Positions 1 through 64,000 of a DNA stretch of 64,000 bases are shown piece after piece; position 1 is the first letter of the stretch, and the number at the start of each line of letters is the position of its first letter. Origin of the DNA: Thermophilibacter provencensis (lineage in GTDB: Bacteria; Actinomycetota; Coriobacteriia; Coriobacteriales; Atopobiaceae); the NCBI RefSeq assembly GCF_900128445.1, contig NZ_LT671417.1:1-64000 (forward strand). Direction: 5' to 3'. Position numbers and translations under genes: made by a program. The notes below the pieces were generated by a model, which ran no database searches, was not told the origin of the DNA, and worked only from the letters and a program-made list of their open reading frames with translations.

Positions 1-34
1 CGCCGCCCGCGTCTGCACTACTGCGTTATGCCCG

Positions 35-403
35 TCACTGATTGCGTGAGAAGAGGCTGCGAATCAGGTTCCAGATCTTGGGGTCCCCGTCAATGGCCTG
101 GCCGACGGCCACGCCCACGAGTACGAAGGCGGCGATGACCGCGGTGTACCAGACGCCCAGGACCAAAAAGACGATGGCTGCCACGAGGCCCACGATGCCA
201 CCCCAGAAGGCGCCCTCGCCGCCCGGGAAGGCGCGACGCACCCAGTCGCGCACGCGGCCCAGGCCGTCGCTCGCGGGCTCGCCGGAAGCGGCCCCGTCGC
301 CGGGGGCGTCGGCGGACGGCCGCTGCCCCGCGTCCTTCTCGACCGCGTCCTCGAGCTCCACCTTGAACTCCACCTTGGGCTTGGCGCCCCTCTCGTCTGC
401 CAT
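35..403 (-). CDS. DUF2273 small integral membrane protein
   Basis: A 122-residue protein with an acidic, low-complexity first half (to about residue 60) and two hydrophobic segments at roughly residues 65-105, ending in a short basic tail. This arrangement, directly after an AmaP-type gene, fits the DUF2273 family of small membrane proteins found with Asp23/AmaP envelope-stress genes. The exact molecular role of the family is not known to me. The start codon has an AGGAG site a few bases upstream, inside the end of the AmaP gene, and only 5 bases separate the two frames, so they are very probably co-translated. An Asp23 gene would be expected next, beyond the left edge of the window. Family call fairly sure; function is inferred from context. 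Confidence 0.75.
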   Translation of the reverse strand: MADERGAKPKVEFKVELEDAVEKDAGQRPSADAPGDGAASGEPASDGLGRVRDWVRRAFPGGEGAFWGGIVGLVAAIVFLVLGVWYTAVIAAFVLVGVAVGQAIDGDPKIWNLIRSLFSRNQ

Positions 404-408
404 GGCTC

Positions 409-1047
409 CTACGCCTCCCTCTCGGACTCGCGCGCGGCGCCCATCGACACCGTGATCTCGCTCGTGGAGTCGGGCTCGGCCGCCGCGAGGCCGCCATCGG
501 CGGCAGGCTCGTCGACCTCCGCCAGCGAGACCGTGACCGACTCGGGCTCCACGAACTCCAGACTCACGTCCTCAACCTTGTCGCCGCAGACCTTGGCGAG
601 CCCGTGCAGGAGGTCCTCGTGGAGCTCGGCCCCCTTGGCGACCACGTCCACGCTCTCGTGCGGGAGCACGCGCACGTGGACGCGCACGTGGCCGCGGGCC
701 CTGGCGTCAACGATGACGCGCGCCGCCGAGCACGTGCCGTCGGCCTCCACGATGTGGGAGGCCTGGGCCGCGATGGCGTCACGCGTGACGGAGATGACGC
801 CGCCGTCGACGGAGGCCACCTCGATCGTGCGCACCTTGCGGACCACGAGCGCGCGGACGAGAAGGACCACGAGGCCGAAGGCGCTCACGGCGAGGCACGC
901 CAGAATGGCGATGGAATACGGCTCGAGGTTGAGCAGCGCCGACGCCTCCAGCGTCCACGGGCCGTACCACGTGAGCGCGAGGGCGGCCAGGACGAAGAGG
1001 TTCGCCAGCGTGAAGAGGACCATGCAGAGGCGCTTGAAACCGTTCAT
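409..1047 (-). CDS. amaP: Alkaline shock response membrane anchor protein AmaP
   Basis: A 212-residue protein beginning with two close transmembrane helices (about residues 5-28 and 42-68), followed by a soluble, mixed alpha/beta region that contains the typical AmaP stretch with RVIVDARARGHVRVHV near residues 110-125. AmaP anchors the Asp23 envelope-stress protein to the membrane in Gram-positive bacteria. The start has an AGGAG site 7 bases upstream. The gene is followed immediately by the DUF2273 gene in the same direction, as in other Asp23 loci. Asp23 itself is not in the window. The acidic C-terminal tail (after about residue 165) looks lineage-specific. Confidence 0.75.
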   Translation of the reverse strand: MNGFKRLCMVLFTLANLFVLAALALTWYGPWTLEASALLNLEPYSIAILACLAVSAFGLVVLLVRALVVRKVRTIEVASVDGGVISVTRDAIAAQASHIVEADGTCSAARVIVDARARGHVRVHVRVLPHESVDVVAKGAELHEDLLHGLAKVCGDKVEDVSLEFVEPESVTVSLAEVDEPAADGGLAAAEPDSTSEITVSMGAARESEREA

Positions 1048-1084
1048 GCGAGACTCCTAACGGGTGCGAGCGTGCGCATGCACC

Positions 1085-2488
1085 CTAGGATACCCCTTGC
1101 CCCGGACGGTTTGCCCCGTGAGGGCGAGACTTCCTCCCGTGCCCGCCTCCGCGCTCGCGAACGGCCAGCCGCACGAAGGCGTAGCCGAGAAGGGCCGAGG
1201 TCACCGACCCCAGCAGGATGGCGCACTTTGCCGCGATGGCGTCGGCCGGGTCCGCGAAGGCGAGGCCGGAGATGAGGATGGACATGGTGAAGCCCACGCC
1301 GCCGAGGATGCCCACGGCCACGACCTGGCCCCAGTCCATCCCGCGTGGCAGCCGCGCAAAGCCGAGGCGCACGAGCAGGACGGTCACGAGGATGATGCCC
1401 ACGGGCTTGCCGACGACGGCGCCGAGGTAGGTGCCGAGCGCCGCCGGGTTGGTGAGGATGGCGCCGAAGTTCTCCCCCACGAGGTGCAGCTCCGCGTTCA
1501 CGAAGGCGAAGAGCGGCAGCACGAGGAAGTTCACGAAGACGGACACGTAGCGCTCCATGCGCTGCAGCGGCGGGGTCACGTGGTGCATGACGCGCTCCAC
1601 GCGCCAGGCGCCCTCGGTGAAGTCGTGCTGGCCGAGGACGTGATGCTCGTCATCATAGGCGTCGTCGAGGTCGTGAGCCTGGCGCGAGAGCCAGTCGGAG
1701 AGCTCGGGGAGGCGCACGTCGGAGCGGCTCGGCAGCGCGAAGGCGAGAATGACGCCCGCGAGCGTGGCGTGTATGCCCGAGTTGAACATGCACGCCCAGA
1801 GCACGACACCCACCGCCACGTACGGCGCCACGGAGTAGACCCGCGCCCGGTTGAGCGCCACGAGGCAGAGGGCGGCCACGAGCGAGGCGGCGCACCAGGC
1901 GAGGTCCGGCACCTGCCCGTAGAAGAGGGCGATGACCACGATGGCGAGGATGTCGTCGGCGATGGCGAGCGTCTGGAAGAAGACCTTTGCCTCGGGGGAG
2001 ATGCGGTCGCCGAGGAGCGACACCACGCCAAGCGCGAAGGCGATGTCGGTGGCGATGGGGACCGCCCAGCCGCTCGCAGTGGGCTGGCCGGCGTTGACGG
2101 CGAGGTAGATGAGGGCGGGCGCGGTGACGCCGCCCACCGCCGCGAGCATGGGGAGGATGGCCTGGCGCGGGCGGCGGAGCTGCCCCACCGTGGTCTCGTA
2201 CTTGAGCTCGATCCCCACGAGCAGGAAGAAGACCGCCATGAGGAAGTCGTTCACGAAGGCCTCGACGGTGAGCGAGACCGCGAACGGCCCCACGCCCACC
2301 TCGAGGGGCAGCGCGAGCAGCCGCTCGACGCCCTCGTAGAGCGGGGTGTTGGCAATCACGAGCGCGAGGAGGGCGGCGGCCACCATGACGCCCGCGGCGA
2401 CGGTGCCGCTGCCGGTCACGGAGGCGAGCGCGCCGCGCCGCTCGAGGCGACGCACGACGGCAGGCTCGCCGTAGATGCTCTTGGCCAT
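1085..2488 (-). CDS. nhaA: Na+/H+ antiporter NhaA
   Basis: A 467-residue polytopic membrane protein that exchanges Na+ or Li+ for H+ and so controls internal pH and sodium. The NhaA signature is clear: WAVPIATDIAFALGV followed by the paired aspartates in QTLAIADDILAIVVIALFYG (about residues 165-190), the ion-binding and proton-binding site. It is longer than the usual ~390 residues because of a hydrophilic insertion of about 60 residues between helices (rich in D, E and H, around residues 265-320) and a basic C-terminal tail. It starts 3 bases after the stop codon of the upstream DUF1836 gene, so the two form one transcription unit in which the regulator is read first. Confidence 0.93.
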   Translation of the reverse strand: MAKSIYGEPAVVRRLERRGALASVTGSGTVAAGVMVAAALLALVIANTPLYEGVERLLALPLEVGVGPFAVSLTVEAFVNDFLMAVFFLLVGIELKYETTVGQLRRPRQAILPMLAAVGGVTAPALIYLAVNAGQPTASGWAVPIATDIAFALGVVSLLGDRISPEAKVFFQTLAIADDILAIVVIALFYGQVPDLAWCAASLVAALCLVALNRARVYSVAPYVAVGVVLWACMFNSGIHATLAGVILAFALPSRSDVRLPELSDWLSRQAHDLDDAYDDEHHVLGQHDFTEGAWRVERVMHHVTPPLQRMERYVSVFVNFLVLPLFAFVNAELHLVGENFGAILTNPAALGTYLGAVVGKPVGIILVTVLLVRLGFARLPRGMDWGQVVAVGILGGVGFTMSILISGLAFADPADAIAAKCAILLGSVTSALLGYAFVRLAVRERGGGHGRKSRPHGANRPGQGVS

Positions 2489-2491
2489 GCC

Positions 2492-3088
2492 TCACGCCTC
2501 CCGCTCGCCGAGGAGGAGCACCTGCTCCACCGCGACCTTGTCCGCGAGGGCGTCCATGGCGGCCTGGAGCAGCCACGCGAGCCCCGTCTCGGCAGGGCCT
2601 CCGTCCTTGTCGAGAAGAACGAGCGAGGACTCCTGGCCGGCAGGCTCGCCACCGGGCGAGAAGCGCCGCGCAAGCGCTGCCTCGAGCGCCGCGCACGAGC
2701 TGTCGTAGAGCGCCTCGAGGTCGAGCTCGGAGGACCAGATGAGGGCGGCGAGCTGACTCACCTGCGAGATGGAGAACACGCGCTTCAGAGCGCACACGAA
2801 GAGCAGCGACGCCACGTGCCGGCGCGTGTAGCGCTTCTTGCGCGGCGCGGGGATCACGCCCTGCTTGACGTAGTTGTTGACCATCGACCCCGTGACGAGG
2901 GTCTCGCCCGGGACCTGCATGAACTCGAGCTCCTGCGAGACGAGCGTGAGCAGCTGGTCGAGGTAGAGCTCGATGCGCGGCATCTCGCGGATGCGCGAGA
3001 TGTGCACGGAGCGCATCCGCTCCGCGAGCGACCTGAGGTCCTCCTCGCTTGCCGACGCGGCGCGGAGCTCACGGTTCTTCTCGCCCAT
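2492..3088 (-). CDS. DUF1836 helix-turn-helix protein
   Basis: A 198-residue cytoplasmic protein of the DUF1836 family. The central part reads like a MerR-type winged helix: an entry motif (VTGSMVNNYVKQGVIPAPRK, about residues 72-91) followed by KRYTRRHVASLLFVCALKRVFSI. DUF1836 proteins are presumed transcription regulators; no ligand is known. The start (AAAGGAG 5 bases upstream) begins with MGEKN, one of several genes here whose first codons contain GAGAAGAAC. The gene is read just before nhaA with a 3-base gap, suggesting that it controls or is co-expressed with the antiporter. It is divergent from the DegV gene across an AT-rich 122-base spacer. Confidence 0.7.
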   Translation of the reverse strand: MGEKNRELRAASASEEDLRSLAERMRSVHISRIREMPRIELYLDQLLTLVSQELEFMQVPGETLVTGSMVNNYVKQGVIPAPRKKRYTRRHVASLLFVCALKRVFSISQVSQLAALIWSSELDLEALYDSSCAALEAALARRFSPGGEPAGQESSLVLLDKDGGPAETGLAWLLQAAMDALADKVAVEQVLLLGEREA

Positions 3089-3210
3089 GGCACTCCTTTG
3101 TTTTTCTCGTAAACAGATAATCTAGTATTCAAGACCATGTGAAAGGGATATAGTCTAGCTAGCATCATACCGGCCAGCGGGGACCTCGTCACGCACCAGG
3201 GGGAGAAACC
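3089..3210. promoter_or_regulatory. Divergent promoter region DUF1836-nhaA / degV
   Basis: A 122-base spacer between divergent genes, much richer in A+T than its surroundings (roughly 3098-3175), where both promoters must lie. I could not place a convincing -35/-10 pair by eye. The degV side ends in an AGGGGGAG ribosome binding site and the DUF1836 side in AAAGGAG. Confidence 0.5.
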
Positions 3211-4077
3211 ATGAACGAGCAGCGCATCGCCGTCATCACCGACTCCGGCACCGACACGCCCGCCGACTTCGTCGCCGCCCACGACGTGCGCGTCATCCCG
3301 CTGCGCATCAACTACTCCGACGGGTCGAGCTACGAGAACGGCGTCGACATCACCACGGAGGACGTGGTCCGCCGCTTTGACGAGGAGATTCCCTCGACCT
3401 CGCTCCCCTCGCCCATGAAGATCCGCGACACCTTCGAGCAGGCGCGGCGTGACGGCTACGTTGGCGCCGTCGTGGTGACCATCTCGTCGGGGCTCTCCGC
3501 CACCAACGAGACCATGAACATGGTCGCGCGCCAGATGGAGGACTTCCCCATCGTGGTGGTGGACACCAAGAGTATCGGCGTCGCGGCGGGCCTCGTCGTC
3601 ATGGAGGCCGTGCGCCAGGTTGAGGCGGGCATGCCGCTTGACAGGATCGGCAGCGTGCTGGGCGCCCTCTCTGAGCGCACGCGCGTGTACTTCTCAGTCC
3701 AGAAGCTCGACTTCCTGCGCAAGGGCGGCCGTATCAGCGAGGCCGTCTACCGCGTGGGATCCGTCCTCAACATCAAGCCCGTCCTCATGTGCGACGAGCG
3801 CGAGGGCAAGTACGTCATCGCCAAGAAGGCGCGCGGGTGGTCTCGCGCGCTCGACGCGCAGGTCAGGCTCGTCGTGGAGAACGCGCGGCAGTGGGGCCGC
3901 GTGCGCCTGGCCGTGTGCACGTACGACCCCGCGCTGAGAGACGAGCTCGTGGCGCGCGTCCGCGAGCACGTGGGCGCCGTGGCGGAGATCGTGGAGCTTG
4001 TGAGCTGCGGCATCTCCGCCGACCTGCTCGTCCACACCGGCCCCACGCTCGTCGGCATGGCGGTGCAGGGAGTCTAG
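3211..4077 (+). CDS. DegV family fatty-acid-binding protein
   Basis: A 288-residue protein of the DegV/FakB fold, which binds a fatty acid and presents it to the fatty acid kinase FakA for phosphorylation and entry into membrane lipid synthesis. The N-terminal AVITDSGTDTP, the SLPSPMKIRDTFEQ region (residues ~70-84), the central VVTISSGLSATNETM (residues ~88-103) with the conserved SSGLS ligand loop, and the late QKLDFLRKGGRI are all characteristic. FakA is not in the window. The gene stands alone, divergent from the DUF1836-nhaA unit, and is followed by a repeat-filled spacer. Which fatty acid it prefers cannot be told from sequence. Confidence 0.9.
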   Translation: MNEQRIAVITDSGTDTPADFVAAHDVRVIPLRINYSDGSSYENGVDITTEDVVRRFDEEIPSTSLPSPMKIRDTFEQARRDGYVGAVVVTISSGLSATNETMNMVARQMEDFPIVVVDTKSIGVAAGLVVMEAVRQVEAGMPLDRIGSVLGALSERTRVYFSVQKLDFLRKGGRISEAVYRVGSVLNIKPVLMCDEREGKYVIAKKARGWSRALDAQVRLVVENARQWGRVRLAVCTYDPALRDELVARVREHVGAVAEIVELVSCGISADLLVHTGPTLVGMAVQGV

Positions 4078-4098
4078 GCGCGCGCCACCGCGTCGCCG

Positions 4099-4166
4099 TG
4101 CCACTGGCGTCATGCCACTGGCGTCAGGTTTGTTTGGCATGCTAGTGACGTCAGGTTTATTTGGCA
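4099..4166. repeat. 27-bp tandem repeat, 2.5 copies
   Basis: Two adjacent 27-base units (4113-4139 and 4140-4166) share TGC-A-TG-CGTCAGGTTT-TTTGGCA, and a half unit (TGCCACTGGCGTCA) precedes them at 4099-4112. Each full unit begins with TGCCA or TGCTA and ends with TGGCA, so its ends are inverted. It looks like a REP-type intergenic element downstream of degV. Confidence 0.75.
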
Positions 4167-4196
4167 CACGGCCATCACGCGCGGCCAAGGATTTCC

Positions 4197-4340
4197 GGAC
4201 ATCCCGGTTTACGCGTGCCGAGAAGGACGCGGAAACCGGGATTTTGTTCATTTTGGACGCGAAATCACAGGCTACGCATCCGAAGGTTTCATCTTTTGCA
4301 CGCGTGAACGGGGATGTCCGCATATCCCCGTTCACGCGTG
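4197..4340. repeat. Paired inverted palindromes (BIME-like)
   Basis: Two stem-loops: ATCCCGGTTT/AAACCGGGAT at 4201-4242, and a perfect 16-base arm CACGCGTGAACGGGGA with its complement at 4299-4340. Both contain GGACATCCC-GTT-ACGCGTGC, but in opposite orientation, so this is one element present as an inverted pair. It lies between the convergent ends of degV and mtnN and could also end both transcripts. Confidence 0.7.
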
Positions 4341-4349
4341 CCGCGTACG

Positions 4350-5051
4350 TTAGAGCGCGGCCACCATGTGCTCGACGATTCTGGCGCAGCGCTCCGCGGA
4401 GGCGCGCTCGAAGGTGGCGTAGTCCATGGCCTGACCCTCGGTGCCGGGCTTGTCGGAGATGGCGCGCACCACGACGAAGGGAACCCCGTTGGCCTCGGCC
4501 GCCTGGGCAATGGCCGCGCCCTCCATCTCGCAGCAGAGCGCCTCGAAGGTCCCCACGATGCGGCGGCGGTCCTCCTCCGCGGAGATGAACTGGTCACCGG
4601 AGGCAACGCGGCCGGACAGCGCGCGCACCTCGGGGGCAACGGCCGCGGCGGCGGCAAGCGCTGCGTCGCGCAGCGCGGCGTCAGCCACGTACTCGGGACG
4701 CTCGCGGCCGGGGACGAGGCCGGGCGCGTAGCCGAGCGCGCCCACGGAAAAGTCGTGCTGTACGCAGTCCGTGGAGACCACGAGGTCGCCGATGTCAAGG
4801 CGCGCGGCGTCGAGCGAGCCCGCAACGCCCGTGTTGATGAGGTGCGTGCAGCCGAAGTGGTCTGCCAGGACCTGCGCGCAGATGCCGGCGTTCACCTTCC
4901 CGATGCCGCACTTGACCACGACCACGTCCTTCTCGCCCAGGCGCCCCGCGCAGAAGTTCGTGCCGGCCACGCGCTCCGAGCGCGCGTCCGCGAGCTCCGC
5001 CTTGAGGCGCTCCACCTCGACGTCCATCGCGCCGATGATTCCAATCTTCAT
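4350..5051 (-). CDS. mtnN: 5'-Methylthioadenosine/S-adenosylhomocysteine nucleosidase
   Basis: A 233-residue cytoplasmic enzyme that cleaves adenine from S-adenosylhomocysteine and methylthioadenosine. Family landmarks are MKIGIIGAMDVEVERL with the general acid Glu12, VVKCGIGKVNAG, INTGVAGSL, the CCEMEGAAIAQAA substrate-binding stretch around residues 170-182, and the catalytic Asp in VRAISDKPG near residue 196. It is read 9 bases after luxS, so one transcript carries both steps that turn S-adenosylhomocysteine into S-ribosylhomocysteine and then homocysteine plus the AI-2 precursor. Length is normal for the family. Confidence 0.95.
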   Translation of the reverse strand: MKIGIIGAMDVEVERLKAELADARSERVAGTNFCAGRLGEKDVVVVKCGIGKVNAGICAQVLADHFGCTHLINTGVAGSLDAARLDIGDLVVSTDCVQHDFSVGALGYAPGLVPGRERPEYVADAALRDAALAAAAAVAPEVRALSGRVASGDQFISAEEDRRRIVGTFEALCCEMEGAAIAQAAEANGVPFVVVRAISDKPGTEGQAMDYATFERASAERCARIVEHMVAAL

Positions 5052-5060
5052 TATGTCCCC

Positions 5061-5549
5061 CTACTCCTGCGGATAGGCGAGATGCGCCTCGTCGATGTTC
5101 TCCAACGTGTTCTCCAGGTAGCGGCGCGCCCACCAGCGGGCCTGCGCGAGGTCGGCGTCATGCCAGTTGCCGCACTCCTCCGGGCGCGCGCCGGGAATCT
5201 CGCCCGTAAAGTCACGGATGAACTCAAAGGTCTCCCGCACGAGCGGCGCCACCTCGGCGGAGGTGTGCTCGCCAAAGAGGATGAGGTAGAAGCCCGTGCG
5301 GCAGCCCATCGGGCCAAAGTAGACCACGCGGTCACGCCAGGCGGGGCTGTTGCGCAGGTAGGTGGCGCCCAGGTGCTCGATGGCGTGGACGGCCGCCGTG
5401 TCCATCACGGGCTCGCGGTTGGGCGCGGTGAGGCGCAGGTCAAACGTGGTGACCACGGCGCCGGTGGCGGGATCGGCATCCACGCGACTCACGTAGACGC
5501 CCGGCTCGAGCGTGAGGTGGTTGACGGTGAAGCTGGCGATCTTCTCCAT
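5061..5549 (-). CDS. luxS: S-ribosylhomocysteine lyase LuxS
   Basis: A 162-residue metalloenzyme that splits S-ribosylhomocysteine into homocysteine and DPD, the AI-2 autoinducer precursor. The zinc site is visible as HAIEH (His55, His59) with Cys126 in PEECGNWH, and the catalytic cysteine is Cys83 in MGCRTGFY. I chose the ATG at 5549 because homology begins at MEKIASFTVNH; upstream sequence in the same frame is repeat DNA. It is the first gene of the luxS-mtnN pair. Two GAGAAG motifs lie in its 5' leader. Confidence 0.95.
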   Translation of the reverse strand: MEKIASFTVNHLTLEPGVYVSRVDADPATGAVVTTFDLRLTAPNREPVMDTAAVHAIEHLGATYLRNSPAWRDRVVYFGPMGCRTGFYLILFGEHTSAEVAPLVRETFEFIRDFTGEIPGARPEECGNWHDADLAQARWWARRYLENTLENIDEAHLAYPQE

Positions 5550-5849
5550 GGGACTCCCTGGGGTCGAGGCTCTTCTCGGCAGTTCTTCTCGCCACCAGTG
5601 TAGCCGTCTGGGACTCAGACCCGCGACGCGAAAGCGTCGCCAAGCCCCCGCGGAGCCGATGTGCGGGGGCGAGGCGACGCTTTGGCGAGAAGAACCGTCG
5701 CCAATCCCCCGCACGGCCGGCCCGCGGGGGATTGGCGACGCTCCGCCCGAGAACGGCGGGCCGCCCGTCACCGCTCCCGCAAGATTGTCTGGGACAAACT
5801 GAGTCCTGCCCCGTGTTATAGGCAGAGCCCCCGAGCGAAAGGAGACGCG
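5550..5849. other. 300-base divergent spacer luxS / ECF sigma factor
   Basis: Holds the luxS leader with a GTTCTTCTCGCC motif (about 5582-5593), the left copy of the 108-bp palindromic repeat (5633-5740), and then about 100 bases that must contain the sigma-factor promoter. The latter includes TTGTCTGGGACAAACTGAG and GTGTTATAGG, but I could not define promoter boxes. Confidence 0.6.
5633..5740. repeat. 108-bp double-hairpin repeat, left copy
   Basis: Two stem-loops joined by TTTGGCGAGAAGAAC. Hairpin 1 (5633-5681) pairs AGCGTCGCC-AGCCCCCGC with its near complement; hairpin 2 (5696-5740) pairs CGTCGCCAATCCCCCGC perfectly. A second copy in the same orientation and of the same length lies at 7597-7704. 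Confidence 0.85.
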
Positions 5850-6356
5850 ATGACCCCGAGGGTGGTGAGAGACGACGCCTTCCTGCGGCAAGCGATGCGC
5901 GCGCACGGTGCGAGCGTGCTGCGCCTGGCGATTACGCAGACCGGGTCGCGCGCGGACGCCGAGGACGTCTACCAGGACGTCTTTGTGGCGCTTGCCTGCT
6001 GTGACACCGCTTTTGGCGACGAGGGGCACCTGCGGGCCTGGCTCCTGCGCACGACGCTCAACCGCTGCCGGGACCTCGCGCGCTCGTGGTGGCGCCGCCA
6101 CGCGCAGTCCTTCGACGCGCTCGGCCTGGAGGTGGCGGACGCCGAGAAGGACGAGGACCCCTGGACCCCCGCCGAGCTCTGGGCGGCCGTCCAGCGCCTG
6201 CCCGAGCGCTACCGCGCCGTCATCCACCTGCGCTACGTGGAGCAGATGCCCGCAGACGCCATCGCCGCGGCGTGCGGCATCTCCGAGTCGGCCGTGCGCA
6301 CGCGCCTCTCGCGCGCCACGCAGAAGCTGCGATTCTACCTGGGAGGTACGTCATGA
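5850..6356 (+). CDS. ECF-type RNA polymerase sigma factor
   Basis: A 168-residue sigma-70 family factor with only regions 2 and 4. Region 2 is seen around residues 20-85 (ADAEDVYQDVFVALA, then HLRAWLLRTTLNRCRDLAR) and region 4 at about 110-165 (LPERYRAVIHLRYVEQMPADAIA, then SESAVRTRLSRATQKLR). The ATG at 5850 has AAAGGAGA six bases upstream; frame sequence before it is repeat DNA. Its stop overlaps the start of the membrane protein gene (ATGA), the standard arrangement for an ECF factor and its anti-sigma factor. The inducing signal cannot be read from the sequence. Confidence 0.9.
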   Translation: MTPRVVRDDAFLRQAMRAHGASVLRLAITQTGSRADAEDVYQDVFVALACCDTAFGDEGHLRAWLLRTTLNRCRDLARSWWRRHAQSFDALGLEVADAEKDEDPWTPAELWAAVQRLPERYRAVIHLRYVEQMPADAIAAACGISESAVRTRLSRATQKLRFYLGGTS

Positions 6357-7549
6357 GCGAGAAGAACCCTGCTGAGAAGCACCTGCACCGCCTCTACGAG
6401 GGCGTCCGGCACAGCGAGGAGCTCGACGACGCCGTGATCGCGCGCGTGAAGGCACTCCGGGAGGAGGAGGCCGCGCCGCGAGCCCTCGTCACGCGGCGCG
6501 TGGCGCTCGTGGGGGCGGCGGGCTGCGCCGTCGCGGCCGGGCTCGCCCTGGGGCTGCCCGTCCTCCTAGGCCCTGACTCCGGCGGCAACGCCTTCGGGCT
6601 TGTCATCGCCCGGGCCGCGGAGGGGGGCGACGCCGTGGCCGTGAGCGCAGGGTCCAACGGGCTCATGCCCTGCGACGGCACGTACGGAAGCTACATCAGG
6701 CTCTCCCTCAACCTCAGCGTCACCGGCGGCGGCGTGGAGTCGGTCACGTACCGGGTGACGGACAGCCCCATGGCAACGATCGACCGCCCCTCCATCCACG
6801 AGCCGATGACCGAGCACGCCGTCGTCTCGCTCTACACGGAGGCACCGGACGACTATGGCGACGAGATGCCCCCGGGAGAGATTCCCGAGACGGTGACCAT
6901 CGACCCGGCGGCATCGGACGCCCCTCCGTGCCTCGACGTCAACGGCAACGTACCCTACCTCACGGTCAACAACCGCGACGCCTTCTGGGCAAGCGACGAG
7001 ACCATCCAGCTGCTCGGGGCGTGGCTGGACCTGGAGTCACGGCCGTGGAGCGACACGAGCGAGTACGCCTGGCAGGAGGGCGAGACGGACGAGGAGCACA
7101 TCGACCGCGTGGAGCGCCTCACCGAGGAGGCGTGGGCGGAGTACGACGCGCTGCAGCCCCAGATCCAGGCCGCGCGCGAGGCCTACCTCGAGAGCTTCCA
7201 CGCGCACGCGGCGACGCAGGAGTCCTTCGAGGAATGGCAGCGCTCGCTCTACGTGAGCGGGTTCGTCTGCGCCGCGGACGCGCTCGGCGAGGCCCGGCTC
7301 GAGGCCACGGCCACGTTCTCTGACGGCAGCACGCAGACGCGCCGCTACCGCATCTCGTTCGTGGACGGCTGCGAGCAGGTGCTCTCCGAGCGCTTTGACG
7401 CGCTGCTCGCCCTGGATGACGACTTCTCCCAGTGCCTCGAGGAGGAGCTCCCCTGGCACCGCTACCCCACCCCCACGGAGGAGGAGATAGCCGCGGACCC
7501 GCGCCTCTCCGCACCGATCTTCCAGATCGAGGACGTGACGGGGGCGTAG
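6353..7549 (+). CDS. Probable membrane anti-sigma factor with large extracellular domain
   Basis: A 398-residue protein: a cytoplasmic segment of about 45 residues rich in charge, one transmembrane helix (about residues 49-70, VALVGAAGCAVAAGLALGLPVLL), and a large exported domain of about 320 residues with many acidic and aromatic residues and several cysteines. No enzyme or sensor fold was recognised in the exported part. Because its start overlaps the sigma-factor stop by four bases, it is most likely the cognate anti-sigma factor that holds the ECF factor at the membrane. The cytoplasmic segment is short and has no obvious HCxxC zinc motif. Function is inference from layout; topology is visible. 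Confidence 0.65.
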   Translation: MSEKNPAEKHLHRLYEGVRHSEELDDAVIARVKALREEEAAPRALVTRRVALVGAAGCAVAAGLALGLPVLLGPDSGGNAFGLVIARAAEGGDAVAVSAGSNGLMPCDGTYGSYIRLSLNLSVTGGGVESVTYRVTDSPMATIDRPSIHEPMTEHAVVSLYTEAPDDYGDEMPPGEIPETVTIDPAASDAPPCLDVNGNVPYLTVNNRDAFWASDETIQLLGAWLDLESRPWSDTSEYAWQEGETDEEHIDRVERLTEEAWAEYDALQPQIQAAREAYLESFHAHAATQESFEEWQRSLYVSGFVCAADALGEARLEATATFSDGSTQTRRYRISFVDGCEQVLSERFDALLALDDDFSQCLEEELPWHRYPTPTEEEIAADPRLSAPIFQIEDVTGA

Positions 7550-7596
7550 GGAGGTTCTTCTCGCCCGTTTTTCTCGCCCGCCCTGCGCGGGCCGGA

Positions 7597-7704
7597 AGCG
7601 TCGCCTCACCTCCGCACGGCCACTCCGCGGGGGCAAGGAGACGCTTTGGCGAGAAGAACCGTCGCCAATCCCCCGCACAACCGGTCCGCGGGGGATTCGC
7701 GACG
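7597..7704. repeat. 108-bp double-hairpin repeat, right copy
   Basis: Same length and orientation as the repeat at 5633-5740: hairpin 1 at 7597-7645, the TTTGGCGAGAAGAAC joint, and hairpin 2 at 7660-7704 with one arm change (ATTCGCGACG instead of ATTGGCGACG). It lies between the anti-sigma gene and the convergent mscS gene and may end both transcripts. A GTTCTTCTCGCC motif precedes it, as for the left copy. Confidence 0.85.
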
Positions 7705-7730
7705 CTCCGTCCGGGCAGCGCCGGGGCGCC

Positions 7731-8495
7731 CTACAGCGCGCTCGCGAGCCAGGGCCGCCCGGAGAGCGCGCGGGCCAGGCGGTCCTGCGCCGCGGAGAAG
7801 ACCACCTCGGGCCTGACGTGCAGGCGGACCTCGCCCTGCGTGCCGTAGGCGGTGAAGGCCGTGAAGATGACGTCCGTCTCGAAGGCGGGGTCGAGCAGGT
7901 CCGCGAGCTCGCGCGCCGCGATCAGGCAGCACTCGTCCGCCACGGCGGAGAGGTCCGCCCCCGGCACCACGGCGATGGGCACGCCGCAGTAGCCCGCAGT
8001 CCAGGGCGTGATGCGCGTGAGGGCCGTCTTGGAGAGCACCGAGTTGGGGATGACCTCCACCGCGCCGCCGCGCATCAGCACGGAGGTGCTGCGCCACGTG
8101 ACGTCGGTCACCTCGCCGGTGACGCCGCCCACCGTGATGTAGTCCCCGGGCTGGACGGCCTTACTCACCATGAGGCTGATGCCGCCGATGATGTTTGAGA
8201 TCGTGTCCTGCATGCCGAGGGAGACGGCAAGCGAGACAACGCCGAGGGCGGCCACGAAGCCCGCCGGGTCAACGCCAAAGACCGGCTTCAGAACGCCGAG
8301 CAGCGCGAGCACCCAGATGAGCGCGCGGGCGATGTTGATGAAGAGCGACGCGCTCGGCAGCTCCGAGGCGTCGAGCAGCCTGTGCATGAGCCGCACCACC
8401 ACGCGCTCGATCAGTGCCGCAATGACCACCGCGATGACGAGCGTCACGCTCTTGTCCAGCCAGCCGCCCGCGTCGATGCCCAAAAGTTGTTCCAT
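7731..8495 (-). CDS. Mechanosensitive ion channel, MscS family
   Basis: A 254-residue small-conductance channel that opens under membrane tension during hypo-osmotic shock. Three transmembrane helices occupy about residues 12-105. TM3 and the following stretch carry AALGVVSLAVSLGMQDTISNIIGGISLMVSK, the Gly/Ala pore helix and the conserved start of the beta domain. It is followed by VQPGDYITVGGVTGEV and NSVLSK, typical MscS sequences. The ATG at 8495 is preferred over an in-frame GTG one codon earlier because GGAGG then lies 7 bases upstream. It is read alone, downstream of the pcrA end. Confidence 0.9.
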   Translation of the reverse strand: MEQLLGIDAGGWLDKSVTLVIAVVIAALIERVVVRLMHRLLDASELPSASLFINIARALIWVLALLGVLKPVFGVDPAGFVAALGVVSLAVSLGMQDTISNIIGGISLMVSKAVQPGDYITVGGVTGEVTDVTWRSTSVLMRGGAVEVIPNSVLSKTALTRITPWTAGYCGVPIAVVPGADLSAVADECCLIAARELADLLDPAFETDVIFTAFTAYGTQGEVRLHVRPEVVFSAAQDRLARALSGRPWLASAL

Positions 8496-8523
8496 CACGT
8501 CCCCTCCCCCTTCTGTTACGAGC

Positions 8524-8582
8524 TTGATTTATGCGTTCGCATAAATCAACGGCTGGTGACGCAGAGTTTATGCGAACGCATA
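8524..8582. repeat. Twin palindromes TTTATGCG-NN-CGCATAAA
   Basis: A 12-base-arm palindrome (TTGATTTATGCG/CGCATAAATCAA, 8524-8549) and a shorter related one (TATGCG-AA-CGCATA, 8569-8582) in opposite sense lie between pcrA and mscS. They could act as a terminator for pcrA, as an operator in front of mscS, or be a REP pair. Confidence 0.65.
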
Positions 8583-8608
8583 TGTGACGCGAAGGGACTG
8601 CCCCTGCC

Positions 8609-11170
8609 TCACCCCTCGATCTTGACGAGCGGGGCAAAGCCCTTGAGGAGCTTCTTGGTCTTGCCGGTGCGCGTGAACCTGACCTCGATCGTGTCCCCCG
8701 AGACGGCAAGGACCGTGCCAGGGCCGAAGGTCTTGTGGGAAACCTTGTCGCCTGCCGAGAAGGACGTGGAGGGCGCAGGGCGCGCCGGTGCCTGCCGTGC
8801 GGGCGCCACCTCGGACGCGCGCGGGGCCACGCCCGTGGAGCGCGTGCGCGAGCCGAAGACGTTGCCGCCGTAGACCGAGGAGCCGCGGCCGCTACCGAAG
8901 GTGCCGCGACGGTCCCCGCGCTTCTCCCAGCCCACGCCCGTGAAGCCCGAGGAGCCCACGCCCGTGCGTTCCACGTCGGCGGCGGGAATCTCGTTCAGGA
9001 AGCGGCTCGGCGGGTTGGCCTGGGTGGAGCCGTACGTGCGCCGTGTGGCGGCATGCGTGAGGTAGAGCTTCTTGCGGGCGCGCGTGATGGCCACGTAGGC
9101 CAGGCGGCGCTCCTCCTCCACAGCGGCCGGGTCGCCCTCGTAGGAGGTGTGCGGGAAGATGCCCTCCTCCATGCCGGCGACAAACACGACCGGGAACTCC
9201 AGACCCTTGGCCGAGTGGATCGTCATCATCGTGACCGCGTGCGTCTGTCCCGCGAGCGAGTCCAGGTCAGAGCGCAGCGCCAGCCACTCGATCAGCGCCG
9301 GGAGCTTCTCGGAGGCGACGGGGGGCCTGACGCCCGGGGCGGTGCCCCCGAGCTCAGCGCTCGTTCGCTGCGCGAAGTCGCTCGGGGGCACCGCCCCGGG
9401 CGTCAGGCCTGCGGGCGCGAAAACCCCCTCGCCCGCGGGCTGGCCCTGCGCGCCGGCCTCGGCTACGCCGACAGCCGCCACGCTGGCGGAAGGGCTCGGC
9501 TCGAGGGCGCCTGCCGCTCGCAGCTGGGCCAGGGACTCGAGGGTCTCCACGGCGTCGTGCGTCTCGTCGAACTCGGCGGCGACGCCCATGAACTCGCGGA
9601 TGTTCTCGATGCGGCCGTCCGCCTCCACGGAGTGCTCGGCCTCGAGGGCGCGGATGAGGCCGGAGCGGTCCACGATCGCGTCCACCACGTCGGCGAGCTC
9701 GCCCGTGAAGTGCCGACCCGCCTCGATGACGCCCGTGAACTCCGCCAGCGCCGAGCGCACCTTCGCGCCCAGAAGTCCCGTCTCGGCGATCGCCAGCTCG
9801 CAGGCCGAGAAGAACGAGATGCCCTCGTCAACCGCAAGCTCGCGGATCTTGTTGATGGAGGTGGTGCCGATGCCGCGCCTCGGCGTGTTGACCACGCGCA
9901 GGGCGGCCACGTCATCATCCGGGTTCACGACGAGCTTGAGGTAGGCCATGACGTCGCGGACCTCGGCGCGGTCGAAGAAGCGCGTGCCGCCCACGATCTT
10001 GTACGGCACGCCCGCGCGCAGGAACATGTCCTCGAGGATGCGCGACTGCGCGTTGGTGCGGTAGAAGACGGCCATGTCGTCGTAGCTCGTGCCGCCATCG
10101 TGGAGCTTCTCGATCTCGGAGCCGATCCATCGGCCCTCGTCACGCTCGTCGGAAGCCTGGAACACGCGGATCTTCTCGCCGTCCCCGGCATCGGTGAACA
10201 GGCGCTTGGGCTTGCGGCGGGAGTTGTTGGCCACCACGGCGTTGGCGGCGGCCAGGATGTGGCCCGTCGAGCGGTAGTTCTGCTCGAGGCGCACCACGTG
10301 GGCGTCCGGGTAGTCCTTCTCGAAGTCCAGGATGTTCTGGATGTCAGCGCCACGCCAGGAGTAGATGGACTGGTCGTCGTCGCCCACGACCATGAGGTTT
10401 CTGTAGCGCGCGGCCAGGAGGTTGGTGATCGCGTACTGGACGTGGTTGGTGTCCTGGTACTCGTCCACGCTGATCTGGCGGAAGCGGTCCTGGTAGCGCT
10501 CAAGCACCTCCGGGCGCTTGGAGAGCAGCTCGAAGGTCTTGACGAGCAGGTCATCGAAGTCCATCGCGTTGGCCTTGGCGAGGCGGTGGTCCAGCTCGCG
10601 GTACACGCGCGCCGCGGCGCGGTCCGCCGGGTTGGAGGAGCTCGCCATCTCGTCCGGCCCCACCATCGCGTTCTTGGCCGAGGAAATCTTGGCGCGGATC
10701 GAGTTCATCGGGAACTGCTTCTGGTCGATGTCCAGGTCCGCCATGATGGTCTTGACCAGGCGGCGCGAGTCGTCGTCATCGTAGATGGTGAAGTTGGGGC
10801 GGTAGCCCACGAGCTCCGGGTCCTCGCGCAGCATCCGCACGCACATGGCGTGGAACGTGCAGACCCACATGCCGCGCGTGCCGCCGGGCAGAAGGGCGTC
10901 CAGGCGCTCGCGCATCTCGGCGGCGGCCTTGTTGGTGAACGTGATGGCCAGGACCTGCCAGGGGCGCACGCCCTCGTCCGCGATCATGTGCGCGATGCGC
11001 ACCGTGAGCACGCGCGTCTTGCCCGAGCCCGCGCCCGCGAGCACGAGCAGCGGGCCGCGCGTGCACTCCACCGCCTCACGCTGGGCCGGGTTGAGGCCGT
11101 CGAGGTCGATGACGGGCGCCGGGGCCGGGATGGGCGTCGGCGAAAAGAGGGTCTGCTGGTTCTGGGTCAT
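8609..11170 (-). CDS. pcrA: ATP-dependent DNA helicase PcrA/UvrD
   Basis: An 853-residue superfamily 1A 3'-5' helicase for nucleotide excision repair, rolling-circle replication and removal of RecA filaments. Visible motifs are LNPAQREAV (Q motif), AGAGSGKT (Walker A, about residue 42), VGDDDQSIYSWRGA (motifs II-III), LEQNYRST, TMMTIHSAKGLEFPVVFV and YVAITRAR. The C-terminal FSAGDKVSHKTFGPGTVL begins the RNA-polymerase-binding Tudor-like domain typical of PcrA. The ATG at 11170 was chosen because homology starts just after it and a G-rich site precedes it. Residues about 588-616 are encoded by an 84-bp perfect inverted repeat that adds a Pro/Gly-rich loop within the 2B/2A region. Confidence 0.95.
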   Translation of the reverse strand: MTQNQQTLFSPTPIPAPAPVIDLDGLNPAQREAVECTRGPLLVLAGAGSGKTRVLTVRIAHMIADEGVRPWQVLAITFTNKAAAEMRERLDALLPGGTRGMWVCTFHAMCVRMLREDPELVGYRPNFTIYDDDDSRRLVKTIMADLDIDQKQFPMNSIRAKISSAKNAMVGPDEMASSSNPADRAAARVYRELDHRLAKANAMDFDDLLVKTFELLSKRPEVLERYQDRFRQISVDEYQDTNHVQYAITNLLAARYRNLMVVGDDDQSIYSWRGADIQNILDFEKDYPDAHVVRLEQNYRSTGHILAAANAVVANNSRRKPKRLFTDAGDGEKIRVFQASDERDEGRWIGSEIEKLHDGGTSYDDMAVFYRTNAQSRILEDMFLRAGVPYKIVGGTRFFDRAEVRDVMAYLKLVVNPDDDVAALRVVNTPRRGIGTTSINKIRELAVDEGISFFSACELAIAETGLLGAKVRSALAEFTGVIEAGRHFTGELADVVDAIVDRSGLIRALEAEHSVEADGRIENIREFMGVAAEFDETHDAVETLESLAQLRAAGALEPSPSASVAAVGVAEAGAQGQPAGEGVFAPAGLTPGAVPPSDFAQRTSAELGGTAPGVRPPVASEKLPALIEWLALRSDLDSLAGQTHAVTMMTIHSAKGLEFPVVFVAGMEEGIFPHTSYEGDPAAVEEERRLAYVAITRARKKLYLTHAATRRTYGSTQANPPSRFLNEIPAADVERTGVGSSGFTGVGWEKRGDRRGTFGSGRGSSVYGGNVFGSRTRSTGVAPRASEVAPARQAPARPAPSTSFSAGDKVSHKTFGPGTVLAVSGDTIEVRFTRTGKTKKLLKGFAPLVKIEG
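9325..9408. repeat. Perfect 28-bp inverted repeat inside pcrA
   Basis: Arms at 9325-9352 and 9381-9408 are exact reverse complements (beginning GCCTGACGCCCGGGGC on the + strand) around a 28-base loop. The element is in frame with pcrA, has no stop codon on the coding strand, and encodes a peptide starting LTPGAVPPS and ending GGTAPGVRP. It behaves like a palindromic insertion tolerated in a protein surface loop. Confidence 0.85.
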
Positions 11171-11260
11171 GAAGCCCCCACGTTCTTCTCGGTGACTGCG
11201 TGCCCTACGAGTGTAGCGGCATGACCGGACAGCAATTGCCGGGATCTGGCGACCCGACAA

Positions 11261-11331
11261 ATGCTGACAAAGGTGTCAGGGCAGTTTGTCATGAAAAACA
11301 TGACGAACTGCCCTGACACCTTTGTCAGCAT
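11261..11331. repeat. REP palindrome, TGACAAAGGTGTCAGGG family
   Basis: A 71-base hairpin with one mismatch, arms running from ATGCTGACAAAGGTGTCAGG inward to GTCATG around an A-rich loop. It lies between pcrA and the MarR gene, both on the minus strand, and belongs to a family also found at 22664, 23985 and 36507. Confidence 0.85.
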
Positions 11332-11343
11332 CCGGCAGGTCGG

Positions 11344-11896
11344 CTACTTGTGCTTCTTGACGCCGCCGAGGATGTCGTCCTTGTCATAGGTGAGGCTGTA
11401 GGCAATCTCGAGGCCGCGCAGCAGCTCGCGTGCATCGTGCTCCCCCATCTTGCTCAGCGTGGCGGCAAGGCTCGAGACCCCGTCGGAGCTGTGGTCGTTG
11501 GCATGGCGGCGGCCCTCGTCGGTGCAGTAGACGAGCACGCGGCGCCGGTCCTCCTTGTCCTGCTCGCGGACCACGTAGCCCTTCTCCTCGAGCGAGTCGA
11601 TGATGCGGGTCATGCGCGGCCGCGTGTACCCGAGCGTCTTGGCAAGCTCGGAGGGCGTCATCGCCTCGTCCTGGCGCGAGATGTACTCGAGCACCGGGTC
11701 CTCGCCCATCGACATGCCGTATGCCGTCCCGATGGAGCCCTTGGCGACCCCCCCGGGAGTACATGATGAGCTTCTTTGCAGCGTCCTCGTAGTCCATCTG
11801 CCTGCAGCGGGCCCCTTCATCGAAGCGCGGCGCTACGGCCACGCCAAACACGTCCTCTGACTGGTTAATAGTAGCAACTTTCCCCGCGCCCCGCAT
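11344..11896 (-). pseudogene. MarR-family regulator, frameshifted in a G-run
   Basis: The coding strand starts at an ATG (11896) with a strong AGAGGTGA site and reads into QMDYEDAAKKLIMYSRG, a MarR-like N-terminus. It then hits a run of seven G (seven C on the + strand at 11748-11754) and loses frame. One base fewer continues the same protein as VAKGSIGTAYG and the winged helix, with SELAKTLGYTRPRMTRIIDSLEEKGYV and the DKEDRRR wing, to the stop at 11344, giving about 183 residues. The continued frame has no ribosome binding site of its own. Either this is a true or phase-variable inactivation, or a base-calling error in a homopolymer. MarR proteins are usually ligand-responsive repressors; no target is evident. 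Confidence 0.8.
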
Positions 11897-11910
11897 TTTA
11901 TTCACCTCTT

Positions 11911-12750
11911 TCAAATAAGTGAGAAGATTGTCTCGGCGAGGCCGTCGTGGTCGTTGTCGAGCGCCGTCACCCGCGACGCGGCGTCGCGCACCTCGGCGGG
12001 CGCGTTTGCCATGGCCCAGCTCTCCCCCACCGCGCGCAGCATGTCGATGTCATTGCGGCCGTCGCCAAAGGCGGCCGCGTCCGCGGCGCTCACCCCCAGA
12101 TGCCGGCAGACGGCCTCGACCCCCTCGGCCTTGCTCACGCGGCCGTCCATCACCTCGCAGAGGATGGGTGACGAGCGCACCACGGCGAGGTTGGGGAACG
12201 CCGCGCCCAGCTCGCGCTCCGCCCGCTCCACCGAGGCCGGCTCCCCCACGAGGAGGAACTTGTGGAGGCCCCGCTCCGAGAAGTGCTCCTCGAGCGTCCC
12301 CTCGACGGACTCCACGCCCACGATGCGCTCCTCGCGCGCCACGCGCGGGTCCGAGCGGTCCGACGTCACCCACGTGTGATAGCCATACGCCATGCAGCAG
12401 ACGTCCGGCAGGGCGCAGACCACGTAGTCACGCACCTCGAGCGCGCACCCGAGCGCGATGGGCCTGCTCAGGAGCTCCGCCCCGGCGGCATCGAGCACGT
12501 AGGCGCCCCCGTAGCACACGACGGGCCCCGCGTTGCCGAGCTCGCGGCGGATCTGGTCGAGCGCCTCGGGCATGCGCGCCGAGACGAGCACGAACGGGAC
12601 GCCGCGCGCCCCGAGCCCGCGCACCGCCGCGGCCGTGCGCGGGCTCACGCGATGCGAGCCGTCGAGCAGCGTCCCGTCAACGTCGCTGAACACCACCGCG
12701 GGCAGGCTGCCCCCACGCTCTTCTCGCCCGCCGTCAGCCCTCTTCGTCAT
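11911..12750 (-). CDS. Cof-type HAD-superfamily (IIB) sugar phosphatase
   Basis: A 279-residue HAD hydrolase. Motif I is FSDVDGTLLDG near residue 20 (nucleophile and acid aspartates), motif II is the serine in VLVSAR, and motif IV is FGDGRNDIDML near residue 230. The cap between motifs II and III is of the IIB type, as in Cof/YbiV-like phosphatases acting on sugar phosphates and nucleotides. The ATG at 12750 lies within the end of the mannose-6-phosphate isomerase gene (17-base overlap) with a GGTGG site, so translation is coupled. This suggests a role linked to hexose phosphates, but the substrate cannot be read from the sequence. Confidence 0.85.
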   Translation of the reverse strand: MTKRADGGREERGGSLPAVVFSDVDGTLLDGSHRVSPRTAAAVRGLGARGVPFVLVSARMPEALDQIRRELGNAGPVVCYGGAYVLDAAGAELLSRPIALGCALEVRDYVVCALPDVCCMAYGYHTWVTSDRSDPRVAREERIVGVESVEGTLEEHFSERGLHKFLLVGEPASVERAERELGAAFPNLAVVRSSPILCEVMDGRVSKAEGVEAVCRHLGVSAADAAAFGDGRNDIDMLRAVGESWAMANAPAEVRDAASRVTALDNDHDGLAETIFSLI

Positions 12751-14509
12751 GGTGACCACCTTCCGTCCCGCGCACGCTCGCGCGCACGAACATGATTGGA
12801 CCCTCGCAGCCGGCCGCGGGCCTGACCTCGTAGGCCCCCACGGCGGCCGGCACGATGAAGGTCTCAGCATAGTGCACCGTCAGGGGCTCAAAGGCGCCCC
12901 CGGGGCTTCTGACCACCGCCTCCGCGCCCGCCACCAGGTTGAGCACGTTGAGCGTCCCACGCGTGTCCAGGCGCGCCGACCCGCCGGGCGCCACCGTGTA
13001 GCGCCGGCACAGGATGGGCTCGAGCTCATGCAGGCCCGTCACCTCCACGCGGTCCGCGCCGCAGGGCTCGTCGACGTCATGCGCGCGGTTAATGAGGTTC
13101 TTCTCCACCCACTCCGTCGTGCGGTCCCAGCGGATGACCTCGCGGCCACGCGCGAGGTGCACCGGGCGGGGACGCCCGTCGAGGCCGAGCCGCCCCCAGT
13201 CCCAGAGCTTGAACGTGAAGAGGTACGGCGTGGCGCTGATCTCCAGCACCATCGTCCCCGCCCCCGAGCAGTGGGGCGTGCCCGCCGGGATGAGGACGTG
13301 GTCGTGCGGCCGCACCGGGACGCGGTTGGCGTAGCGCCCGGCATCGAAGGGAACGCCGCCGGCGTTGGCGCCCTCGAGCGCGGCCATCATCTCCCCTGGG
13401 TCCACCCCCTCGCGAAGGCCCAGGTAGACGCAGGCACCCTCCTCGGCATCCAGGATGTAGTAGCTCTCGTCCTGCGTGTAGGCCATGCCGAACTCCCGGC
13501 GGATGTAGTCCGTCGTGGGGTGGACCTGCAGGCTCAGGTTCTGCCCGCCCATGGTGTCGAGCAGATCAAAGCGAATGGGGAACTCCGCCCCGTAGCGCGC
13601 GTAGACGCCCTCGCCAAGAAGGGCGCGCGGGCGCAGGAGCGTGAGGTCCATGGCGGGCAGGCGCACGACGCCGCCGTCCAGCTCAAAGGCGAGCGCGTTC
13701 TCCTCCGGCACGCCGTCGAAGGACCAGGCGTAGTTGGGCGCGTCCGCGGGCAGCCCAAAGTGCTCGCGCATCCACTGGCCGCCCCAGACGCCCGGGTCGA
13801 AGTAGGGCTCGGTCCTGAAGGGACGGCTGGACGCCACGTCGAGGGCGGCTCGGAAGGCCTCCCCGTCCATGGCGCGCGGCAGGTCGCGCTCATCGGTCCC
13901 CACCACATAGTCCGCCCGCTCGAGCAGGCGCGCCTTGTGCCGGTCCGCGAGGCGCCACTCCACGAAGTAGCCGCGCTTGACCTTGCGCAGCACGTCCTCA
14001 TCCCCGTTGTCGCAGCCGTAGTTGGGCATGCCGGCTCGATAGCGCAGCTGAATCTCCCAGCGTGTCGCGTCCAGGTAGACGAGCACGTCACCGGGGTGCA
14101 CGAGCGCCGCCCCGAAGCCGCAGACGAGCACGAGGCCGCTCACGCCCTCGACGCACCAGCGCGCGGCGAGAAGGGCGCGGGCGTCCATGAACTCCTCGAG
14201 CTCGCCGAAGCACATGCGACCGAAGACCCGGTCGTCCGTCAGGAAGGGCACCATGCGGCGCGTGAGCTCGGCGGGCTCGGGAAAGAGCGTCCGCGTGTCC
14301 ACCATCACGTCCGGGTGCAGGCGCCCCATCTGCGAGATGACCTCGTCATCCCAGACGCCGGGATAGGAGTCGCACACCAGGACGCAGCTCCCGCCATTCT
14401 GCGCGCGGACCTCCCCCACGCGCGCCGAGAGCTCGGCGAGAAGGGCGTCGTAGCCCACGATCGCCCGGTGCCCGGGCACGCGGATGGTCGGATGCCTGTC
14501 GTATGCCAT
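12734..14509 (-). CDS. manA: Class I mannose-6-phosphate isomerase with extra N-terminal domain
   Basis: A 591-residue enzyme interconverting mannose-6-phosphate and fructose-6-phosphate. The isomerase part starts near residue 230 (PYFDPGVWGGQWM), with zinc ligands in NLSLQVHPTTDY, the EESYY-like QDESYYILDA, and the HDHVLIPAGTPHCSG and ISATPYLFTFKLWDWGR motifs. The first 225 residues form a separate domain with VLVCDSYPGVWDDEV near residue 43. It resembles the fold of uridine-kinase-like P-loop proteins, but the usual GxxGxGK loop is not intact. The ATG at 14509 has AAGGAGGAG seven bases upstream. It is the first gene of a pair with the HAD phosphatase, just downstream of the fructan operon, which delivers hexose phosphate to the same pool. 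Confidence 0.88.
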   Translation of the reverse strand: MAYDRHPTIRVPGHRAIVGYDALLAELSARVGEVRAQNGGSCVLVCDSYPGVWDDEVISQMGRLHPDVMVDTRTLFPEPAELTRRMVPFLTDDRVFGRMCFGELEEFMDARALLAARWCVEGVSGLVLVCGFGAALVHPGDVLVYLDATRWEIQLRYRAGMPNYGCDNGDEDVLRKVKRGYFVEWRLADRHKARLLERADYVVGTDERDLPRAMDGEAFRAALDVASSRPFRTEPYFDPGVWGGQWMREHFGLPADAPNYAWSFDGVPEENALAFELDGGVVRLPAMDLTLLRPRALLGEGVYARYGAEFPIRFDLLDTMGGQNLSLQVHPTTDYIRREFGMAYTQDESYYILDAEEGACVYLGLREGVDPGEMMAALEGANAGGVPFDAGRYANRVPVRPHDHVLIPAGTPHCSGAGTMVLEISATPYLFTFKLWDWGRLGLDGRPRPVHLARGREVIRWDRTTEWVEKNLINRAHDVDEPCGADRVEVTGLHELEPILCRRYTVAPGGSARLDTRGTLNVLNLVAGAEAVVRSPGGAFEPLTVHYAETFIVPAAVGAYEVRPAAGCEGPIMFVRASVRGTEGGHHDEEG

Positions 14510-14589
14510 GATCTCCTCCTTGCCGTGGTGCCCTTCGGCCACGCCCGCGTCCGGGCGCCGCATGGGCGCCCAGGCGCGGGCCGGCCGCG

Positions 14590-14655
14590 GCGCGCGGGCA
14601 TCAGTCCCGCGCGCCAGCCGGCAGGTCGGGACGCCCCAGAAGGACGCCCCGACCT
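14590..14655 (-). terminator. Two GC-rich hairpins after the GH32 gene
   Basis: Stem GCGCGCGGG/CCCGCGCGC at 14590-14614 and stem AGGTCGGG/CCCGACCT at 14623-14655 (with partly paired interior) lie directly after the end of the fructan operon. Neither has a T-run, so they could be factor-dependent stops or transcript-protecting structures. Confidence 0.5.
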
Positions 14656-14657
14656 CG

Positions 14658-17600
14658 CTACTTCCTCTTGGACCTGCCGAGAAGGACGCCCGCGCCCGCG
14701 GTCACGGCGCCGAGCGCCGCGATGCCGCCCACGGCGACCGTGGCGTCACCGGTGTCGGGGACCCTGCCGGAGCCGCCGGACGCCTGGTGGGTGCCGCCCT
14801 TGTCCTCGGAGCCCGTGCCGCCAGGCCGCTGGCCCTCATCGCCGCCGGGCCGCTGGTCGCCGCCGGGCAGCTGGTCGTCGCCGGGCTGCTGGTCGTCGTC
14901 GCCGGGTTCCTCACCCGTATCGGCCCGCTCCAGCGCCGCGAAGGCGTCCCGGACGGACTGTGCCGCCGCTGCCATGTCCGCGGAGGTCGCGTTCTTGTCC
15001 GCCAGCAGAGCCCGGGCCTCCGCCAGCGCGTCCTGGAGCGCCGCCCACGAGTCGGCGGTGTAGTCGGAGGCGTCGAGCCCCTCGACCTTCTCGCTCACCT
15101 CGTCGATGGCGCCCTGGAGGTCCTGGGCGGGTCCCTCGGTCGCCGATCCGCCCACGTAGAAGTTCTCGAAGGTGGTCTGGTCGGAGTCCCACATGCCAAT
15201 GGCAACGTAGCCCTCGGTATCGGTGTAGTCGGGATCGCCTTCCTGGAGGGTGTAATCAAGGTACTGCTTACCGTTGATCTCGACCTTGATGGTCTTGCCC
15301 TCCACCGAGATCTTCACGTGGTAGTTGCCCTCGGGGTCAACCGCAACCGCGTGGTCGTCCTGGTAGAGCGTCTTGTCGCCCTTGAAATCGAACAGGCGAA
15401 TCTTGCCCGCGCCGTCGAGCTGGATGGCATAGCAGCCCTGGTAGGCATCCTGCACCTGGCTGCCGAAGATGAGGTTCTCCAGGCCGGTCTTGTGGTGGAC
15501 GTCAATCTCGTACGTCAGGCCGTCCACCGGGTACTTCTCGCTCGAGAACAGGAAGCTGTTGGCGCCCACGCCGTCCACGTGGAGCACCGGGCCATCGACA
15601 TAGAACGATCCCGTCGGCCGAGAGACGCCTGCGACGTTGGTCTGGAGCTCGCCCTCGTACACGCTCACCGTAATGTCCCGGCTCACGTTCGGGTCGCTCT
15701 CGCTCGCCACGGTGATCGTGGCGGTGCCGCGGGTGTTGCACGTCACGCGCAGCCCGCCCTCGGTCTGCTCGGCAGATGCGACGGAAGGATCGCTCGAGGT
15801 GATCGTCAGGTCCTGCGGAGCGGCGGCGGGAGACACCCACGCGCTGATGTCCGCCGTGGTGCCCGCATAGCCCGTCACCGTGTCGCGAGAAAGACCGATG
15901 CTCTGGGCAGCGGAGCTCGGGTTGCCCGTCTGCTCGTCGTCCCAGATGGTCTCGAGCGGGTACACCGTCGCATCGAGTGTGGCGGTGCCGTTCTCGCTGA
16001 ACGCCTGCAACCCGTCAGCAAGCGGCGACGGGAAGATCTGGTTGGCTCCGGCGGCAACGTAGTCGCCGGTGAAGACCTCGACGCTCATGCGGTCCACGTA
16101 CACGTGCAGGGTCACGGACCCGTCCTCGTTGTGGTCGACGTTTGCCTGGGAGCGCGGCTGGGCGAACGCGTCGTTCAGGATGGAGCCGGACTTGCTGCGG
16201 TCGAGCGTGATGGTGTCCGTGGCAAAGTCGTAGGAAACCCGCGTCTTCTGGCCTGCACCCACGCGCACGTCAAAGCCCACGGTAGGCTGCTCGCCCTTCC
16301 CAGGCGTGAACGTAGCCTCGATCTCGTAGGAGGTTCCGTTGAAGTCGATCGGGGTCACCGCATCGTCTCCGCCGAGCTTCAGCCCGTCAACGGTCACCTT
16401 GCCGCTCTCGTCGCGCAGGTCATCGAGCTTGTCGACCGGATCTTGCGTGAGCCGGTACGCGCCGTCTGAGTCCCGGGTGAGACCCAGCTTGACGGGAAGG
16501 TTGTAAGTGCCGTTGAAGCGCCAGTTGCCGGTGTTCTGAACGAGCTTGTTGTAGTCCCAGGTGTTCATCCAGTTCATGGCAACAAGCTCCGGACAGTTGA
16601 CGCTGCCCGACGTGCCGAAGTCGCTGCCCGCGTTGAAGTAGGTCATTGCGGCGTAGGCGTCGCGCCCGAAGTTCATCGTGTAGTCGGGCGTACCCTCGTC
16701 CTGCACGAAGGCGTACTGGCCGCCCTCGACGTTGGTGAAGTCCACGTTCTTGAACTCGCCGACCTTGTAGCTCGTACCGCCGCGGGAGAGAATCCACTTG
16801 ACGGCGCCGTCCTCGGCCTTAACAGGGTAGAGATCGGGGCACTCGGTGTACACGTGGTTCTCGGTCCCCGGCTCGTTGAGATAGCTCTCGCCCTTCCAGT
16901 GAACGAGGTCGTCGGAGGAGTAGAAGCGCACGGGGCCGCCGGCAACGATAAGGAACCACTTGTCGTCGAAGCGGAAGACCTTTGGGTCGCGGAAGGCGCC
17001 GTCGGCGGGCTCGATGATGTCGTCGGTGCTGTAGTCGAGAAGGACGTCGTCGTACTTCTGGTAAGCGCCCATGGTCTTGGTGGCAGGGTCGTAGGTGGCA
17101 TAGGCGAGCGTCAGGCGCTGCTTGCCGTCCTGCCCCGCCCGTCCGTTGGCCGTGACGATGAAGACCATGCCCTCCTCGCCCTCGGCAAAGATCTCAGGCG
17201 CCGTAGTGTGGTCGGCGTACACGCCGCAGCCGGAGAACTGCGCGCCGTACTCGTCCGGGTAGAGGGCGATCGGCTGCTCCTTCCAGTGCACGAGGTCGGT
17301 GCTCGTGGCGTAGCCCCAGTGCATGGGACCCCAGTCGGTGTCGGTGTAGGCCTGGTAGTAGAAGTGGTACACGCCGTCCGAGGTCCTCACGAGACCGCAC
17401 GGGTCATTGCCCCAGCCGTTCTTGACGCTGTAATGGAACTGACTGCGCTGATCCTCGTAGTAATACGTGTCGTCCGGCCCCTCGCAGAAGACGCGCAGCT
17501 GGTAGACGGCAACGGCGCCCGTATCGGGATCCTCGACGGTAAGCGAGTACTGGTTGAGGCCCTCGTTGCGCGCGTCGGTTCCGCGATTGGCTACGGGAAC

Positions 17601-19145
17601 GCTCACGACCCCGCCCTTGGGTTCGTAAACGTTTCCCGCCTCGTCGGCCACGCTCACGCGCGCATCCGCGTTGGTCGTCTCATACGCGATGTTCACGCTA
17701 TCGGCCGAGTTCCGCACGTATCCCACGTACACGTAGGCCGTGTCCTGGAACGCAAAGGGCATGTCAACCGCATCGCCCGTGATGTTGAGGCTCGTGAGCT
17801 GCGGGGTGTTGCCCTCGGTGAGCGGCGTGGCCGTCACGTTCTGATAGGTTACGGCAGCGTTGAACGAGAGCAGGCCGCAGTACCCCTCGCGCAGGGCGGT
17901 GTTCTGCCCATAATGCGCGTAGACCTCTTCGTTGTTGGCCTCGGTACCCAGGGTGTAGTCCGCCGTGCTCGCCGTCTTGGTAACGGCGTTGCCCTCGGCG
18001 TCCTCGTAGGACACCGAGAAGACCATGTGCTTGCCGATGGTCGTGACGCTCAGGTGGAAGGCGTCAGAGACGCTCGCGCCAAGCTGGATGGGGGACAGCA
18101 TGTCGTATGCGATGCGCCCCTCGTTGGCGGTCTGCTCGAACTTGAACAGGCGGCACTCGCCCGTCTTGGGGTTGATGTTGGCCACGTAGGACTGCATGGC
18201 ACCGAGGTCGCCCTCGTCGCTGTGAAGCACGAGCGACGCGGCGCCGTCCACGTCGGCGCTCTCGAAGGACACGTCCGCTGAGTAGACCATGTCACCAAGG
18301 GATGCCGCCTCGCCCTGCCAGCGAACCATGTAGTCGCCACCCGAGGATGCGACCCACAGCCCATCCGCCGTCTCGACCGTCTGGCCGTTGCCGAACTTCG
18401 TGCAGTCACCCGAGAGACTGGTCACGAAGCCGTCTCCCTCCTCGGGGACGCCCGGGTCGGGCAGCTCGAGTCCGGCGTCCTCGCTGATGGTCACGTTGGA
18501 GAACGTCGCCGCGGAATTGAAGGTGAGAAGCCCCACGCAGCCTCCCTGCCAGCCCTGGATGGTGGCCGATCCGCTGACCTCGTGGCCCGCGGCATCGGAT
18601 GCCGTCACCCTGCAGAGGCCCGTCTCGTCGATCTGGACCCTCAGGTGGACCGTGCCCGTCGTGTCAAGGCCCGCGGAATCGACCTGATCTTGCGAGACCG
18701 TTATCAGGTCCATGCTATCATTCACGCGGAAGAGGCGTACACGCTGGTCGGTGCTCTCGTTGTTGAAGTTGAAGCCGTACCACGTGCCGCTTCCCGGCTC
18801 CGCCGCGTTTGTCGCCCCCACGACGAGCGCGGCGGATATGCCGTCGGTCACCTGCACGTCGGCCTGGTAGTCAAGGCTCTTGTACGCCTGCCCGCCCTCG
18901 AGCATGGCAAAGTGGTCGCCGTCGCGACGCGAGACGTCCACCGTCCCGTCCTCGCAGGTGACCGTGCCCCCGCTTGCGCTCACGAACTGCGTGAGCGTCG
19001 TCAAGTCGGACGCCCCGGCATCCTGCCGCGCAACGACGGGAGCCGGCGACTCCGCCGCAAGGGCGATCGCCGGTGCGCCGGCGCCTAGGGCACAGACCGT
19101 CCCCAGAATCACCGCCAACCGTGCGGGCCGCATTGCTGAATCCAT
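14658..19145 (-). CDS. Cell-wall-anchored GH32 fructan hydrolase (levanase/inulinase type)
   Basis: A 1495-residue exported enzyme. Order: signal peptide (about 1-31), two laminin-G-like sandwich modules (about 45-210 and 245-440), a cadherin-like segment (about 455-560), the GH32 five-blade propeller with its C-terminal sandwich (about 565-1080), a Big_2-like module, another sandwich module, a helical FIVAR-like repeat (about 1345-1420), a Gly/Pro/Gln/Asp linker, and a sorting signal VPDTG near residue 1462 followed by a hydrophobic helix and RSKRK. All three GH32 catalytic motifs are present: GWGNDPCG (~580), FRDPKVF (~718) and the acid/base in YTECPDLY (~767). The ATG at 19145 has AAGGAG nine bases upstream. 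It probably cuts fructans outside the cell, feeding fructose to the PTS encoded upstream in the same operon. Confidence 0.88.
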   Translation of the reverse strand: MDSAMRPARLAVILGTVCALGAGAPAIALAAESPAPVVARQDAGASDLTTLTQFVSASGGTVTCEDGTVDVSRRDGDHFAMLEGGQAYKSLDYQADVQVTDGISAALVVGATNAAEPGSGTWYGFNFNNESTDQRVRLFRVNDSMDLITVSQDQVDSAGLDTTGTVHLRVQIDETGLCRVTASDAAGHEVSGSATIQGWQGGCVGLLTFNSAATFSNVTISEDAGLELPDPGVPEEGDGFVTSLSGDCTKFGNGQTVETADGLWVASSGGDYMVRWQGEAASLGDMVYSADVSFESADVDGAASLVLHSDEGDLGAMQSYVANINPKTGECRLFKFEQTANEGRIAYDMLSPIQLGASVSDAFHLSVTTIGKHMVFSVSYEDAEGNAVTKTASTADYTLGTEANNEEVYAHYGQNTALREGYCGLLSFNAAVTYQNVTATPLTEGNTPQLTSLNITGDAVDMPFAFQDTAYVYVGYVRNSADSVNIAYETTNADARVSVADEAGNVYEPKGGVVSVPVANRGTDARNEGLNQYSLTVEDPDTGAVAVYQLRVFCEGPDDTYYYEDQRSQFHYSVKNGWGNDPCGLVRTSDGVYHFYYQAYTDTDWGPMHWGYATSTDLVHWKEQPIALYPDEYGAQFSGCGVYADHTTAPEIFAEGEEGMVFIVTANGRAGQDGKQRLTLAYATYDPATKTMGAYQKYDDVLLDYSTDDIIEPADGAFRDPKVFRFDDKWFLIVAGGPVRFYSSDDLVHWKGESYLNEPGTENHVYTECPDLYPVKAEDGAVKWILSRGGTSYKVGEFKNVDFTNVEGGQYAFVQDEGTPDYTMNFGRDAYAAMTYFNAGSDFGTSGSVNCPELVAMNWMNTWDYNKLVQNTGNWRFNGTYNLPVKLGLTRDSDGAYRLTQDPVDKLDDLRDESGKVTVDGLKLGGDDAVTPIDFNGTSYEIEATFTPGKGEQPTVGFDVRVGAGQKTRVSYDFATDTITLDRSKSGSILNDAFAQPRSQANVDHNEDGSVTLHVYVDRMSVEVFTGDYVAAGANQIFPSPLADGLQAFSENGTATLDATVYPLETIWDDEQTGNPSSAAQSIGLSRDTVTGYAGTTADISAWVSPAAAPQDLTITSSDPSVASAEQTEGGLRVTCNTRGTATITVASESDPNVSRDITVSVYEGELQTNVAGVSRPTGSFYVDGPVLHVDGVGANSFLFSSEKYPVDGLTYEIDVHHKTGLENLIFGSQVQDAYQGCYAIQLDGAGKIRLFDFKGDKTLYQDDHAVAVDPEGNYHVKISVEGKTIKVEINGKQYLDYTLQEGDPDYTDTEGYVAIGMWDSDQTTFENFYVGGSATEGPAQDLQGAIDEVSEKVEGLDASDYTADSWAALQDALAEARALLADKNATSADMAAAAQSVRDAFAALERADTGEEPGDDDQQPGDDQLPGGDQRPGGDEGQRPGGTGSEDKGGTHQASGGSGRVPDTGDATVAVGGIAALGAVTAGAGVLLGRSKRK

Positions 19146-19205
19146 GTCAAGCATCTCCTTTCCAGTGTTTCGCCAAATTAGTGGGCCAGGCAACAACCGC
19201 CGTGG

Positions 19206-19580
19206 TTACCTGGCCTTCCCGCTGTTCTTCTCGCCTTTCGCGTTCTTCTCGCCGCCCTTGCCCCTCCCGTGCTCGCGCGCCCACTCGTCGAGGTCCACGC
19301 CGGCAGCCGCAAGGATGTTCCTCACGTTCTTCTTGGCGTTGGTCGTCCCCACCTTGAGGACCACCGAGACGAGCGCCCCCACGACGAGAAGGGCAATGCC
19401 CAGCACGCCGAAGCCCGTCCCTCCTCCGCCATAGAAGCCCCAGTAGCCGACGATGAAGCCGGCGGCGACGAGCGAGTAGCCGATGCGCAGCCACACGTTC
19501 AGGCGCTGGATGGCGTCGGTCTGGAGCCTGGCCTCGCGGATGAGGTCGTCGCGGGTCCAGTTGGAGGTGTTGAGTGCCAT
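19206..19580 (-). CDS. Small two-helix membrane protein in the PTS operon
   Basis: A 124-residue protein I do not recognise by name. It has an amphipathic N-terminus (NWTRDDLIREARLQTDAIQ), two transmembrane helices (about residues 32-50 and 57-79) separated by a glycine-rich GFYGGGGTGFG turn, and a basic cytoplasmic tail containing GEKNAKGEKNSGK, where two GAGAAGAAC-type motifs lie in the coding DNA. It sits between PTS IID and the GH32 enzyme in the same direction. A partner role in the fructose PTS, or in export or placement of the enzyme, is possible, but nothing in the sequence proves either. Confidence 0.6.
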   Translation of the reverse strand: MALNTSNWTRDDLIREARLQTDAIQRLNVWLRIGYSLVAAGFIVGYWGFYGGGGTGFGVLGIALLVVGALVSVVLKVGTTNAKKNVRNILAAAGVDLDEWAREHGRGKGGEKNAKGEKNSGKAR

Positions 19581-19604
19581 GAGGGTTCCTCATCTCTAGA
19601 GACG

Positions 19605-19639
19605 CGCCCGGGCCGCAGGGGAGATTCCGCGGCCCGGGC
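19605..19639. promoter_or_regulatory. Intra-operon hairpin after PTS IID
   Basis: Perfect 11-base stem GCCCGGGCCGC/GCGGCCCGGGC with a 13-base loop, between the IID gene and the small membrane protein gene. It may stabilise the upstream PTS message or lower expression of the downstream part. Confidence 0.6.
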
Positions 19640-19680
19640 TTTGAAGGAGGGAAACTATCTTGCGTGCGGTCGCGCGGGCC

Positions 19681-20532
19681 TTACGCGGCCGTGGCGATCG
19701 TGGCGGCACCGAAGAAGCCGCAGCACGCGCCGATGAAGGCGATGGCAAGCAGGATCAGCATCGTGATGATGGGGCTGACCTTCTTCTTGGCCATGAGCCA
19801 CCAGCAGAAGACCGTGAAGATCAGCGGCAGGAGCTTGGGGTAGATGCCGTCGAGCGTGCCCTGCAGGGTTCCGCCGCCCGGGAGCGTGAGGGCCGTGGTG
19901 ATGGAGACCCACGTGGCGTCAACCGCGCCGATGACGATCGTGCCGACCATCACGATGGCCTCGCGCAGGGCCTGGGCGTTGGGGCCCACGAGGGCCTCCA
20001 CGGCGTCGCCGCCGAGCTTGTAGCCCTGGTAGTAGGCGAAGCGCATGCCGAAGTAGGCGAGCAGGTTCCAGACCACGATGTAGAAGATCGGGCCGAGCAC
20101 GGAGCCGCCCTCGGAGAGGCCCATGGCGATGCCGAGCAGGATCGGGATCAGCGTGCCCACGATCAGGGAGTCGCCGATGCCGGCGAGCGGGCCCATGAGG
20201 CCGGCGCGGATGCCGTTGATGGTGTCGTCGTCGACGGGCTGGCCGTTGGCGCGCGCCTCCTCGAGGCCCACGGTGACGCCGACGATCATGGTGCCGATCT
20301 GCGGCTCGGTGTTGAAGAACGCGGAGTAGGTCTGGAGGGCCTTGGTCTGGTCGTCCTTGTTGTCGTAGAGGTCCTCGACGATCGGCAGCATGGAGACCAG
20401 GTAGCCGAAGGTCTGCATGTGCTCCTGCGAGAAGCACGTGAGATTGCCGTAGTACCAGTTGCGGAAGGACTTGGCGAGGGCCTTCTTGGAGACCTTGCGG
20501 CCGTCCTTGGCGGTGACGGTGTTCTCTGCCAT
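19681..20532 (-). CDS. PTS mannose/fructose/sorbose family IID component
   Basis: A 283-residue membrane subunit of a mannose-family PTS permease, which with IIC forms the sugar channel. It shows the family signature WYYGNLTCFSQEHMQTFGYLVSM near residues 26-48, the GIRAGLMGPLAGIGDSLIVGTLIPILLG segment (about 128-155), and a C-terminal helix. Its ATG shares one base with the stop of IIC (TAATG), with AGGAGG just before. The order IIA-IIB-IIC-IID followed by an extracellular GH32 enzyme parallels lev-type fructose systems, so fructose is the likely substrate, although mannose cannot be excluded. Confidence 0.92.
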   Translation of the reverse strand: MAENTVTAKDGRKVSKKALAKSFRNWYYGNLTCFSQEHMQTFGYLVSMLPIVEDLYDNKDDQTKALQTYSAFFNTEPQIGTMIVGVTVGLEEARANGQPVDDDTINGIRAGLMGPLAGIGDSLIVGTLIPILLGIAMGLSEGGSVLGPIFYIVVWNLLAYFGMRFAYYQGYKLGGDAVEALVGPNAQALREAIVMVGTIVIGAVDATWVSITTALTLPGGGTLQGTLDGIYPKLLPLIFTVFCWWLMAKKKVSPIITMLILLAIAFIGACCGFFGAATIATAA

Positions 20533-21395
20533 TAGATGTCCTCCTCATCCTCGTCGTCAATGGTGGAGGCGCTGAGCGCACCTGCGGCGCCCACGCGCTC
20601 GACCTTCAGGCGCAGCGTGGTGATCTCGTAGTTGATGAGCGCGAAGAAGCAGGCGATCGCGGAGGCGGCGATGAGGTTGCAGCCCATGACCGCGGCGAGC
20701 GTGAAGCCGAAGAAGAACGGCAGGAAGTCGGTGGCCTTGGTGATGACCTGCTTGAGCAGGATGGCGATACCGACGCAGGGGAGGAGCGAGCCCACGGCGA
20801 ACAGGGTCTTCATGGGGATGCCGTCCATGGGCAGGCTCGCCAGCAGGTTGTTCACCGCGTCGCCACCAAAGTAGACGAGCAGGAACGTGGGCAGGAAGGA
20901 GCAGATGATGTGGGAGATCCAGGGCAGGACCATGTCAACGAGGTAGAGCTTGTGGGTGTCGCCCTTCTCGAGCCACTTCCAGCCCATGGCCTGCCAGGCC
21001 AGGTTGATCGTCGCGGTGCCGTAGAACAGGATGGCGCCCAGGGTGCCGCACGTGGCGCCGAGCGAGGTCGCGAGGGCCGCAGCCTCCGCGCTGCCGGCGT
21101 CGAGCCCCTGGGCCTTGACGGCGATGAGGGCGAGCGGGATGCCGATGTAGCAGGCCGCGCGGACGTCGGCCGAGACGGTGCCGCCGGGGGTGACGAGGGC
21201 GATGTAGACCACCTGGATGGCCATGCCGACGAGGATGCCGTCGGTGATGTCGCCCAGGATGATGCCAACCACAAGGCCGGCGACGAGCGGGCGGCCGAGC
21301 GTGTAGTTGCCGATGGACGTGCCGCCGAGGCCGGGCATCGAGGCTAGGCAGGCGAACAGTCCGAGCAATGCGGCCTGGAACGCGTTGATTACCAT
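20532..21395 (-). CDS. PTS mannose/fructose/sorbose family IIC component
   Basis: A 287-residue polytopic subunit that forms the sugar-translocating part of the mannose-family permease. Typical sequences are SIGNYTLGRPLVAGLVVGIILGD, GILVGMAIQVVYIALVTPGGTVSADV and the long alanine- and leucine-rich helices that follow. I chose the ATG at 21395 (AAAGGTGG upstream) over a GTG three codons earlier. The C-terminus ends in an acidic tail (DDEDEEDI), echoed by the acidic tail of IIA. It is separated from IIB by a 98-base spacer holding a strong hairpin. Confidence 0.92.
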   Translation of the reverse strand: MVINAFQAALLGLFACLASMPGLGGTSIGNYTLGRPLVAGLVVGIILGDITDGILVGMAIQVVYIALVTPGGTVSADVRAACYIGIPLALIAVKAQGLDAGSAEAAALATSLGATCGTLGAILFYGTATINLAWQAMGWKWLEKGDTHKLYLVDMVLPWISHIICSFLPTFLLVYFGGDAVNNLLASLPMDGIPMKTLFAVGSLLPCVGIAILLKQVITKATDFLPFFFGFTLAAVMGCNLIAASAIACFFALINYEITTLRLKVERVGAAGALSASTIDDEDEEDI

Positions 21396-21444
21396 ACGTA
21401 CCACCTTTCTAGTGCGTGGGCCCGTAAGGGCTCTTGCAGCCTGT

Positions 21445-21476
21445 CACCAGGCGCCCTCCCGGGCGGGCGCCTGGTG
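21445..21476. promoter_or_regulatory. Intra-operon hairpin between PTS IIB and IIC
   Basis: An 11-base perfect stem CACCAGGCGCC/GGCGCCTGGTG with a 10-base GC-rich loop. It probably serves transcript stability or partial attenuation inside the operon, since the genes continue in the same direction. Confidence 0.6.
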
Positions 21477-21493
21477 TCGTGCACGAAGCGGGG

Positions 21494-21997
21494 CTAGTCG
21501 GTGTAGCCGAACTGGCCGCGGAACTTGTCCCAGGTGCCCGTCTCCTTGTCGGGGATCAGGCGGAAGTCCACGGTGTAGCCCTTCTTGGAGATGGCCTCCA
21601 GGGCGTCGGCTTCCTCCTGGGTGATGGACTGGTTGTTGCCGATCTTGGTGGTGCCGGGGCGGTCGTTGCAGGGGCCCACGATGACGGTCTTGACGTCATC
21701 GGGCACAAAGCCGAAGTTCACGAGGATCTCGGCCATGTCCACCGGGTTCTTGGTGATGAGGAAGTAGCGGGTCTTGGAGTCGCGGACGGTCTGGGCCTTC
21801 TCCTTGAAGTGCTCCATCGTCCAGACGAAGGTCTTCTTATCCGGCGCGGCGCTCTTGTAGGCGCTCTTGAGCACCGAGTTGGTGGCCGCGGCGTCGTTGA
21901 CGGCGATGATGCCGTCGCAGGGGTACTCGACCGCCCAGCGGGTGACGGTCTGGCCGTGGATCATGCGGTCGTCGATGCGGACAAACGAAACTGCCAT
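21494..21997 (-). CDS. PTS mannose/fructose/sorbose family IIB component
   Basis: A 167-residue soluble phosphotransfer subunit that takes phosphate from IIA and passes it to the incoming sugar. The active-site loop FVRIDDRMIHGQ places the phosphorylated histidine at residue 14. Later conserved stretches are VVND-type IIAVNDAAA and a C-terminal FRLIPDKE. The start codon follows GAGAAGGAGAAGAAC, which contains the ribosome binding site. Length matches the family. Confidence 0.92.
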   Translation of the reverse strand: MAVSFVRIDDRMIHGQTVTRWAVEYPCDGIIAVNDAAATNSVLKSAYKSAAPDKKTFVWTMEHFKEKAQTVRDSKTRYFLITKNPVDMAEILVNFGFVPDDVKTVIVGPCNDRPGTTKIGNNQSITQEEADALEAISKKGYTVDFRLIPDKETGTWDKFRGQFGYTD

Positions 21998-22043
21998 GTT
22001 CTTCTCCTTCTCTCAGGCGGCGGACATCCCGCCGCGCTTCTTG

Positions 22044-22475
22044 CTAGAGCTCCTCGTCCTCATCATCATCGTCGAGGTCGAGCTCGACCTCGCGCATGGC
22101 CGCCTGGCCCTCGGAGACCGCGGAGGCGCAGAGGGCGGCCGGGTCGTCCGCCTGGAGGTCGAAGGCCGCGGTGAGGGCCATCGGCAGGCTCACGCCGCCG
22201 AAGGCGCGCGTCCGGGCGAGAAGCCCGCGGCCGGCGAGCACGTTGAGCGCGTTGGTGAGGGGCGACCCGCCGATGATGTCGCCCATGACGATGACCTCGT
22301 CGTCCTCGGCGATGGGGGCGACGACCTTCTCCAGCTCGGAGACGTACTCGTCGGCACCCTCGCCGTCGCGCAGGCTGCAGCTCAGGATGTCCTCGCGCTT
22401 GCCCACCAGCATGTCGAGCACGCTGTGCAGGCCCGGAGCAAACGTCCCGTGGCTGACCAGAAGCAGGTACCTCAT
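22044..22475 (-). CDS. PTS mannose/fructose/sorbose family IIA component
   Basis: A 143-residue soluble subunit, first gene of the operon, that accepts phosphate from HPr at His9 in LLVSHGTFAPGL. MGDIIGGSPLTNAL (about residues 64-77) is the other family hallmark. The last 14 residues are almost entirely Asp/Glu, an unusual tail; IIC has a similar one. A short stem-loop GCGGCGG/CCCGCCGC lies between this gene and IIB. Its 5' side carries the AT-rich repeat cluster proposed as the operon's control region. Confidence 0.92.
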   Translation of the reverse strand: MRYLLLVSHGTFAPGLHSVLDMLVGKREDILSCSLRDGEGADEYVSELEKVVAPIAEDDEVIVMGDIIGGSPLTNALNVLAGRGLLARTRAFGGVSLPMALTAAFDLQADDPAALCASAVSEGQAAMREVELDLDDDDEDEEL

Positions 22476-22557
22476 GTGTCTTCCTCTCTCTCCTCGGCCG
22501 GACGCCCCGGGCCTCCGCCCCCGCCGGCCCCTTCCGTCGAAATTGATTGTCGTTATT

Positions 22558-22639
22558 AACTATTAAGGTAGCAATCAGATAGTTGTCAGCGGTAACTATT
22601 CATCGGTTAACGGTAGCAACTATTGCCGAGCGCAACTAT
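22558..22639 (-). promoter_or_regulatory. Cluster of AACTAT repeats upstream of the fructan PTS operon
   Basis: An AT-rich island in a GC-rich genome. On the + strand AACTATT occurs at 22558, 22594 and 22618 and AACTATC at 22634, with the opposite-strand version (GATAGTTG) at 22579-22586. Several copies are preceded by GTAGC or GGTA. It lies 80-165 bases before the IIA start codon, where a promoter and operators for the operon are expected. The regulator is unknown. Confidence 0.5.
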
Positions 22640-22663
22640 CACCGAGGCCCCCGCTGACGGATG

Positions 22664-22749
22664 CCGGCAAATGCTGACAGAGGTGACAGGGGCGTTTGTC
22701 ATGAAAAAACATGACAAACGCCCCTGTCACCTCTGTCAGCATTTGCCGG
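22664..22749. repeat. REP palindrome, 86 bp, perfect
   Basis: Arms run from CCGGCAAATGCTGACAGAGG inward to GTTTGTCATG around A6. It has the same plan as 11261, 23985 and 36507 (outer CTGACA-AGGTG-CAGGG, inner TGTCATG). It lies between the divergent PTS operon and the transporter gene at 22818, so it is not simply a terminator. The rest of the 22476-22817 spacer is the AACTAT cluster and short promoter-sized gaps. Confidence 0.85.
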
Positions 22750-22817
22750 TGGGCGGCCCCGACGAGCCAAATCGCGTACACTGTCCCAGGCATTCTTGAT
22801 AGAAGGAGCGTCATCCC

Positions 22818-23960
22818 ATGTCACAGGTCTTGGAACTCGTCCGCCGCGACCCGGTGCTCGCGGCGGCAACCGTGCTCGCCGTCGCGTCCTGCGCGCTCGT
22901 GCCGCCCGACGCCGGCTACCTCGCCTACGTGGACGTCCGGACGCTCGGGCTGCTCTTCTGCCTCATGGCCACGATGGCGGGGCTCTCCCGCGCCGGGGTC
23001 TTCCAGGCCGCAGGCCGCGCGCTCGTGGCACGCCTGCGCTCGGGCACGAGCGTCGTGATGGGGCTCGTCCTGCTCCCCTTCCTCGCGAGCATGCTCGTCA
23101 CCAACGACGTCTCCCTTATCGCCTTCGTGCCGTTTGCCCTGCTCGTCCTGCGCATGCTCGGCATTGCCGACGCCTCGGTCTTCACCGTGGTCATGATGAC
23201 GGTCGCGGCAAACCTCGGCAGCATGCTCACGCCCATCGGCAACCCGCAGAACCTCTACCTCTACTCCGCCTCCGGAATGGGCGTCGGCGAGTTCGTGGGG
23301 CTCATGCTCCCGTACGCGCTGCTCTCCGCCGTGCTGCTCGTGGCCTGCGTCCTCGCCTACGGCGCGCACCGCCGCGGCCTGCCCGTCCGCCGCGGCGACC
23401 ACGACCTCCCCGCGGCGGACGGGCTCGAGCCGGGCCGCGTGCGCAGGCGCGCCGTCGCCCCCTGGGCGGCGCTCTTCCTGCTGAGCCTGCTCGCCGTCGC
23501 GCGCGTGCTCCCCGTGCCGGCGCTTCTCGCCATCGTGGTGGCCGTGGCGCTGGTGGCGGACCGAGGCGCCCTGCGCGAGGTGGACTACGGGCTGCTGCTC
23601 ACCTTCGTGGCGTTCTTCGTCTTCGTGGGCAACGTCGGGCGCGTGGGCGCGGTGGACAGCCTGCTCTCGTCACTCGTTTCCGGAAACGAGCTTCTCGCCT
23701 CCGTTGCGGCGAGCCAGGTGGTCTCCAACGTACCGGCGGCCCTTTTGCTCTCCGGCTTCAGCTCCGCCTGGCCCGCCCTCATCGTGGGGACCAACATCGG
23801 GGGCCTGGGCACGCTCATCGCGTCGATGGCGAGCCTCATCTCCTACAAGCAGGTCATCGCCGAGGGGGCGGGCACCGCGGGCGCGTACCTGCTGCGGTTC
23901 ACGGTCGTGAACGTGGCGTTCCTCGCGGCGCTCGTGGGGCTGGCGGTTCTTCTGGGGTAG
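22818..23960 (+). CDS. SLC13/ArsB-NhaD-type ion transporter
   Basis: A 380-residue polytopic protein of the ion transporter superfamily (citrate/dicarboxylate, arsenite and Na+/H+ antiporter relatives). Two inverted halves are visible: MLVTNDVSLIAFVPF and NLGSMLTPIGNPQNLYLY in the first half, SQVVSNVPAALLLSGF and IVGTNIGGLGTLIASMASLISYK in the second. The TPIGNPQN and NVPA/GTNIGG hairpins are the substrate and ion sites of this fold. It is short for the family (usually 400-450). AAGGAG lies about 10 bases before the ATG. The gene stands alone between two REP palindromes; the transported ion cannot be told. Confidence 0.8.
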   Translation: MSQVLELVRRDPVLAAATVLAVASCALVPPDAGYLAYVDVRTLGLLFCLMATMAGLSRAGVFQAAGRALVARLRSGTSVVMGLVLLPFLASMLVTNDVSLIAFVPFALLVLRMLGIADASVFTVVMMTVAANLGSMLTPIGNPQNLYLYSASGMGVGEFVGLMLPYALLSAVLLVACVLAYGAHRRGLPVRRGDHDLPAADGLEPGRVRRRAVAPWAALFLLSLLAVARVLPVPALLAIVVAVALVADRGALREVDYGLLLTFVAFFVFVGNVGRVGAVDSLLSSLVSGNELLASVAASQVVSNVPAALLLSGFSSAWPALIVGTNIGGLGTLIASMASLISYKQVIAEGAGTAGAYLLRFTVVNVAFLAALVGLAVLLG

Positions 23961-23984
23961 ACGCCCTCCGGCGCGCGGCGGGAT

Positions 23985-24052
23985 GATGACAAAGGTGTCA
24001 GGGTCGTTTGTCATGTTTTTTCATGACAAACGACCCTGACACCTTTGTCATC
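23985..24052. repeat. REP palindrome, 68 bp, perfect
   Basis: Arms GATGACAAAGGTGTCAGGG...TGTCATG around T6, between convergent genes. Same family as 11261, 22664 and 36507, with its own compensated central arm (GTCGTT/AACGAC). Confidence 0.85.
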
Positions 24053-24066
24053 AATGCGCGGCAGCG

Positions 24067-25080
24067 CTACATCCAGCGCCCGAGGAACTCGAGCACGCAG
24101 CCCCAGTAACGCTCCGGGTCGGCAAAGACGGCGCAGCAGTGGCCGGCGCCGGGGAAGACCTCCAGCTGGTGTCCGCCGCCCGCCGCGGAGAGCTCGCGGG
24201 CCATGTAGGCGGGCACCACGCGGTCGACCTCGCCGTGGATGATCAAGACCGGCACCCGCGTGCGGGCGAGCGCGTCCACCGGCCGCGCGAACCGGAGGTC
24301 ATAGCCGCCCGGCTCCCTCATGAGCCTCCGGCGCGCCACGTCCACGAGCGGGTGCGCGGCGACAGGGGGCGTGCCGAGCGAGCCCGACTCCACGACGTTT
24401 TCCGCCGTGCGCCAGAAGTCCGTGTAGCCGGAGTCCGCCACGCAGGCGCGGACCTGGGGCGGCAGGTCCTTCTCGCCGCAGGCCATGAGGCACGAGGCGG
24501 CCCCCATCGAGATGCCGGCGAGCGCCACGCGCGCGCCCTCCCCCGCCCGGGCCACCACCCAGCGGCACCACGCCACGAGGTCGCGGCGGTCGAGCCAGCC
24601 GGCGCCCACCCACTCGCCGCCGGACTCGCCGTGCGCGCGCAGGTCCACGAAGAGCAGGTTGAACCCGGCCTCCGCGTAGCGACGCGCATAGGTGAGGCCG
24701 GTGCGCCAGTTGTCGTGGTAGCCATGGACAAAGACGAGCCAGCGCGGCGAGTCCGGGCGGCACGCGAGGGCGTGCCCCACGAGCCGCGTGCCGTCGTCCG
24801 AGGCGGCCTCCACGCGCTCGAAGCCCTGCGGCTGCGCCTGGAGCCAGCGCCACGTGCGGTTGGCCTCCTCGGCGCGGTCCCATTCGAGCACCTCGCCCTC
24901 GTGGGCGCTCACGCCGGGGGACATCTCACGCACGCGCGCGTCTCCCCCGCCGCCCAGGTATGGGCCCAGCTCCTCGTGGCCCGCATCGGGCTGATGGCCC
25001 AGGACGGCCGGCAGCAGCCTCGACACGAGCACCGAGGCGGCAAGGCCGCGCACCACGGACAGGCCCCGACATCCTGCCAT
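24067..25080 (-). CDS. Alpha/beta hydrolase, probably secreted or membrane-tethered
   Basis: A 337-residue serine hydrolase. An N-terminal hydrophobic segment (about residues 5-28) suggests an uncleaved anchor or signal. The oxyanion and nucleophile regions are VFVHGYHDNWRTG (about residue 110) and ALAGISMGAASCLMA (nucleophile Ser in GISMG, about 185); the acid is in ADSGYTDFW or VLIIHGEVDRVVP, and the histidine is in GAGHCCAVF. The architecture matches bacterial extracellular-facing alpha/beta hydrolases of the YqkD/PF12146 group; the substrate is unknown. The ATG at 25080 has GGGAGGG about eight bases upstream. Confidence 0.8.
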   Translation of the reverse strand: MAGCRGLSVVRGLAASVLVSRLLPAVLGHQPDAGHEELGPYLGGGGDARVREMSPGVSAHEGEVLEWDRAEEANRTWRWLQAQPQGFERVEAASDDGTRLVGHALACRPDSPRWLVFVHGYHDNWRTGLTYARRYAEAGFNLLFVDLRAHGESGGEWVGAGWLDRRDLVAWCRWVVARAGEGARVALAGISMGAASCLMACGEKDLPPQVRACVADSGYTDFWRTAENVVESGSLGTPPVAAHPLVDVARRRLMREPGGYDLRFARPVDALARTRVPVLIIHGEVDRVVPAYMARELSAAGGGHQLEVFPGAGHCCAVFADPERYWGCVLEFLGRWM

Positions 25081-25163
25081 TGCGTCACCCTCCCGTCGCT
25101 TTTCACGAGTCGCCGAACGGCCCCTGCAGGCGACTGCATCCCAACTCGTAGAATCGCAAGGTC

Positions 25164-25213
25164 GCATAACCTGACAAATTTGCGAGAAAACCGGCAAAAA
25201 TGTCGGGTTATGC
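25164..25213. repeat. REP palindrome, CCCGACAT-TTTG family
   Basis: A 50-base element with arms GCATAACCTGACA/TGTCGGGTTATGC (one mismatch) around a GCGAGAAAACCGGC core. Read on the minus strand it aligns along its length with the element at 41195-41245, the terminal arms having changed in pairs. Confidence 0.75.
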
Positions 25214-25247
25214 GGCATCAGGATTCCGCCTACGCGCCCCTCATCCC

Positions 25248-25694
25248 CTACAACGCGGCCAGCAGGGCCTCACAGCCCTCCAGGACGTCACGATACGTGG
25301 CGTCAAAGTCCCCGGTATACCAGGGGTCGGCCACGTCGCCGGGCCGCGAGGTCCAGTCGAGCAGGCGGCTCACCTTGCCGTCCGGGTCCCCACCAAGAAT
25401 GCGCGAGAGCCCTCGGGCGTTCTCCGCATCCATATATATGATGTGGTCCCAGCCGGCATACTCGTCGCGGGTCACGCGCCGGGCGCGGTGGCGGCCCACG
25501 GGCACGCCCTCCGCGCGCAGCTTGGCCACCGTCCCGCGGTGCGGCGGGTTCCCCAGCTCCTCCGAGCTCGTCGCGGCGGAGTCAACGAGAAACTCGCCCT
25601 CTCGCCCGGAGCGCCGGACGAGCTCCTCCATCACGAACTGTGCCATCGTCGAGCGGCAGATGTTGCCGTGGCAGACGAAGAGTATGCGGGTCAT
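25248..25694 (-). CDS. Low-molecular-weight protein tyrosine phosphatase
   Basis: A 148-residue phosphatase with the P-loop VCHGNICRST at the N-terminus (nucleophile Cys8, Arg14) and the general acid in DPWYTGDF near residue 123. Such enzymes dephosphorylate tyrosine (or arginine) residues in proteins, often regulators of envelope polysaccharide synthesis or stress. It starts 16 bases after the carboxypeptidase gene ends and shares its direction, so both may be on one transcript with uppP. GGAGGGG precedes the ATG. Confidence 0.92.
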   Translation of the reverse strand: MTRILFVCHGNICRSTMAQFVMEELVRRSGREGEFLVDSAATSSEELGNPPHRGTVAKLRAEGVPVGRHRARRVTRDEYAGWDHIIYMDAENARGLSRILGGDPDGKVSRLLDWTSRPGDVADPWYTGDFDATYRDVLEGCEALLAAL

Positions 25695-25710
25695 GGCCCC
25701 TCCTGCCCCG

Positions 25711-27189
25711 TCACTTGAAGTGCTTGCCGCTCTTTGCCGAGGGCGGCTTCAGGCGCTGGCCGCCCGGGCCGGGAGTGATGGTGCGCCGCTCGCCCACCGC
25801 GATGGTGAACTGCTCGTGCCGGCGGCGCCTCCTGCCCGCCGCGGCCGAGACAAGCCCGATCACCACGAAGACCGCCACGACGACGCCCGCCACGATGCCC
25901 ATGTGGACGGGGTCCGACGTCACCCACCAGAGGGCATAGTCCACGAGCGAGAGCTCCATCGTACTCGCCGCGGAGACGCCCACCGTGCCGAGGGCGCGGC
26001 CGTCGAGCGAGATGGCGGCCTCTCCGAGGGCGTCCCCCTCCTCGATGGGCGCCTGGAACGCCCCCTCCCAGGAGGGCTCCACGGTGAGGTCCGCGATCGT
26101 CGTCCCGCGGGGGAACGTCGTGACAATCGCGTCGTCCGAGCGCGCGTCTACCGCGTCGCCGTCGGAGGAGAGCGTCACCTCAGCGGAGGCGACCACGTCC
26201 CCGGCGGACACGACCTCGCCCGTCTCCCACGCGCCGAAGCCCCACGCAAGCAGCGAGCGCATGTCGTAGTAGTTGGGCGTCACGCCGTCGGCGTCCTCCT
26301 CGTCCGAGCCGCCGAGGATGACGGCGACGAGGCGCATGCCGTCCTTCTCGGCGGCCACGATGAGGCACTTGCCGGCGTCATAGGTAAATCCGGTCTTGCC
26401 CGCCACGATCTCGTCGCCCATGTAGACGGGGCTCTCGGGGTCGAGCAGCAGGTCCGTGGTCGTGATCGTGCGCGCGGGGTTGTCCCCCGTGGCAGGCATC
26501 TGCCACGTGGAACTTCCCGCGATCTCCTGGAACGCGGGGTAGGCCAGCGCCGCCTCGAAGATGGTCACGAGGTCGCGCGCCGTGGTGTAGTGGTTCTCCT
26601 CGGCAAGGCCGCACGGGTCGGAGAAGTGCGTCGAGGTGCACCCCAGCTCGGCGGCGCGCTCGTTCATCATCCCCACGAAGGTCTGCCAGTCGCCGCCCAC
26701 CGCCCGGGCGAGCACGTAGGCCGCGTCGTTGCCGGAGGGCAGGAGCAGCCCGGCCAAGAGGTCACGCACCGTGAGCACGTCCCCGGCCTTGAGCCCCGCC
26801 GTCGTACTCTCGGCGGTCACGTGCTCGAAGTCGCCCTCCTCGACCGTCACCACGTCGTCGAGGTCCATGTTCTCGAGGACGAGAAGCGCCGTGAGGATCT
26901 TGGTGATCGAGGCCGGGGTGCGCTGCTCGTCTGCCTCCTGCTCAAAGAGCACGTAGCCCGTGTCGCGGTCCACGAGCAGGGCCACCGGGGACGAGAGCGC
27001 GGGCGGCTCGTCGGCGGAGTAGGCCGGTGCGTCGGCCGCCGGGGCCTCGGTCGCGGCCCCCGTCGCCGGGGCCTCCGCGGACGTGGTCGCGGGCTCGACG
27101 CCGTCCTGCGCCCAGGCGGCACGCGGTACGCCCGCCACGCCAACGGCCAATGCGAGCGCCAGCGCGAGCGCGAGCGCCCTTCTCGCCAT
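25711..27189 (-). CDS. D-alanyl-D-alanine carboxypeptidase (PBP5 type)
   Basis: A 492-residue penicillin-binding protein that trims the terminal D-Ala from peptidoglycan stem peptides. There is a signal peptide (about 1-29, LALALALAVGVAG then AWA), an Ala/Thr/Pro-rich spacer, the catalytic SITK (~Ser95), SGN (~152) and KTGFT (~264), the PBP5-like C-terminal beta domain, and a C-terminal transmembrane helix (about 437-458) followed by a basic RRRRRH tail. The ATG at 27189 is preferred to one five codons earlier because GGGAGG is then well placed. It is encoded 23 bases after uppP, another peptidoglycan-pathway gene. Confidence 0.93.
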   Translation of the reverse strand: MARRALALALALALAVGVAGVPRAAWAQDGVEPATTSAEAPATGAATEAPAADAPAYSADEPPALSSPVALLVDRDTGYVLFEQEADEQRTPASITKILTALLVLENMDLDDVVTVEEGDFEHVTAESTTAGLKAGDVLTVRDLLAGLLLPSGNDAAYVLARAVGGDWQTFVGMMNERAAELGCTSTHFSDPCGLAEENHYTTARDLVTIFEAALAYPAFQEIAGSSTWQMPATGDNPARTITTTDLLLDPESPVYMGDEIVAGKTGFTYDAGKCLIVAAEKDGMRLVAVILGGSDEEDADGVTPNYYDMRSLLAWGFGAWETGEVVSAGDVVASAEVTLSSDGDAVDARSDDAIVTTFPRGTTIADLTVEPSWEGAFQAPIEEGDALGEAAISLDGRALGTVGVSAASTMELSLVDYALWWVTSDPVHMGIVAGVVVAVFVVIGLVSAAAGRRRRRHEQFTIAVGERRTITPGPGGQRLKPPSAKSGKHFK

Positions 27190-27212
27190 GCGGTCCTCCC
27201 TCATGCGCCCCC

Positions 27213-28142
27213 CTATCCCACGAGCGCGAACCATGCGATCACGGCCGCGCCAAGCACGATGCGGTACCAGCCGAAGGGCTTGAAGTCGTGCCGGCGCACG
27301 AAGCCCATGAGGAAGCGGATGACCGCTATGGAGACCGCGAATGCCACGACGCAGCCCACGCCGAGGACCGCCGCCTCGGTGCCGGAGAACACGTTGCCGG
27401 AAAGGAAGTACTTCACGAGGCGCAGCGCGCTCGCTCCGAACATCACGGGGATGGCGAGGAAGAACGTGAACTCCGCCACCGCGGTGCGCGAGCAGCCGAG
27501 CAGGAGGCCGCCGATGATCGTGGAGCCGGAGCGCGAGGTGCCGGGCACGATGGAGAGCACCTGGAAGAGGCCGATGCCGATGGCGGTCTTCCAGTCGATG
27601 TCGTCGACGGTCTGGACGCGCGCCTCGGCGTCCGCGAGGGCAGACGCGCCGGCGCCCTCGGGCAGCTCGGGCTCGGCGAAGTGCCTGCCGCCGCGCGGGC
27701 CTCGCGCGGCGAGCTCGGAGGCGCGGCGCTCGCGCACGGTCTCGATCGCGATGAACGCGATTCCGTACACGATGAGCGCGGCCGCGATCACGAACGGGCT
27801 CCCGAGGTTGGCCTCCATCCAGTCGTCGATGGGGATGCCGATGGCGGCCGCCGGAACGCACGCCACGACCGTCTTGGCCCAGAGCGTCCAGGTGGCGCGG
27901 CGCTCGAGGGCGTCCTTCTTCCGAGAGAACGGGTTCAGCTTCCCGAAAAAGACCACGCAGACGGCAAGGATGGCGCCGAGCTGGATGACCACGAGGAACA
28001 TGTTCCAGAAGTCCTCGGAGACGTCCAGCGTGAGGAACTGGTTGAGCAGCAGCATGTGACCGGTCGAGGAGATGGGCAGCCACTCGGTCACGCCCTCCAC
28101 GAAGCCGAAGACCGCCGCCTTGACGAGCTCGATAAGATCCAC
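27213..28142 (-). CDS. uppP: Undecaprenyl-diphosphatase UppP
   Basis: A 309-residue integral membrane enzyme that dephosphorylates undecaprenyl pyrophosphate so the lipid carrier can be reused in wall synthesis; it also gives bacitracin resistance. Catalytic motifs are FVEGVTEWLPISSTGH (residues ~14-29) and VPGTSRSGST (~200). It starts at GTG with GGAAGG nine bases upstream. There is a hydrophilic insertion of about 40 residues (residues ~150-190) between helices, longer than in the E. coli protein. First gene of a wall-maintenance unit with the carboxypeptidase and the LMW phosphatase. Confidence 0.93.
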   Translation of the reverse strand: MDLIELVKAAVFGFVEGVTEWLPISSTGHMLLLNQFLTLDVSEDFWNMFLVVIQLGAILAVCVVFFGKLNPFSRKKDALERRATWTLWAKTVVACVPAAAIGIPIDDWMEANLGSPFVIAAALIVYGIAFIAIETVRERRASELAARGPRGGRHFAEPELPEGAGASALADAEARVQTVDDIDWKTAIGIGLFQVLSIVPGTSRSGSTIIGGLLLGCSRTAVAEFTFFLAIPVMFGASALRLVKYFLSGNVFSGTEAAVLGVGCVVAFAVSIAVIRFLMGFVRRHDFKPFGWYRIVLGAAVIAWFALVG

Positions 28143-28328
28143 GGTTTAACCTTCCCACTCGATTCAGACCGGACCTATTTTCGCCCGAGGGCGCCCATCG
28201 GGGCGGGGCAACATGGCCGCCACCGAAAAACTACGCCGTTTGGCGAGAAGAACCTCACGCCTGCGGAACATCGGGCATAAGAGAGGCAACCCGCAGCACA
28301 GAGCCCGCGGAAAAGGAAAGGAACCACC

Positions 28329-28793
28329 ATGGCCGACACCGCAGCCCAAACCTATGAAGACCTCGGCTACGACAGGATCTTCGTCTCCCTGGACGGCTCC
28401 GACCAGCAGGACAAGGTGCTCGACCGCGCCATCCTGCTCGCGGCGAACGACAACGCGGAGCTCTACATCGGCCACGTCATCGACTCGACGGCGCTCGAGG
28501 CCGCGGGCACCTTCCCGGTGGACGTCGTGCCCTCGCTCGAGAAGGCGTTCCGCGAGTCGATCGACGCCAAGGTGCGCGCCGCCGAGGCCAACCCGAGCAT
28601 CAAGAAGGTTGAGGTCATCGTCCGCGCCGGCAGGATCCGCGAGACCATCAAGGACGAGATGCTCGACGTCATCAACCCCGACCTCGTGATCTGCGGGGCG
28701 CGCGGCCTCTCCTCGATCAAGTACGCGATCCTCGGCTCCATCTCCACCTTCCTCACGCGCAACACCGAGTGCGACACCCTCGTCATCAAGTAG
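28329..28793 (+). CDS. Universal stress protein (UspA family)
   Basis: A 154-residue single-domain Usp protein. It shows the N-terminal FVSLDGSDQQDKVLDRAI strand-helix and the ATP-binding motif GARGLSSIKYAILGSIS (G-2x-G-9x-GS) near residues 123-139. Such proteins bind ATP or AMP and help survival under stress and growth arrest. AAAGGAAAGGA precedes the ATG. It is transcribed alone, with strong hairpins downstream. A TTTGGCGAGAAGAACC motif lies about 90 bases upstream. Confidence 0.9.
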   Translation: MADTAAQTYEDLGYDRIFVSLDGSDQQDKVLDRAILLAANDNAELYIGHVIDSTALEAAGTFPVDVVPSLEKAFRESIDAKVRAAEANPSIKKVEVIVRAGRIRETIKDEMLDVINPDLVICGARGLSSIKYAILGSISTFLTRNTECDTLVIK

Positions 28794-28800
28794 TCACGCC

Positions 28801-28876
28801 GCCGCGGCCGCACCCCCCGGCCGCGGCGCGCCCATGAGCCTCCCTCGCCCCGCAGGCCCCCGACCCGCGGGGCGAG
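28801..28876 (+). terminator. Two GC-rich hairpins after the Usp gene
   Basis: Perfect stems GCCGCGGCCG/CGGCCGCGGC (28801-28827) and CTCGCCCCGC/GCGGGGCGAG (28844-28876) follow the stop codon within 90 bases. There is no long T-run, as often in this genome. Confidence 0.6.
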
Positions 28877-29027
28877 CCGTGTCACGAGGCGCCGCGTCCC
28901 GAAACGACGGCCCAAACCCTCAACCAAGTCATGAAGGTTCAGTGATATGCGTAAGCGCACCGTAAAATAGGAGCGTTTCATTGTGTGAAGCCCGCCGCGC
29001 GGGACCCTACTGAGGGGGATTCTGCCC

Positions 29028-30155
29028 TTGTCGTCCGAGACACGCATCCGTCAGCACGTCCGCACCGCCCTCGTCGCCGGAGCGCTGGGCGCCGCCCTCG
29101 CCATCCCGCTCGCCGCCTGGCCCACCGTGGCCCGAGCCGACGCGACCAGCGAGCTCCAGAGCGTCCAGCAGCAGATCCAGGAGGGCAACCAGGCCTACGA
29201 GGAGGCCACGGCGCGCGTCGAGGAGCTCCAGGCCCAGATCGACGAGAACGAGGCCCGCATCGCGGAGCTCGAGGCGGAGCTGCCCACGCAGCAGGCGCGC
29301 GCAGAGGACTCCCTGCGTGCCCTCTACAAGATGCAGCAGGGCACCGGCAGCCTGGTCGACCTGCTTCTCTCCGCCAGCGACTTCTATGAGCTTCTCTCCA
29401 CCATCCAGTACCTCGACGTCATCCAGTCCAGCAACAACGACGCCATCGAGGAGCTCCAGGCCTCCATGAAGGAGCTCGATCAGACGCGCTTCTCGCTCAA
29501 CTCCCAGATGGAGGAGGCGGAGCAGGAGCAGCAGCGCGCCGAGGACGCTCTCGCGCAGGCGAACGAGGCCCGCGCGGAGCTCGAGGCGCAGATCGCCGCT
29601 CAGGCGGCGGCCGAGGAGGCCGAGCGCCTCGCCGCGATCGAGGCCGCCCAGCGCGCCGCAGAGGAGGCCGCCGCGCAGGCCGCGGCAGCCGCCGAGGACG
29701 AGCAGGACGCGACCTTCACCACCGAGTCCGGCTCACAGGCCCCCATCGAGGTGCCCTCCTCCCCCGACGCGGGCAACGTCGACTGGAGCAGCGACAAGGC
29801 CGCCTTCGTCGCCGAGTGGTCCGCCCGCATCGACGCCTACCTTGCGGGCTCCCCGCTCGCCGGCCAGGGCACCACCTTTGCCGAGGCTGCCTGGGAGTAC
29901 GGCGTGGACCCGCGCTTCTCGCCCGCCATCTCCATGATCGAGAGCACCCAGGGTCGCTACTGCTTCCTCCCCCACAACGCCTGGGGCTGGGGCAGCTCGA
30001 GCTGGGACAGCTGGGAGGAGGCCATCTGGGACCACGTGGAGGGCCTCGCCATCGGGTACGGTGGCCAGCTCACCTACGCGGGCGCCAAGAAGTACTGCCC
30101 GCCCAACGCCGACTACTGGTACGCGGGCGTCCTCGCCAACATGGAGCGGATCTAG
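29028..30155 (+). CDS. Secreted coiled-coil cell-wall hydrolase with lysozyme-like C-terminus
   Basis: A 375-residue exported protein: signal peptide (about 1-37, ending ARADA), a long coiled coil (about 40-215) of Glu/Gln/Ala heptads with a PcsB/CwlO-like SLVDLLLSASDFYELLSTIQYLD segment, a short Pro/Ser linker, and a compact C-terminal domain (about 250-375). In the latter, FSPAISMIESTQGRYCF has the glutamate expected of a transglycosylase or glucosaminidase-like fold, followed by NAWGWGSSSWDSWEEAI. It starts at TTG with GAGGGGGA upstream. It probably cuts peptidoglycan at division, the coiled coil docking it to FtsEX-type partners, which are not in the window. Confidence 0.78.
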   Translation: MSSETRIRQHVRTALVAGALGAALAIPLAAWPTVARADATSELQSVQQQIQEGNQAYEEATARVEELQAQIDENEARIAELEAELPTQQARAEDSLRALYKMQQGTGSLVDLLLSASDFYELLSTIQYLDVIQSSNNDAIEELQASMKELDQTRFSLNSQMEEAEQEQQRAEDALAQANEARAELEAQIAAQAAAEEAERLAAIEAAQRAAEEAAAQAAAAAEDEQDATFTTESGSQAPIEVPSSPDAGNVDWSSDKAAFVAEWSARIDAYLAGSPLAGQGTTFAEAAWEYGVDPRFSPAISMIESTQGRYCFLPHNAWGWGSSSWDSWEEAIWDHVEGLAIGYGGQLTYAGAKKYCPPNADYWYAGVLANMERI

Positions 30156-30192
30156 GGACCCGCCGTTCTTCTCGCCCTAAACGGCACGGCTC

Positions 30193-30254
30193 AGCATGCC
30201 CCCGCGCACGGAACCCGCCCCCTCGGGCCACAGATCCGTGCGCGGGGGCATGCT
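30193..30254. terminator. Bidirectional 20-bp hairpin between convergent genes
   Basis: Perfect 20-base arms AGCATGCCCCCGCGCACGGA and complement with a 22-base loop, midway between the convergent cell-wall hydrolase and DMT transporter genes. A GTTCTTCTCGCC motif precedes it. Confidence 0.75.
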
Positions 30255-30290
30255 CGTCACCGCATGATGACGTGACGCCGGAACCACCCG

Positions 30291-31214
30291 CTAGGCCGTG
30301 AGATACACCATCGCGATAATGAGGCCAAAGCCCACGATCTCCGCGGGAGAGAAGGACGTGCCCAGCCACGCGACGGTGGCCACCGTCGCCGTGACCGGCT
30401 CGATGGTCCCGAGCAGGCTCGCGCGCATGGAGCCCGCGTCGTGCACCCCCTGCAGGTAGAGCGCATACGCCCCGAACGTGCCCACCACGACGCAGCCCAC
30501 GAGCACCGCCACCGCGAGCGCGTCGAGCTCCGGCATGTGCTCCCAGGGCCGGTACGCCGCGGAGAGGATGAGCCCCGAGACGAGGAACGCGAGCCCGTTG
30601 ACCGTGAAGTTTCCCCATCGCGCCATCGGGCGCGCCGGCAGGATGGAGAGGCACGCCGCGGCCCCCGCGCAGGCGAGGCCCCAGAAGAGCCCCTCGGGCG
30701 GCAGGCTCAGCGAGCCGGGGTTGCCGCCCGTCGCCACGAGGTAGGTCCCCACCAGGGCAAGGGCCACGCCGAGCGCCTCGCGGCGGCGGGGGCGGCGGCG
30801 CGTGCTCACGCACACGAACGCGAGCACGAGCACCATGCCCAGGCTCTGCATGATCGTGGCCGTGGCGGAGTTGGTCCAGTCGATGGCCTCGAGGTAGGCC
30901 ACCTGCGAGAAGAGGATGGCCCCCAGGCTCACGCCCAGGATGGCGAGCAGGTCGCGCGGGTGGCGCCACACGCCCGCAAGCTGCTCCCGACCACGTGAGG
31001 TGACGGCCGCGGCCGCGAGGAAGAGCCAGCACGCGGAGAGCTCGCGCACGCAGACGAGCCAGAGCGGGTCGATGGCGTAGGCGTCCATGAGCCACTTGGA
31101 GACGGTGCCGTTGAGGCCCCAGAAGGTCCCTCCCACGAGCGTCGCCACGATGCCGCGGCGCACGCGCCGACGGCGCTCGAGGTCTCTCTCAGACAGCTGG
31201 TTCTTCTCGGCCAC
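30291..31214 (-). CDS. EamA/DMT-family transporter
   Basis: A 307-residue protein of ten transmembrane helices built from two EamA repeats (about residues 18-150 and 165-300), the pattern of drug/metabolite exporters. The first repeat begins FWGLNGTVSKWLM and the second carries LLGTIEPVTATVATVAWLGTSFSPAEIVG. I chose the GTG at 31214 (VAEKNQLSE) because GGGGAGGG lies just upstream; these first codons again contain GAGAAGAAC. Substrate not predictable. Confidence 0.85.
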   Translation of the reverse strand: MAEKNQLSERDLERRRRVRRGIVATLVGGTFWGLNGTVSKWLMDAYAIDPLWLVCVRELSACWLFLAAAAVTSRGREQLAGVWRHPRDLLAILGVSLGAILFSQVAYLEAIDWTNSATATIMQSLGMVLVLAFVCVSTRRRPRRREALGVALALVGTYLVATGGNPGSLSLPPEGLFWGLACAGAAACLSILPARPMARWGNFTVNGLAFLVSGLILSAAYRPWEHMPELDALAVAVLVGCVVVGTFGAYALYLQGVHDAGSMRASLLGTIEPVTATVATVAWLGTSFSPAEIVGFGLIIAMVYLTA

Positions 31215-31369
31215 GCGCCCTCCCCTTGCTCGAAACGGCCCGCGATAGCCTACCATCTTCCGACCCGACTCAGCACATCAAATCTCTCCGCGGTTCTTGG
31301 CGGCCTCGGGCTGTCGGGCGCGCCCGCCTGCGCTATGCTCAGCTGAGAGAAAACGACAAGGGAGGAACC

Positions 31370-34297
31370 ATGAGCGAGAAGGACTTTCTCGCGGCGGACC
31401 CCGCGCTCGCCGTCGGCACGCGCCACGCGGGGTTCACCGTCACCGGCGTCGAGCGCCTGCCCGAGATCTCCGGCCACGCCTACCTCATGCGCCACGACGC
31501 CTCCGGCGCGCGGGCGCTCTGGCTCGCCTGCGCGGACGTGAATCGCGCCTTCGCCATCGGCTTCAGGACGCCCCCGGTCGACGACACGGGCGTCTTCCAC
31601 ATCATCGAGCACTCGGTGCTCTGCGGGTCGGATCGCTACCCGGTCAAGGAGCCCTTCGTCAACCTGCTCAAGACGAGCATGCAGACCTTCCTCAACGCCA
31701 TGACCTTCCCTGACAAGACGGTCTACCCGGTGGCCTCCACCAACGTGGCCGACCTCGAGAACCTCATGGGCGTCTACCTGGACGCGGTGCTGCACCCGGC
31801 CATCTACCGTCGCCCGCGCATCTTCGAGCAGGAGGGCTGGCACCTCGAGGCGGCCGACGACGGCTCGCTCAGCTACAACGGCGTGGTCTTCAACGAGATG
31901 AAGGGCGCGCTCTCCGACCCCGACGACGCCCTCTACCAGGCCGTCGGCCGCGCGCTCTTCCCCGACACGTGCTACGGGCACGAGTCCGGCGGAAACCCGC
32001 GCGCCATCCCCTCGCTTACCTACGAGGCCTTCCTCGACGCGCACGCGCGCCACTACGCCCTTCCCAACAGCTACACGGTGCTCTACGGCGACCTCGACAT
32101 CGACCGCGAGCTCGCCTTCATCGACGAGCGCTTCCGCGGGGCCGATCGGCGCGGGGCCGGCGCTCCCAACCCGCTCGAGCTCCAGGCCCCGGTGCGCGCC
32201 GAGCGCACGACCCTCGAGATGGCGACCGCCCCCTCCAACTCCTCGGTCGGGCTCGCCTACGTCGTGGGCACCGCGGCGGAGCGCACGCGCGTCCTCGGCG
32301 CGGACATCCTGCTCGACGCGCTCTGCGGCTCCAACGAGGCGCCGCTCAAGCGTCGGGTGCTGGACGCCGGGCTCGCCGACGACTTCTCCGCCATCCTCGT
32401 GGACGGCGTGCTCCAGCCGCACGCGCTCCTCATCCTCCGGGGCCTTCGCGATGGCGCGGGCGAGAGGTTCCGCGCGCTCGTGGAGGAGACGTGCGCCGAG
32501 CTCGCCGAGGGCGGCATCCCTCGCGACAAGCTCGAGGCCTCGCTCGCCCAGGCGGAGTTCAACCTGCGCGAGGGCGACTTCGGGGGCTACCCCGACGGCG
32601 TGGCGCTCTCGATTGCCGCGCTCTCCGGCTGGCTCTACGACGACGAGTGCGCCCTCGACTACCTGCGCTACGAGGACGCGCTCGCCGAGCTCAAGCGCGG
32701 GCTCGACGAGGGCTACTTCGAGCGGCTCCTGCGCGAGCTCGTCTGCGAGAGCAAGCACGCCGCCGAGGTCGAGCTCATCCCGGTGGAGGAGGGCGACGAT
32801 GCGGAGGAGGCCGCGGAGCTCGCGCGCCTGCGCGCGGGGATGGGCGAGAAGGACCTGGAGGCCGTGCGCGCTGAGGTCGCGGCGCTGCGCGCCGAGCAGG
32901 AGGCGCCGGACGCTCCCGAGGCGCTCGCCGCGCTCCCGCAGCTCACGCCCGCCGACATAGAGCCGCCGGCGCCCGAGCCCGCCCCGCTCGAGGTGGAAGC
33001 GCCCCTGCCCTGCGTGGCCCACGAGCTGGACACCCACGGCATCGACTATGTCTACCACTACTTTGACCTGCGCCGCCTCTCCCTGGAGGAGCTCTCGTGG
33101 GCGGGCGTGCTCACCGACCTCCTGGGCCGGCTCGACACGGCGCGCCACACGGCCTCGGACCTCGACACCCTCGTGGAGACGAACCTCGGGAGCCTCGACT
33201 TCTTCTGCGAGACCGCCACGCGCGACGACGACCTCTCCTTCGCCGCCCCACGCCTCGTGGTGGGCGCCTCGGCGCTCTCCGAGAAGGTGGGGTCGCTCGC
33301 CACGCTCCCCTCGGAGGTCTGGGGCGAGACGAGCTTCGGGGACCTCGGGCGCATCCGGGACGTCCTCACGCAGCGCAAGGTGTCCCTCGAGCAGTACTTC
33401 GTGGGCTCGGGGCACGCGGCGGCGAGCCAGCGCGCCAACACGTACTTCTCGGCCGCCGCCGTGGCGTCGAGCCGGATGGGCGGCCTGGACTACTACCTCT
33501 TCCTGCGCGAGCTCCTCGCACGCTGGGACGAGCTCTCGCCCGAGCTGCCGGGGCGCCTCTCGGCGCTGGCGGCGCGCGTCTTCACGGCGGACGAGGTGAC
33601 CGTGAGCTTCACGGGCTCGGCCGCCGACCGCGCGCGCTTCTGGGAGACGGGCGGGACGCTCGGCCTCGCGCACGCGGGGAGCGTGGCCCACGCCCTCGAG
33701 ATCCCGGCCCCCGAGCCGAGAAACGAGGGATTCGTCATTCCGTCGCCCGTGTGCTACGTGACGCGGGCGGCCGGCCGCTCCGCCGCGGACGCCGGCGCCC
33801 CGGGCCAGTGGGCCGTCGCCGCACGCGCCCTCTCCTACGACTACCTCTGGAACGAGGTCCGCGTGAAGGGCGGGGCATACGGCTGCGGGTTCAGGCGCTC
33901 GACGGAGGGCCTCACGCTCTTCTGGTCGTTCCGCGACCCGTCCGTGGACGCCACGCTCGCCCGCTACGACGCCGCGGCCGCATGGCTTGCCGGCTGGGAG
34001 CCGACCCCCGAGGAGCTGGACGGCTACGTGGTGGCCACCGTCGCGGCGCACGACGCCCCGCTGAAGCCGCGCCAGCTCGCGCGGCGCCAGGACGCGGCGC
34101 GCTTCGACGGGCGCCCGGACGGCTGGCGCGACGCCGTGCGCGAGCAGGAGCTCTCGGCAACGGCCGAGGGCCTGCGCGGGCTCGCCGCCGCCCTCGCGGA
34201 CGAGGGGGCGCCGCGCGGCGTCTGCGTCTTCGGTGGGCGTGAGGCCCTCGAGGCGAGCGGGCTCGAGCTCCAGATCACCGAGCTCGTGAGCGAGTGA
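31370..34297 (+). CDS. M16C family zinc metallopeptidase (PreP-like)
   Basis: A 975-residue peptidase of the insulinase/pitrilysin clan, presequence-protease subgroup, forming a two-half clamshell in one chain. The inverted zinc motif is HIIEHSVLCGS (HxxEH near residue 77) with the distal Glu in FNEMKGALSDPDDALYQ (about 168). The second half, from about residue 550, is the inactive partner with ARRQDA- and GGAYG-type sequences (VKGGAYGCGFR). The usual role is degrading unstructured peptides. ATG 31370 has GGAGG seven bases upstream. Its stop overlaps the histidine kinase start (TGATG), so it may be co-transcribed with the following regulatory and transport genes. Confidence 0.9.
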   Translation: MSEKDFLAADPALAVGTRHAGFTVTGVERLPEISGHAYLMRHDASGARALWLACADVNRAFAIGFRTPPVDDTGVFHIIEHSVLCGSDRYPVKEPFVNLLKTSMQTFLNAMTFPDKTVYPVASTNVADLENLMGVYLDAVLHPAIYRRPRIFEQEGWHLEAADDGSLSYNGVVFNEMKGALSDPDDALYQAVGRALFPDTCYGHESGGNPRAIPSLTYEAFLDAHARHYALPNSYTVLYGDLDIDRELAFIDERFRGADRRGAGAPNPLELQAPVRAERTTLEMATAPSNSSVGLAYVVGTAAERTRVLGADILLDALCGSNEAPLKRRVLDAGLADDFSAILVDGVLQPHALLILRGLRDGAGERFRALVEETCAELAEGGIPRDKLEASLAQAEFNLREGDFGGYPDGVALSIAALSGWLYDDECALDYLRYEDALAELKRGLDEGYFERLLRELVCESKHAAEVELIPVEEGDDAEEAAELARLRAGMGEKDLEAVRAEVAALRAEQEAPDAPEALAALPQLTPADIEPPAPEPAPLEVEAPLPCVAHELDTHGIDYVYHYFDLRRLSLEELSWAGVLTDLLGRLDTARHTASDLDTLVETNLGSLDFFCETATRDDDLSFAAPRLVVGASALSEKVGSLATLPSEVWGETSFGDLGRIRDVLTQRKVSLEQYFVGSGHAAASQRANTYFSAAAVASSRMGGLDYYLFLRELLARWDELSPELPGRLSALAARVFTADEVTVSFTGSAADRARFWETGGTLGLAHAGSVAHALEIPAPEPRNEGFVIPSPVCYVTRAAGRSAADAGAPGQWAVAARALSYDYLWNEVRVKGGAYGCGFRRSTEGLTLFWSFRDPSVDATLARYDAAAAWLAGWEPTPEELDGYVVATVAAHDAPLKPRQLARRQDAARFDGRPDGWRDAVREQELSATAEGLRGLAAALADEGAPRGVCVFGGREALEASGLELQITELVSE

Positions 34298-35802
34298 TGA
34301 GACGGGACGGCCCCCTCGCGTCGCTCCTCGTGACCGCGGGCCTGCTCGCGGGCGCCACGCTGGTCGGATCGGCGCTGCGCGCGGCAGGCCTCCAGGAGGC
34401 CACGGTCGTGGTGACCTACGTGCTTGCCGTCATCGGCGTGGCGCTCGCCACGCCGGGCGGGCCGTGGTGCCTCGTCGCCTCCGCGCTCGCCGTCCTCGCC
34501 TTCAACTTCTTCTTCGCCGCGCCGACGCTCTCCCTCGCGGCGCTTGACCCCGCCATGCCCGGGACCTTCGCGGTGATGTTCGTCGTGGCGCTCGTGGCGG
34601 GGCACCTCGCCGCGCGCCTGCGCCTCCAGGCGCGCGCGGCGGAGGCGGCCCGCGAGCGCACCCAGGCGCTCCTGGACCTCTCGCGGCGCCTCCAGGACTG
34701 CACCACGGGGCCGGACGTCGTTGCCGCCATGGCCGCGACCGCCAGGGAGGCGCTGGGCTGCTCGCTCGCCTGGTACCCGGCCGCCGGGGGCGGGCGTGCG
34801 CTCGGCGCGCCAACGCTCTTCTCGGCAGATGGCTCGTCAGTCGTAGAGGAGGGCAGCGTCGCGCTGCGCGCGCTCGCGAACGGCATCCCCGCCGGGGCCG
34901 GAACGCCGGCCTTCGGCTCTGCCTTCGGGTTCTACCGTCCCGTCGGCCCTGCGGCCCATGCGCACGGCGTGGCGGGAGTCGTCCCCGCCGCCGGCCTCTC
35001 GGCGGAGGAGCGGGGGCTCTGGGGATCCGTCTGCGGGCTCGCCGCCCTTGCGCTCGACCGCGTGGAGGCCCTCGAGCAGCGCGAGGAGGAGGCGGTGCGC
35101 GCCCGCGACCAGAAGACCCGCGCCGACCTCCTGCGCTCCATCTCGCACGACCTGCGCACGCCGCTCACCTCGATCGCGGGCACGGCGGACGTCCTTTTGG
35201 AGGCGGGAGACGCGCTCGACGGCGCGACGCGCGGGCGCCTGCTCGCCGCGATCCGGGACGACGCCCGCTGGCTGCGCGGCACCGTGGAGAACCTCCTCAC
35301 GGTCACGCGCCTCGAGGAGGGAGGGGTGAGCCCGCTCGCGGACGTGGAGCTCGTGGACGACCTCATCGAGGAGGCCCTGCGGCACGCCGCAACCGACCCC
35401 GCGCACCCCGTGAGCTTCGAGCCCCCCGCAGAGCCCCTGCTCGTGCGCGCCGACCCGTCGCTCGTAGTGCAGGCGCTCGTGAATCTGATCAACAACGCCG
35501 TGGCGCACACGCCGGCCGGCTGCGCCGTCACGGTCTCTGCCGCGCGCTCGGGACCGAGCGTCGGGCTCTGCGTGGCGGATGACGGCCCGGGCATCCCGGA
35601 TTCCGAGAAGGACCGCATCTTCGAGGCCTTTCACAGCGGCTCGGGCGGGCTGCCCGACGGGACCCGCAGCGTGGGCCTCGGCCTTTCCGTCTGCCGAGCC
35701 GTCGCGCGGGCCCACGGGGGCGGCATCTGCGTTCGCGACCGGAAGCCCCACGGCTCCGTCTTCGTCCTCTCCCTTCCCGCCGAGGAGGTCCCCGATGTCT
35801 GA
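34297..35802 (+). CDS. KdpD-like sensor histidine kinase without the N-terminal KdpD/Usp part
   Basis: A 501-residue membrane kinase equal to the C-terminal half of KdpD: a four-helix DUF4118 module (about residues 8-105), a GAF-like region (about 125-260), HisKA with SISHDLRTPLTSI (His about 284) and HATPase (NLINNAVAHTP, DDGPGIPDSEKDR, GLGLSVCRAVARAHGG). The large cytoplasmic N-terminal KdpD and Usp domains of the E. coli protein are absent. Its start overlaps the peptidase stop and its end overlaps the response regulator by 8 bases. The genes that follow encode a Na+,K+-ATPase-like pump and TrkA proteins, so K+ or ionic strength is the probable signal; that is inference. Confidence 0.88.
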   Translation: MRRDGPLASLLVTAGLLAGATLVGSALRAAGLQEATVVVTYVLAVIGVALATPGGPWCLVASALAVLAFNFFFAAPTLSLAALDPAMPGTFAVMFVVALVAGHLAARLRLQARAAEAARERTQALLDLSRRLQDCTTGPDVVAAMAATAREALGCSLAWYPAAGGGRALGAPTLFSADGSSVVEEGSVALRALANGIPAGAGTPAFGSAFGFYRPVGPAAHAHGVAGVVPAAGLSAEERGLWGSVCGLAALALDRVEALEQREEEAVRARDQKTRADLLRSISHDLRTPLTSIAGTADVLLEAGDALDGATRGRLLAAIRDDARWLRGTVENLLTVTRLEEGGVSPLADVELVDDLIEEALRHAATDPAHPVSFEPPAEPLLVRADPSLVVQALVNLINNAVAHTPAGCAVTVSAARSGPSVGLCVADDGPGIPDSEKDRIFEAFHSGSGGLPDGTRSVGLGLSVCRAVARAHGGGICVRDRKPHGSVFVLSLPAEEVPDV

Positions 35803-36505
35803 TGCCGCAAGCGAGTCCGTGCTCGTCCTCGTCGTGGAGGACGACCCGGCGATCGCAAACCTCGTCCGCACCGCGCTCGAGTCGCACGGGGCCCAGGTGA
35901 GCGTGGCCGAGACGGCAGCGGGGGCCATCGCGCGCGCGGCCGAGCTCTCCCCCCAGGTCATCCTGCTTGACCTAGGCCTTCCGGACGCAGACGGCATCGA
36001 GGTCGTCCGGCGGGTGCGCACCTGGTCCCAGAGCCTCCCGATCATCGTGGTCTCCGCGCGCGCGGAGGACGCGGACAAGATCGGCGCCCTCGACGCCGGC
36101 GCGGACGACTATCTCGTAAAGCCCTTCTCGGTGGGAGAGCTCCTCGCCCGCGTGCGGGTGGCGCTGCGCCGCGCGAGCCACGAGCCCGGCCCGCCCGAGT
36201 CTGCCACCTTCGAGAACGGCGGGCTCATGATCGACTACGCGGCCGGAATCGCCCGCGTGCGCGGGGAGGAGCTCCGGCTCACGGCCATGGAGTACCGGCT
36301 GCTCGCCCTTCTCTCCAGAAACGCCGACAAGGTCCTCACCCACCAGTACCTGCTGGAGCGCGCCTGGGGAGAGGGGCAGGTGGGGGACCTCGCGTCACTG
36401 CGCGTGCTCATGGCGTCGCTGCGCAAGAAGCTCGCCCGCGCCGGGGCGGACGGCCTCATCCAGACCCACGTGGGCGTGGGCTACCGCCTGCTCCGCTCCT
36501 CCTGA
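35795..36505 (+). CDS. OmpR/KdpE-family response regulator
   Basis: A 236-residue regulator: a receiver domain (residues 8-122) with the phosphoacceptor Asp59 in VILLDLGLPDADG, acidic pair EDD near residue 15 and Lys in VKPFSVGELL, followed by a winged-helix DNA-binding domain (about 138-236) with LTAMEYRLLALLSRNADKVLTHQYLLERAWG and the late THVGVGYRL. It is translationally coupled to the KdpD-like kinase. The direct repeat at 36613-36662, in front of the ATPase gene, is a good candidate binding site because OmpR-type regulators bind head-to-tail repeats. Confidence 0.9.
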   Translation: MSDAASESVLVLVVEDDPAIANLVRTALESHGAQVSVAETAAGAIARAAELSPQVILLDLGLPDADGIEVVRRVRTWSQSLPIIVVSARAEDADKIGALDAGADDYLVKPFSVGELLARVRVALRRASHEPGPPESATFENGGLMIDYAAGIARVRGEELRLTAMEYRLLALLSRNADKVLTHQYLLERAWGEGQVGDLASLRVLMASLRKKLARAGADGLIQTHVGVGYRLLRSS

Positions 36506-36506
36506 C

Positions 36507-36602
36507 GGGGCGACCTGACAAAGGTGACTGACAAAGGTGACAGGGCCAACTGTCATGAACCATTCATGACAGTTGGCCCTGTCACCTTTGTCAGGTCGCC
36601 CC
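36507..36602. repeat. REP palindrome with duplicated left arm
   Basis: Arms from GGGGCGACCTGACAAAGGTGA inward to CTGTCATG around a short loop; the left arm carries an extra tandem copy of TGACAAAGGTGAC. Same family as 11261, 22664 and 23985. It follows the response regulator and may separate its transcript from the ATPase operon. Confidence 0.85.
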
Positions 36603-36612
36603 ACCTGCGGCG

Positions 36613-36662
36613 TTAATGCGGTCTTTATGCCGTCGCACCCCTTCTTAACAGGGTCTTTATGC
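36613..36662 (+). promoter_or_regulatory. Helically phased direct repeat upstream of the P-type ATPase
   Basis: TTAATGCGGTCTTTATGC at 36613-36630 and TTAACAGGGTCTTTATGC at 36645-36662 match at 15 of 18 positions and start 32 bases apart, three turns of DNA. They lie about 100 bases before the ATPase start codon. The layout fits binding by an OmpR/KdpE-type regulator such as the one encoded just upstream. Confidence 0.6.
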
Positions 36663-36763
36663 TTGTGACGTGACGTTTTGACCGTATGCCCGCTCGCCGC
36701 GGACAGGCCTCGCGCGCTGACCTACCCTAGCCGCGTACGACAGCAGCGAGTAGGGAGGGCGCG

Positions 36764-39601
36764 ATGATGGCCAGTGGTCAGACGCAGCCCGTCGCCGTTC
36801 AGAGGCTCACGGCGGACAGGGTCTTCTCGGCGCTGGGGACCTCCGCGGCGGGGCTCACGCAGGCCGACGCCGAGGCCCGTCAGGCAAGGCAGGGCAAGAA
36901 CCTCATCCAGACCGAGAGGAAGAAGTCCCCGGTCCTGGCATTCCTCTCCAACTTCACCCACCTCATGGCATGCCTTCTGTGGGCTGCGGGAATCATCGCC
37001 TTCGTGGCGGGACTGCCGGAACTGGGCGTGGCGGTGTGGATGGTGAACCTCATCAACGGGTGCTTCAGCTTCTGGCAGGAGTATCGCGCCGGAAAGGCGA
37101 CGGACGCCCTCAAGAAGATGCTCCCCTCCTACGCCACCGTCATCCGCGACGGCCAGGAGCAGAAGATCCTTGCCGAGGACCTCGTGCCCGGCGACGTGAT
37201 GGTGCTCGCGGAGGGCGACAAGATCTCCGCCGACGCCCGCGTGGTGCGTGCGAGCGACCTGCAGGTCAACCAGTCCACGCTCACCGGTGAGTCCAACCCC
37301 GTGCGCAAGACGGCGGACGCCGTGCTCGAGGAGGACCTCACGCAGGCGGAGACGCCCAACCTCGTGTTCGCGGGGACCTCGGTCTCGGGGGGCAACGGGC
37401 GCGTCGTGGTCACGCGCATCGGCATGGACACGGAGTTCGGCAAGATCGCGCACCTCACGCAGAACATGGAGGAAGCCGAGAGCCCGCTGCAGCTGCAGCT
37501 CAACCGCACGACCAAGCAGATCACGGTCTTCGCCGCCTGCATGGGCGTGGGCTTCTTCGCCCTTGACCAGCTCTTCGTGGGAAGCGAGTTCGCGGCGGCC
37601 TTCATCTTCTCTCTCGGCATGGTCGTGGCCTTCATCCCCGAGGGGCTCCTCCCCACGGTGACGCTCTCGCTCGCCATGGCCGTCCAGCGCATGAGCAAGA
37701 GAAACGCCCTCGTGAAGAAGCTCAACTCTGTGGAGACGCTCGGGTCGTGCTCGGTCATCTGCACGGACAAGACGGGCACGCTCACGCAGAACGAGATGAC
37801 GGTGAACCGCCTCTGGGCCGTGACGGCCGAGTACGAGGTCACAGGCGTTGGCTACGGACCCGAGGGCGAGGTGCGCGTGGCGGGCCACCGCATACAGGCC
37901 GCCTACGACGACGACCTGCGCCTGCTCGTGGCCGGCGGGGCGCTCTGCTCCAACGCGCGCCTGCTCCCGCCCGAGGAGGAGGGCGGGCGCTACACCGTGC
38001 TCGGTGACCCCACCGAGGCCTGCCTGCTCGTGGCCGCCCAGAAGGCGGGCGTGGACCCCGCCGAGCAGGAGCGGGCATGGCCGCGCGTGCGCGAGCTCCC
38101 CTTCGAGAGCCGCCGCAAGCGCATGACGACGATCCACCAGCTGCCCGAGCCGCTCGACGGCGCGAGGCGCGTGGCCTTCGTCAAGGGCGCCCCGAACGAG
38201 ATACTTCGCCTCTCCACCCGCTGCCGCGCCCACGAGCAGACCGTCCCCATGACCGACGAGCTGCGCGAGAAGATCACGTCGGCCAACGACTCCTACGCCG
38301 CCGAGGGCCTGCGCGTCCTCGCCGTGGCCTACCGCCCGCTGCGCGCCGACGACGAGACGCTGCCTCGCTCCGTGAGCGCCTACGAGCCGGACAGCATCGA
38401 GCGCGACCTCGTCTTCGTGGGCCTCGAGGTCATGCAGGACCCACCACGTCCCGAGGTCGCCGACGCCGTGGAGCAGTGCCGGCGCGCCGGCATCCGCGTC
38501 ATCATGATCACCGGCGACTACGGCCTCACCGCCGTCTCCATCGCGCGCAAGATCGGCATCGTGCGCGGCGAGCGCCCGCGGGTCCTCTCGGGCGTCGATC
38601 TCGAGCGCATCAGCGACGAGGAGCTCAAGGAGGCCCTCTCCGGCGAGGTGGTCTTCGCCCGGATGGCGCCCGAGCAGAAGCTGCGCGTGGTCGAGAACCT
38701 CCAGCAGATGGGAGAGATCGTGGCCGTCACGGGCGACGGCGTGAACGACTCCCCCGCCCTCAAGAAGGCGGACATCGGCGTGGCCATGGGCATCACGGGC
38801 ACCGACGTGGCCAAGGAGGCCGCCGACATGGTCCTCACCGACGACAACTTCGCCTCGATCGTCCATGCCATCGAGGAGGGCCGCGCGGTCTATGCCAACA
38901 TCCGCAAGTTCATGCTCTACATCCTGAACTCCAACATGCCCGAGGCCGTGCCCTCGGCCGTCTACCTGCTCTCCGGGGGCGCGGTGCCGCTGCCTCTCAC
39001 CACGATGCAGATCCTCACCATCGATCTCGGCACGGACATGCTGCCGGCCTTGGGCCTGGGGTGCGAGGCGCCGGAGGCAGACGTCATGAACCGCCCGCCG
39101 CGAAACCCCAAGGAGCCCCTGCTCACGGGCAAGCTCATGCGCAAGGCCTTCCTCTGGTACGGCCTCATGGGCGGCGTGGTCTCCATGGCGGCCTACCTCT
39201 TCGCGCAGCTGGAGGCCGGATGGGGCCCGGGAGCCGAGATGTTTGGCGTGGGCGCCGACCTCGACCCCGTCTACGTACGCGCGACGACCATGTGCCTCGC
39301 GGCAATCGTGTTCGCCCAGATCGGCCAAGTGCTGAACTGCCGCACCGAGACCGCCTCGGTCTTCTCGCGAGGGCTCTTCTCCAACCGGCACATCAACGTC
39401 GGCATCGTCTTCGAGGTCTGCCTTATCGTGTTCATAACGCTCTTCCCGCCCTTCCAGGCAGTGTTCCACACGAGCCCGCTCGGGGTCTGGGACTACGCGT
39501 TCCTCTGCTGCCTGCCGCCAATCGTGCTCGCGGTCGAGGAGGCACGGAAGGCCCTGTTCCGTCACGTCAAGCGGCGCCGCACGGGCGTCGAGGGGAGGTA
39601 G
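36764..39601 (+). CDS. P2C-type (Na+,K+-ATPase-like) cation-pumping P-type ATPase
   Basis: A 945-residue P-type ATPase with an N-terminal cation-ATPase domain, STLTGES (TGES actuator, about residue 178), FIPEGLLPTVTLSLA in TM4 (about 292), the phosphorylated Asp in CTDKTGTLTQNEMTV (about 335), KGAPNEIL, and the hinge VTGDGVNDSPALKKADIG. In TM5-6, LNSNMPEAVPSAV and ILTIDLGTDMLPALGLGCEAPEAD closely follow eukaryotic Na+,K+/H+,K+-ATPase alpha chains (IDLGTDM-PA---E--E-D), unlike Ca2+ or Mg2+ pumps. Likely transport of Na+ and/or K+. It is followed after 4 bases by a TrkA-like gene. No beta subunit is encoded nearby; the 36-residue peptide at 41071 is a possible partner. Confidence 0.85.
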   Translation: MMASGQTQPVAVQRLTADRVFSALGTSAAGLTQADAEARQARQGKNLIQTERKKSPVLAFLSNFTHLMACLLWAAGIIAFVAGLPELGVAVWMVNLINGCFSFWQEYRAGKATDALKKMLPSYATVIRDGQEQKILAEDLVPGDVMVLAEGDKISADARVVRASDLQVNQSTLTGESNPVRKTADAVLEEDLTQAETPNLVFAGTSVSGGNGRVVVTRIGMDTEFGKIAHLTQNMEEAESPLQLQLNRTTKQITVFAACMGVGFFALDQLFVGSEFAAAFIFSLGMVVAFIPEGLLPTVTLSLAMAVQRMSKRNALVKKLNSVETLGSCSVICTDKTGTLTQNEMTVNRLWAVTAEYEVTGVGYGPEGEVRVAGHRIQAAYDDDLRLLVAGGALCSNARLLPPEEEGGRYTVLGDPTEACLLVAAQKAGVDPAEQERAWPRVRELPFESRRKRMTTIHQLPEPLDGARRVAFVKGAPNEILRLSTRCRAHEQTVPMTDELREKITSANDSYAAEGLRVLAVAYRPLRADDETLPRSVSAYEPDSIERDLVFVGLEVMQDPPRPEVADAVEQCRRAGIRVIMITGDYGLTAVSIARKIGIVRGERPRVLSGVDLERISDEELKEALSGEVVFARMAPEQKLRVVENLQQMGEIVAVTGDGVNDSPALKKADIGVAMGITGTDVAKEAADMVLTDDNFASIVHAIEEGRAVYANIRKFMLYILNSNMPEAVPSAVYLLSGGAVPLPLTTMQILTIDLGTDMLPALGLGCEAPEADVMNRPPRNPKEPLLTGKLMRKAFLWYGLMGGVVSMAAYLFAQLEAGWGPGAEMFGVGADLDPVYVRATTMCLAAIVFAQIGQVLNCRTETASVFSRGLFSNRHINVGIVFEVCLIVFITLFPPFQAVFHTSPLGVWDYAFLCCLPPIVLAVEEARKALFRHVKRRRTGVEGR

Positions 39602-39605
39602 TGCC

Positions 39606-40259
39606 ATGAACGTCATCGTAGTGGGCGCGGGCCACATGGGACGCGGGCTCGCGGAGCGCCTCAGCCGCCAGGGACACGACGTCACCGTCATAGACCGCGA
39701 CGCCGAGGAGCTCGAGGAGCTCGACGAGGGCTTTGCCGGCAGGCGCGTGGTCGGCGTGGGGTTTGACCGGGCGGTCCTCGCCGAGGCGGGGGTAGAGCGC
39801 GCGAGCGCCGTCATCGCCTGCACCTCCTCCGACGAGGCCAACGTCGTCATCGCACGCATCGCCCGCGGGACCTACCGCGTGCCGCGCGTGATCGCCCGCC
39901 TCTACGACATCAGCAAGGCCGAGACGTACCGCCGCCTGGGCATCCAAACCATCTCAACCACCGACTGGGGCATCCGTCATGCCTGCGAGCTGCTCACCTA
40001 CCAGGAGATGGACACGGTGCTGGAGATCGGGTCGGGAGACGTCCAGCTCGTGCGCAGCGACGTTCCCGCCCTTCTCGAGGGGCGTCCCGTGCGCGAGGTC
40101 ACGGCCATCGGAGAGGTCGAGGTCGTGGCGGTGTCGCGCAGCAACGAGACCTTCATCCCGACCCTAGGAACCGTCCTGGAGCACGGGGACGTCATCTATG
40201 CGGCCGTGGCGTCGAGCGCCTCGGCGAAGTTCCGCTACATGCTCGGCACGAACGCCTAA
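39606..40259 (+). CDS. TrkA-family RCK protein (first of two)
   Basis: A 217-residue cytoplasmic protein: a Rossmann RCK_N domain (residues 1-120) with the dinucleotide loop VVGAGHMGRGLAERL, conserved acidic VIDRDAEEL and CTSSDEANVVIARIA, followed by a TrkA_C domain (about 130-217). Such subunits bind NAD(H), ATP/ADP or c-di-AMP and gate TrkH/KtrB K+ channels. Here the nearest membrane partner is the P-type ATPase ending 4 bases upstream; no TrkH or KtrB is encoded in the window. It may regulate the pump or a channel encoded elsewhere. Confidence 0.88.
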   Translation: MNVIVVGAGHMGRGLAERLSRQGHDVTVIDRDAEELEELDEGFAGRRVVGVGFDRAVLAEAGVERASAVIACTSSDEANVVIARIARGTYRVPRVIARLYDISKAETYRRLGIQTISTTDWGIRHACELLTYQEMDTVLEIGSGDVQLVRSDVPALLEGRPVREVTAIGEVEVVAVSRSNETFIPTLGTVLEHGDVIYAAVASSASAKFRYMLGTNA

Positions 40260-40268
40260 GGAGGGGCC

Positions 40269-40928
40269 ATGGACATCATCATCGTTGGCGGAGGGAAGAC
40301 CGGCACCCATCTCGCGACGCTGCTCACCGAGGATGGCTACCGAATTCGCATCATCGAGTCCCGCAAGGGACTCATGCCCCGCCTGCGCGGCCAGTTCGGC
40401 GAGCGCGACGTCATCCTCGGCAACGGCGCCGACCCGCTCACCCTTGAGCGTGCGGGCATCCTCCACGCGGACGTCGTGGTGGCGGCGACGGGCTCTGACG
40501 AGGTCAACCTCGTGGTCTCCACCCTCGCCAAGATGGAGTACAACGTGAGCCGCGTGGTGGCGCGCGTGAACGACCCGGCCAACGCCTGGATGTTCAACGA
40601 GTCCATGGGGGTCGACGTGGGCATCAACCAGGCGGACATTCTCGCGCGCTCCGTTCAGGAGGGGCTCGACCTGAGGGACGTCTTCACGATCCTGCGCCTC
40701 GGCAAGGACGGCCATGCCGTCGTGCGCGTGGAGGTGCGGCCCGGCTCGCACGTCGTGGGCGAGGCGCTGCGCGACGTCGAGCTGCCCGGCCAGACCATCC
40801 TCGTGGCCATCGACCGCGCGGGCGACATCATCGTCCCCAAGGGGGGCACCCGCTTCGCCGCGGGCGACAAGATCATCGCCTTCACCAACGCCGAGGGCCG
40901 CTCGCGCCTCCACCGCGCCTTCGCCTAG
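40269..40928 (+). CDS. TrkA-family RCK protein (second of two)
   Basis: A 219-residue RCK protein, paralogous to the preceding one: IIVGGGKTGTHLATLL nucleotide loop, RIIESRKG, LGNGADPLTLERAGI, AATGSDEVNLVVSTLAKM, then TrkA_C with GEALRDVELPGQTILVAIDR and GGTRFAAGDKIIAF. It starts 9 bases after the first copy with AAGGAGG. Two different RCK proteins in tandem suggest a hetero-ring, as in systems where two subunits sense different ligands. Confidence 0.88.
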   Translation: MDIIIVGGGKTGTHLATLLTEDGYRIRIIESRKGLMPRLRGQFGERDVILGNGADPLTLERAGILHADVVVAATGSDEVNLVVSTLAKMEYNVSRVVARVNDPANAWMFNESMGVDVGINQADILARSVQEGLDLRDVFTILRLGKDGHAVVRVEVRPGSHVVGEALRDVELPGQTILVAIDRAGDIIVPKGGTRFAAGDKIIAFTNAEGRSRLHRAFA

Positions 40929-41070
40929 GCAGGGGGTGCCGGGAGGAGGCAGCCCCCTCATCAGCCCCCGCCCCAACCTTGCGAAAGCGTAAGACGCGAG
41001 CAACCTTGCGCGATGGCGCCCTGTCGGCCGGCGTCGGACAATGGTCCCAACAAGCCGGGGAAAGGGGTCC

Positions 41071-41181
41071 ATGATGGTCCAGCAGCTCTACGTCCTTCTC
41101 GCCACGCTCGCCACCCTGCTCGTGCTGGGGCCCATCGCGCTCTGGCCCATCATCCAGGAGCGCCTGGACGGAGGCAGGTAG
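41071..41181 (+). CDS. 36-residue single-span membrane peptide
   Basis: A short frame starting ATGATG with AAAGGGG six bases upstream, encoding MMVQQLYVLLATLATLLVLG, then PIALWPIIQERLDGGR: one hydrophobic helix followed by a charged tail, like KdpF and other small pump-associated peptides. It lies 142 bases after the second RCK gene, followed at once by a strong palindrome. A CAACCTTGCG direct repeat (40974 and 41001) precedes it. It could be an accessory subunit of the P2C pump. Coding status is supported by the ribosome binding site and clean topology only. Confidence 0.55.
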   Translation: MMVQQLYVLLATLATLLVLGPIALWPIIQERLDGGR

Positions 41182-41194
41182 CGGGACCCTTGCC

Positions 41195-41245
41195 GCACAG
41201 CCCGACATCTTTGGCCACATCTCGCCGTTTTTTGTCGGGCTGTGC
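41195..41245. repeat. REP palindrome, CCCGACAT-TTTG family
   Basis: A 51-base element with perfect 13-base arms GCACAGCCCGACA/TGTCGGGCTGTGC and a CATCTCGCC core with a T6 run. It is the partner of 25164-25213. It ends the ATPase-RCK block and lies before the convergent nitroreductase gene, where it could act as a terminator. Confidence 0.75.
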
Positions 41246-41264
41246 GACCAATTCGGCACAGCCC

Positions 41265-41843
41265 CTAGACAAGCAGGTCCTCCAGCCGCAGCTTGGGCAC
41301 GCAGTGGGTGCCGTCGGGCTCGCGCCAGTAGGAGAGGCCGTGCTCGGTGTCGGGCCCCTCGAGCGAGACGTGCTCGCCGCGGCCGCCCACCGCGAGCACG
41401 AGGGCGGGCACGAGGCCGTCCGGCAGGGAGAGCTCCTCGGCGAGGCCCACGTCGAAGCTGCGGATCATGCAGCAGCCAAGGCCCCGCGCACAGGCGGCGA
41501 GCGCCATCGTCTGGGCGGCGATGCCGACGTCGATGAGGCGGACGGGGTTGTCCGCGAGCTGGGCGGGCAGGCAGACTACCACGTATCCGTGCGGGCGCTC
41601 CTCCGGGGAGGGCCCGTCCCAGTCCCGGTAGAGCGCCGCCCAGCGCAGGTGGCCGAACACGGCCTCGCAGGCGTCGCGCTCCCCGACCACGCGGAAGCGC
41701 AGGGCCTGCGCGTTGTTGCCGCACGGGGCGAGGCGCGCCGCGTCGACGAGCCCCTCGAGCACCGTCTGACCCACCCGGCGGTCGCTGAAGCGTCGATAGG
41801 TCCGCGACGCCGCCACGAGATCCCTGAGCTCCATCCCGTTCAT
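41265..41843 (-). CDS. Nitroreductase-family FMN oxidoreductase
   Basis: A 192-residue flavoprotein of the nitroreductase fold. LVAASRTYRRFSDRRV near the N-terminus is the FMN-phosphate loop; APCGNNAQALRFRVV and the later ARGLGCCMIRSFD are the other flavin-contacting stretches. These enzymes use NAD(P)H to reduce nitro, quinone or ene groups; the substrate is not predictable. I chose the ATG at 41843 (GGGAGGG upstream). The DNA before it is a REP pair, so a longer in-frame start would translate repeat DNA. Confidence 0.85.
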   Translation of the reverse strand: MNGMELRDLVAASRTYRRFSDRRVGQTVLEGLVDAARLAPCGNNAQALRFRVVGERDACEAVFGHLRWAALYRDWDGPSPEERPHGYVVVCLPAQLADNPVRLIDVGIAAQTMALAACARGLGCCMIRSFDVGLAEELSLPDGLVPALVLAVGGRGEHVSLEGPDTEHGLSYWREPDGTHCVPKLRLEDLLV

Positions 41844-41856
41844 CGCACCCTCCCCT

Positions 41857-41922
41857 CTGCAAATTGGGGACAGTCCCCAATTTGCAGAAAACATTTATGT
41901 GAATTGGGGACTGTCCCCAATT
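41857..41922. repeat. Paired GGGGACAGTCCCC palindromes (REP/RAYT type)
   Basis: CTGCAAATTGGGGA-CAG-TCCCCAATTTGCAG at 41857-41887 and AATTGGGGA-CTG-TCCCCAATT at 41902-41922. The GGGGACAGTCCCC core is the commonest form of REP element mobilised by RAYT (Y1) transposases in many bacteria. Related sequence occurs at 56135 and 60184. Confidence 0.8.
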
Positions 41923-41940
41923 TGCAGAACGCGCCCCTCC

Positions 41941-42765
41941 TCAGATGAGGCCCAGGCGCACGCAGGCGTTCCAGATGCCGTCGTCGTCGACGTGATCGGT
42001 CACGTAGGTGGCCGCGGCGCGGGCCTCAGGGTTGCCGTTGCCCATGGCCACGGACGTCCCCACGACGCGGAACATGTCCACGTCGTTGCCCCCGTCGCCA
42101 AAGGCCACGCACTCCTCGGGCGCAAGCCCCAGCTCCTCCATCACGATCCGCACGCCCGCATCCTTGCCGCCGGCGTCCGGCATGATGTCGGCGAAGACGT
42201 CAGACCAGCGCGTCGCCTTGCAGTGACGCGCGCGGTCGAGAAGAACGCGCTCCTCGCCGGGGTCAACGAAGAGGTTCAGCTGGTAGACGTCGTTCCTGAG
42301 CGCCTGCTCGACGTCCCCCGCCTCGTAGTGGTTGTGCGTGAGCTCGGTCATCTCCCTCAGGCGGTCGTCCTCGGCGTGCGCGTACATGCGGTCGCGCTCC
42401 ATGAAGAGGCAGTTGTAGAGGCCGGCCTGCGTCTGGCGCACCGCCGTCTCCACGTCGCGCGGGTCGAGCGGGTTGGAGTGCACCGTGCGCCCGCCCACCT
42501 CGACGAGCTGCCCGTTGAAGGTCACGAACGCCCTGAAGTCAGTGAGGTCGACCTTGTCGAGCAGGTAGTGCGTGCGCCCCGTGGCCAGGATCGGCATGAC
42601 GCCGGCCTCCGAGAGCCGTCGGATCGCCTCGCGCGTGGAGGCGGGCTCGGCATCCTGCGAGAGGCTGAGCATCGTGCCGTCAACGTCGAAGAAGGCGGCG
42701 CGGATCGGGGCCGGCGCAACCCAGGCCCCGGGCGCGGGGCAGGGGCCCTTCTTGCCCACGCGCAT
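41941..42765 (-). CDS. Cof-type HAD-superfamily (IIB) phosphatase
   Basis: A 274-residue HAD hydrolase with motif I FFDVDGTMLSL (about residue 28), motif II threonine in ILATGRTH, motif III lysine near KDAGVRI, and motif IV AFGDGGNDVDMFRV. The IIB cap lies between. The start overlaps the aminotransferase stop by one base (TGATG), so both are translated from one message. The first 20 residues before the fold are Pro/Lys-rich. A second member of the family is at 11911; the two are only distantly similar. Substrate unknown, probably a phosphorylated sugar or cofactor such as pyridoxal phosphate. Confidence 0.85.
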   Translation of the reverse strand: MRVGKKGPCPAPGAWVAPAPIRAAFFDVDGTMLSLSQDAEPASTREAIRRLSEAGVMPILATGRTHYLLDKVDLTDFRAFVTFNGQLVEVGGRTVHSNPLDPRDVETAVRQTQAGLYNCLFMERDRMYAHAEDDRLREMTELTHNHYEAGDVEQALRNDVYQLNLFVDPGEERVLLDRARHCKATRWSDVFADIMPDAGGKDAGVRIVMEELGLAPEECVAFGDGGNDVDMFRVVGTSVAMGNGNPEARAAATYVTDHVDDDGIWNACVRLGLI

Positions 42766-43925
42766 CACATCCCCGCCGCGGCGATGGCGGCCACGGCCTC
42801 GCGGAGCTCGTCGGGCGGCATCACGAGAGCCATGCGGACATAGCCCTCGCCCGAGGGGCCAAAGCTCGCGCCCGGCGTCACGATCACGCCGGAGCGCTCC
42901 ATGAGCTCGAGCGCGAAGGACATCGAGTCGGTCCGCCCGCCCGGGATGCGCGCCCACACGAACATCGAGCCATGGGCGTTGGGGCGCTCCCAGCCGATCG
43001 CCTCGAGGCCGTCGCAGAGGGCGTCGCGACGCTCCTGGTAGAGCAGGCGCTGGCGCTCGACGGAGTCGCGCGGGCCCGTGAGCGCCGCGATCGCGGCGTC
43101 CTGCTCGGGGTAGAACATGCCAAAGTCCACCTGTCCGCGAAGCTTGCGCGCGGCAGCCACCACATCGGGGCGGCCCACGAGGAAGGACAGGCGCGCGCCC
43201 GTCACGTTGAAGGACTTGGAGAGCGAGAGGAACTCCACGCCCACCTCGGCCGCGCCGGGATACGCGAGGAAGGAGCCGCCCGGCTCTCCGTCGAAGACGA
43301 TGTCGGAGTATGCGTTGTCGTGGATCACGATGAGGTCGTGCTCGCGAGCGAAGGAGATTGCCTCCTCGTAGACCTCGGGCGTGCCCACCGAGCCCACGGG
43401 ATTGGCGGGAAGCGAGAGGATCAGGTACTTGGCGGCGTCGGCGACCTCAGCCGGTATCTCCGAGAGGCACGGCAGGAAGTCGTGCTCCGCGGTGAGCGGA
43501 TAGTAGGCGGGGCGCGCGCCGGCGAGCAGCGTGGCGTTCTGGAAGACGGGATAGCACGGGTCGGGAACGAGGCCCACCTCGCCCGGGTCGGCGAGCGCGG
43601 CGCAGACGTATCCCAGGCCCTCCTGCGTGCCGCGGCAGCTCATGACCATGTCTGGCGTCACGCCCGCCACGCCGAAGCGGCCCTCGTAGTAGGAGCAGAC
43701 GGCGGCCAGAAGCTCGTCCTTGTCGTGCAGCGAGTACTTCCAGTTGGCGGGGTCCGCCGCGCTCTCGCGCAGCGCCTCGACCACGTGCGCCGGCGGCTCG
43801 AAGTCGGGCGTGCCCACGGAGAGGTCGTACACGCGCCGCCCCTCCGCCTCGAGCGCGCGCCGCCGCGCGTTGAGCGCCGCGAACACCTCGTCGCCGAACA
43901 GGTCAAGTCGCCTGGAGAAATTCAT
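42765..43925 (-). CDS. Class I/II PLP-dependent aminotransferase
   Basis: A 386-residue fold-type I aminotransferase. YDLSVGTPDFEPP near the N-terminus, VMSCRGTQEGLGY (cofactor phosphate site), LSLPANPVGSVG, IHDNAYSDIVFDG (Asp and Tyr contacting the ring) and the Schiff-base lysine in FLSLSKSFNVTGARLSF (about residue 235) are all present, with the substrate arginine late in YVRMALV. It resembles LL-diaminopimelate/aspartate-type aminotransferases, but the exact amino acid cannot be fixed. ATG 43925 has a GAGGGGGG stretch upstream. First gene of a two-gene unit with the HAD phosphatase. Confidence 0.85.
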   Translation of the reverse strand: MNFSRRLDLFGDEVFAALNARRRALEAEGRRVYDLSVGTPDFEPPAHVVEALRESAADPANWKYSLHDKDELLAAVCSYYEGRFGVAGVTPDMVMSCRGTQEGLGYVCAALADPGEVGLVPDPCYPVFQNATLLAGARPAYYPLTAEHDFLPCLSEIPAEVADAAKYLILSLPANPVGSVGTPEVYEEAISFAREHDLIVIHDNAYSDIVFDGEPGGSFLAYPGAAEVGVEFLSLSKSFNVTGARLSFLVGRPDVVAAARKLRGQVDFGMFYPEQDAAIAALTGPRDSVERQRLLYQERRDALCDGLEAIGWERPNAHGSMFVWARIPGGRTDSMSFALELMERSGVIVTPGASFGPSGEGYVRMALVMPPDELREAVAAIAAAGM

Positions 43926-44313
43926 GTGGCCCCCCTCTCGTGCCGTCCTGACAGGGGCGGCCGGGTCATCTGCCAGGTCACCTTCGGGCGTCGCGAGCGA
44001 GCACCTGCTCCCAGAACCTGACAAACGACCCGGTCGCCTCCGTCAGAAAACTGTACTCCTTGGACGGCCCCCGCCGCTCGCCGTCCTTCTCACAGAAACA
44101 TCAATGTCAATTTGAGCCAATGCTTTTTCCCGACGCGTTTTTCCTACCTGCACGGATATGGCTTATCTACAGCATTTCGACCGGTTATCAACAATATCTT
44201 GTGTTTTTGTTAATGCCACACCACCACCAGTTGTGCCATAGTAGTCCGTGCACAACTACGAGGACATACGCGCCGAGCTGGGCGCGCCCACAGGGAAAGC
44301 GAGAGGGACGGCC
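43926..44313. other. 388-base divergent spacer aminotransferase / nrdD
   Basis: Holds a decayed REP-like inverted repeat (43948-43978 paired with 44016-44046, 31-base arms with several mismatches), then an AT-rich stretch (44096-44240) carrying DnaA-like and NrdR boxes, and the nrdD leader with GAGAGGGA before the ATG at 44314. No gene is seen in it. Confidence 0.65.
44163..44236 (+). promoter_or_regulatory. Two NrdR boxes overlapping DnaA-like boxes
   Basis: Box 1 (44189-44204, CAACAATATCTTGTGT) fits the NrdR consensus ACACWATATATWGTGT well. Box 2 (44221-44236) keeps the CAC-N8-GTG frame. Their starts are 32 bases apart, the three-turn spacing typical of NrdR pairs. TTATCTACA (44163-44171) and TTATCAACA (44185-44193), each one base from the DnaA box TTATNCACA, precede and overlap box 1. 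NrdR would repress nrdD when dATP is high. Confidence 0.7.
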
Positions 44314-46536
44314 ATGAAGATCATCAAGCGCAACGGCTCGGAGGTCACCTTCGACATCTCCAAGATCGAGAACGCCATCCGCGCCGCCAACAGCGAGGTC
44401 CCCGCGGAGGAGCGCCTCACCGAGCGCGAGGTCAAGTTCGCCTCCCTCAACGTCACCGACGAGTGCATGGAGGCCGGCCACACCGTGACCGTCGAGGAGG
44501 TCCAGGACCTCGTCGAGGACCAGCTCATGGGCCTGCACCACTTCGAGGTGGCCCGCAAGTACATCATCTACCGCTACGTGCAGAGCCAGAAGCGCCACAA
44601 GAACACGACCGACGACAAGATCCTTGCCCTCATCGAGTGCAACAACGAGGAGGTCAAGCAGGAGAACTCCAACAAGAACCCCACGGTCGTCTCCGTGCAG
44701 CGCGACTACATGGCCGGTGAGGTCTCCAAGGACCTCACCATGCGCGAGCTGCTTCCTGCAGAAATCGTCGAGGCGCACAACGAGGGCATCATCCACTTCC
44801 ACGACTCGGACTACTTCGCGCAGCACATGCACAACTGCGACCTCGTGAACCTCGAGGACATGCTGCAGAACGGCACCGTGATCTCCGGCACGCTCATCGA
44901 GCGCCCGCACAGCTTCTCCACCGCCTGCAACATCGCCACGCAGATCATCGCCCAGGTGGCCTCCTGCCAGTACGGAGGTCAGTCCATCTCGCTCACGCAC
45001 CTCGCGCCGTTCGTCGACGTCTCGCGCCAGAAGATCCGCCGCCAGGTGGAGGCCGAGATGGCCGCCATCGGCATTGACCCAGGCGAGGAGAAGATCTCCG
45101 AGATCGTCGAGGGCCGCGTCCGCGAGGAGATCTCGCGCGGCGTGCAGACCATCCAGTACCAGGTGGTCACCCTCATGACCACCAACGGCCAGGCGCCGTT
45201 CATCACGGTCTTCATGTACCTCAACGAGGCCAAGAACGAGCGCGAGAAGGCCGACCTCGCCATGTGCATCGAGGAGATGCTGCGCCAGCGCTACCAGGGC
45301 GTCAAGAACGAGGAGGGCGTCTGGATCACCCCCGCCTTCCCCAAGCTCATCTACGTGCTCGAGGAGGACAACGTCCGCGAGGGCACCCCGTACTTCTACC
45401 TCACCAAGCTGGCGGCCAAGTGCACGGCCAAGCGCATGGTGCCGGACTACATCTCCGAGAAGAAGATGAAGGAGTACAAGCTGTCGGCGGGCGAGACCGA
45501 GGGCAACGGCGACTGCTACACCTGCATGGGCTGCCGCTCCTTCCTCACGCCGGACCGCTCGGGCAACGGCTACGACAACGTGGCCAACGCCGGCAACTAC
45601 GAGCCGGGCAAGCCCAAGTACTACGGCCGCTTCAACCAGGGCGTCGTGACGATCAACCTCGTGGACGTGGCGCTCTCGGCCAAGGGCAACATGGACGAGT
45701 TCTGGAGGATCTTCGACGAGCGCCTGGAGCTCTGCCACCGCGGCCTGCGCTGCCGTCACGAGCGCCTGCTCGGCACCACCTCTGACGCCGCGCCGATCCT
45801 CTGGCAGTACGGCGCCCTCGCGCGCCTCAAGAAGGGCGAGACGATCGACAAGCTCCTCTATGGCGGCTACTCCACGATCAGCCTCGGCTACGCCGGCCTC
45901 TACGAGTGCGTCAAGGCCATGACCGGCCACAGCCACACGGACCGCGAGGCCACGCCGTTCGCGCTCGCCGTCATGCAGCACATGAACGACAAGTGCGCCG
46001 AGTGGAAGGCCGCCGAGAACATCGACTACTCGCTCTACGGCACGCCGATCGAGTCCACCACGTACAAGTTCGCCAAGTGCCTGCAGCGCCGCTTTGGCAT
46101 CGTCCCCGGCATCACGGACAAGGGCTACATCACCAACAGCTACCACGTCCACGTGACCGAGCCGATCGACGCCTTCACGAAGCTCCGCTTTGAGTCCGAG
46201 TTCCAGCGCCTCTCCCCCGGCGGCGCCATCTCCTACGTGGAGGTCCCAGACATGCAGGACAACCTCGAGGCCGTCATCTCCGTCATGCAGTACATCTACG
46301 ACCACATCATGTACGCCGAGCTCAACACCAAGAGCGACTACTGCCAGGTGTGCGGCTACGACGGCGAGATCCAGATCGTGGAGGACGACGGCAAGCTCGT
46401 CTGGGAGTGCCCGCACTGCCACAACCGCGACCAGTCCAAGATGAACGTGGCGAGAAGGACGTGCGGCTACATCGGCACCCAGTTCTGGAACCAGGGCCGC
46501 ACCGAGGAGATCAAGGACCGCGTGCTGCACCTGTAG
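44314..46536 (+). CDS. nrdD: Anaerobic ribonucleoside-triphosphate reductase NrdD
   Basis: A 740-residue glycyl-radical enzyme making deoxyribonucleotides without oxygen. Domains: ATP-cone (MKIIKRNGSEVTFDISKIENAI, residues 1-95) for allosteric control by ATP/dATP; the catalytic barrel with FHDSDYFAQHMHNCDLVNLEDML; a C-terminal zinc site (CQVCG near 684 and CPHC about 21 residues later); and the radical loop RRTCGYIG with the radical glycine near residue 716. The ATG at 44314 is chosen because the ATP-cone starts there and GAGAGGGA precedes it. The activase gene nrdG follows 383 bases later. Two NrdR boxes precede it. Confidence 0.96.
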   Translation: MKIIKRNGSEVTFDISKIENAIRAANSEVPAEERLTEREVKFASLNVTDECMEAGHTVTVEEVQDLVEDQLMGLHHFEVARKYIIYRYVQSQKRHKNTTDDKILALIECNNEEVKQENSNKNPTVVSVQRDYMAGEVSKDLTMRELLPAEIVEAHNEGIIHFHDSDYFAQHMHNCDLVNLEDMLQNGTVISGTLIERPHSFSTACNIATQIIAQVASCQYGGQSISLTHLAPFVDVSRQKIRRQVEAEMAAIGIDPGEEKISEIVEGRVREEISRGVQTIQYQVVTLMTTNGQAPFITVFMYLNEAKNEREKADLAMCIEEMLRQRYQGVKNEEGVWITPAFPKLIYVLEEDNVREGTPYFYLTKLAAKCTAKRMVPDYISEKKMKEYKLSAGETEGNGDCYTCMGCRSFLTPDRSGNGYDNVANAGNYEPGKPKYYGRFNQGVVTINLVDVALSAKGNMDEFWRIFDERLELCHRGLRCRHERLLGTTSDAAPILWQYGALARLKKGETIDKLLYGGYSTISLGYAGLYECVKAMTGHSHTDREATPFALAVMQHMNDKCAEWKAAENIDYSLYGTPIESTTYKFAKCLQRRFGIVPGITDKGYITNSYHVHVTEPIDAFTKLRFESEFQRLSPGGAISYVEVPDMQDNLEAVISVMQYIYDHIMYAELNTKSDYCQVCGYDGEIQIVEDDGKLVWECPHCHNRDQSKMNVARRTCGYIGTQFWNQGRTEEIKDRVLHL

Positions 46537-46543
46537 GACTTCC

Positions 46544-46634
46544 GCGGACCCTGGGAAAAGGTCCGGCGCTCAGACAGCTTCGCCGCGCTACGCGCGGCTG
46601 CAGAACTCGCGGCGGACCTTTTCCCAGGGTCCGC
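46544..46634. terminator. Large nested hairpin after nrdD
   Basis: Perfect 21-base arms (beginning GCGGACCCTGGGAAAAGGTC, 46544-46564 with 46614-46634) enclose a second stem GCCGCG-CTA-CGCGGC. It starts 8 bases after the nrdD stop. It may end or attenuate the transcript between nrdD and nrdG. Confidence 0.65.
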
Positions 46635-46765
46635 CGCGAGTCTTTCTGTGCGGCACGCGGGCGTGCCTCATCTGCGGCCCTCACGGTTCTTCTCGGTGAT
46701 TGAGCGGCTCACCGAGAGCAGGCCTGCCTGTCGGCGCGCCTCAAGCGCAGACCGGCTTGAGTCGG

Positions 46766-46948
46766 ATGTTCGCGCGCGCAATCAACCTGCTCGACCTCGT
46801 CTACCGATACGGCCGAGAGAGTGATACGGTCTATCTCCACGGCCTCATCAACCAGAGGATGGCGCGACGGGCGCCGGCCGGGCGGCCCTTTGTCAACGTC
46901 CTCGTCAATGGGAGCGAGAATGAACTACGCCAACATCAAGTACTGTGA
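46766..46948 (+). CDS. Possible 60-residue ORF in the nrdD-nrdG spacer
   Basis: An ATG frame (MFARAINLLDLVYRYGRE...) with GC-rich third positions and varied composition before it overlaps the nrdG start by 29 bases. No ribosome binding site is seen before its ATG, and it matches nothing I recognise. It may be a decayed gene or chance. The rest of the 46537-46919 spacer holds the large hairpin, a GTTCTTCTCGG motif and a small CTCGGTGA/TCACCGAG stem (46692-46716). Confidence 0.25.
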   Translation: MFARAINLLDLVYRYGRESDTVYLHGLINQRMARRAPAGRPFVNVLVNGSENELRQHQVL

Positions 46949-47480
46949 CATCGCCAACGGCGTGGGGGTGCGAACAACGCTCTTCGTCTCGGGCTGCCGC
47001 CTGCACTGCCCCAACTGCTTCAACGAGGAGGCGTGGGACTTCGACGCCGGCGAGCCGTTCACCGACGAGGTCGCCGAGAAGATCATGAGCTCGCTTGACA
47101 CGCCCTATATTGACGGCCTCACCATCCTCGGCGGCGAGCCCATGGAGCCGGAGAACCAGGTCGGGCTCGTAGGCTTTCTCGAGGCGGTGCGCGAGCGCTT
47201 CGGTGACACCAAGAGCATCTGGCTCTTCTCTGGCCACACCTGGGAGCAGCTGGCGCCGGGCGGCGCGTGGAACCTGGGCGAGGTGACCGACCGCCTGCTC
47301 GACACGCTCGACGTGCTCGTGGACGGGCCCTTCGTACAGGATAAGCACGACATTACGCTCCGCTTCCGCGGCTCGTCCAACCAGCGGCTCATCGACGTGC
47401 CTGCCACGCTCGAGGCGCCTAGGGGCGAGGTCGTGTGGTGGCACGATGACCCGGTCTTCTCGACGCACGCGATGGAGTAG
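46920..47480 (+). CDS. nrdG: Anaerobic ribonucleotide reductase activating protein NrdG
   Basis: A 186-residue radical SAM enzyme that installs the glycyl radical on NrdD. It has the CRLHCPNC motif (CxxxCxxC binding the 4Fe-4S cluster, residues ~26-33), ILGGEPMEPEN (GGE SAM contact, about 67) and a late VLVDGPF. The ATG at 46920 has GGGAGCGAG upstream, and homology begins at MNYANIKY. Length is normal for the family. It lies downstream of nrdD in the same direction. Confidence 0.95.
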   Translation: MNYANIKYCDIANGVGVRTTLFVSGCRLHCPNCFNEEAWDFDAGEPFTDEVAEKIMSSLDTPYIDGLTILGGEPMEPENQVGLVGFLEAVRERFGDTKSIWLFSGHTWEQLAPGGAWNLGEVTDRLLDTLDVLVDGPFVQDKHDITLRFRGSSNQRLIDVPATLEAPRGEVVWWHDDPVFSTHAME

Positions 47481-47606
47481 CGGCGCGGTCGGCATGGGCA
47501 TGGGGGATGTGCCCGGGCTGTGAAGCCGGTTGCCCGGGCGACCGGCATGCGGCATACTGGCCGCAGCAGAGCGGGCACGCGCCCCGACCCGAGGGAGGTG
47601 GTTTCC

Positions 47607-47696
47607 ATGTGTGACAGTTGCGGCCATAGACGTACGACGCAACAGCCCATGGGAGAGACGCCTGCCGGTCGGGACGACGGGCGCCGCCGCGCATAG
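47607..47696 (+). CDS. Possible 29-residue leader peptide upstream of mgtA
   Basis: ATG preceded by GGGAGGTG at ideal spacing, encoding MCDSCGHRRTTQQPMGETPA then GRDDGRRRA and a TAG 74 bases before the magnesium pump gene. It has a CxxC pair, two prolines and many arginines. A CGGGCCG/CGGCCCG stem lies between it and the pump start, as in leader-peptide attenuators. The remaining 47481-47770 spacer has a GCCCGGGC repeat (47511 and 47532) that could end the nrdG message. I see no M-box riboswitch. Confidence 0.4.
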   Translation: MCDSCGHRRTTQQPMGETPAGRDDGRRRA

Positions 47697-47770
47697 CGCA
47701 CGCTCACAGAGCACTCCCTCGGGCCGCCGGAGCGCGGCCCGTCTCATGTCCCGGGATTGCGAGGTGAGCC

Positions 47771-50497
47771 ATGCTGCTGGCCACCCTCCTCGCGCGCGCC
47801 CTCGCGCGCCCCTCTCGCCCCGCCGCGACCGTGTCCCCGGCGGGGGTCGACTGGCTGCGGCACGCGGCCGAGATCTCGCCGTCCCAGCTCCTCGACGAGC
47901 TGGGGGCCCACGAGGAAGGCCTCTCTGAGGAAGAGGTCACATCCATGCGCGCCTTCTGGGGCGAGAACCGCCTCGCGCGCGCGGAGCGGCCCTCGCTCGC
48001 GCGACGGGCGCTCGCCGCGTTCGCGGACCCCTTCGTGGGCATCCTCGTGCTCATCGCCGCAGTCTCCGTGCTCACGGACTGGGTCTTCGCCCGCCCCGGC
48101 GCCCGCGACCTCACCACGCCCGCGATCATCGCGGTGATGGTGCTCGTCTCCGGGGCGCTCCGCTTCGTCCAGGGGGAGCGCAGCGACAACGCGGCCGCGG
48201 CGCTCTCCAAGATGGTCGAGACCACCTGCGACGTCCGCCGTGTCGACGTGGGCCGCGTCGAGGTGCCGGTCAACGAGGTCGTGGTGGGCGACGTCGTCCA
48301 CCTCTCCTCCGGAGACCTCGTCCCGGCCGACCTACGGCTCATCTCCTCGCGTGACCTCTTCGTGAGCCAGTCCGCGCTCACGGGGGAGTCCGAGAGCGTC
48401 GAGAAGCGCCGCGAGCTCGGCGCCGCCGCGCCCGAGGGTGCTGCCGTGACCGACCTCGACGACCTCGTGTTCATGGGCAGCAGCGTAATCTCGGGCAGCG
48501 CCGTGGGGGTCGTGGTCGCCACGGGCGCGGCCACGCTCCTCGGCGAGACCGCCTCCGGACTCCCCTCGGGCGGGGGGTGCCGCGCGACGGCGTCCGAAGA
48601 GGGGGTCGCCCGGACGAGCCGCCTGCTCGTGGCCCTCATGCTCGTCATGGTCCCGACGGTCGTGCTCGTGTCGGGCCTCACCAAGGGCAACTGGCTCGAC
48701 GCCCTGCTCTTCTCGCTCTCCGTCGCCGTGGGCCTCACGCCGGAGATGCTCCCCGTGATCGTGACGTGCTGCCTGGGCAAGGGCGCGGTCGACCTGTCGC
48801 GCGACAGGGTCATCGTGAAGCGGCTCGACGCCATCTCTGACCTCGGCGCGATCGACGTGCTCTGCTGCGACAAGACCGGGACGCTCACCGAGGACCGCGT
48901 TGCCCTCGAGCTCCACCTCGACGTGCTCGGCCGCGAGGACGCGGAGGTGCTGCGCGCGGCGTTCGTGAACAGCTTCTTCGGGACCGGAATGAAGAACCTC
49001 GTGGACTCGGCCATCCTGCGCCGTGCGCTCGAGGTCGACCCGACCGTCGAGGAGCTCTGTGACCGCTACGACCTCGTCGATGAGCTGCCCTTTGACTTCG
49101 AGCGCAGGAGGCTCAGCGTCGTGGTGGGCGACGGGTCGGGCTCGACGCTCATGATCTGCAAGGGGGCGCTGGAGGAGATGCTCAGCATCTGCTCGCATGC
49201 CGAGGTCGACGGCGAGGAGGTCCCGCTCACGCGCGAGATCGCCGCGGGCGTCGCGGAACGGGCGACCGAGCTCGCCGAGCGGGGCATGCGCGTGCTCGGG
49301 GTGGCGCTGCGCCGCGAGCCCGCCGGGGTCGAGCGGCTCACGACCGCCGACGAGCGCGATATGACGCTCGTGGGGTGCCTCGCGTTTCTCGACCCGCCCA
49401 AGGCGGGCGCGGCCGACGCGGTGGAGGCGCTCAGGGCGCACGGCGTCGAGACCAAGGTGCTCACCGGGGACTCCGCGCGCGTCGCCGCCCACGTGTGCCG
49501 CTCCATCGGCATCCCCGCCGACTCGGTCATCGAGGGCGCGGAGCTCGAGGGCCTCGATGACGCCGAGCTTTCCCGCCGCGCGCGTCAGGCCTCGGTCTTT
49601 GCCAAGCTCTCCCCCTCCCAGAAGGCGCGCGTGGTGGCGGCGCTCAGGGGTGACGGCCACGTCGTGGGCTTCATGGGGGACGGCGTGAACGACGCGGCCG
49701 CCATGGGGGCGTCCGACTGCGGGATCTCGGTGGACTCCGCCGTGGACGTGGCGCGCGAGGCCGCGGACCTCATCCTCCTGGAGAAGGACCTCATGGTCCT
49801 CGAGCGCGGAATCGTCTGCGGGCGGCGCACGCTCGCCAACATGACGAAGTACGTGAAGATGACCGTGAGCTCCAACTTCGGCAACATCTTCTCCGTGCTC
49901 GCCGCCGCCACGCTGCTGCCCTTCCTCCCCATGAGCGCGGTGCAGCTGCTCCTGCTCAACCTCGTCTACGACGTCACCTGCACGGCGCTGCCCTGGGACG
50001 GGGTGGACGACGAGCTGGTTCGCGCGCCGCGACGCTGGGACGAGGTCTCCGTGCGGCGCTTCATGGTCGCGATGGGCCCCGTGAGCTCCCTCTTCGACCT
50101 CATCACCTTCGCGGCCCTCTTCTTCGTGGTGTGCCCCGGCGTCACCGGCGCCCCGTGGGCGGAGCTCGACGGGGCGGGCAGGGCCCTCTTCGTGGCAACG
50201 TTCCAGGCCGGCTGGCTCGTCGAGAGCATGTGGACGCAGACGCTTGCCGTCCACCTCGTCCGCACGCAGCGCGCGCCGTTCGTGGAGAGCCGCGCGGCGA
50301 CGCGGCTCACCGCGCTCGGAGCCGTCGGGGTCGCGCTCGTCACGGCGCTGCCGTTCACCCCGCTCGGGGCCGCGCTCGACCTCGCCCCGCTGCCCCCGAC
50401 GTACTTCGTCCTGCTCGGGGTGGTCGTCGCGCTCTACGCGGCCGCGCTCCTTCTCGCCCGCCGGCTCTTCGTCCGGCGCGGTGGGACGCTCCTGTAG
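47771..50497 (+). CDS. mgtA: Magnesium-translocating P-type ATPase MgtA
   Basis: A 908-residue P3B-type ATPase importing Mg2+. It shows SALTGESESVEK (actuator), the TM4 region GLTPEMLPVIVTCCLGKGAVDLSR, which is diagnostic of MgtA/MgtB (PEMLPM-like), the phosphorylated Asp in CCDKTGTLTEDRVAL (about residue 366), FMGDGVNDAAAMGASDCGISVDSAVD and a TM5-6 segment NFGNIFSVLAA and NLVYDVTC. GAGGTGAG precedes the ATG. It may be controlled through the upstream short ORF and stem. The following gene starts 58 bases after its stop. Confidence 0.93.
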   Translation: MLLATLLARALARPSRPAATVSPAGVDWLRHAAEISPSQLLDELGAHEEGLSEEEVTSMRAFWGENRLARAERPSLARRALAAFADPFVGILVLIAAVSVLTDWVFARPGARDLTTPAIIAVMVLVSGALRFVQGERSDNAAAALSKMVETTCDVRRVDVGRVEVPVNEVVVGDVVHLSSGDLVPADLRLISSRDLFVSQSALTGESESVEKRRELGAAAPEGAAVTDLDDLVFMGSSVISGSAVGVVVATGAATLLGETASGLPSGGGCRATASEEGVARTSRLLVALMLVMVPTVVLVSGLTKGNWLDALLFSLSVAVGLTPEMLPVIVTCCLGKGAVDLSRDRVIVKRLDAISDLGAIDVLCCDKTGTLTEDRVALELHLDVLGREDAEVLRAAFVNSFFGTGMKNLVDSAILRRALEVDPTVEELCDRYDLVDELPFDFERRRLSVVVGDGSGSTLMICKGALEEMLSICSHAEVDGEEVPLTREIAAGVAERATELAERGMRVLGVALRREPAGVERLTTADERDMTLVGCLAFLDPPKAGAADAVEALRAHGVETKVLTGDSARVAAHVCRSIGIPADSVIEGAELEGLDDAELSRRARQASVFAKLSPSQKARVVAALRGDGHVVGFMGDGVNDAAAMGASDCGISVDSAVDVAREAADLILLEKDLMVLERGIVCGRRTLANMTKYVKMTVSSNFGNIFSVLAAATLLPFLPMSAVQLLLLNLVYDVTCTALPWDGVDDELVRAPRRWDEVSVRRFMVAMGPVSSLFDLITFAALFFVVCPGVTGAPWAELDGAGRALFVATFQAGWLVESMWTQTLAVHLVRTQRAPFVESRAATRLTALGAVGVALVTALPFTPLGAALDLAPLPPTYFVLLGVVVALYAAALLLARRLFVRRGGTLL

Positions 50498-50555
50498 GTG
50501 CCCGTCGTATTCCCATAGGTTCCCGTCGTATGATGGGTGGTCGAGAGGAGACCAC

Positions 50556-51179
50556 ATGACCGTTCTCGACACGAGCATGCCCCACATCCCCGTGATGATG
50601 ACGCTCGGCCCCCACGAGCCCATAGCTGACGTCACGCTGCCCGAGGGCTATCGCTTTGCCCCCTGGGAGCCGCGCTTCCGCGAGCCGTGGGTGCGGCTGC
50701 ACGTCCTTCTCGGCCAGCTGCCCTCGTACGAGGAGGGGGTCGCGTACTTCGGGCGCACCTACGAGTCGGATCCCGCCGCCCTCGAGCGTCAGATGGTCCT
50801 CGCGGTCGATGCGAACGGCGTCCTTGCCGGGACGAGCTCTCTCTGGCGCGGCGACCACTTCGGCAAGCCGCGCCTGCGCGTGCACTGGGTCGGGGTGGAC
50901 CCCGCCCATCAGCGCCGCGGCCTCGCCCGCGCGCTGATGCTCCGGACGATCGCCCTCTACGACGAGCTCGTCCCCGCGGGCGAGCCGCCCCTCTACCTCA
51001 CCACGCAGACGGAGAGCTGGGTCGCCTGCGGAATGTATCGCAAGCTCGGGTTTGTTCCCTACCGAGGCCCTATGCCCCCAAACTTTGGCTCCGACCCTGA
51101 GACGTTTTGTGACAAAAATGACAAGGCCTGGCGCCTCATCGACGACAGGCTGAGAAACTGCGCCCGCTCGCCGCGCTAG
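50556..51179 (+). CDS. GNAT-family N-acetyltransferase
   Basis: A 207-residue acetyltransferase. The acetyl-CoA pyrophosphate loop is VDPAHQRRGLARALM (about residues 112-126), preceded by strand 4 (RVHWVGV) and followed by a GMYRKLGFVPYRG strand-helix near the C-terminus. The substrate is unknown. ATG 50556 follows GAGAGGAG; the spacer from mgtA has a CCCGTCGTAT direct repeat (50504 and 50524). The C-terminal 25 residues are encoded by locally AT-rich DNA (51080-51125). Confidence 0.8.
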   Translation: MTVLDTSMPHIPVMMTLGPHEPIADVTLPEGYRFAPWEPRFREPWVRLHVLLGQLPSYEEGVAYFGRTYESDPAALERQMVLAVDANGVLAGTSSLWRGDHFGKPRLRVHWVGVDPAHQRRGLARALMLRTIALYDELVPAGEPPLYLTTQTESWVACGMYRKLGFVPYRGPMPPNFGSDPETFCDKNDKAWRLIDDRLRNCARSPR

Positions 51180-51293
51180 CGCAACCGCCCACGAACTCCC
51201 TCCTCTCCCCGATGGCGGAAAGGGGCCTCCGACCTCGCCCCGCAGCAACGCGTCAGCAGGTGGGAAGACAACTCGCGCGCCAAAGTTGGTAGG

Positions 51294-51317
51294 CTCCTTC
51301 GCACCCGATCGAAGGAG
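51294..51317 (+). promoter_or_regulatory. Hairpin masking a ribosome binding site
   Basis: CTCCTTCG (51294-51301) is the exact complement of CGAAGGAG (51310-51317), which contains the only Shine-Dalgarno sequence for the ATG at 51324. The loop is 8 bases. Folding would hide the site, so translation may be switched by temperature, a ligand or an antisense RNA. Confidence 0.5.
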
Positions 51318-51323
51318 GTTCCC

Positions 51324-52022
51324 ATGCGCAGGCAGCAGACCGTAGGAGACGTCCTCCTCGAGGCACGCGCCCCCTACTCCCACATGGACGAGGACGACTC
51401 GAGGCTCTTCTACTCCACGATGAACGCGCTTCTCGTCTATGCCAACAACCGACTGCACGTCATCAGCCCCAAGAGGCTCAGGGCGCGCCCCGGAGACCCG
51501 TGCATGCTCTACGAGAACGGCGGTCGGGTCTCCGAGGAGCTCTGGAAGCACCGGGCGCTCGTGGACGACTTCGTGCGGGAGAACCCCCTTGGCCTCAGCG
51601 AGCGACAGCTCGAGGTGGCGCGACCCTGGCGACACGCGCTGCGTGACATGTTCACCGTCGTGGACGCGGACGCCGACCGCGCCATCTACATGAACCAGGA
51701 CCGCCTCTTCGTGGTGGGAGCGTCCCAGGACCCGGCCGACTCCCACGTCCACCACATCCCCTCGCTCATGCTCCTCACGCTCGTGCCCTTCAAGGGCGGC
51801 ATCGTGACGAGCGGCATCACGCTGCACCTCTCGCCCAGGCCGCATCCCTGGGCGGTTCCGCTCATCGCCCGCCAGGCCGCCGAGCTCGCCGTGCGACCGC
51901 TCGTCTCCACGGCCAACGACCTGCTCCTCTACGCATCCGGCGTCTCCGACGACGAGAACCGCGTCACGCCGCGCTTCCAGAGGGAGGTCGACGAGTCATT
52001 TGCGACGGGGGCCATCGCGTAG
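51324..52022 (+). CDS. Uncharacterised 232-residue protein
   Basis: I do not recognise the family. The protein is soluble, with an early LFYSTMNALLVYANNRLHVI segment (residues ~27-46), a MYENGGRVSEELWKHRALVDDFVRENP helical region, a central HHIPSLMLLTLVPFKGGIVTSGITL beta-rich stretch, and a late LVSTANDLLLYASGVS. The start has GAAGGAGG at good spacing but inside a hairpin. It is followed after 10-67 bases (depending on the start used) by the toxin-antitoxin pair in the same direction. No signal peptide or transmembrane helix is seen. Confidence 0.6.
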   Translation: MRRQQTVGDVLLEARAPYSHMDEDDSRLFYSTMNALLVYANNRLHVISPKRLRARPGDPCMLYENGGRVSEELWKHRALVDDFVRENPLGLSERQLEVARPWRHALRDMFTVVDADADRAIYMNQDRLFVVGASQDPADSHVHHIPSLMLLTLVPFKGGIVTSGITLHLSPRPHPWAVPLIARQAAELAVRPLVSTANDLLLYASGVSDDENRVTPRFQREVDESFATGAIA

Positions 52023-52063
52023 GGGGGCAACGATGCGCAGAGGGGGAAAGCGGCACACGGCAA

Positions 52064-52094
52064 CTCATCTCAGATTGATACAATCTGAGATGAG
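52064..52094 (+). promoter_or_regulatory. Perfect palindrome at the toxin-antitoxin promoter
   Basis: Arms CTCATCTCAGATTG/CAATCTGAGATGAG (14 bases each, 3-base centre). It contains TACAAT (52079-52084), a good -10 element, and covers the ATG at 52090. A site of this kind fits autorepression by the ribbon-helix-helix antitoxin. Confidence 0.65.
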
Positions 52095-52380
52095 CGCATG
52101 GCCAGTAGAGCACGTCGAGGTACACGACCGCGTCCACGAGCGTCATCCCGAGATTCTGGCCGAGGATGTTTGCAGCGCCTGGAAGAACGCCTTTCTCTCC
52201 AGACCTAGAACTGACGACGGAACGGTTCGCCAAGTCGCAATAGGGCAAGACGGAAGGGGGCGTCTCCTCGAGATGGTCGCCCAGCGCATCGGACCCTCAA
52301 CCTGGCTCGTCTATCACGCCATGACGCCGCCGGGCGATAAGATGCCCAAAGAGCTGCGAGCACTTTGGAGGGAGAAGTAG
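52090..52380 (+). CDS. BrnT-like toxin of a type II toxin-antitoxin pair
   Basis: A 96-residue protein with HPEILAEDVCSAWKNAFLSRPR, then RQVAIGQDGRGRLLEMVAQR and STWLVYHAMTPPGDKMPKEL, the helix-hairpin pattern of BrnT-like or RelE-fold ribonuclease toxins. The size fits if translation starts at 52090, inside the palindrome and about 6 bases after a TACAAT box, implying a nearly leaderless message. Alternatively it starts at 52033 (115 residues, GGGGGG site upstream). The antitoxin gene follows after 3 bases. Confidence 0.65.
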   Translation: MSAWPVEHVEVHDRVHERHPEILAEDVCSAWKNAFLSRPRTDDGTVRQVAIGQDGRGRLLEMVAQRIGPSTWLVYHAMTPPGDKMPKELRALWREK

Positions 52381-52383
52381 GAC

Positions 52384-52725
52384 ATGTCGCTGACGGACGA
52401 GGAGATTTACGAGCTGACCGGGCTGACGAGCAAGGACTTTGACCGCATGGCCCGACCCTTTGAGGACGGCTCGTGGATCGATGACGACGGCAACCCCATC
52501 CACTTTGACGGCCCCATCGAGTACGGGCCGCCGCGCCTCTACCTGGAGGACCGTGCCATGTGGACCTTTGACATCCCCGGCGCCCACATCGCGGCGGTGG
52601 ACCGAGCGATCAAGCGCCTCGGCATCACCAAGTCCGAGTTCATGCAGAGCGCCGTCCGCCGCGAGCTCGAGCGCGTGGGCGAGAAGATCGAGGATCCCGA
52701 TGACACGGACCGCGTGAAGGCGTAG
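52384..52725 (+). CDS. Ribbon-helix-helix antitoxin
   Basis: A 113-residue protein whose C-terminal part, HIAAVDRAIKRLGITKSEFMQSAVRREL (about residues 76-104), is a CopG/RHH-type DNA-binding motif. The N-terminal part is acidic and probably wraps the toxin. Toxin first, antitoxin second with a 3-base gap is the brnTA order. It would neutralise the upstream BrnT-like protein and bind the palindrome at 52064. A hairpin follows the gene. Confidence 0.72.
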   Translation: MSLTDEEIYELTGLTSKDFDRMARPFEDGSWIDDDGNPIHFDGPIEYGPPRLYLEDRAMWTFDIPGAHIAAVDRAIKRLGITKSEFMQSAVRRELERVGEKIEDPDDTDRVKA

Positions 52726-52729
52726 ACGC

Positions 52730-52772
52730 GGGGTCGCGGCGCGCAGAGGCGATCCCCACACGCCGCGACCCC
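52730..52772. terminator. Bidirectional hairpin between antitoxin and PHP gene
   Basis: Perfect 12-base stem GGGGTCGCGGCG/CGCCGCGACCCC with a 19-base loop, between the convergent antitoxin gene and the end of the phosphonate operon. Confidence 0.75.
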
Positions 52773-52783
52773 TCAGAAGGACG

Positions 52784-53689
52784 CTACCGGAGCCCCGCCT
52801 CGGCGGAGAAGAGCTCGGCCACACGCTCGCCCGCCTCCTCGGGCGTGACGAAGCGCTCGCCCAGGCACGCCGGCGCGCCGTAGCGCCCGTGGAAGTCCGA
52901 GCCGCCGGTGACGAAGAGGCCGAACTCCCCCGCCACGCCGAGCGCACGCTCCTCGTCCTTCTCGTCATGGTCCGGATGGAAGGCCTCGATGCCCTGCAGC
53001 CCCTCGCCCACGAGCTCGGCCACGGCGGACCACGAGTCCATCTGCCCGGGGTGCGCGAGCACCGCCACGCCGCCCTGCTCCCGGATGGCGCGCACGACAT
53101 CGGTGGCCGCCGGGTACGCAATGTCGCGCGCGGCGACGCCGCCGCCCTTGAAGAGGCTGCGGTAGAGGGCCTGATAGTCGCGTTCGGTGTACGCCTGCCC
53201 GCAGAGCGCCTCCATGACGTGCTGCTTGTAGACGGCCGTGCTTCTCCCCGCCACGCGCGCGACGCGGCCGAGGTCGAGCTCGCGCCAGCCGGAGCGGGCG
53301 ATCGCCCACGCCTGCCAGAGCGAGTTGGCGGTCCGGGCGGCAAGCGTCTCGGCGACGATGCGCTCGAGCGGGCCCGACCCGTCCGCGGTGGCCTCCAGCC
53401 CGTAGCCCAGCACGTGCACCTTGCGTCCCGTCCCCGGGTTCCACGCCGAGACCTCGACGCCGGCAAGGACGGGCAGGCCGAACGCCCGCGCGACCTCTCG
53501 CACCTCGGAGAGCTGCGAGAGGCTGTCGTGGTCGGTCACTGCAAGGCCCGCGAGCCCGGCCTCCCACGCCTCGCGCACGAGCTCCGCCACGCCCTTCGAC
53601 CCGTCCGAGAAGGTCGAGTGCGCGTGCAGGTCATACGACCCCACCACGTCACGGTGCGCCGACCTGCCGCGTGCCGCCGCCATCATCAT
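52784..53689 (-). CDS. PHP-domain phosphoesterase of the phosphonate operon
   Basis: A 301-residue metal-dependent hydrolase with the four PHP motifs: DLHAHSTFSDG (residue ~20), VTDHDS (~50), AHPGQ (~212) and a late TGGSDFHG (~265). It is the last gene of the phn operon; its run of ATG codons overlaps the stop of the acetyltransferase. A PHP enzyme encoded beside phn genes in Eggerthella lenta is known to hydrolyse both ester bonds of a ribose cyclic phosphate. The same step, clearing the 1,2-cyclic phosphate formed by C-P lyase, is the likely role here, replacing PhnP. Family sure; substrate inferred from context. Confidence 0.82.
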   Translation of the reverse strand: MMMAAARGRSAHRDVVGSYDLHAHSTFSDGSKGVAELVREAWEAGLAGLAVTDHDSLSQLSEVREVARAFGLPVLAGVEVSAWNPGTGRKVHVLGYGLEATADGSGPLERIVAETLAARTANSLWQAWAIARSGWRELDLGRVARVAGRSTAVYKQHVMEALCGQAYTERDYQALYRSLFKGGGVAARDIAYPAATDVVRAIREQGGVAVLAHPGQMDSWSAVAELVGEGLQGIEAFHPDHDEKDEERALGVAGEFGLFVTGGSDFHGRYGAPACLGERFVTPEEAGERVAELFSAEAGLR

Positions 53690-54153
53690 CGAAGGCCCCC
53701 TTCGTCCGGAGGCATGCTCAGACGCACGTGCGTCCGCCGCATGCCCATCCTCTCGTAGAACCGGTGCGCCTCCGCGCGGTGAAGCTTGGAGGTCACCTCA
53801 AGCACCTCGCAATCGCGCTCGACGGCAAGCCGGCGAGCGGCCTCGAACAGCTGCGCCCCCAGCCCCTCGCCCCGGCGTCCCGACGCGACGACGAGCTCCA
53901 TGACCTCGGCCGCCGGACGGGCATGGTGCAGCTGGTCCTCGATGCGCAGGTTGAGCATCCCCAGGACCTCATCGCCCTCTTCGCAGACGAGGCACGCGTG
54001 GCGCCCGTCCTCGAGCTGCGCCGCAAGGCGACGGGAGAAGGCCTCCGGGTCGAGCGCCGCGCCCTCCATGTCGCTCACGAGCGCGCAGAGCGCCGACGCG
54101 TCCTCGGCCGTTGCCCGCCTCACAACGGCGCCGTCCTTCTCGCCTACGCGCAT
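53686..54153 (-). CDS. GNAT acetyltransferase in the phosphonate operon (PhnO-like position)
   Basis: A 155-residue GNAT enzyme with the AcCoA loop VVASGRRGEGLGAQLFEAARRLA (about residues 90-112) and a C-terminal AHRFYERMGM. It overlaps PhnL by 10 bases at its start and the PHP gene at its end, so it is part of the operon. PhnO in other bacteria acetylates aminoalkylphosphonates before C-P cleavage; position supports that role, but the sequence alone does not prove it. Its first residues, MRVGEKDG, again contain a GAGAAGGAC motif. Confidence 0.78.
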   Translation of the reverse strand: MRVGEKDGAVVRRATAEDASALCALVSDMEGAALDPEAFSRRLAAQLEDGRHACLVCEEGDEVLGMLNLRIEDQLHHARPAAEVMELVVASGRRGEGLGAQLFEAARRLAVERDCEVLEVTSKLHRAEAHRFYERMGMRRTHVRLSMPPDEGGLR

Positions 54154-54845
54154 ACGAACCCACCGGCCTGCATGTTGTACTCGCGGTCGCAGACGCCCTC
54201 CATGAACTCGAGGTCGTGGAAGATGCCGAGCATCGTGGTGCCGCCGGCCTTGAGCTGCTCGATGAGGTCGCGCACCTTGAGCTTGCTCGCGTTGTCGAGG
54301 CTCGCCGTCGGCTCGTCGAGCAGGAGCAGCCGCGGGCGGCGCACCATGGCGCGGGCGATGTTGAGCCTGAGCTTCTCACCGCCCGAGAACGTGTTGGGAT
54401 AGAGGTCCCAGAGCGGCCGGGGGAAGTCGAAGTGCTCGAGCATGCGCGTGGTCTCGGACTCGACGTCCCTCTCGTCGGCGAAGGCCTCCGCGGCACTCGC
54501 CGCGACGATCTGGCGGGCCGTGGTGCGCGGCACCACGTCGAGGAACTGCGAGACGTAGCCGATCTCGTAGTTCCTCAGGTAGATCACGCGCCGCTCGTCG
54601 AGCGTGGCCAGGTCGACCATCCCGAAGGCCTCGGAGTCGTAGAGGATGCTCCCGGACTCGGGGAGGTTCGTGCGGTAGAGGCACTTGAGGATCGTCGACT
54701 TGCCCGATCCGGAGCGGCCCGTGATGCCCACGAACTCTCCCTGCTCGACCACGAGGGAGACGTCCTCGCAGCCTCGGACGCGACGGTCGGCCGCGTGCAG
54801 CGTGAACCCCTTGGAGAGGTTCCTGATCTCGAGCATCGCGCTCAT
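54144..54845 (-). CDS. phnL: C-P lyase ABC-type subunit PhnL
   Basis: A 233-residue ABC ATPase fold protein. It has Walker A GRSGSGKST (~42), signature SGGEKLRLNIARAM (~150), Walker B LLLLDEPTASLD and a late HDLEFM. PhnL lacks membrane partners; it works with PhnG-K in making the ribose-1-phosphonate triphosphate intermediate. The ATG at 54845 overlaps the PhnM stop (ATGA). The tail MQAGGFVCA is short. Confidence 0.92.
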   Translation of the reverse strand: MSAMLEIRNLSKGFTLHAADRRVRGCEDVSLVVEQGEFVGITGRSGSGKSTILKCLYRTNLPESGSILYDSEAFGMVDLATLDERRVIYLRNYEIGYVSQFLDVVPRTTARQIVAASAAEAFADERDVESETTRMLEHFDFPRPLWDLYPNTFSGGEKLRLNIARAMVRRPRLLLLDEPTASLDNASKLKVRDLIEQLKAGGTTMLGIFHDLEFMEGVCDREYNMQAGGFVCA

Positions 54846-56116
54846 GCGCGCACCCCCTCGTCGGATAGCGTCTCCGCGCGCGTCGCCGCGTCCACGGCAA
54901 AGCGCGCCGACATGCTCGGCAGCGCCGGATACCACATGCGGGAGACCACGCGGCCGTCCACGAGCGTCGCCGTGATCACGGGATAGGATCGCTGGCCCTC
55001 CTCGACCTCGCGCACCACCAGCACGTCCGCCTTCTTGCCCTCCTCGAGGCTGCCGAGCTCGCCGTCGATCCCCACGGCGCGGGCAGGGCTGATGGTGAGC
55101 ATGGCGAAGGCCTGCTCGAGCGGCAGCTTGAAGTCGTGGTGCAGGACGAAGGCGCTCTGGAGCATGGCCGTCGGGTAGTAGTCCGAGCACAGGCAGCGGG
55201 CCACGCCGGCGCGCACCGCGTCCCGCGCGGAGAGGTTGCCCGAGTGGCTCTTGCCCAGCAGGATGTTGGGCGTCCCCATCACCGTGTACATGCCGCGCTC
55301 GCAGGCGGCCGCGGCCACCTCCTGAGAGATGGGGAACTCCGAGATGGTGCAGCCGAGCTCGCGCATGAGGTCGAGCTTCTCCACCGAGTCGTCATCGTGG
55401 CTCGCCAGCGCCACGCCCATCTCGCGCGCGACCGCGGCAAGGCGGGAGAGCTGCTCGAATGCGAGCTTGGGAGACCCCTGCTGCTGCTCGATCATGCGCG
55501 CGGCGTCCTCGTCCGTGACCTCGCGCGTGAACGAGCGCCTCCAGACCTCTATGTCGCGATACTGCCCCTGACCAGGGGTGTGGTCCATGAAGGACAGCTC
55601 GTCGATCTCGCCGGCGCGCAGGTGGCGCTCCACCTCGCCCACCAGGTCGACGTTGTCGATCTCGAGGCGCAGGTGCAGGCGGTGACGGATGAGGTGGGCG
55701 TTTCTCCCCTCGGTCGCCTTGGCGGCCGCGACGAGCGCCATGATCTTCTCGGTGTTCTCCCAGCGCCTCACGGGCTTGAGGTCCATCTCGGCGTGCCCGT
55801 AGGCGGAGAGCGAGTGGAACATCGTGGTCACGCCGTGGGCGAGAAGCTCGCGCTCGGCCTCGAAGAGCGCCGTGGGGAAGTCCATGAGGACGGTCGGGCG
55901 CGGCGAGATGACCGTCTCGATGTAGTCCGAGTGGATGTCCACGAGGCCGGGGGCCACATAGCCCCCGTGGGCGTCAATCACGCCGAACCCCGCCGCCTCG
56001 GCGTCGAGGGCGCCCTGCCGCTGGATGGCGGCTATGCGGTCCTTCTCGACCACGAGCTCGTAGCCGAAGAGCAGCCGGTCGGGCTGCACGATGATGCCGT
56101 TTCTGATGACGTACAA
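54842..56116 (-). CDS. phnM: Alpha-D-ribose 1-methylphosphonate 5-triphosphate diphosphatase PhnM
   Basis: A 424-residue amidohydrolase that removes pyrophosphate from the ribose phosphonate triphosphate. It shows APGLVDIHSDYIE (metal ligands HxD type, about residue 63), a central SHDDDSVEKL, and the late LCSDYYPTAML with its catalytic aspartate. I start it at a TTG (MYVIRNGIIVQ) with GGGAGG just upstream. An ATG 22 codons earlier would translate a REP palindrome and overlap phnK. It lies between phnK and phnL, an unusual order compared with E. coli (phnKLM). Confidence 0.9.
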   Translation of the reverse strand: MYVIRNGIIVQPDRLLFGYELVVEKDRIAAIQRQGALDAEAAGFGVIDAHGGYVAPGLVDIHSDYIETVISPRPTVLMDFPTALFEAERELLAHGVTTMFHSLSAYGHAEMDLKPVRRWENTEKIMALVAAAKATEGRNAHLIRHRLHLRLEIDNVDLVGEVERHLRAGEIDELSFMDHTPGQGQYRDIEVWRRSFTREVTDEDAARMIEQQQGSPKLAFEQLSRLAAVAREMGVALASHDDDSVEKLDLMRELGCTISEFPISQEVAAAACERGMYTVMGTPNILLGKSHSGNLSARDAVRAGVARCLCSDYYPTAMLQSAFVLHHDFKLPLEQAFAMLTISPARAVGIDGELGSLEEGKKADVLVVREVEEGQRSYPVITATLVDGRVVSRMWYPALPSMSARFAVDAATRAETLSDEGVRA

Positions 56117-56134
56117 CGTTCCTCCCAACGGTAT

Positions 56135-56161
56135 GTGGAAAAGTGACTGTCCCCTTTCCAC
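56135..56161. repeat. REP fragment between phnK and phnM
   Basis: GTGGAAAAGTGACTG then TCCCCTTTCCAC, an imperfect 27-base palindrome of the GGGGACAGT type, inserted just after phnK and just before the phnM ribosome binding site. Confidence 0.65.
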
Positions 56162-56162
56162 G

Positions 56163-57050
56163 TCAGAGCAGCGAGTAGACAAGTTCCTGGGTGTAGGCGT
56201 GCTGCGGGTCCTGCATGATCTGGTCGGTGAGGCCGTGCTCGATGACGCGGCCGTCGAGCATCACGATCGTGCGGTCCGCGAGCAGGCGGATGACGCCCAG
56301 GTCATGGCTCACCACGACCATCGAGACGCCGAGGTCGCGCCTGAGCGAGAGAATCAGGTCGAGCACGCGGGCCTGCACGGACAGGTCGAGGCCCGTGGTG
56401 ACCTCGTCAAGGAAGAGCACCGGCGGCTCGTTGGAGAGCGCCTTGGCGATCTGCACGCGCTGCTGCATGCCGCCCGAGAAGTCGCGCGGGGCGTCCTGGG
56501 CGCGTCGCAGCGGGATCCGCACGCGCTCGAGCAGCTCCTCGCCTCGCGCGACCATGCGCTCGACGCTCCTGCAGCCGGCCGCGATCTGCTTCTCGGCGAT
56601 GTTGGAGAGCGCCGAGAAGGACATGCGCAGGCCCAGGTAGGGGTTCTGGTAGACCATGCCGAAGATGCGGTCGCGGATGAAGCGCTTCTGCTGGCGGGAG
56701 ATCTCGAAGCAGTTGGCGGCGCCGTCGTCGTAGGGGGCGACGCGCATGTCGCCCTCAGTCGGGTCCTGGTCGAAGTAGAGGCACTGCATGAGCGTCGACT
56801 TGCCGGAGCCCGACTCGCCCACGATGCCCAGGATCTCGCCGGGGTGCACCTCGAGCGAGACGTCGCGCACGGCGTGCACGGTCCCGCAGACCGGGCAGAT
56901 GTTGCGCTCGAGCACGGCCCCCGGCGCGAGGCAGTGCGCGCAGCCCGGGCCAAAGCGGCGGGACAGGTGGCGCACGGCCAGGACCGGCGCCTCGTCAACG
57001 AACTCGTGGCGCATGGTCGCGGGCAGAAGGCCCAGGTCCTTCTCGGCCAT
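56163..57050 (-). CDS. phnK: C-P lyase ABC-type subunit PhnK with zinc-ribbon insert
   Basis: A 295-residue ABC ATPase fold protein binding the PhnGHIJ core. Walker A GESGSGKST (~81), signature FSGGMQQRVQIAKAL (~192), Walker B VLFLDEVTTGLD and VVSHDLGVIRLLADR. Before Walker A it carries CAHC and CPVC 11 residues apart (Cys37, 40, 52, 55), a zinc-ribbon-like insert that E. coli PhnK does not have. The ATG at 57050 overlaps the PhnJ stop by one base. The first codons (MAEKDLG) contain GAGAAGGAC. Confidence 0.92.
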   Translation of the reverse strand: MAEKDLGLLPATMRHEFVDEAPVLAVRHLSRRFGPGCAHCLAPGAVLERNICPVCGTVHAVRDVSLEVHPGEILGIVGESGSGKSTLMQCLYFDQDPTEGDMRVAPYDDGAANCFEISRQQKRFIRDRIFGMVYQNPYLGLRMSFSALSNIAEKQIAAGCRSVERMVARGEELLERVRIPLRRAQDAPRDFSGGMQQRVQIAKALSNEPPVLFLDEVTTGLDLSVQARVLDLILSLRRDLGVSMVVVSHDLGVIRLLADRTIVMLDGRVIEHGLTDQIMQDPQHAYTQELVYSLL

Positions 57051-57913
57051 CAGGCCTCGCCTCCCCTCTCGTCCGCGGCGCGCGCGGCGACGCGCTGGGC
57101 GCAGAAGTCGGTGTCGGAGCACTGCCAGGCAGGCTCGCCGGTCGCAGGGTCCACGGTCTGGGTGAGATAGACGCCCGTGGCGCCGCAGACGCAGCAGCGC
57201 GCCCCCTCGAAGTCCTCGGTCACGAAGGGGTGGTCGTCAAAGGCGAGCGACTCTACGCGGGTGTGCGGCGGCACGGCGTAGATCTTCTTCTCGCGGCCGG
57301 CGCCGAGCAGCGTGAGGTTCTCGGCGTCGTCGAGCTTGAAGTTGTCGTAGCGCGGGATGGGGCTCGGCGCCATGACGTAGCGACCGTTCACCATCACCGG
57401 GTGGTCCGCGCCCGTCGTGGTGGTGCCGTAGCGCACGACCTGCTCGAAGAGCTCGAGGTAGGCGCCCGTGTACTCGGCCTCGGCGTGGAGTCGCTTGGTG
57501 ACGGTCTCGCGCGGCTCGTAGGTACGCAGCGGCTCAGGCGTGGGGACCTGCAGCACGAGCAGCTGGTCGCGCGTGAGCGGGCGCTCGGGAATGCGGTGGC
57601 GGCTCTGGATGAGCGTCGCCCCCTCCGTGTGCGTGGTCGTCTCCACGCCCGTGGTCTCGCGCACGAGCCTGCGGATGGAGACGGCGTTCACGCTCGCGTC
57701 CGACCCCTGGTCGATGACCTTGAGCACGTCATCGGGGCCGATGCAGGAGAGCGTGAGCTGCAGGCCGCCCGTGCCCCAGCCGCGTCCGATGGGCATCTCG
57801 CGACTGGCAAAGGGCACCTGGTAGCCCGGAATGGCCACGGCCTTGAGCGCGGCGCGGCGAATCTCCCGCTTGGAGCCCTCGTCGAGGAAGGCGAAGTTGT
57901 AGTTCCTACGCAT
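57050..57913 (-). CDS. phnJ: Alpha-D-ribose 1-methylphosphonate 5-phosphate C-P lyase PhnJ
   Basis: A 287-residue radical SAM enzyme that breaks the carbon-phosphorus bond. The unusual cluster motif is exact: CX2CX21CX5C in the C-terminal region (first pair in CCVCG, last pair in CSDTDFC). NYNFAFLDEGSKREIRRA, YQVPFASREMPIGRGWGTGG and MVNGRYVMAPSPIPRYDNFKL are PhnJ signatures. I start at the ATG at 57913 because GGAGG is then 8 bases away; an ATG two codons earlier would be too close. Overlaps phnI by 8 bases. Confidence 0.96.
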   Translation of the reverse strand: MRRNYNFAFLDEGSKREIRRAALKAVAIPGYQVPFASREMPIGRGWGTGGLQLTLSCIGPDDVLKVIDQGSDASVNAVSIRRLVRETTGVETTTHTEGATLIQSRHRIPERPLTRDQLLVLQVPTPEPLRTYEPRETVTKRLHAEAEYTGAYLELFEQVVRYGTTTTGADHPVMVNGRYVMAPSPIPRYDNFKLDDAENLTLLGAGREKKIYAVPPHTRVESLAFDDHPFVTEDFEGARCCVCGATGVYLTQTVDPATGEPAWQCSDTDFCAQRVAARAADERGGEA

Positions 57914-59039
57914 CGGCATCGCCTCCCTTCTCGGCCATGGAGCGTATCGCCGAGTCGAGCTTGCTCTGGAAGGTGACGTAGTGGGGCAGCTTGAGGTGGC
58001 TGATGAAGCCGGTGGCCTCCACGCCGTCGATGTGGTAGAGGACGAACTCCTGGTCCTGGGTGGGGAAGCGCACGTCATCCGCGCGCAGGCTGTGGTCGAG
58101 CACGCTCATGGCGATGGCCTTGGACTCGTCTGCGCCCATCACCAGGCCGTAGCCCACGTCGAGCGCGGAGCGGTGCTGGCCGCGCTCGTCGACCTCGTCG
58201 CAGACGATGAGGCTCTCCACCTCGGTGGCGGGAATGGAGCCCAGGTAGTAGGCATCGTCCCTCTCGCCAGCGCCCCCCGGGGCATCGATGGTCACCGCGA
58301 GGTCGCCGCGGCGGAGCTCGCCCACCGTGGGATGCGAGAGGCCAAAGCCGCGGATGGCGGCGTAGCCGATGGCCACGACCGCCTGCGTGAGGCCGCGGGA
58401 GAGCGCCTGGAGGACCGCGCTTCTCGGCGCGGGGAAGGAGAGGGGCGTCTTGGTGACGTCCACGGGCTCGGCATCATCCGTCGGCCAGGAGCGCACCATG
58501 TCGAGCGAGCGGAGATGGTCCAGGACGCGCGGCATCCGCGCGAGCGTCTCGGCGTCGTCGGCGGCGCGGGAGTGGTCCGCCTCGTCGGCGAGGTCCTCGT
58601 TGATCTGGCGGAGGCGCTCGCGCACGTCGGCCGCGGTCTCGTCCACGAGGTCGAAGTCAATGAGGCGATGCGAGTAGTCGCGCGTGGCACCGAGCACCTG
58701 ACCGCCCGCGATGTCCTTGAACGCGGCGGAGATCCTGCGGTCGACGCGCATCTCCGAGGTGTCGATCACGCGCGAGACGTAGAGCCGCTCGAGCGTGGAG
58801 CGCCACGCCCGCATGAGGAAGACGGCCTCCTCGACCGAGCCGCGGGCCTGCTTGACGGCCACGGCGGCCTCGTCGGGAGCCCAGAGCGACCCCTCGGACT
58901 GCACCTGCTCCACGAGCTCGGGCAGCGCGTCGCGAATGAGCGCGCACGACAGCGCGCCGCCCTCGAGCCGGCGCGCCTCCAAGAGGTCGAGCGAGGCGGC
59001 GATCGCCTGCTCGCCGCCGCTCACGGCAACGTATCCCAT
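57906..59039 (-). CDS. phnI: C-P lyase subunit / nucleosidase PhnI
   Basis: A 377-residue subunit that, with PhnG, H and L, replaces the purine of ATP by the phosphonate. Typical sequences: MGYVAVSGGEQAI at the N-terminus, HPTVGELRRG, and the late SHLKLPHYVTFQSKLDSAI. Its ATG overlaps the phnH stop (TGATG). Length is near the E. coli protein (354). Confidence 0.93.
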   Translation of the reverse strand: MGYVAVSGGEQAIAASLDLLEARRLEGGALSCALIRDALPELVEQVQSEGSLWAPDEAAVAVKQARGSVEEAVFLMRAWRSTLERLYVSRVIDTSEMRVDRRISAAFKDIAGGQVLGATRDYSHRLIDFDLVDETAADVRERLRQINEDLADEADHSRAADDAETLARMPRVLDHLRSLDMVRSWPTDDAEPVDVTKTPLSFPAPRSAVLQALSRGLTQAVVAIGYAAIRGFGLSHPTVGELRRGDLAVTIDAPGGAGERDDAYYLGSIPATEVESLIVCDEVDERGQHRSALDVGYGLVMGADESKAIAMSVLDHSLRADDVRFPTQDQEFVLYHIDGVEATGFISHLKLPHYVTFQSKLDSAIRSMAEKGGDADA

Positions 59040-59713
59040 CAGGCCACCCCCTCTACCCGCGTCGTGCGCGGGATGGCGACCACGTGCCCGGCACGGTCGA
59101 CGAGCACGAGGTCGATGCCGCACGGGAACTCGTCAGCTCGCCCGATGCGGGCGAGAAGGACGTCGGCGCGGTCGCACTCGACGAGCGCGGCGTCCTTGAT
59201 GCCGGGGCCCGTGAGACGCCACGCGCTCGCGGCCGCCTCGCCGCTGGAGGAGCCCACGCGACTCCCGTCCGGGCCCGCGCCCACGAGCGCGGAGCACTCC
59301 ACCACGCACGTGGCGCCAAGCTGCGGGTCGAGCAGGTTGCCCGGCGTGAGGGAGGCCACTGCCGCGGACGCCTCGTCGCCGCGCACGGAGCACGGGAGCA
59401 GCACATAGGGGGCCGTCTCGACGGGCGCGCCGAGAGCGTGCGTGCGTCGAGAGATCACGCGGGCAGCCTCGGTGTCTTGACCTGCCACGGCCACGGACGT
59501 GGCCGCGTCGAGAAGGACGTCGGCCACCGCGACGGTGGGGGCGAGCAGTCCCGCCTCCGCGGCATCCGCCGCACAGGCCTCGTCCGCGCGTGGGAGCTCG
59601 GCCACCTCGCCGGGACGCGCCGTTGCGTCGAGCAGGGCGCGGAAGGCAGCCTGCAGGTAGAAGGCACGACGGTCGATGAGAGCGTCGCGCTCGAAGACGT
59701 CATCGCGCGTCAT
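59039..59713 (-). CDS. phnH: C-P lyase core subunit PhnH
   Basis: A 224-residue core subunit of the PhnGHIJ complex. AFRALLDATARPGEVAELP near residue 22 is the family signature, and WRLTGPGIKDAALV and DEFPCGIDLVLVD follow. Its start overlaps the phnG stop by four bases (ATGA) and its stop overlaps phnI, so G, H and I are translated as a chain. Confidence 0.93.
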   Translation of the reverse strand: MTRDDVFERDALIDRRAFYLQAAFRALLDATARPGEVAELPRADEACAADAAEAGLLAPTVAVADVLLDAATSVAVAGQDTEAARVISRRTHALGAPVETAPYVLLPCSVRGDEASAAVASLTPGNLLDPQLGATCVVECSALVGAGPDGSRVGSSSGEAAASAWRLTGPGIKDAALVECDRADVLLARIGRADEFPCGIDLVLVDRAGHVVAIPRTTRVEGVA

Positions 59714-60174
59714 TTGACCACCGCCTGAACGCTCATGTCCTGCCCGCCCATCTCGTCAAAGCTCACGCGCGAGACGCACGTGCGTGCCGCAGCGCGGCGA
59801 CGCTCCTCGGCAAGCCTGCCCTCGGCGGCGAGAATCGAGCGCTCCAGCTCGCCCGCCAGCTCGGGAGCGACGCCTCCCTCGGAGAGCGCGGCGTCAATAA
59901 CGGCCAGGTCGCGGGCAAGCTCGGGGCGGGCGCCAAGCACGGCGCCGAGCCCCTCCGCGTCGCCGATGCGGACGCGGCACTCGGTCATGAGGGCCTCTCC
60001 GAGATAGAAGCGCGAATTTCTCGCCGTCTCCCTGACCTGGCACATCACGAGACCCTGCCGGGGCGGTGCGACCTCGCGGACTCCGACCGCGCGCTCCACG
60101 AGCGCGGCGAGGTCGTGAGCAACGGAGGGGTCGCTCTCCACAAGCGCCTCGGTCCTTCTCCGTCTGGAAATCAT
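59710..60174 (-). CDS. phnG: C-P lyase core subunit PhnG
   Basis: A 154-residue subunit of the C-P lyase core. It has MCQVRETARNSRFYLGEALMTECRVRIGD (about residues 43-71), the conserved PhnG block, and a C-terminal AATRVSFDEM-like segment (ARTCVSRVSFDEMGGQDM). The ATG at 60174 has AAAGGAA upstream; frame sequence before it is REP DNA. First gene after the transporter block, separated from phnE by a 127-base palindromic spacer. Confidence 0.92.
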   Translation of the reverse strand: MISRRRRTEALVESDPSVAHDLAALVERAVGVREVAPPRQGLVMCQVRETARNSRFYLGEALMTECRVRIGDAEGLGAVLGARPELARDLAVIDAALSEGGVAPELAGELERSILAAEGRLAEERRRAAARTCVSRVSFDEMGGQDMSVQAVVK

Positions 60175-60183
60175 GCGTTCCTT

Positions 60184-60300
60184 TCTGCAAATTGGGGACG
60201 TGTTTTTTCTTTCAGTGGTTTTGGGACAGGTCTTGGTTGAGAGGGCTCGCGGACAGACCTGTCCCAATTTGGCTGCAAGAAATAACCCGTCCCCTTTTTG
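60184..60300. repeat. Nested REP palindromes between phnE and phnG
   Basis: Outer GGGGACG/CGTCCCC (60194-60200 with 60288-60294) and inner TTGGGACAGGTC/GACCTGTCCCAA (60221-60232 with 60256-60267). CTGCAAATTGGGGAC is shared with the REP pair at 41857. It may lower or process the message between the transport and lyase genes. Confidence 0.75.
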
Positions 60301-60301
60301 G

Positions 60302-61180
60302 CTAATCGTTGAGGATGTAGCGGCGGCGCAGGCGCACCGAGACGAACTCGAGCACGAAGGCCGCGACGAGGCATACGTAGACGATCACGCCCACCTCGTG
60401 GAGGTTGTAGTAGCGGCTGCCCGCCTGGTAGAGCTGAAAGCCGATTCCGCCCGCGCCGGCGAAGGCGCCCACGGCCACCGCGTTGGTGAAGTTGATTTCC
60501 AGGCGGATGAATGTCCAGGAGATGATCTTGGTGATGGTGGCCGGAACGATCGCCTGGAAGACCACCTGCCAGAAGCTCGCGCCCGAGGCGCGCAGCGCCT
60601 CGATCACGCCCGCGTCGATCTCCTCGAACGACTCCGAGTAGCTCTTGGTGAGGTAGGCGATCGAGTGGAACGAGATGCCGAGAACCGCCGCCTCGGAGCC
60701 CAGGCCGATGGCCACGGTGAAGACGAGGACCCAGAGGATCGTGGGGATGGAGCGGATGATCGCCACGACGCCCTTGACCACGTTTGAGACCGCGGGGCTC
60801 GAGAGGTTCTCCGAGGCGGCAAGCGCCAGGAAGAACGACACGATGCCCGAGATCACCGTGGTGATGGCCGTGATGGCGAGCGTGATGACGGCGCTCTCGA
60901 GCACCGTCTCCCACGTGAAGTGGCCGGCACCGTAGGGCGGGTCGAGGGCGGGCTGGGCCATCATGGCCCAGAAGTCGGCAAGGGCCTGGCGCGTGGCCTG
61001 GACGAGGTCGACCGTGCCGTAGCCCATGCGCAGGAACGTCACCACAGTGAGCGCCACGAGCACGACGAGCGTCACCTGGACGGACACGTTGCGGTTTGAG
61101 GAGGAGGTGAGGCGGATCTTGCCGAGCACGTCGCGCTCGACGGTCGCCGCCGCGCCCTCGGTGAGGCGTACGCTCTCCAT
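60302..61180 (-). CDS. phnE: Phosphonate ABC transporter permease PhnE (second copy)
   Basis: A 292-residue inner-membrane permease. The ABC-coupling EAA loop reads EALRASGASFWQVVFQAIVPATI (about residues 195-217) and helices span about 35-285, with IIRSIPTILWVLVF typical of PhnE. Its ATG overlaps the stop of the other permease (TGATG). The two permeases probably form a heterodimer with PhnC. Confidence 0.92.
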   Translation of the reverse strand: MESVRLTEGAAATVERDVLGKIRLTSSSNRNVSVQVTLVVLVALTVVTFLRMGYGTVDLVQATRQALADFWAMMAQPALDPPYGAGHFTWETVLESAVITLAITAITTVISGIVSFFLALAASENLSSPAVSNVVKGVVAIIRSIPTILWVLVFTVAIGLGSEAAVLGISFHSIAYLTKSYSESFEEIDAGVIEALRASGASFWQVVFQAIVPATITKIISWTFIRLEINFTNAVAVGAFAGAGGIGFQLYQAGSRYYNLHEVGVIVYVCLVAAFVLEFVSVRLRRRYILND

Positions 61181-62004
61181 CAGATCATCGACCTCCTCGC
61201 CTTGTTGGAGACGGCCTCGATCACGAGGACGAAGACAATCGTCACGATGATCACGAGGCCAGCCGTGTCATAGCGGAACGACGTGTAGTACAGGTTGAAG
61301 ACAAAGCCGATGCCCGTTCCCGTGAGCAGGCCGATGAGCGTGGCCGAGCGGATGTTGGTCTCCACCATGTAGAGCATCCAGCTCATGAGGTCGGCCACCG
61401 CGAGCGGGATGCCTGCCTGGAACACGATCTGCCAGTAGGAGGCGCCCGTCGCGCGCAGGGCCTCGATCGGGCCGCCCGGTATCTCGTCGAACGTGTCCAG
61501 GAAGAAGCGCGTCAGCTGGCCGAACGTGGTGAGGAACAGGGCGAGAAACCCGGTGAACTCGTTCTGCTTGAACGAGAGGAGCAGAAGCAGCGCCCAGGCG
61601 ATCATCGGGATGTTGCGAAAGACGCTCGCCACAGCGCGGATGACGGCGCGCACGGGTGCGAACTCGACGCCGATCGAGGAGGACCCGAGCACGGCGAGCA
61701 CGATGCCCACCACCGCGGCGATCACCGTGGCGGCCACGCTGTCGAGCGCCGTGGAGACGGTCTGCTCGATGATGATCGAGAAGTACTGGAACGACTCGGC
61801 CGTGGGGATGAAGTTCTGGAACATCCAGACGAAGGCGGCCGGGATCGAGGTGATGGCGTAGGCGAGGCTGAAGTTGCAGATCATCGAGCAGCCCTGGAAT
61901 ACCAGGACCGCCGCGACGACGACCGCGAGCGCGCGCAGCTGCTTGCGCCGGAACCACGCGAGGTCGACCGAGGGACGCTCGACGACCGCGGCACCCGCGC
62001 TCAT
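61180..62004 (-). CDS. phnE: Phosphonate ABC transporter permease PhnE (first copy)
   Basis: A 274-residue permease paralogous to the following gene: VASVFRNIPMIAWALLLLLSFKQ, then the EAA loop EALRATGASYWQIVFQAGIPLAV (about residues 175-197) and YTSFRYDTAGLVIIVTIVF. The ATG at 62004 overlaps the phnC stop (ATGA). An N-terminal MSAGAAVVERPSVDLAWFRRKQ precedes the first helix. Confidence 0.92.
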   Translation of the reverse strand: MSAGAAVVERPSVDLAWFRRKQLRALAVVVAAVLVFQGCSMICNFSLAYAITSIPAAFVWMFQNFIPTAESFQYFSIIIEQTVSTALDSVAATVIAAVVGIVLAVLGSSSIGVEFAPVRAVIRAVASVFRNIPMIAWALLLLLSFKQNEFTGFLALFLTTFGQLTRFFLDTFDEIPGGPIEALRATGASYWQIVFQAGIPLAVADLMSWMLYMVETNIRSATLIGLLTGTGIGFVFNLYYTSFRYDTAGLVIIVTIVFVLVIEAVSNKARRSMI

Positions 62005-62858
62005 CGCGCCTCTCCCATCGCGGCTGCGACGGGGGTCGCGACCTGCCCGTTCTTCTCGACCCCAACCGCCACGTCGACCATGGCCTCGGCGTCGCCCTCG
62101 TAGATGCCGCGGATGACGTCGGGGGTGCACTCCGCCGGAGAGCCGTCGAAGACCTTCTCGCCCGCGCGCAGGCCGACGATGCGGTCGGAGAACTCGAGGG
62201 CGAAGTCCACCTGGTGGAGGTTCACGATGCAGGTGATGCCGCGGGAACGCGAGAGGCGACGCAGCTGCTCCATGACCATGCGGGAGCTCTTGGGATCAAG
62301 CGAGGCAATCGGCTCGTCGCAGAGCATGATCTTGGGCTCCTGCATGAGGGCGCGCGCAATGCCCACGCGCTGTTTCTGGCCGCCGGAGAGCTGGTCTGCG
62401 CGGCGGTAGGCGAACTCGCCGAGACCCACCTCGTCGAGGAGCTCGAACGCGTGGATCTTCTCCTCCTCGGTGTAGAGGCCGAGACTTCCCGCGAGGACGT
62501 TCTTGTAGCCGAGGCGTCCGTGCAGGACGTTCTGGATGGCGGTGAGACGATAGACCAGGTTGTAGTTCTGGAAGATCATCGCGATCTGTCGGTGCACCGG
62601 GCGAAGCTGCCCACGCGAGAGATGCGTGATGTCCTGCCCGCAGAAGGTGACGGTGCCGTCGGTGGGCTCGATGAGGCGGTTGATGCAGCGCAGGAAGGTG
62701 GACTTGCCGGCGCCGGAGGGGCCGATGACGGTGATGAGCTCACCGGGCTCCGCCGTGAAGTCAACGTCCCTGAGCGCGCGCTGCCCCTTGTCTCCGTTGC
62801 GCGTCTGGTAGGCCTTGCCGAGACCGGTCACGACAAGCAGCTGGGTGGATGTGTCCAT
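62001..62858 (-). CDS. phnC: Phosphonate ABC transporter ATP-binding protein PhnC
   Basis: A 285-residue ABC ATPase powering phosphonate uptake: Walker A GPSGAGKST (~45), Q-loop MIFQNYNLV, signature LSGGQKQRVGIARALMQ (~158), Walker B IMLCDEPIASLD and the switch His in IVNLHQVDFALEF. The C-terminus has an extra acidic tail ending AAAMGEAR. It follows phnD after a spacer with a GC-rich hairpin. Confidence 0.94.
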   Translation of the reverse strand: MDTSTQLLVVTGLGKAYQTRNGDKGQRALRDVDFTAEPGELITVIGPSGAGKSTFLRCINRLIEPTDGTVTFCGQDITHLSRGQLRPVHRQIAMIFQNYNLVYRLTAIQNVLHGRLGYKNVLAGSLGLYTEEEKIHAFELLDEVGLGEFAYRRADQLSGGQKQRVGIARALMQEPKIMLCDEPIASLDPKSSRMVMEQLRRLSRSRGITCIVNLHQVDFALEFSDRIVGLRAGEKVFDGSPAECTPDVIRGIYEGDAEAMVDVAVGVEKNGQVATPVAAAMGEAR

Positions 62859-62887
62859 GACGCTCCTCTCGAATCAAAGTCGCGGAT

Positions 62888-62918
62888 GCGGCGCCCGACG
62901 CTGTGCGCCGGGCGCCGC
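62888..62918 (-). promoter_or_regulatory. Hairpin between phnD and phnC
   Basis: Perfect 9-base stem GCGGCGCCC/GGGCGCCGC with a 13-base loop in the 104-base spacer. Such a structure behind a binding-protein gene commonly raises binding-protein output over the other transporter subunits. Confidence 0.6.
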
Positions 62919-62962
62919 TGGGAAGGGGCCCGACAGGGAGGGAGGCCGGGCGATGGAGTCTG

Positions 62963-64000
62963 CTAGGCGAGCGCGCGAATGGGGTCGTACCACTCGTCCT
63001 CGACGGCAATGAAGCCGGCGGTGTCGCCCTTGCTCCAGATGGCACCGGTGCCCTCGGCATCCTCGGGGGCGAAGAGCTGCTCGTTGCCGGCGACCTCGGC
63101 GGACGTCATGCCCTCGAGGATCTTGTCCTTGAGGTCCTCGGGCAGCACGTCGGCGTTGTAGACGATCGGGCCGTTGAGGACGGGGGTGGACTGGATGATG
63201 CCGAACTCCTTGCCCTGGACGCGGTCGAAGGGCTGGGCAGCGCCCTCGGCGACGCCGTAGACGGCGCCGGGCTGGTTCACGGCGTCGCGCTCGCCCTCGG
63301 GGACGGCGAGGTACATGTCGACGTCGATGTCATCGAAGGCGGCCACGTCGGCGTCGCCCTGGAGCAGGTTCACGCAGGAGCCGGGGTGGGAGTTGCCAAA
63401 GAGGACCTGGCTGAAGAAGCCGGGCTGGGCGAGCTCGTCGGTGGAGGTCACCTCGTCGGGGAACTCCGCCATGATGGCGTTGCAGGGCACCTTGAAGCCG
63501 GAGGTGGAGGTCTGCGTGACGAAGCTCATGCGCTTGCCCTTGATGTTCTTGATGGAGTAGCCGGTCGCGCTCTCGGCGTCCTCGTACTCGGCCATCTGGT
63601 CGGCGGGCACGGCGATGCGGCTGTAGTACTTGGCGCCGTCGAGGGTGCCCTCGGTGTCGGCCGTGGTGAAGAGGGAGTGGACGTTGGGGTTCTTCTCCTG
63701 CGCCTGGATGTAGCCCTCGGCGCCGAGGTTGGCCATCTGCGCCTTTCCGGAGGCGATGGCCTCGATGGCGACGTTGTAGTCGGTGGTGGTCATGAGCTCC
63801 ACCTCGACGCCCGCGTACTCGGAGAGGACGCGGCCGAACTCCTCGCGGCCGGCGTCGAACTCGGCGGCGGACTCGTTGGGAAGCCACACCATGGTGATCT
63901 TGTCGAGCGAGGCGGCATCGGTGCTTGCAGCCGCGTCATCGGTGCTCGTGGCGGCGCCGCCCTTGCCGGCATCGTTGCCGCCGCAGCCAACGAGGCCGAG
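62963..64000 (-). CDS. phnD: Phosphonate ABC transporter substrate-binding lipoprotein PhnD (5' end outside window)
   Basis: The 345 visible residues lack the start, which lies beyond the right edge. They open inside a lipoprotein signal: LGLVGC gives a lipobox, followed by a Gly/Ala/Thr/Ser linker. The mature domain has MVWLPNESAAEF, VELMTTTDYNVAIEAI, ASGKAQMANLGAEGYI and FKVPCNAIM, the periplasmic-binding fold of PhnD-like phosphonate and phosphite binders. First known gene of the operon here; promoter not in the window. Confidence 0.92.
   Translation of the reverse strand, partial: LGLVGCGGNDAGKGGAATSTDDAAASTDAASLDKITMVWLPNESAAEFDAGREEFGRVLSEYAGVEVELMTTTDYNVAIEAIASGKAQMANLGAEGYIQAQEKNPNVHSLFTTADTEGTLDGAKYYSRIAVPADQMAEYEDAESATGYSIKNIKGKRMSFVTQTSTSGFKVPCNAIMAEFPDEVTSTDELAQPGFFSQVLFGNSHPGSCVNLLQGDADVAAFDDIDVDMYLAVPEGERDAVNQPGAVYGVAEGAAQPFDRVQGKEFGIIQSTPVLNGPIVYNADVLPEDLKDKILEGMTSAEVAGNEQLFAPEDAEGTGAIWSKGDTAGFIAVEDEWYDPIRALA

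Follow-up and report, generated by a model that had tools for sequence, protein, structure and literature searches.

TrkA-type nucleotide-sensing proteins normally control K+ channels, and known RCK targets comprise channels, TrkH/KtrB and antiporters. Na+,K+-ATPases, which belong to the P2C pumps, are accompanied in animals by beta/FXYD subunits. A two-subunit RCK ring has a precedent in TM1088A/B of Thermotoga, according to the available part of its description (PMC4380455). Mycobacterial CeoB/CeoC likewise comprise two TrkA-type proteins in one K+-uptake system, with no adjoining P2C pump mentioned in the accessible portion of the source. For one actinobacterial genome, the available text names both Trk and a P-type ATPase, unlinked (PMC7325909), and the corresponding part of PMC12136442 gave no match to RCK and membrane-partner terms. 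In PMC10219603, the matching passages belong to the reference list. In the accessible portions of the literature searched, no description of a P-type ATPase with RCK partners was found.

The window described here, a stretch of 64,000 nucleotides from the 2.63 Mb genome (99.5% complete) of Thermophilibacter provencensis, encodes a P-type ATPase followed by two RCK proteins, here called RCK1 and RCK2. These resemble the two halves of TrkA, but adjoin a P-type pump instead of TrkH. They each match both TM1088A and TM1088B and differ from that pair, too, in adjoining a pump. As in KdpFABC with KdpDE, the pump lies near a KdpD/E-like pair; however, KdpA has no match here, the pump is not KdpB-like and the kinase lacks the KdpD N-terminus.

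Genes of the locus and the P2C-type cation site

The features of the locus are as follows.

34297 to 35802 (start 34294 or 34297), plus strand: KdpD-like sensor kinase with a DUF4118 membrane domain, without the KdpD/Usp N-terminus; lineage-specific accessory
35795 to 36505, plus strand: OmpR/KdpE-like response regulator; lineage-specific accessory
36764 to 39601, plus strand: P-type ATPase of 945 aa, P2C-like (resembling Na+,K+-ATPase), assigned from Pfam/NCBIfam, PDB matches, cation site and tree
37619 to 37675, plus strand: M4 cation-site segment MVVAFIPEGLLPTVTLSLA of the ATPase; E293 equals E327 of Na,K-ATPase
38510 to 38533, plus strand: P-domain segment TGDYGLTA of the ATPase (residues 583–590), marker of RCK-linked pumps
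38897 to 38971, plus strand: M5 cation-site segment of the ATPase; S723, N724 and E727 equal S775, N776 and E779
39005 to 39067, plus strand: M6 cation-site segment of the ATPase; D754 and D758 equal D804 and D808
39606 to 40259, plus strand: RCK1 (TrkA_N and TrkA_C), best matched by the TrkA N-terminal half
40269 to 40928, plus strand: RCK2 (TrkA_N and TrkA_C), with its best match in the C-terminal half of Vibrio TrkA
41071 to 41181, plus strand: 36-aa single-span peptide; at most accessory

All six genes lie where an earlier note on this DNA had placed them, and the ATPase motifs quoted there are found in the translation. Only 4 bases separate the ATPase from RCK1 and 9 bases RCK1 from RCK2, both of which score above the Pfam cut-offs for TrkA_N and TrkA_C and are thus TrkA/RCK proteins as proposed. 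The regulator most likely starts at the ATG at 35795; the alternative ORF start at 35579 falls within the kinase gene. No RNA regulator was found at the gathering threshold in an Rfam search of positions 30000–46000.

The ATPase carries the DKTGTLT phosphorylation site at residues 335–341 and matches the Pfam E1-E2_ATPase and Cation_ATPase_N/C models above cut-off. Its score against the Na,K/H,K model TIGR01106 (627.9 bits) is below the curated cut-off of 946.1, and it is therefore named P2C-like. The top NCBIfam score belongs to the PMR1-type Ca2+ model TIGR01522 (648.3 bits, below the cut-off of 798.3); the P2A model TIGR01116 gives 575.2 bits (below 703.4) and the KdpB model 114.4 bits against a cut-off of 527.9. 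The best PDB matches are Na+,K+-ATPases. In a tree, the ATPase falls together with ATP1A3, the human Na+,K+-ATPase row, with support of 99/100, albeit with this single animal alpha row on a long branch, and stands apart from LMCA1, SPCA1 and a separate LMCA1-like pump encoded in the same genome. Grouping with Ca2+ pumps was rejected (p-AU 0.014), so that the affinity to animal pumps claimed in the earlier note holds at the level of sequence.

The equivalents of E327, S775, N776, E779, D804, D808 and Q923, which we take to be the K+-site residues of Na,K-ATPase, are all kept (7/7 checked). The D804 position is occupied by D (D754), as against N in the Ca2+-type rows, and the Lys that replaces S775 in H+,K+-ATPases is absent. 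A P2C-type cation site is thereby established at the level of the predicted protein. Na+ site III, presumably formed by Y771, T772, D926 and E954, keeps Y771 and E954, while T772 is changed to I and D926 to Q; stoichiometry, and even the use of Na+, may consequently differ. The ATPase thus shares its domains, M4/M5/M6 cation-site residues, Q923 and tree position with the animal alpha subunit, but falls below the TIGR01106 cut-off, has an altered site III and has RCK neighbours, unlike the animal pumps with their beta/FXYD subunits.

A conserved ATPase-RCK1-RCK2 core

Class surveys covered 346 genomes and a genus survey 31. The ATPase type is present in 65 and linked RCK1 in 66 of the 346 class genomes: 64 have both, one the ATPase only, two RCK1 only and 279 neither, counts that are not phylogenetically independent; two of these three discrepant cases lie at contig ends. 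Within the genus, the RCK pair is found in all 16 genomes with the ATPase and in none of the 15 without it. By these searches, the presence and absence of the two are matched.

Gene order and strand are kept in 18/18 genomes of the first survey, and likewise in 35/36 further class loci fetched (15/16 deep, 20/20 near; RCK1 score E ≤ 1e-47), with ATPases 47–79% identical to that of the window. The order extends to named Actinomycetota of other classes, in differing flanking contexts, being present at 18/18 labelled Actinomycetota loci with downstream room and at 0/60 loci not so labelled. The neighbour conservation that the earlier note had anticipated thus reaches across families of the class and beyond it, and the recurrence of order and spacing indicates that the adjacency is more than chance. 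The same wider clade contains many ATPases without RCK neighbours, and such neighbours are also missing from 16/18 lower-scoring Actinomycetota loci fetched. Among the former are P2C-like ATPases of Methanosarcinaceae and Proteobacteria (L184, L192, L145 and others; SH-aLRT 100 for the wider clade), which share the K+-site residues in nearly all rows but lack adjoining RCK genes and mostly have TGDH or TGDN instead of TGDYG. TGDYG is present in 100/103 RCK-linked ATPases versus 3/69 unlinked ones, which commonly have H and P at the positions of Y586 and G587. Since the linked pumps form one clade, in which the change may have been inherited once, TGDYGLTA was rejected as independent proof of RCK contact and is kept as a lead.

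The GxGxxG motif is present in 26/26 RCK1 and 26/26 RCK2 sequences examined, so the predicted nucleotide-binding motifs are intact. In 9/15 deep loci, RCK2 is only 135–152 aa long, the size of one RCK_N lobe and similar to TM1088A. ATPase-linked RCK1 proteins form one clade and ATPase-linked RCK2 proteins a second (44 rows, 98% SH-aLRT each), both separate from the remaining RCK pairs, including those that share a locus with the ATPase-linked kind. Four pairs within these clades (L112, L115, L117 and L118) have no adjoining ATPase. A P2C pump was seen neither beside RCK pairs in other families of the order nor beside the RCKs at four loci of the class where RCK1 scored lower (L115–L118). Five genomes have an RCK1-type match of lower score at a distance of about 1 kb from TrkH; two of these (G095 and G105) also carry the ATPase unit elsewhere. 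The signature of c-di-AMP-binding RCK_C domains, (I/L)(I/L)X2DX1RX5N(I/L)(I/L) (PMC10117811), was found by pattern match in 0/138 RCK rows, which makes c-di-AMP a less likely ligand.

The remaining genes are lineage accessories. The kinase aligns only to positions 402–888 of the 895-residue KdpD model (218.9 bits, far under the cut-off of 1123), in agreement with the lack of a KdpD/Usp N-terminus noted earlier. The KdpD/KdpE-like pair lies upstream of the ATPase in this genus and in several genera allied to it. Elsewhere in the same two families, no such pair was found at 9/20 ATPase loci, one of which ends inside the ATPase; the same holds for 14/15 deeper loci that have the ATPase (with little upstream room at L104 and L113). 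The peptide lies downstream, near RCK2, in 6/18 ATPase genomes checked and is therefore at most accessory. On this distribution, kinase, regulator and peptide were rejected as core parts. Of the self-contained system that the earlier note had described, the ATPase-RCK1-RCK2 core stands, its order being conserved, whereas the other genes do not hold as fixed parts.

Proposed RCK control of the pump and the alternatives

The linkage suggests a three-part pump-plus-sensor machine. The reading that we favour, with some reservation, is a Na+-out/K+-in pump under the control of a two-subunit TrkA-type RCK1/RCK2 module that senses adenine nucleotides. The ATPase would most likely use ATP to export Na+ and import K+. 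RCK1 and RCK2, as its dedicated cytosolic regulators, would form a TrkA-type ring or dimer that may bind ATP/ADP or NAD(H) and either keep the pump inactive or free it, perhaps by direct contact, so that pumping would track the energy charge of the cell, akin to the gating of TrkH by TrkA. In this lineage, the KdpD/KdpE-like pair may add transcriptional control. Direct regulation of the pump by the RCKs is plausible. The chances are about even that this is the first P-type ATPase with RCK subunits, in which the ring would dock near the TGDYGLTA loop and throttle Na+/K+ exchange by energy charge.

The usual partners of RCK proteins are unmatched in this genome by sequence search. TrkH/KtrB, KdpA and Ion_trans_2 channels gave no match here, although the same searches were positive in 11/14, 5/14 and 11/14 control genomes, respectively, and KimA gave none across the genus in a search without positive control; all four were accordingly set aside as partners in trans. 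A TrkH/KtrB elsewhere, which as sole partner of both RCKs would have spoken against the earlier note, was found in 0/31 genus genomes and had no match in 23 of 31 other ATPase-bearing genomes tested. A single Kup is encoded in this genome, and Kup is present in all 31 genus genomes. These results bear on the possibility that the RCK pair acts in trans on a different K+ transporter, with the pump merely co-expressed in a K+ or osmotic response. Such a role would fit the established targets of RCKs, and related pairs without the ATPase adjoin a KimA-type K+ importer (L118; KimA 6s3k, E 1.9e-136) or an APC-family permease (L112). However, it appears unlikely given that TrkH, KdpA, Ion_trans_2 channels and KimA have no match, and the 15 genus genomes without the ATPase have Kup, yet no RCKs. 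Adjacency by chance or through a shared promoter, without function, is hardly credible, as the order is kept at such divergence among the class loci and amid differing flanks in other Actinomycetota.

The nature of the pump leaves two further alternatives. It could be a P2A-type Ca2+ pump, with the RCK pair braking Ca2+ export in response to Ca2+ or nucleotides, as the top NCBIfam score of the PMR1-type model and the Na_Ca_ex protein next to the related L117 RCK pair might suggest. The tree, the rejected Ca2+ grouping, the PDB matches and the D at the D804 position argue against this, and the genome already carries its separate LMCA1-like pump, which makes a Ca2+ pump quite improbable. Alternatively, the pump might export Na+, or exchange Na+ for H+, without K+ import, with the RCKs sensing NAD(H)/ATP for Na+-based energetics. 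The altered site III is compatible with this, and one source, in its accessible part, describes the P2C pumps of archaea as uncharacterised (PMC10654040). Still, all K+-coordinating residues checked are kept and there is no Lys at the S775 position, and we consider this doubtful.

The same source, in the part available, poses the role of Na+,K+-ATPase-like pumps in archaea as an open question. Where such a pump comes with an RCK pair of its own, conserved in bacteria that frequently have no TrkH, it provides a genetically linked handle on the role of these pumps in prokaryotes: the K+-site residues, a candidate contact loop and two putative regulators are brought together in one three-gene unit. 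Should the pump prove to be a target of the RCKs, their range of regulation would grow from channels and secondary carriers to include primary active transport: an RCK ring would act on a phosphorylated pump cycle, not on a pore or secondary carrier, and such a three-gene machine would be widespread in Actinomycetota.

Gene content and type of ATPase

Six genes lie on a single strand:

34297-35802 (+), KdpD-like kinase
35795-36505 (+), KdpE-like regulator
36764-39601 (+), P-type ATPase, 945 aa
39606-40259 (+), RCK1, a TrkA-type protein of 217 aa, starting 4 bases past the ATPase
40269-40928 (+), RCK2, a TrkA-type protein of 219 aa, starting 9 bases past RCK1
41071-41181 (+), one-span peptide, 36 aa

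The domains that the earlier note had assigned to these genes were borne out by domain scans. An M16C/PreP-type peptidase gene (31226-34297, +) lies immediately 5' of the kinase gene and is also found upstream in most loci of the genus. A second P-type ATPase (47771-50497, +) is an MgtA/MgtB-type Mg2+ transporter (TIGR01524, 969.8 bits, over the cut-off).

The first ATPase is called P2C-like on the basis of its sequence. Its closest solved relatives are Na+,K+-ATPases. A 20-row tree groups it with ATP1A3 (support 99/100) and rejects a grouping with Ca2+ pumps that excludes ATP1A3 (p-AU 0.014), with long branches as a caveat. In a 73-row tree, human ATP1A3 sits on one branch (SH-aLRT 100, length 1.18) with the RCK-linked pumps and their archaeal and proteobacterial relatives; LMCA1, SPCA1 and an LMCA1-like pump from the window's own genome fall outside it. 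The equivalents of E327, S775, N776, E779, D804, D808 and Q923 (Na,K-ATPase numbering) are kept in the window ATPase and nearly all linked pumps, the T772 position is mostly I in linked pumps, and the D926 position is Q in the window ATPase, the other pumps having Q, E, N, V or M there. Counting against the Na+,K+-type reading, the protein does not reach the TIGR01106 cut-off, and a Ca2+ model, whose cut-off it also misses, gives it a marginally better score.

Linkage from genus to phylum

The genus sample comprised 31 genomes, including the window's own, at 76-99% completeness. A close relative of the ATPase is present in 16 (76-100% identity; one is split across two contigs), all of which carry the RCK pair; in the 15 genomes without it, no TrkA_N match exceeded the family cut-off. 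With two ATPase-bearing genomes from another family, this first survey comes to 18. The order ATPase-RCK1-RCK2 is kept in all 18, the kinase and regulator lie upstream in 16, and the peptide is found 3' of the unit in six, in one case 0.8 kb off.

When an RCK1 profile was searched against 346 genomes of the class, the scores were stepped: 50 matches at E<=4e-107, two at 2e-68 and 5e-66, and 14 down to 8e-48, beneath which came lower-scoring TrkA-type proteins. Forty loci were fetched, made up of 20 new ones from the top group, all 16 from the two middle groups and four from below (genomes G130, G114, G099 and G076). The ATPase is immediately 5' of RCK1 and RCK2 immediately 3' in 20/20 top-score, 15/16 middle-score and 0/4 low-score loci; in one of these top-score and one of these middle-score loci the ATPase is only partial. 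At some deep loci RCK1 begins a few bases before the ATPase gene ends. In nine of 15 deep loci (L099, L100, L102, L103, L105, L106, L107, L109 and L110), RCK2 is just 135-152 aa, which, judged from length, is the size of one RCK_N lobe, like TM1088A.

An ATPase profile was searched against the same 346 genomes, with the two best candidates per genome scored, and among the matches listed the split was clean: 65 genomes above 1059 bits and the others at 861 or less. Both genes occur in 64 genomes, the ATPase only in one, RCK1 only in two and neither in 279; these are reported as counts because related genomes are not independent and the RCK1 limit (E<=1e-47) was set only after the list was seen; the Fisher value computed from them is given no weight. 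The contig of the ATPase-only genome (G120) ends within the ATPase, and that of one RCK1-only genome (G264) ends in an ATPase fragment adjoining RCK1; the other, G178, is a real exception.

Named genomes were scanned with the M5-M6 segment, and the best 80 of at least 498 relatives were kept as loci. Twenty of these are labelled Actinomycetota, including Candidatus Solincola, Candidatus Aquicultor and Acidimicrobium; RCK genes directly follow the ATPase in all 18 with room, and the other two contigs end in the ATPase. At locus L148, close to a contig end, one RCK only is visible. The remaining 60 of the best 80 are mostly from Proteobacteria, with Methanosarcinaceae, Nitrospirae, Chloracidobacterium and others, two being labelled merely bacterium; none has an RCK beside the ATPase, although some contigs end early. 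At the end of a Fusobacteriaceae MAG contig (L176) is a P2C-like ATPase with TGDYGLTA, outside Actinomycetota, which may reflect transfer or a binning error.

From a phylum sample of 396 genomes, 61 high-scoring loci outside the class were fetched. In 43 of them, a same-strand RCK gene follows no more than 500 bases 3' of the ATPase; in one more the distance is 513 bases. Both RCKs are visible in nearly all RCK-bearing loci. By score, RCK genes adjoin the ATPase in 43/43 of the top loci (L241-L283) and 2/18 of the lower ones (L284-L301). Twelve additional loci, two of them larger stretches around loci counted earlier, gave 11 linked ATPases and one contig ending in the ATPase. At L152, L168, L193, L205 and L215, the three genes stand alone, with flanking genes that seem unrelated by eye. 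Genomes G363 (locus L306) and G407 (L311) hold two P2C-like ATPases clustered with a single RCK pair, the orders being ATPase-ATPase-RCK-RCK and ATPase-RCK-RCK-ATPase.

The RCK pair and a marker in the pump

The best alignment of RCK1 is to the N-terminal half of TrkA, that of RCK2 to the C-terminal half of the Vibrio protein. The two therefore resemble a TrkA divided over two proteins, like Thermotoga TM1088A/B, which forms a 4+4 assembly (PMC4380455). In a 138-row RCK tree, ATPase-linked RCK1 forms one clade and linked RCK2 another (44 rows, 98 each), apart from other RCK pairs, even where one locus has both kinds (L143, L144, L160, L163, L188, L194 and L200). These multi-RCK loci have 5-7 RCK domains around one pump unit; several hold ORFs with two RCKs each (455-478 aa), and some have V-type ATPase subunit-like genes nearby (by eye).

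All 43 RCK-linked pump rows of the 73-row tree fall within one 44-row clade (98), whose sole non-linked member, L216 from Chloracidobacterium, is without an RCK. When 43 linked pumps were compared with 18 unlinked ones, Y586-G587 (window ATPase numbering), after TGD in the P domain, was among the sharpest of eight differing positions. Across 182 distinct ATPases, TGDYG occurs in 100/103 linked, 3/69 unlinked and 3/10 without downstream room; two of the three unlinked cases are second copies inside an RCK cluster. Since the linked pumps form one clade, TGDYG is possibly one inherited change; as evidence for where the RCKs make contact, it serves as a lead rather than as proof.

Four pairs within the linked RCK clades have no ATPase. 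They adjoin a KimA homologue (L118), an APC permease (L112) and an Na_Ca_ex protein (L117, where by eye an APC-like ORF also lies several kb off); L115 has none of these beside it. For L112, L117 and L118, this is apparent partner switching. By coordinates, an RCK1-type match of lower score, which the tree does not include, lies about 1 kb from TrkH in genomes G095, G099, G105, G130 and G178, so TrkH can have its own RCKs and the pump others (G095, G105). TrkH was not found in 23 of 31 further ATPase genomes. At L060, L061, L063, L070 and L073, RCK pairs adjoin a protein of 889-1149 aa with 4-5 predicted spans and, by eye, a peptidase-like N-terminus; that of L063, the one member scanned, had no Pfam match.

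Proposed mechanism

Among the matches listed from the open-licence literature, none connects RCK/TrkA proteins with a P-type ATPase; most subscription papers fall outside this scope. A review that asks what role P2C pumps play in archaea makes no mention of RCK (PMC10654040), and passages of a Streptomyces review list K+ transporters and RCK_C proteins without an ATPase-RCK pairing (PMC10117811).

The GxGxxG motif is present in 52/52 RCK rows examined, and the c-di-AMP signature is absent from the RCK rows checked. The current proposal is that nucleotide binding to the RCK pair would change its assembly, which would in turn restrain or free the cytosolic domains of the pump. Such a change of assembly is brought about by ADP/ATP in TrkA-TrkH (PMC6987127). 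Linkage, lineage and residues are read directly from the sequences; the ions, the ligand, the contact and the sign of control we infer. The window's genome has one Kup and no match to TrkH, KdpA or Ion_trans_2 channels. Because neither TrkH nor KdpA was found there, the pump is proposed to complement Kup in K+ uptake, and it would add primary Na+ export.
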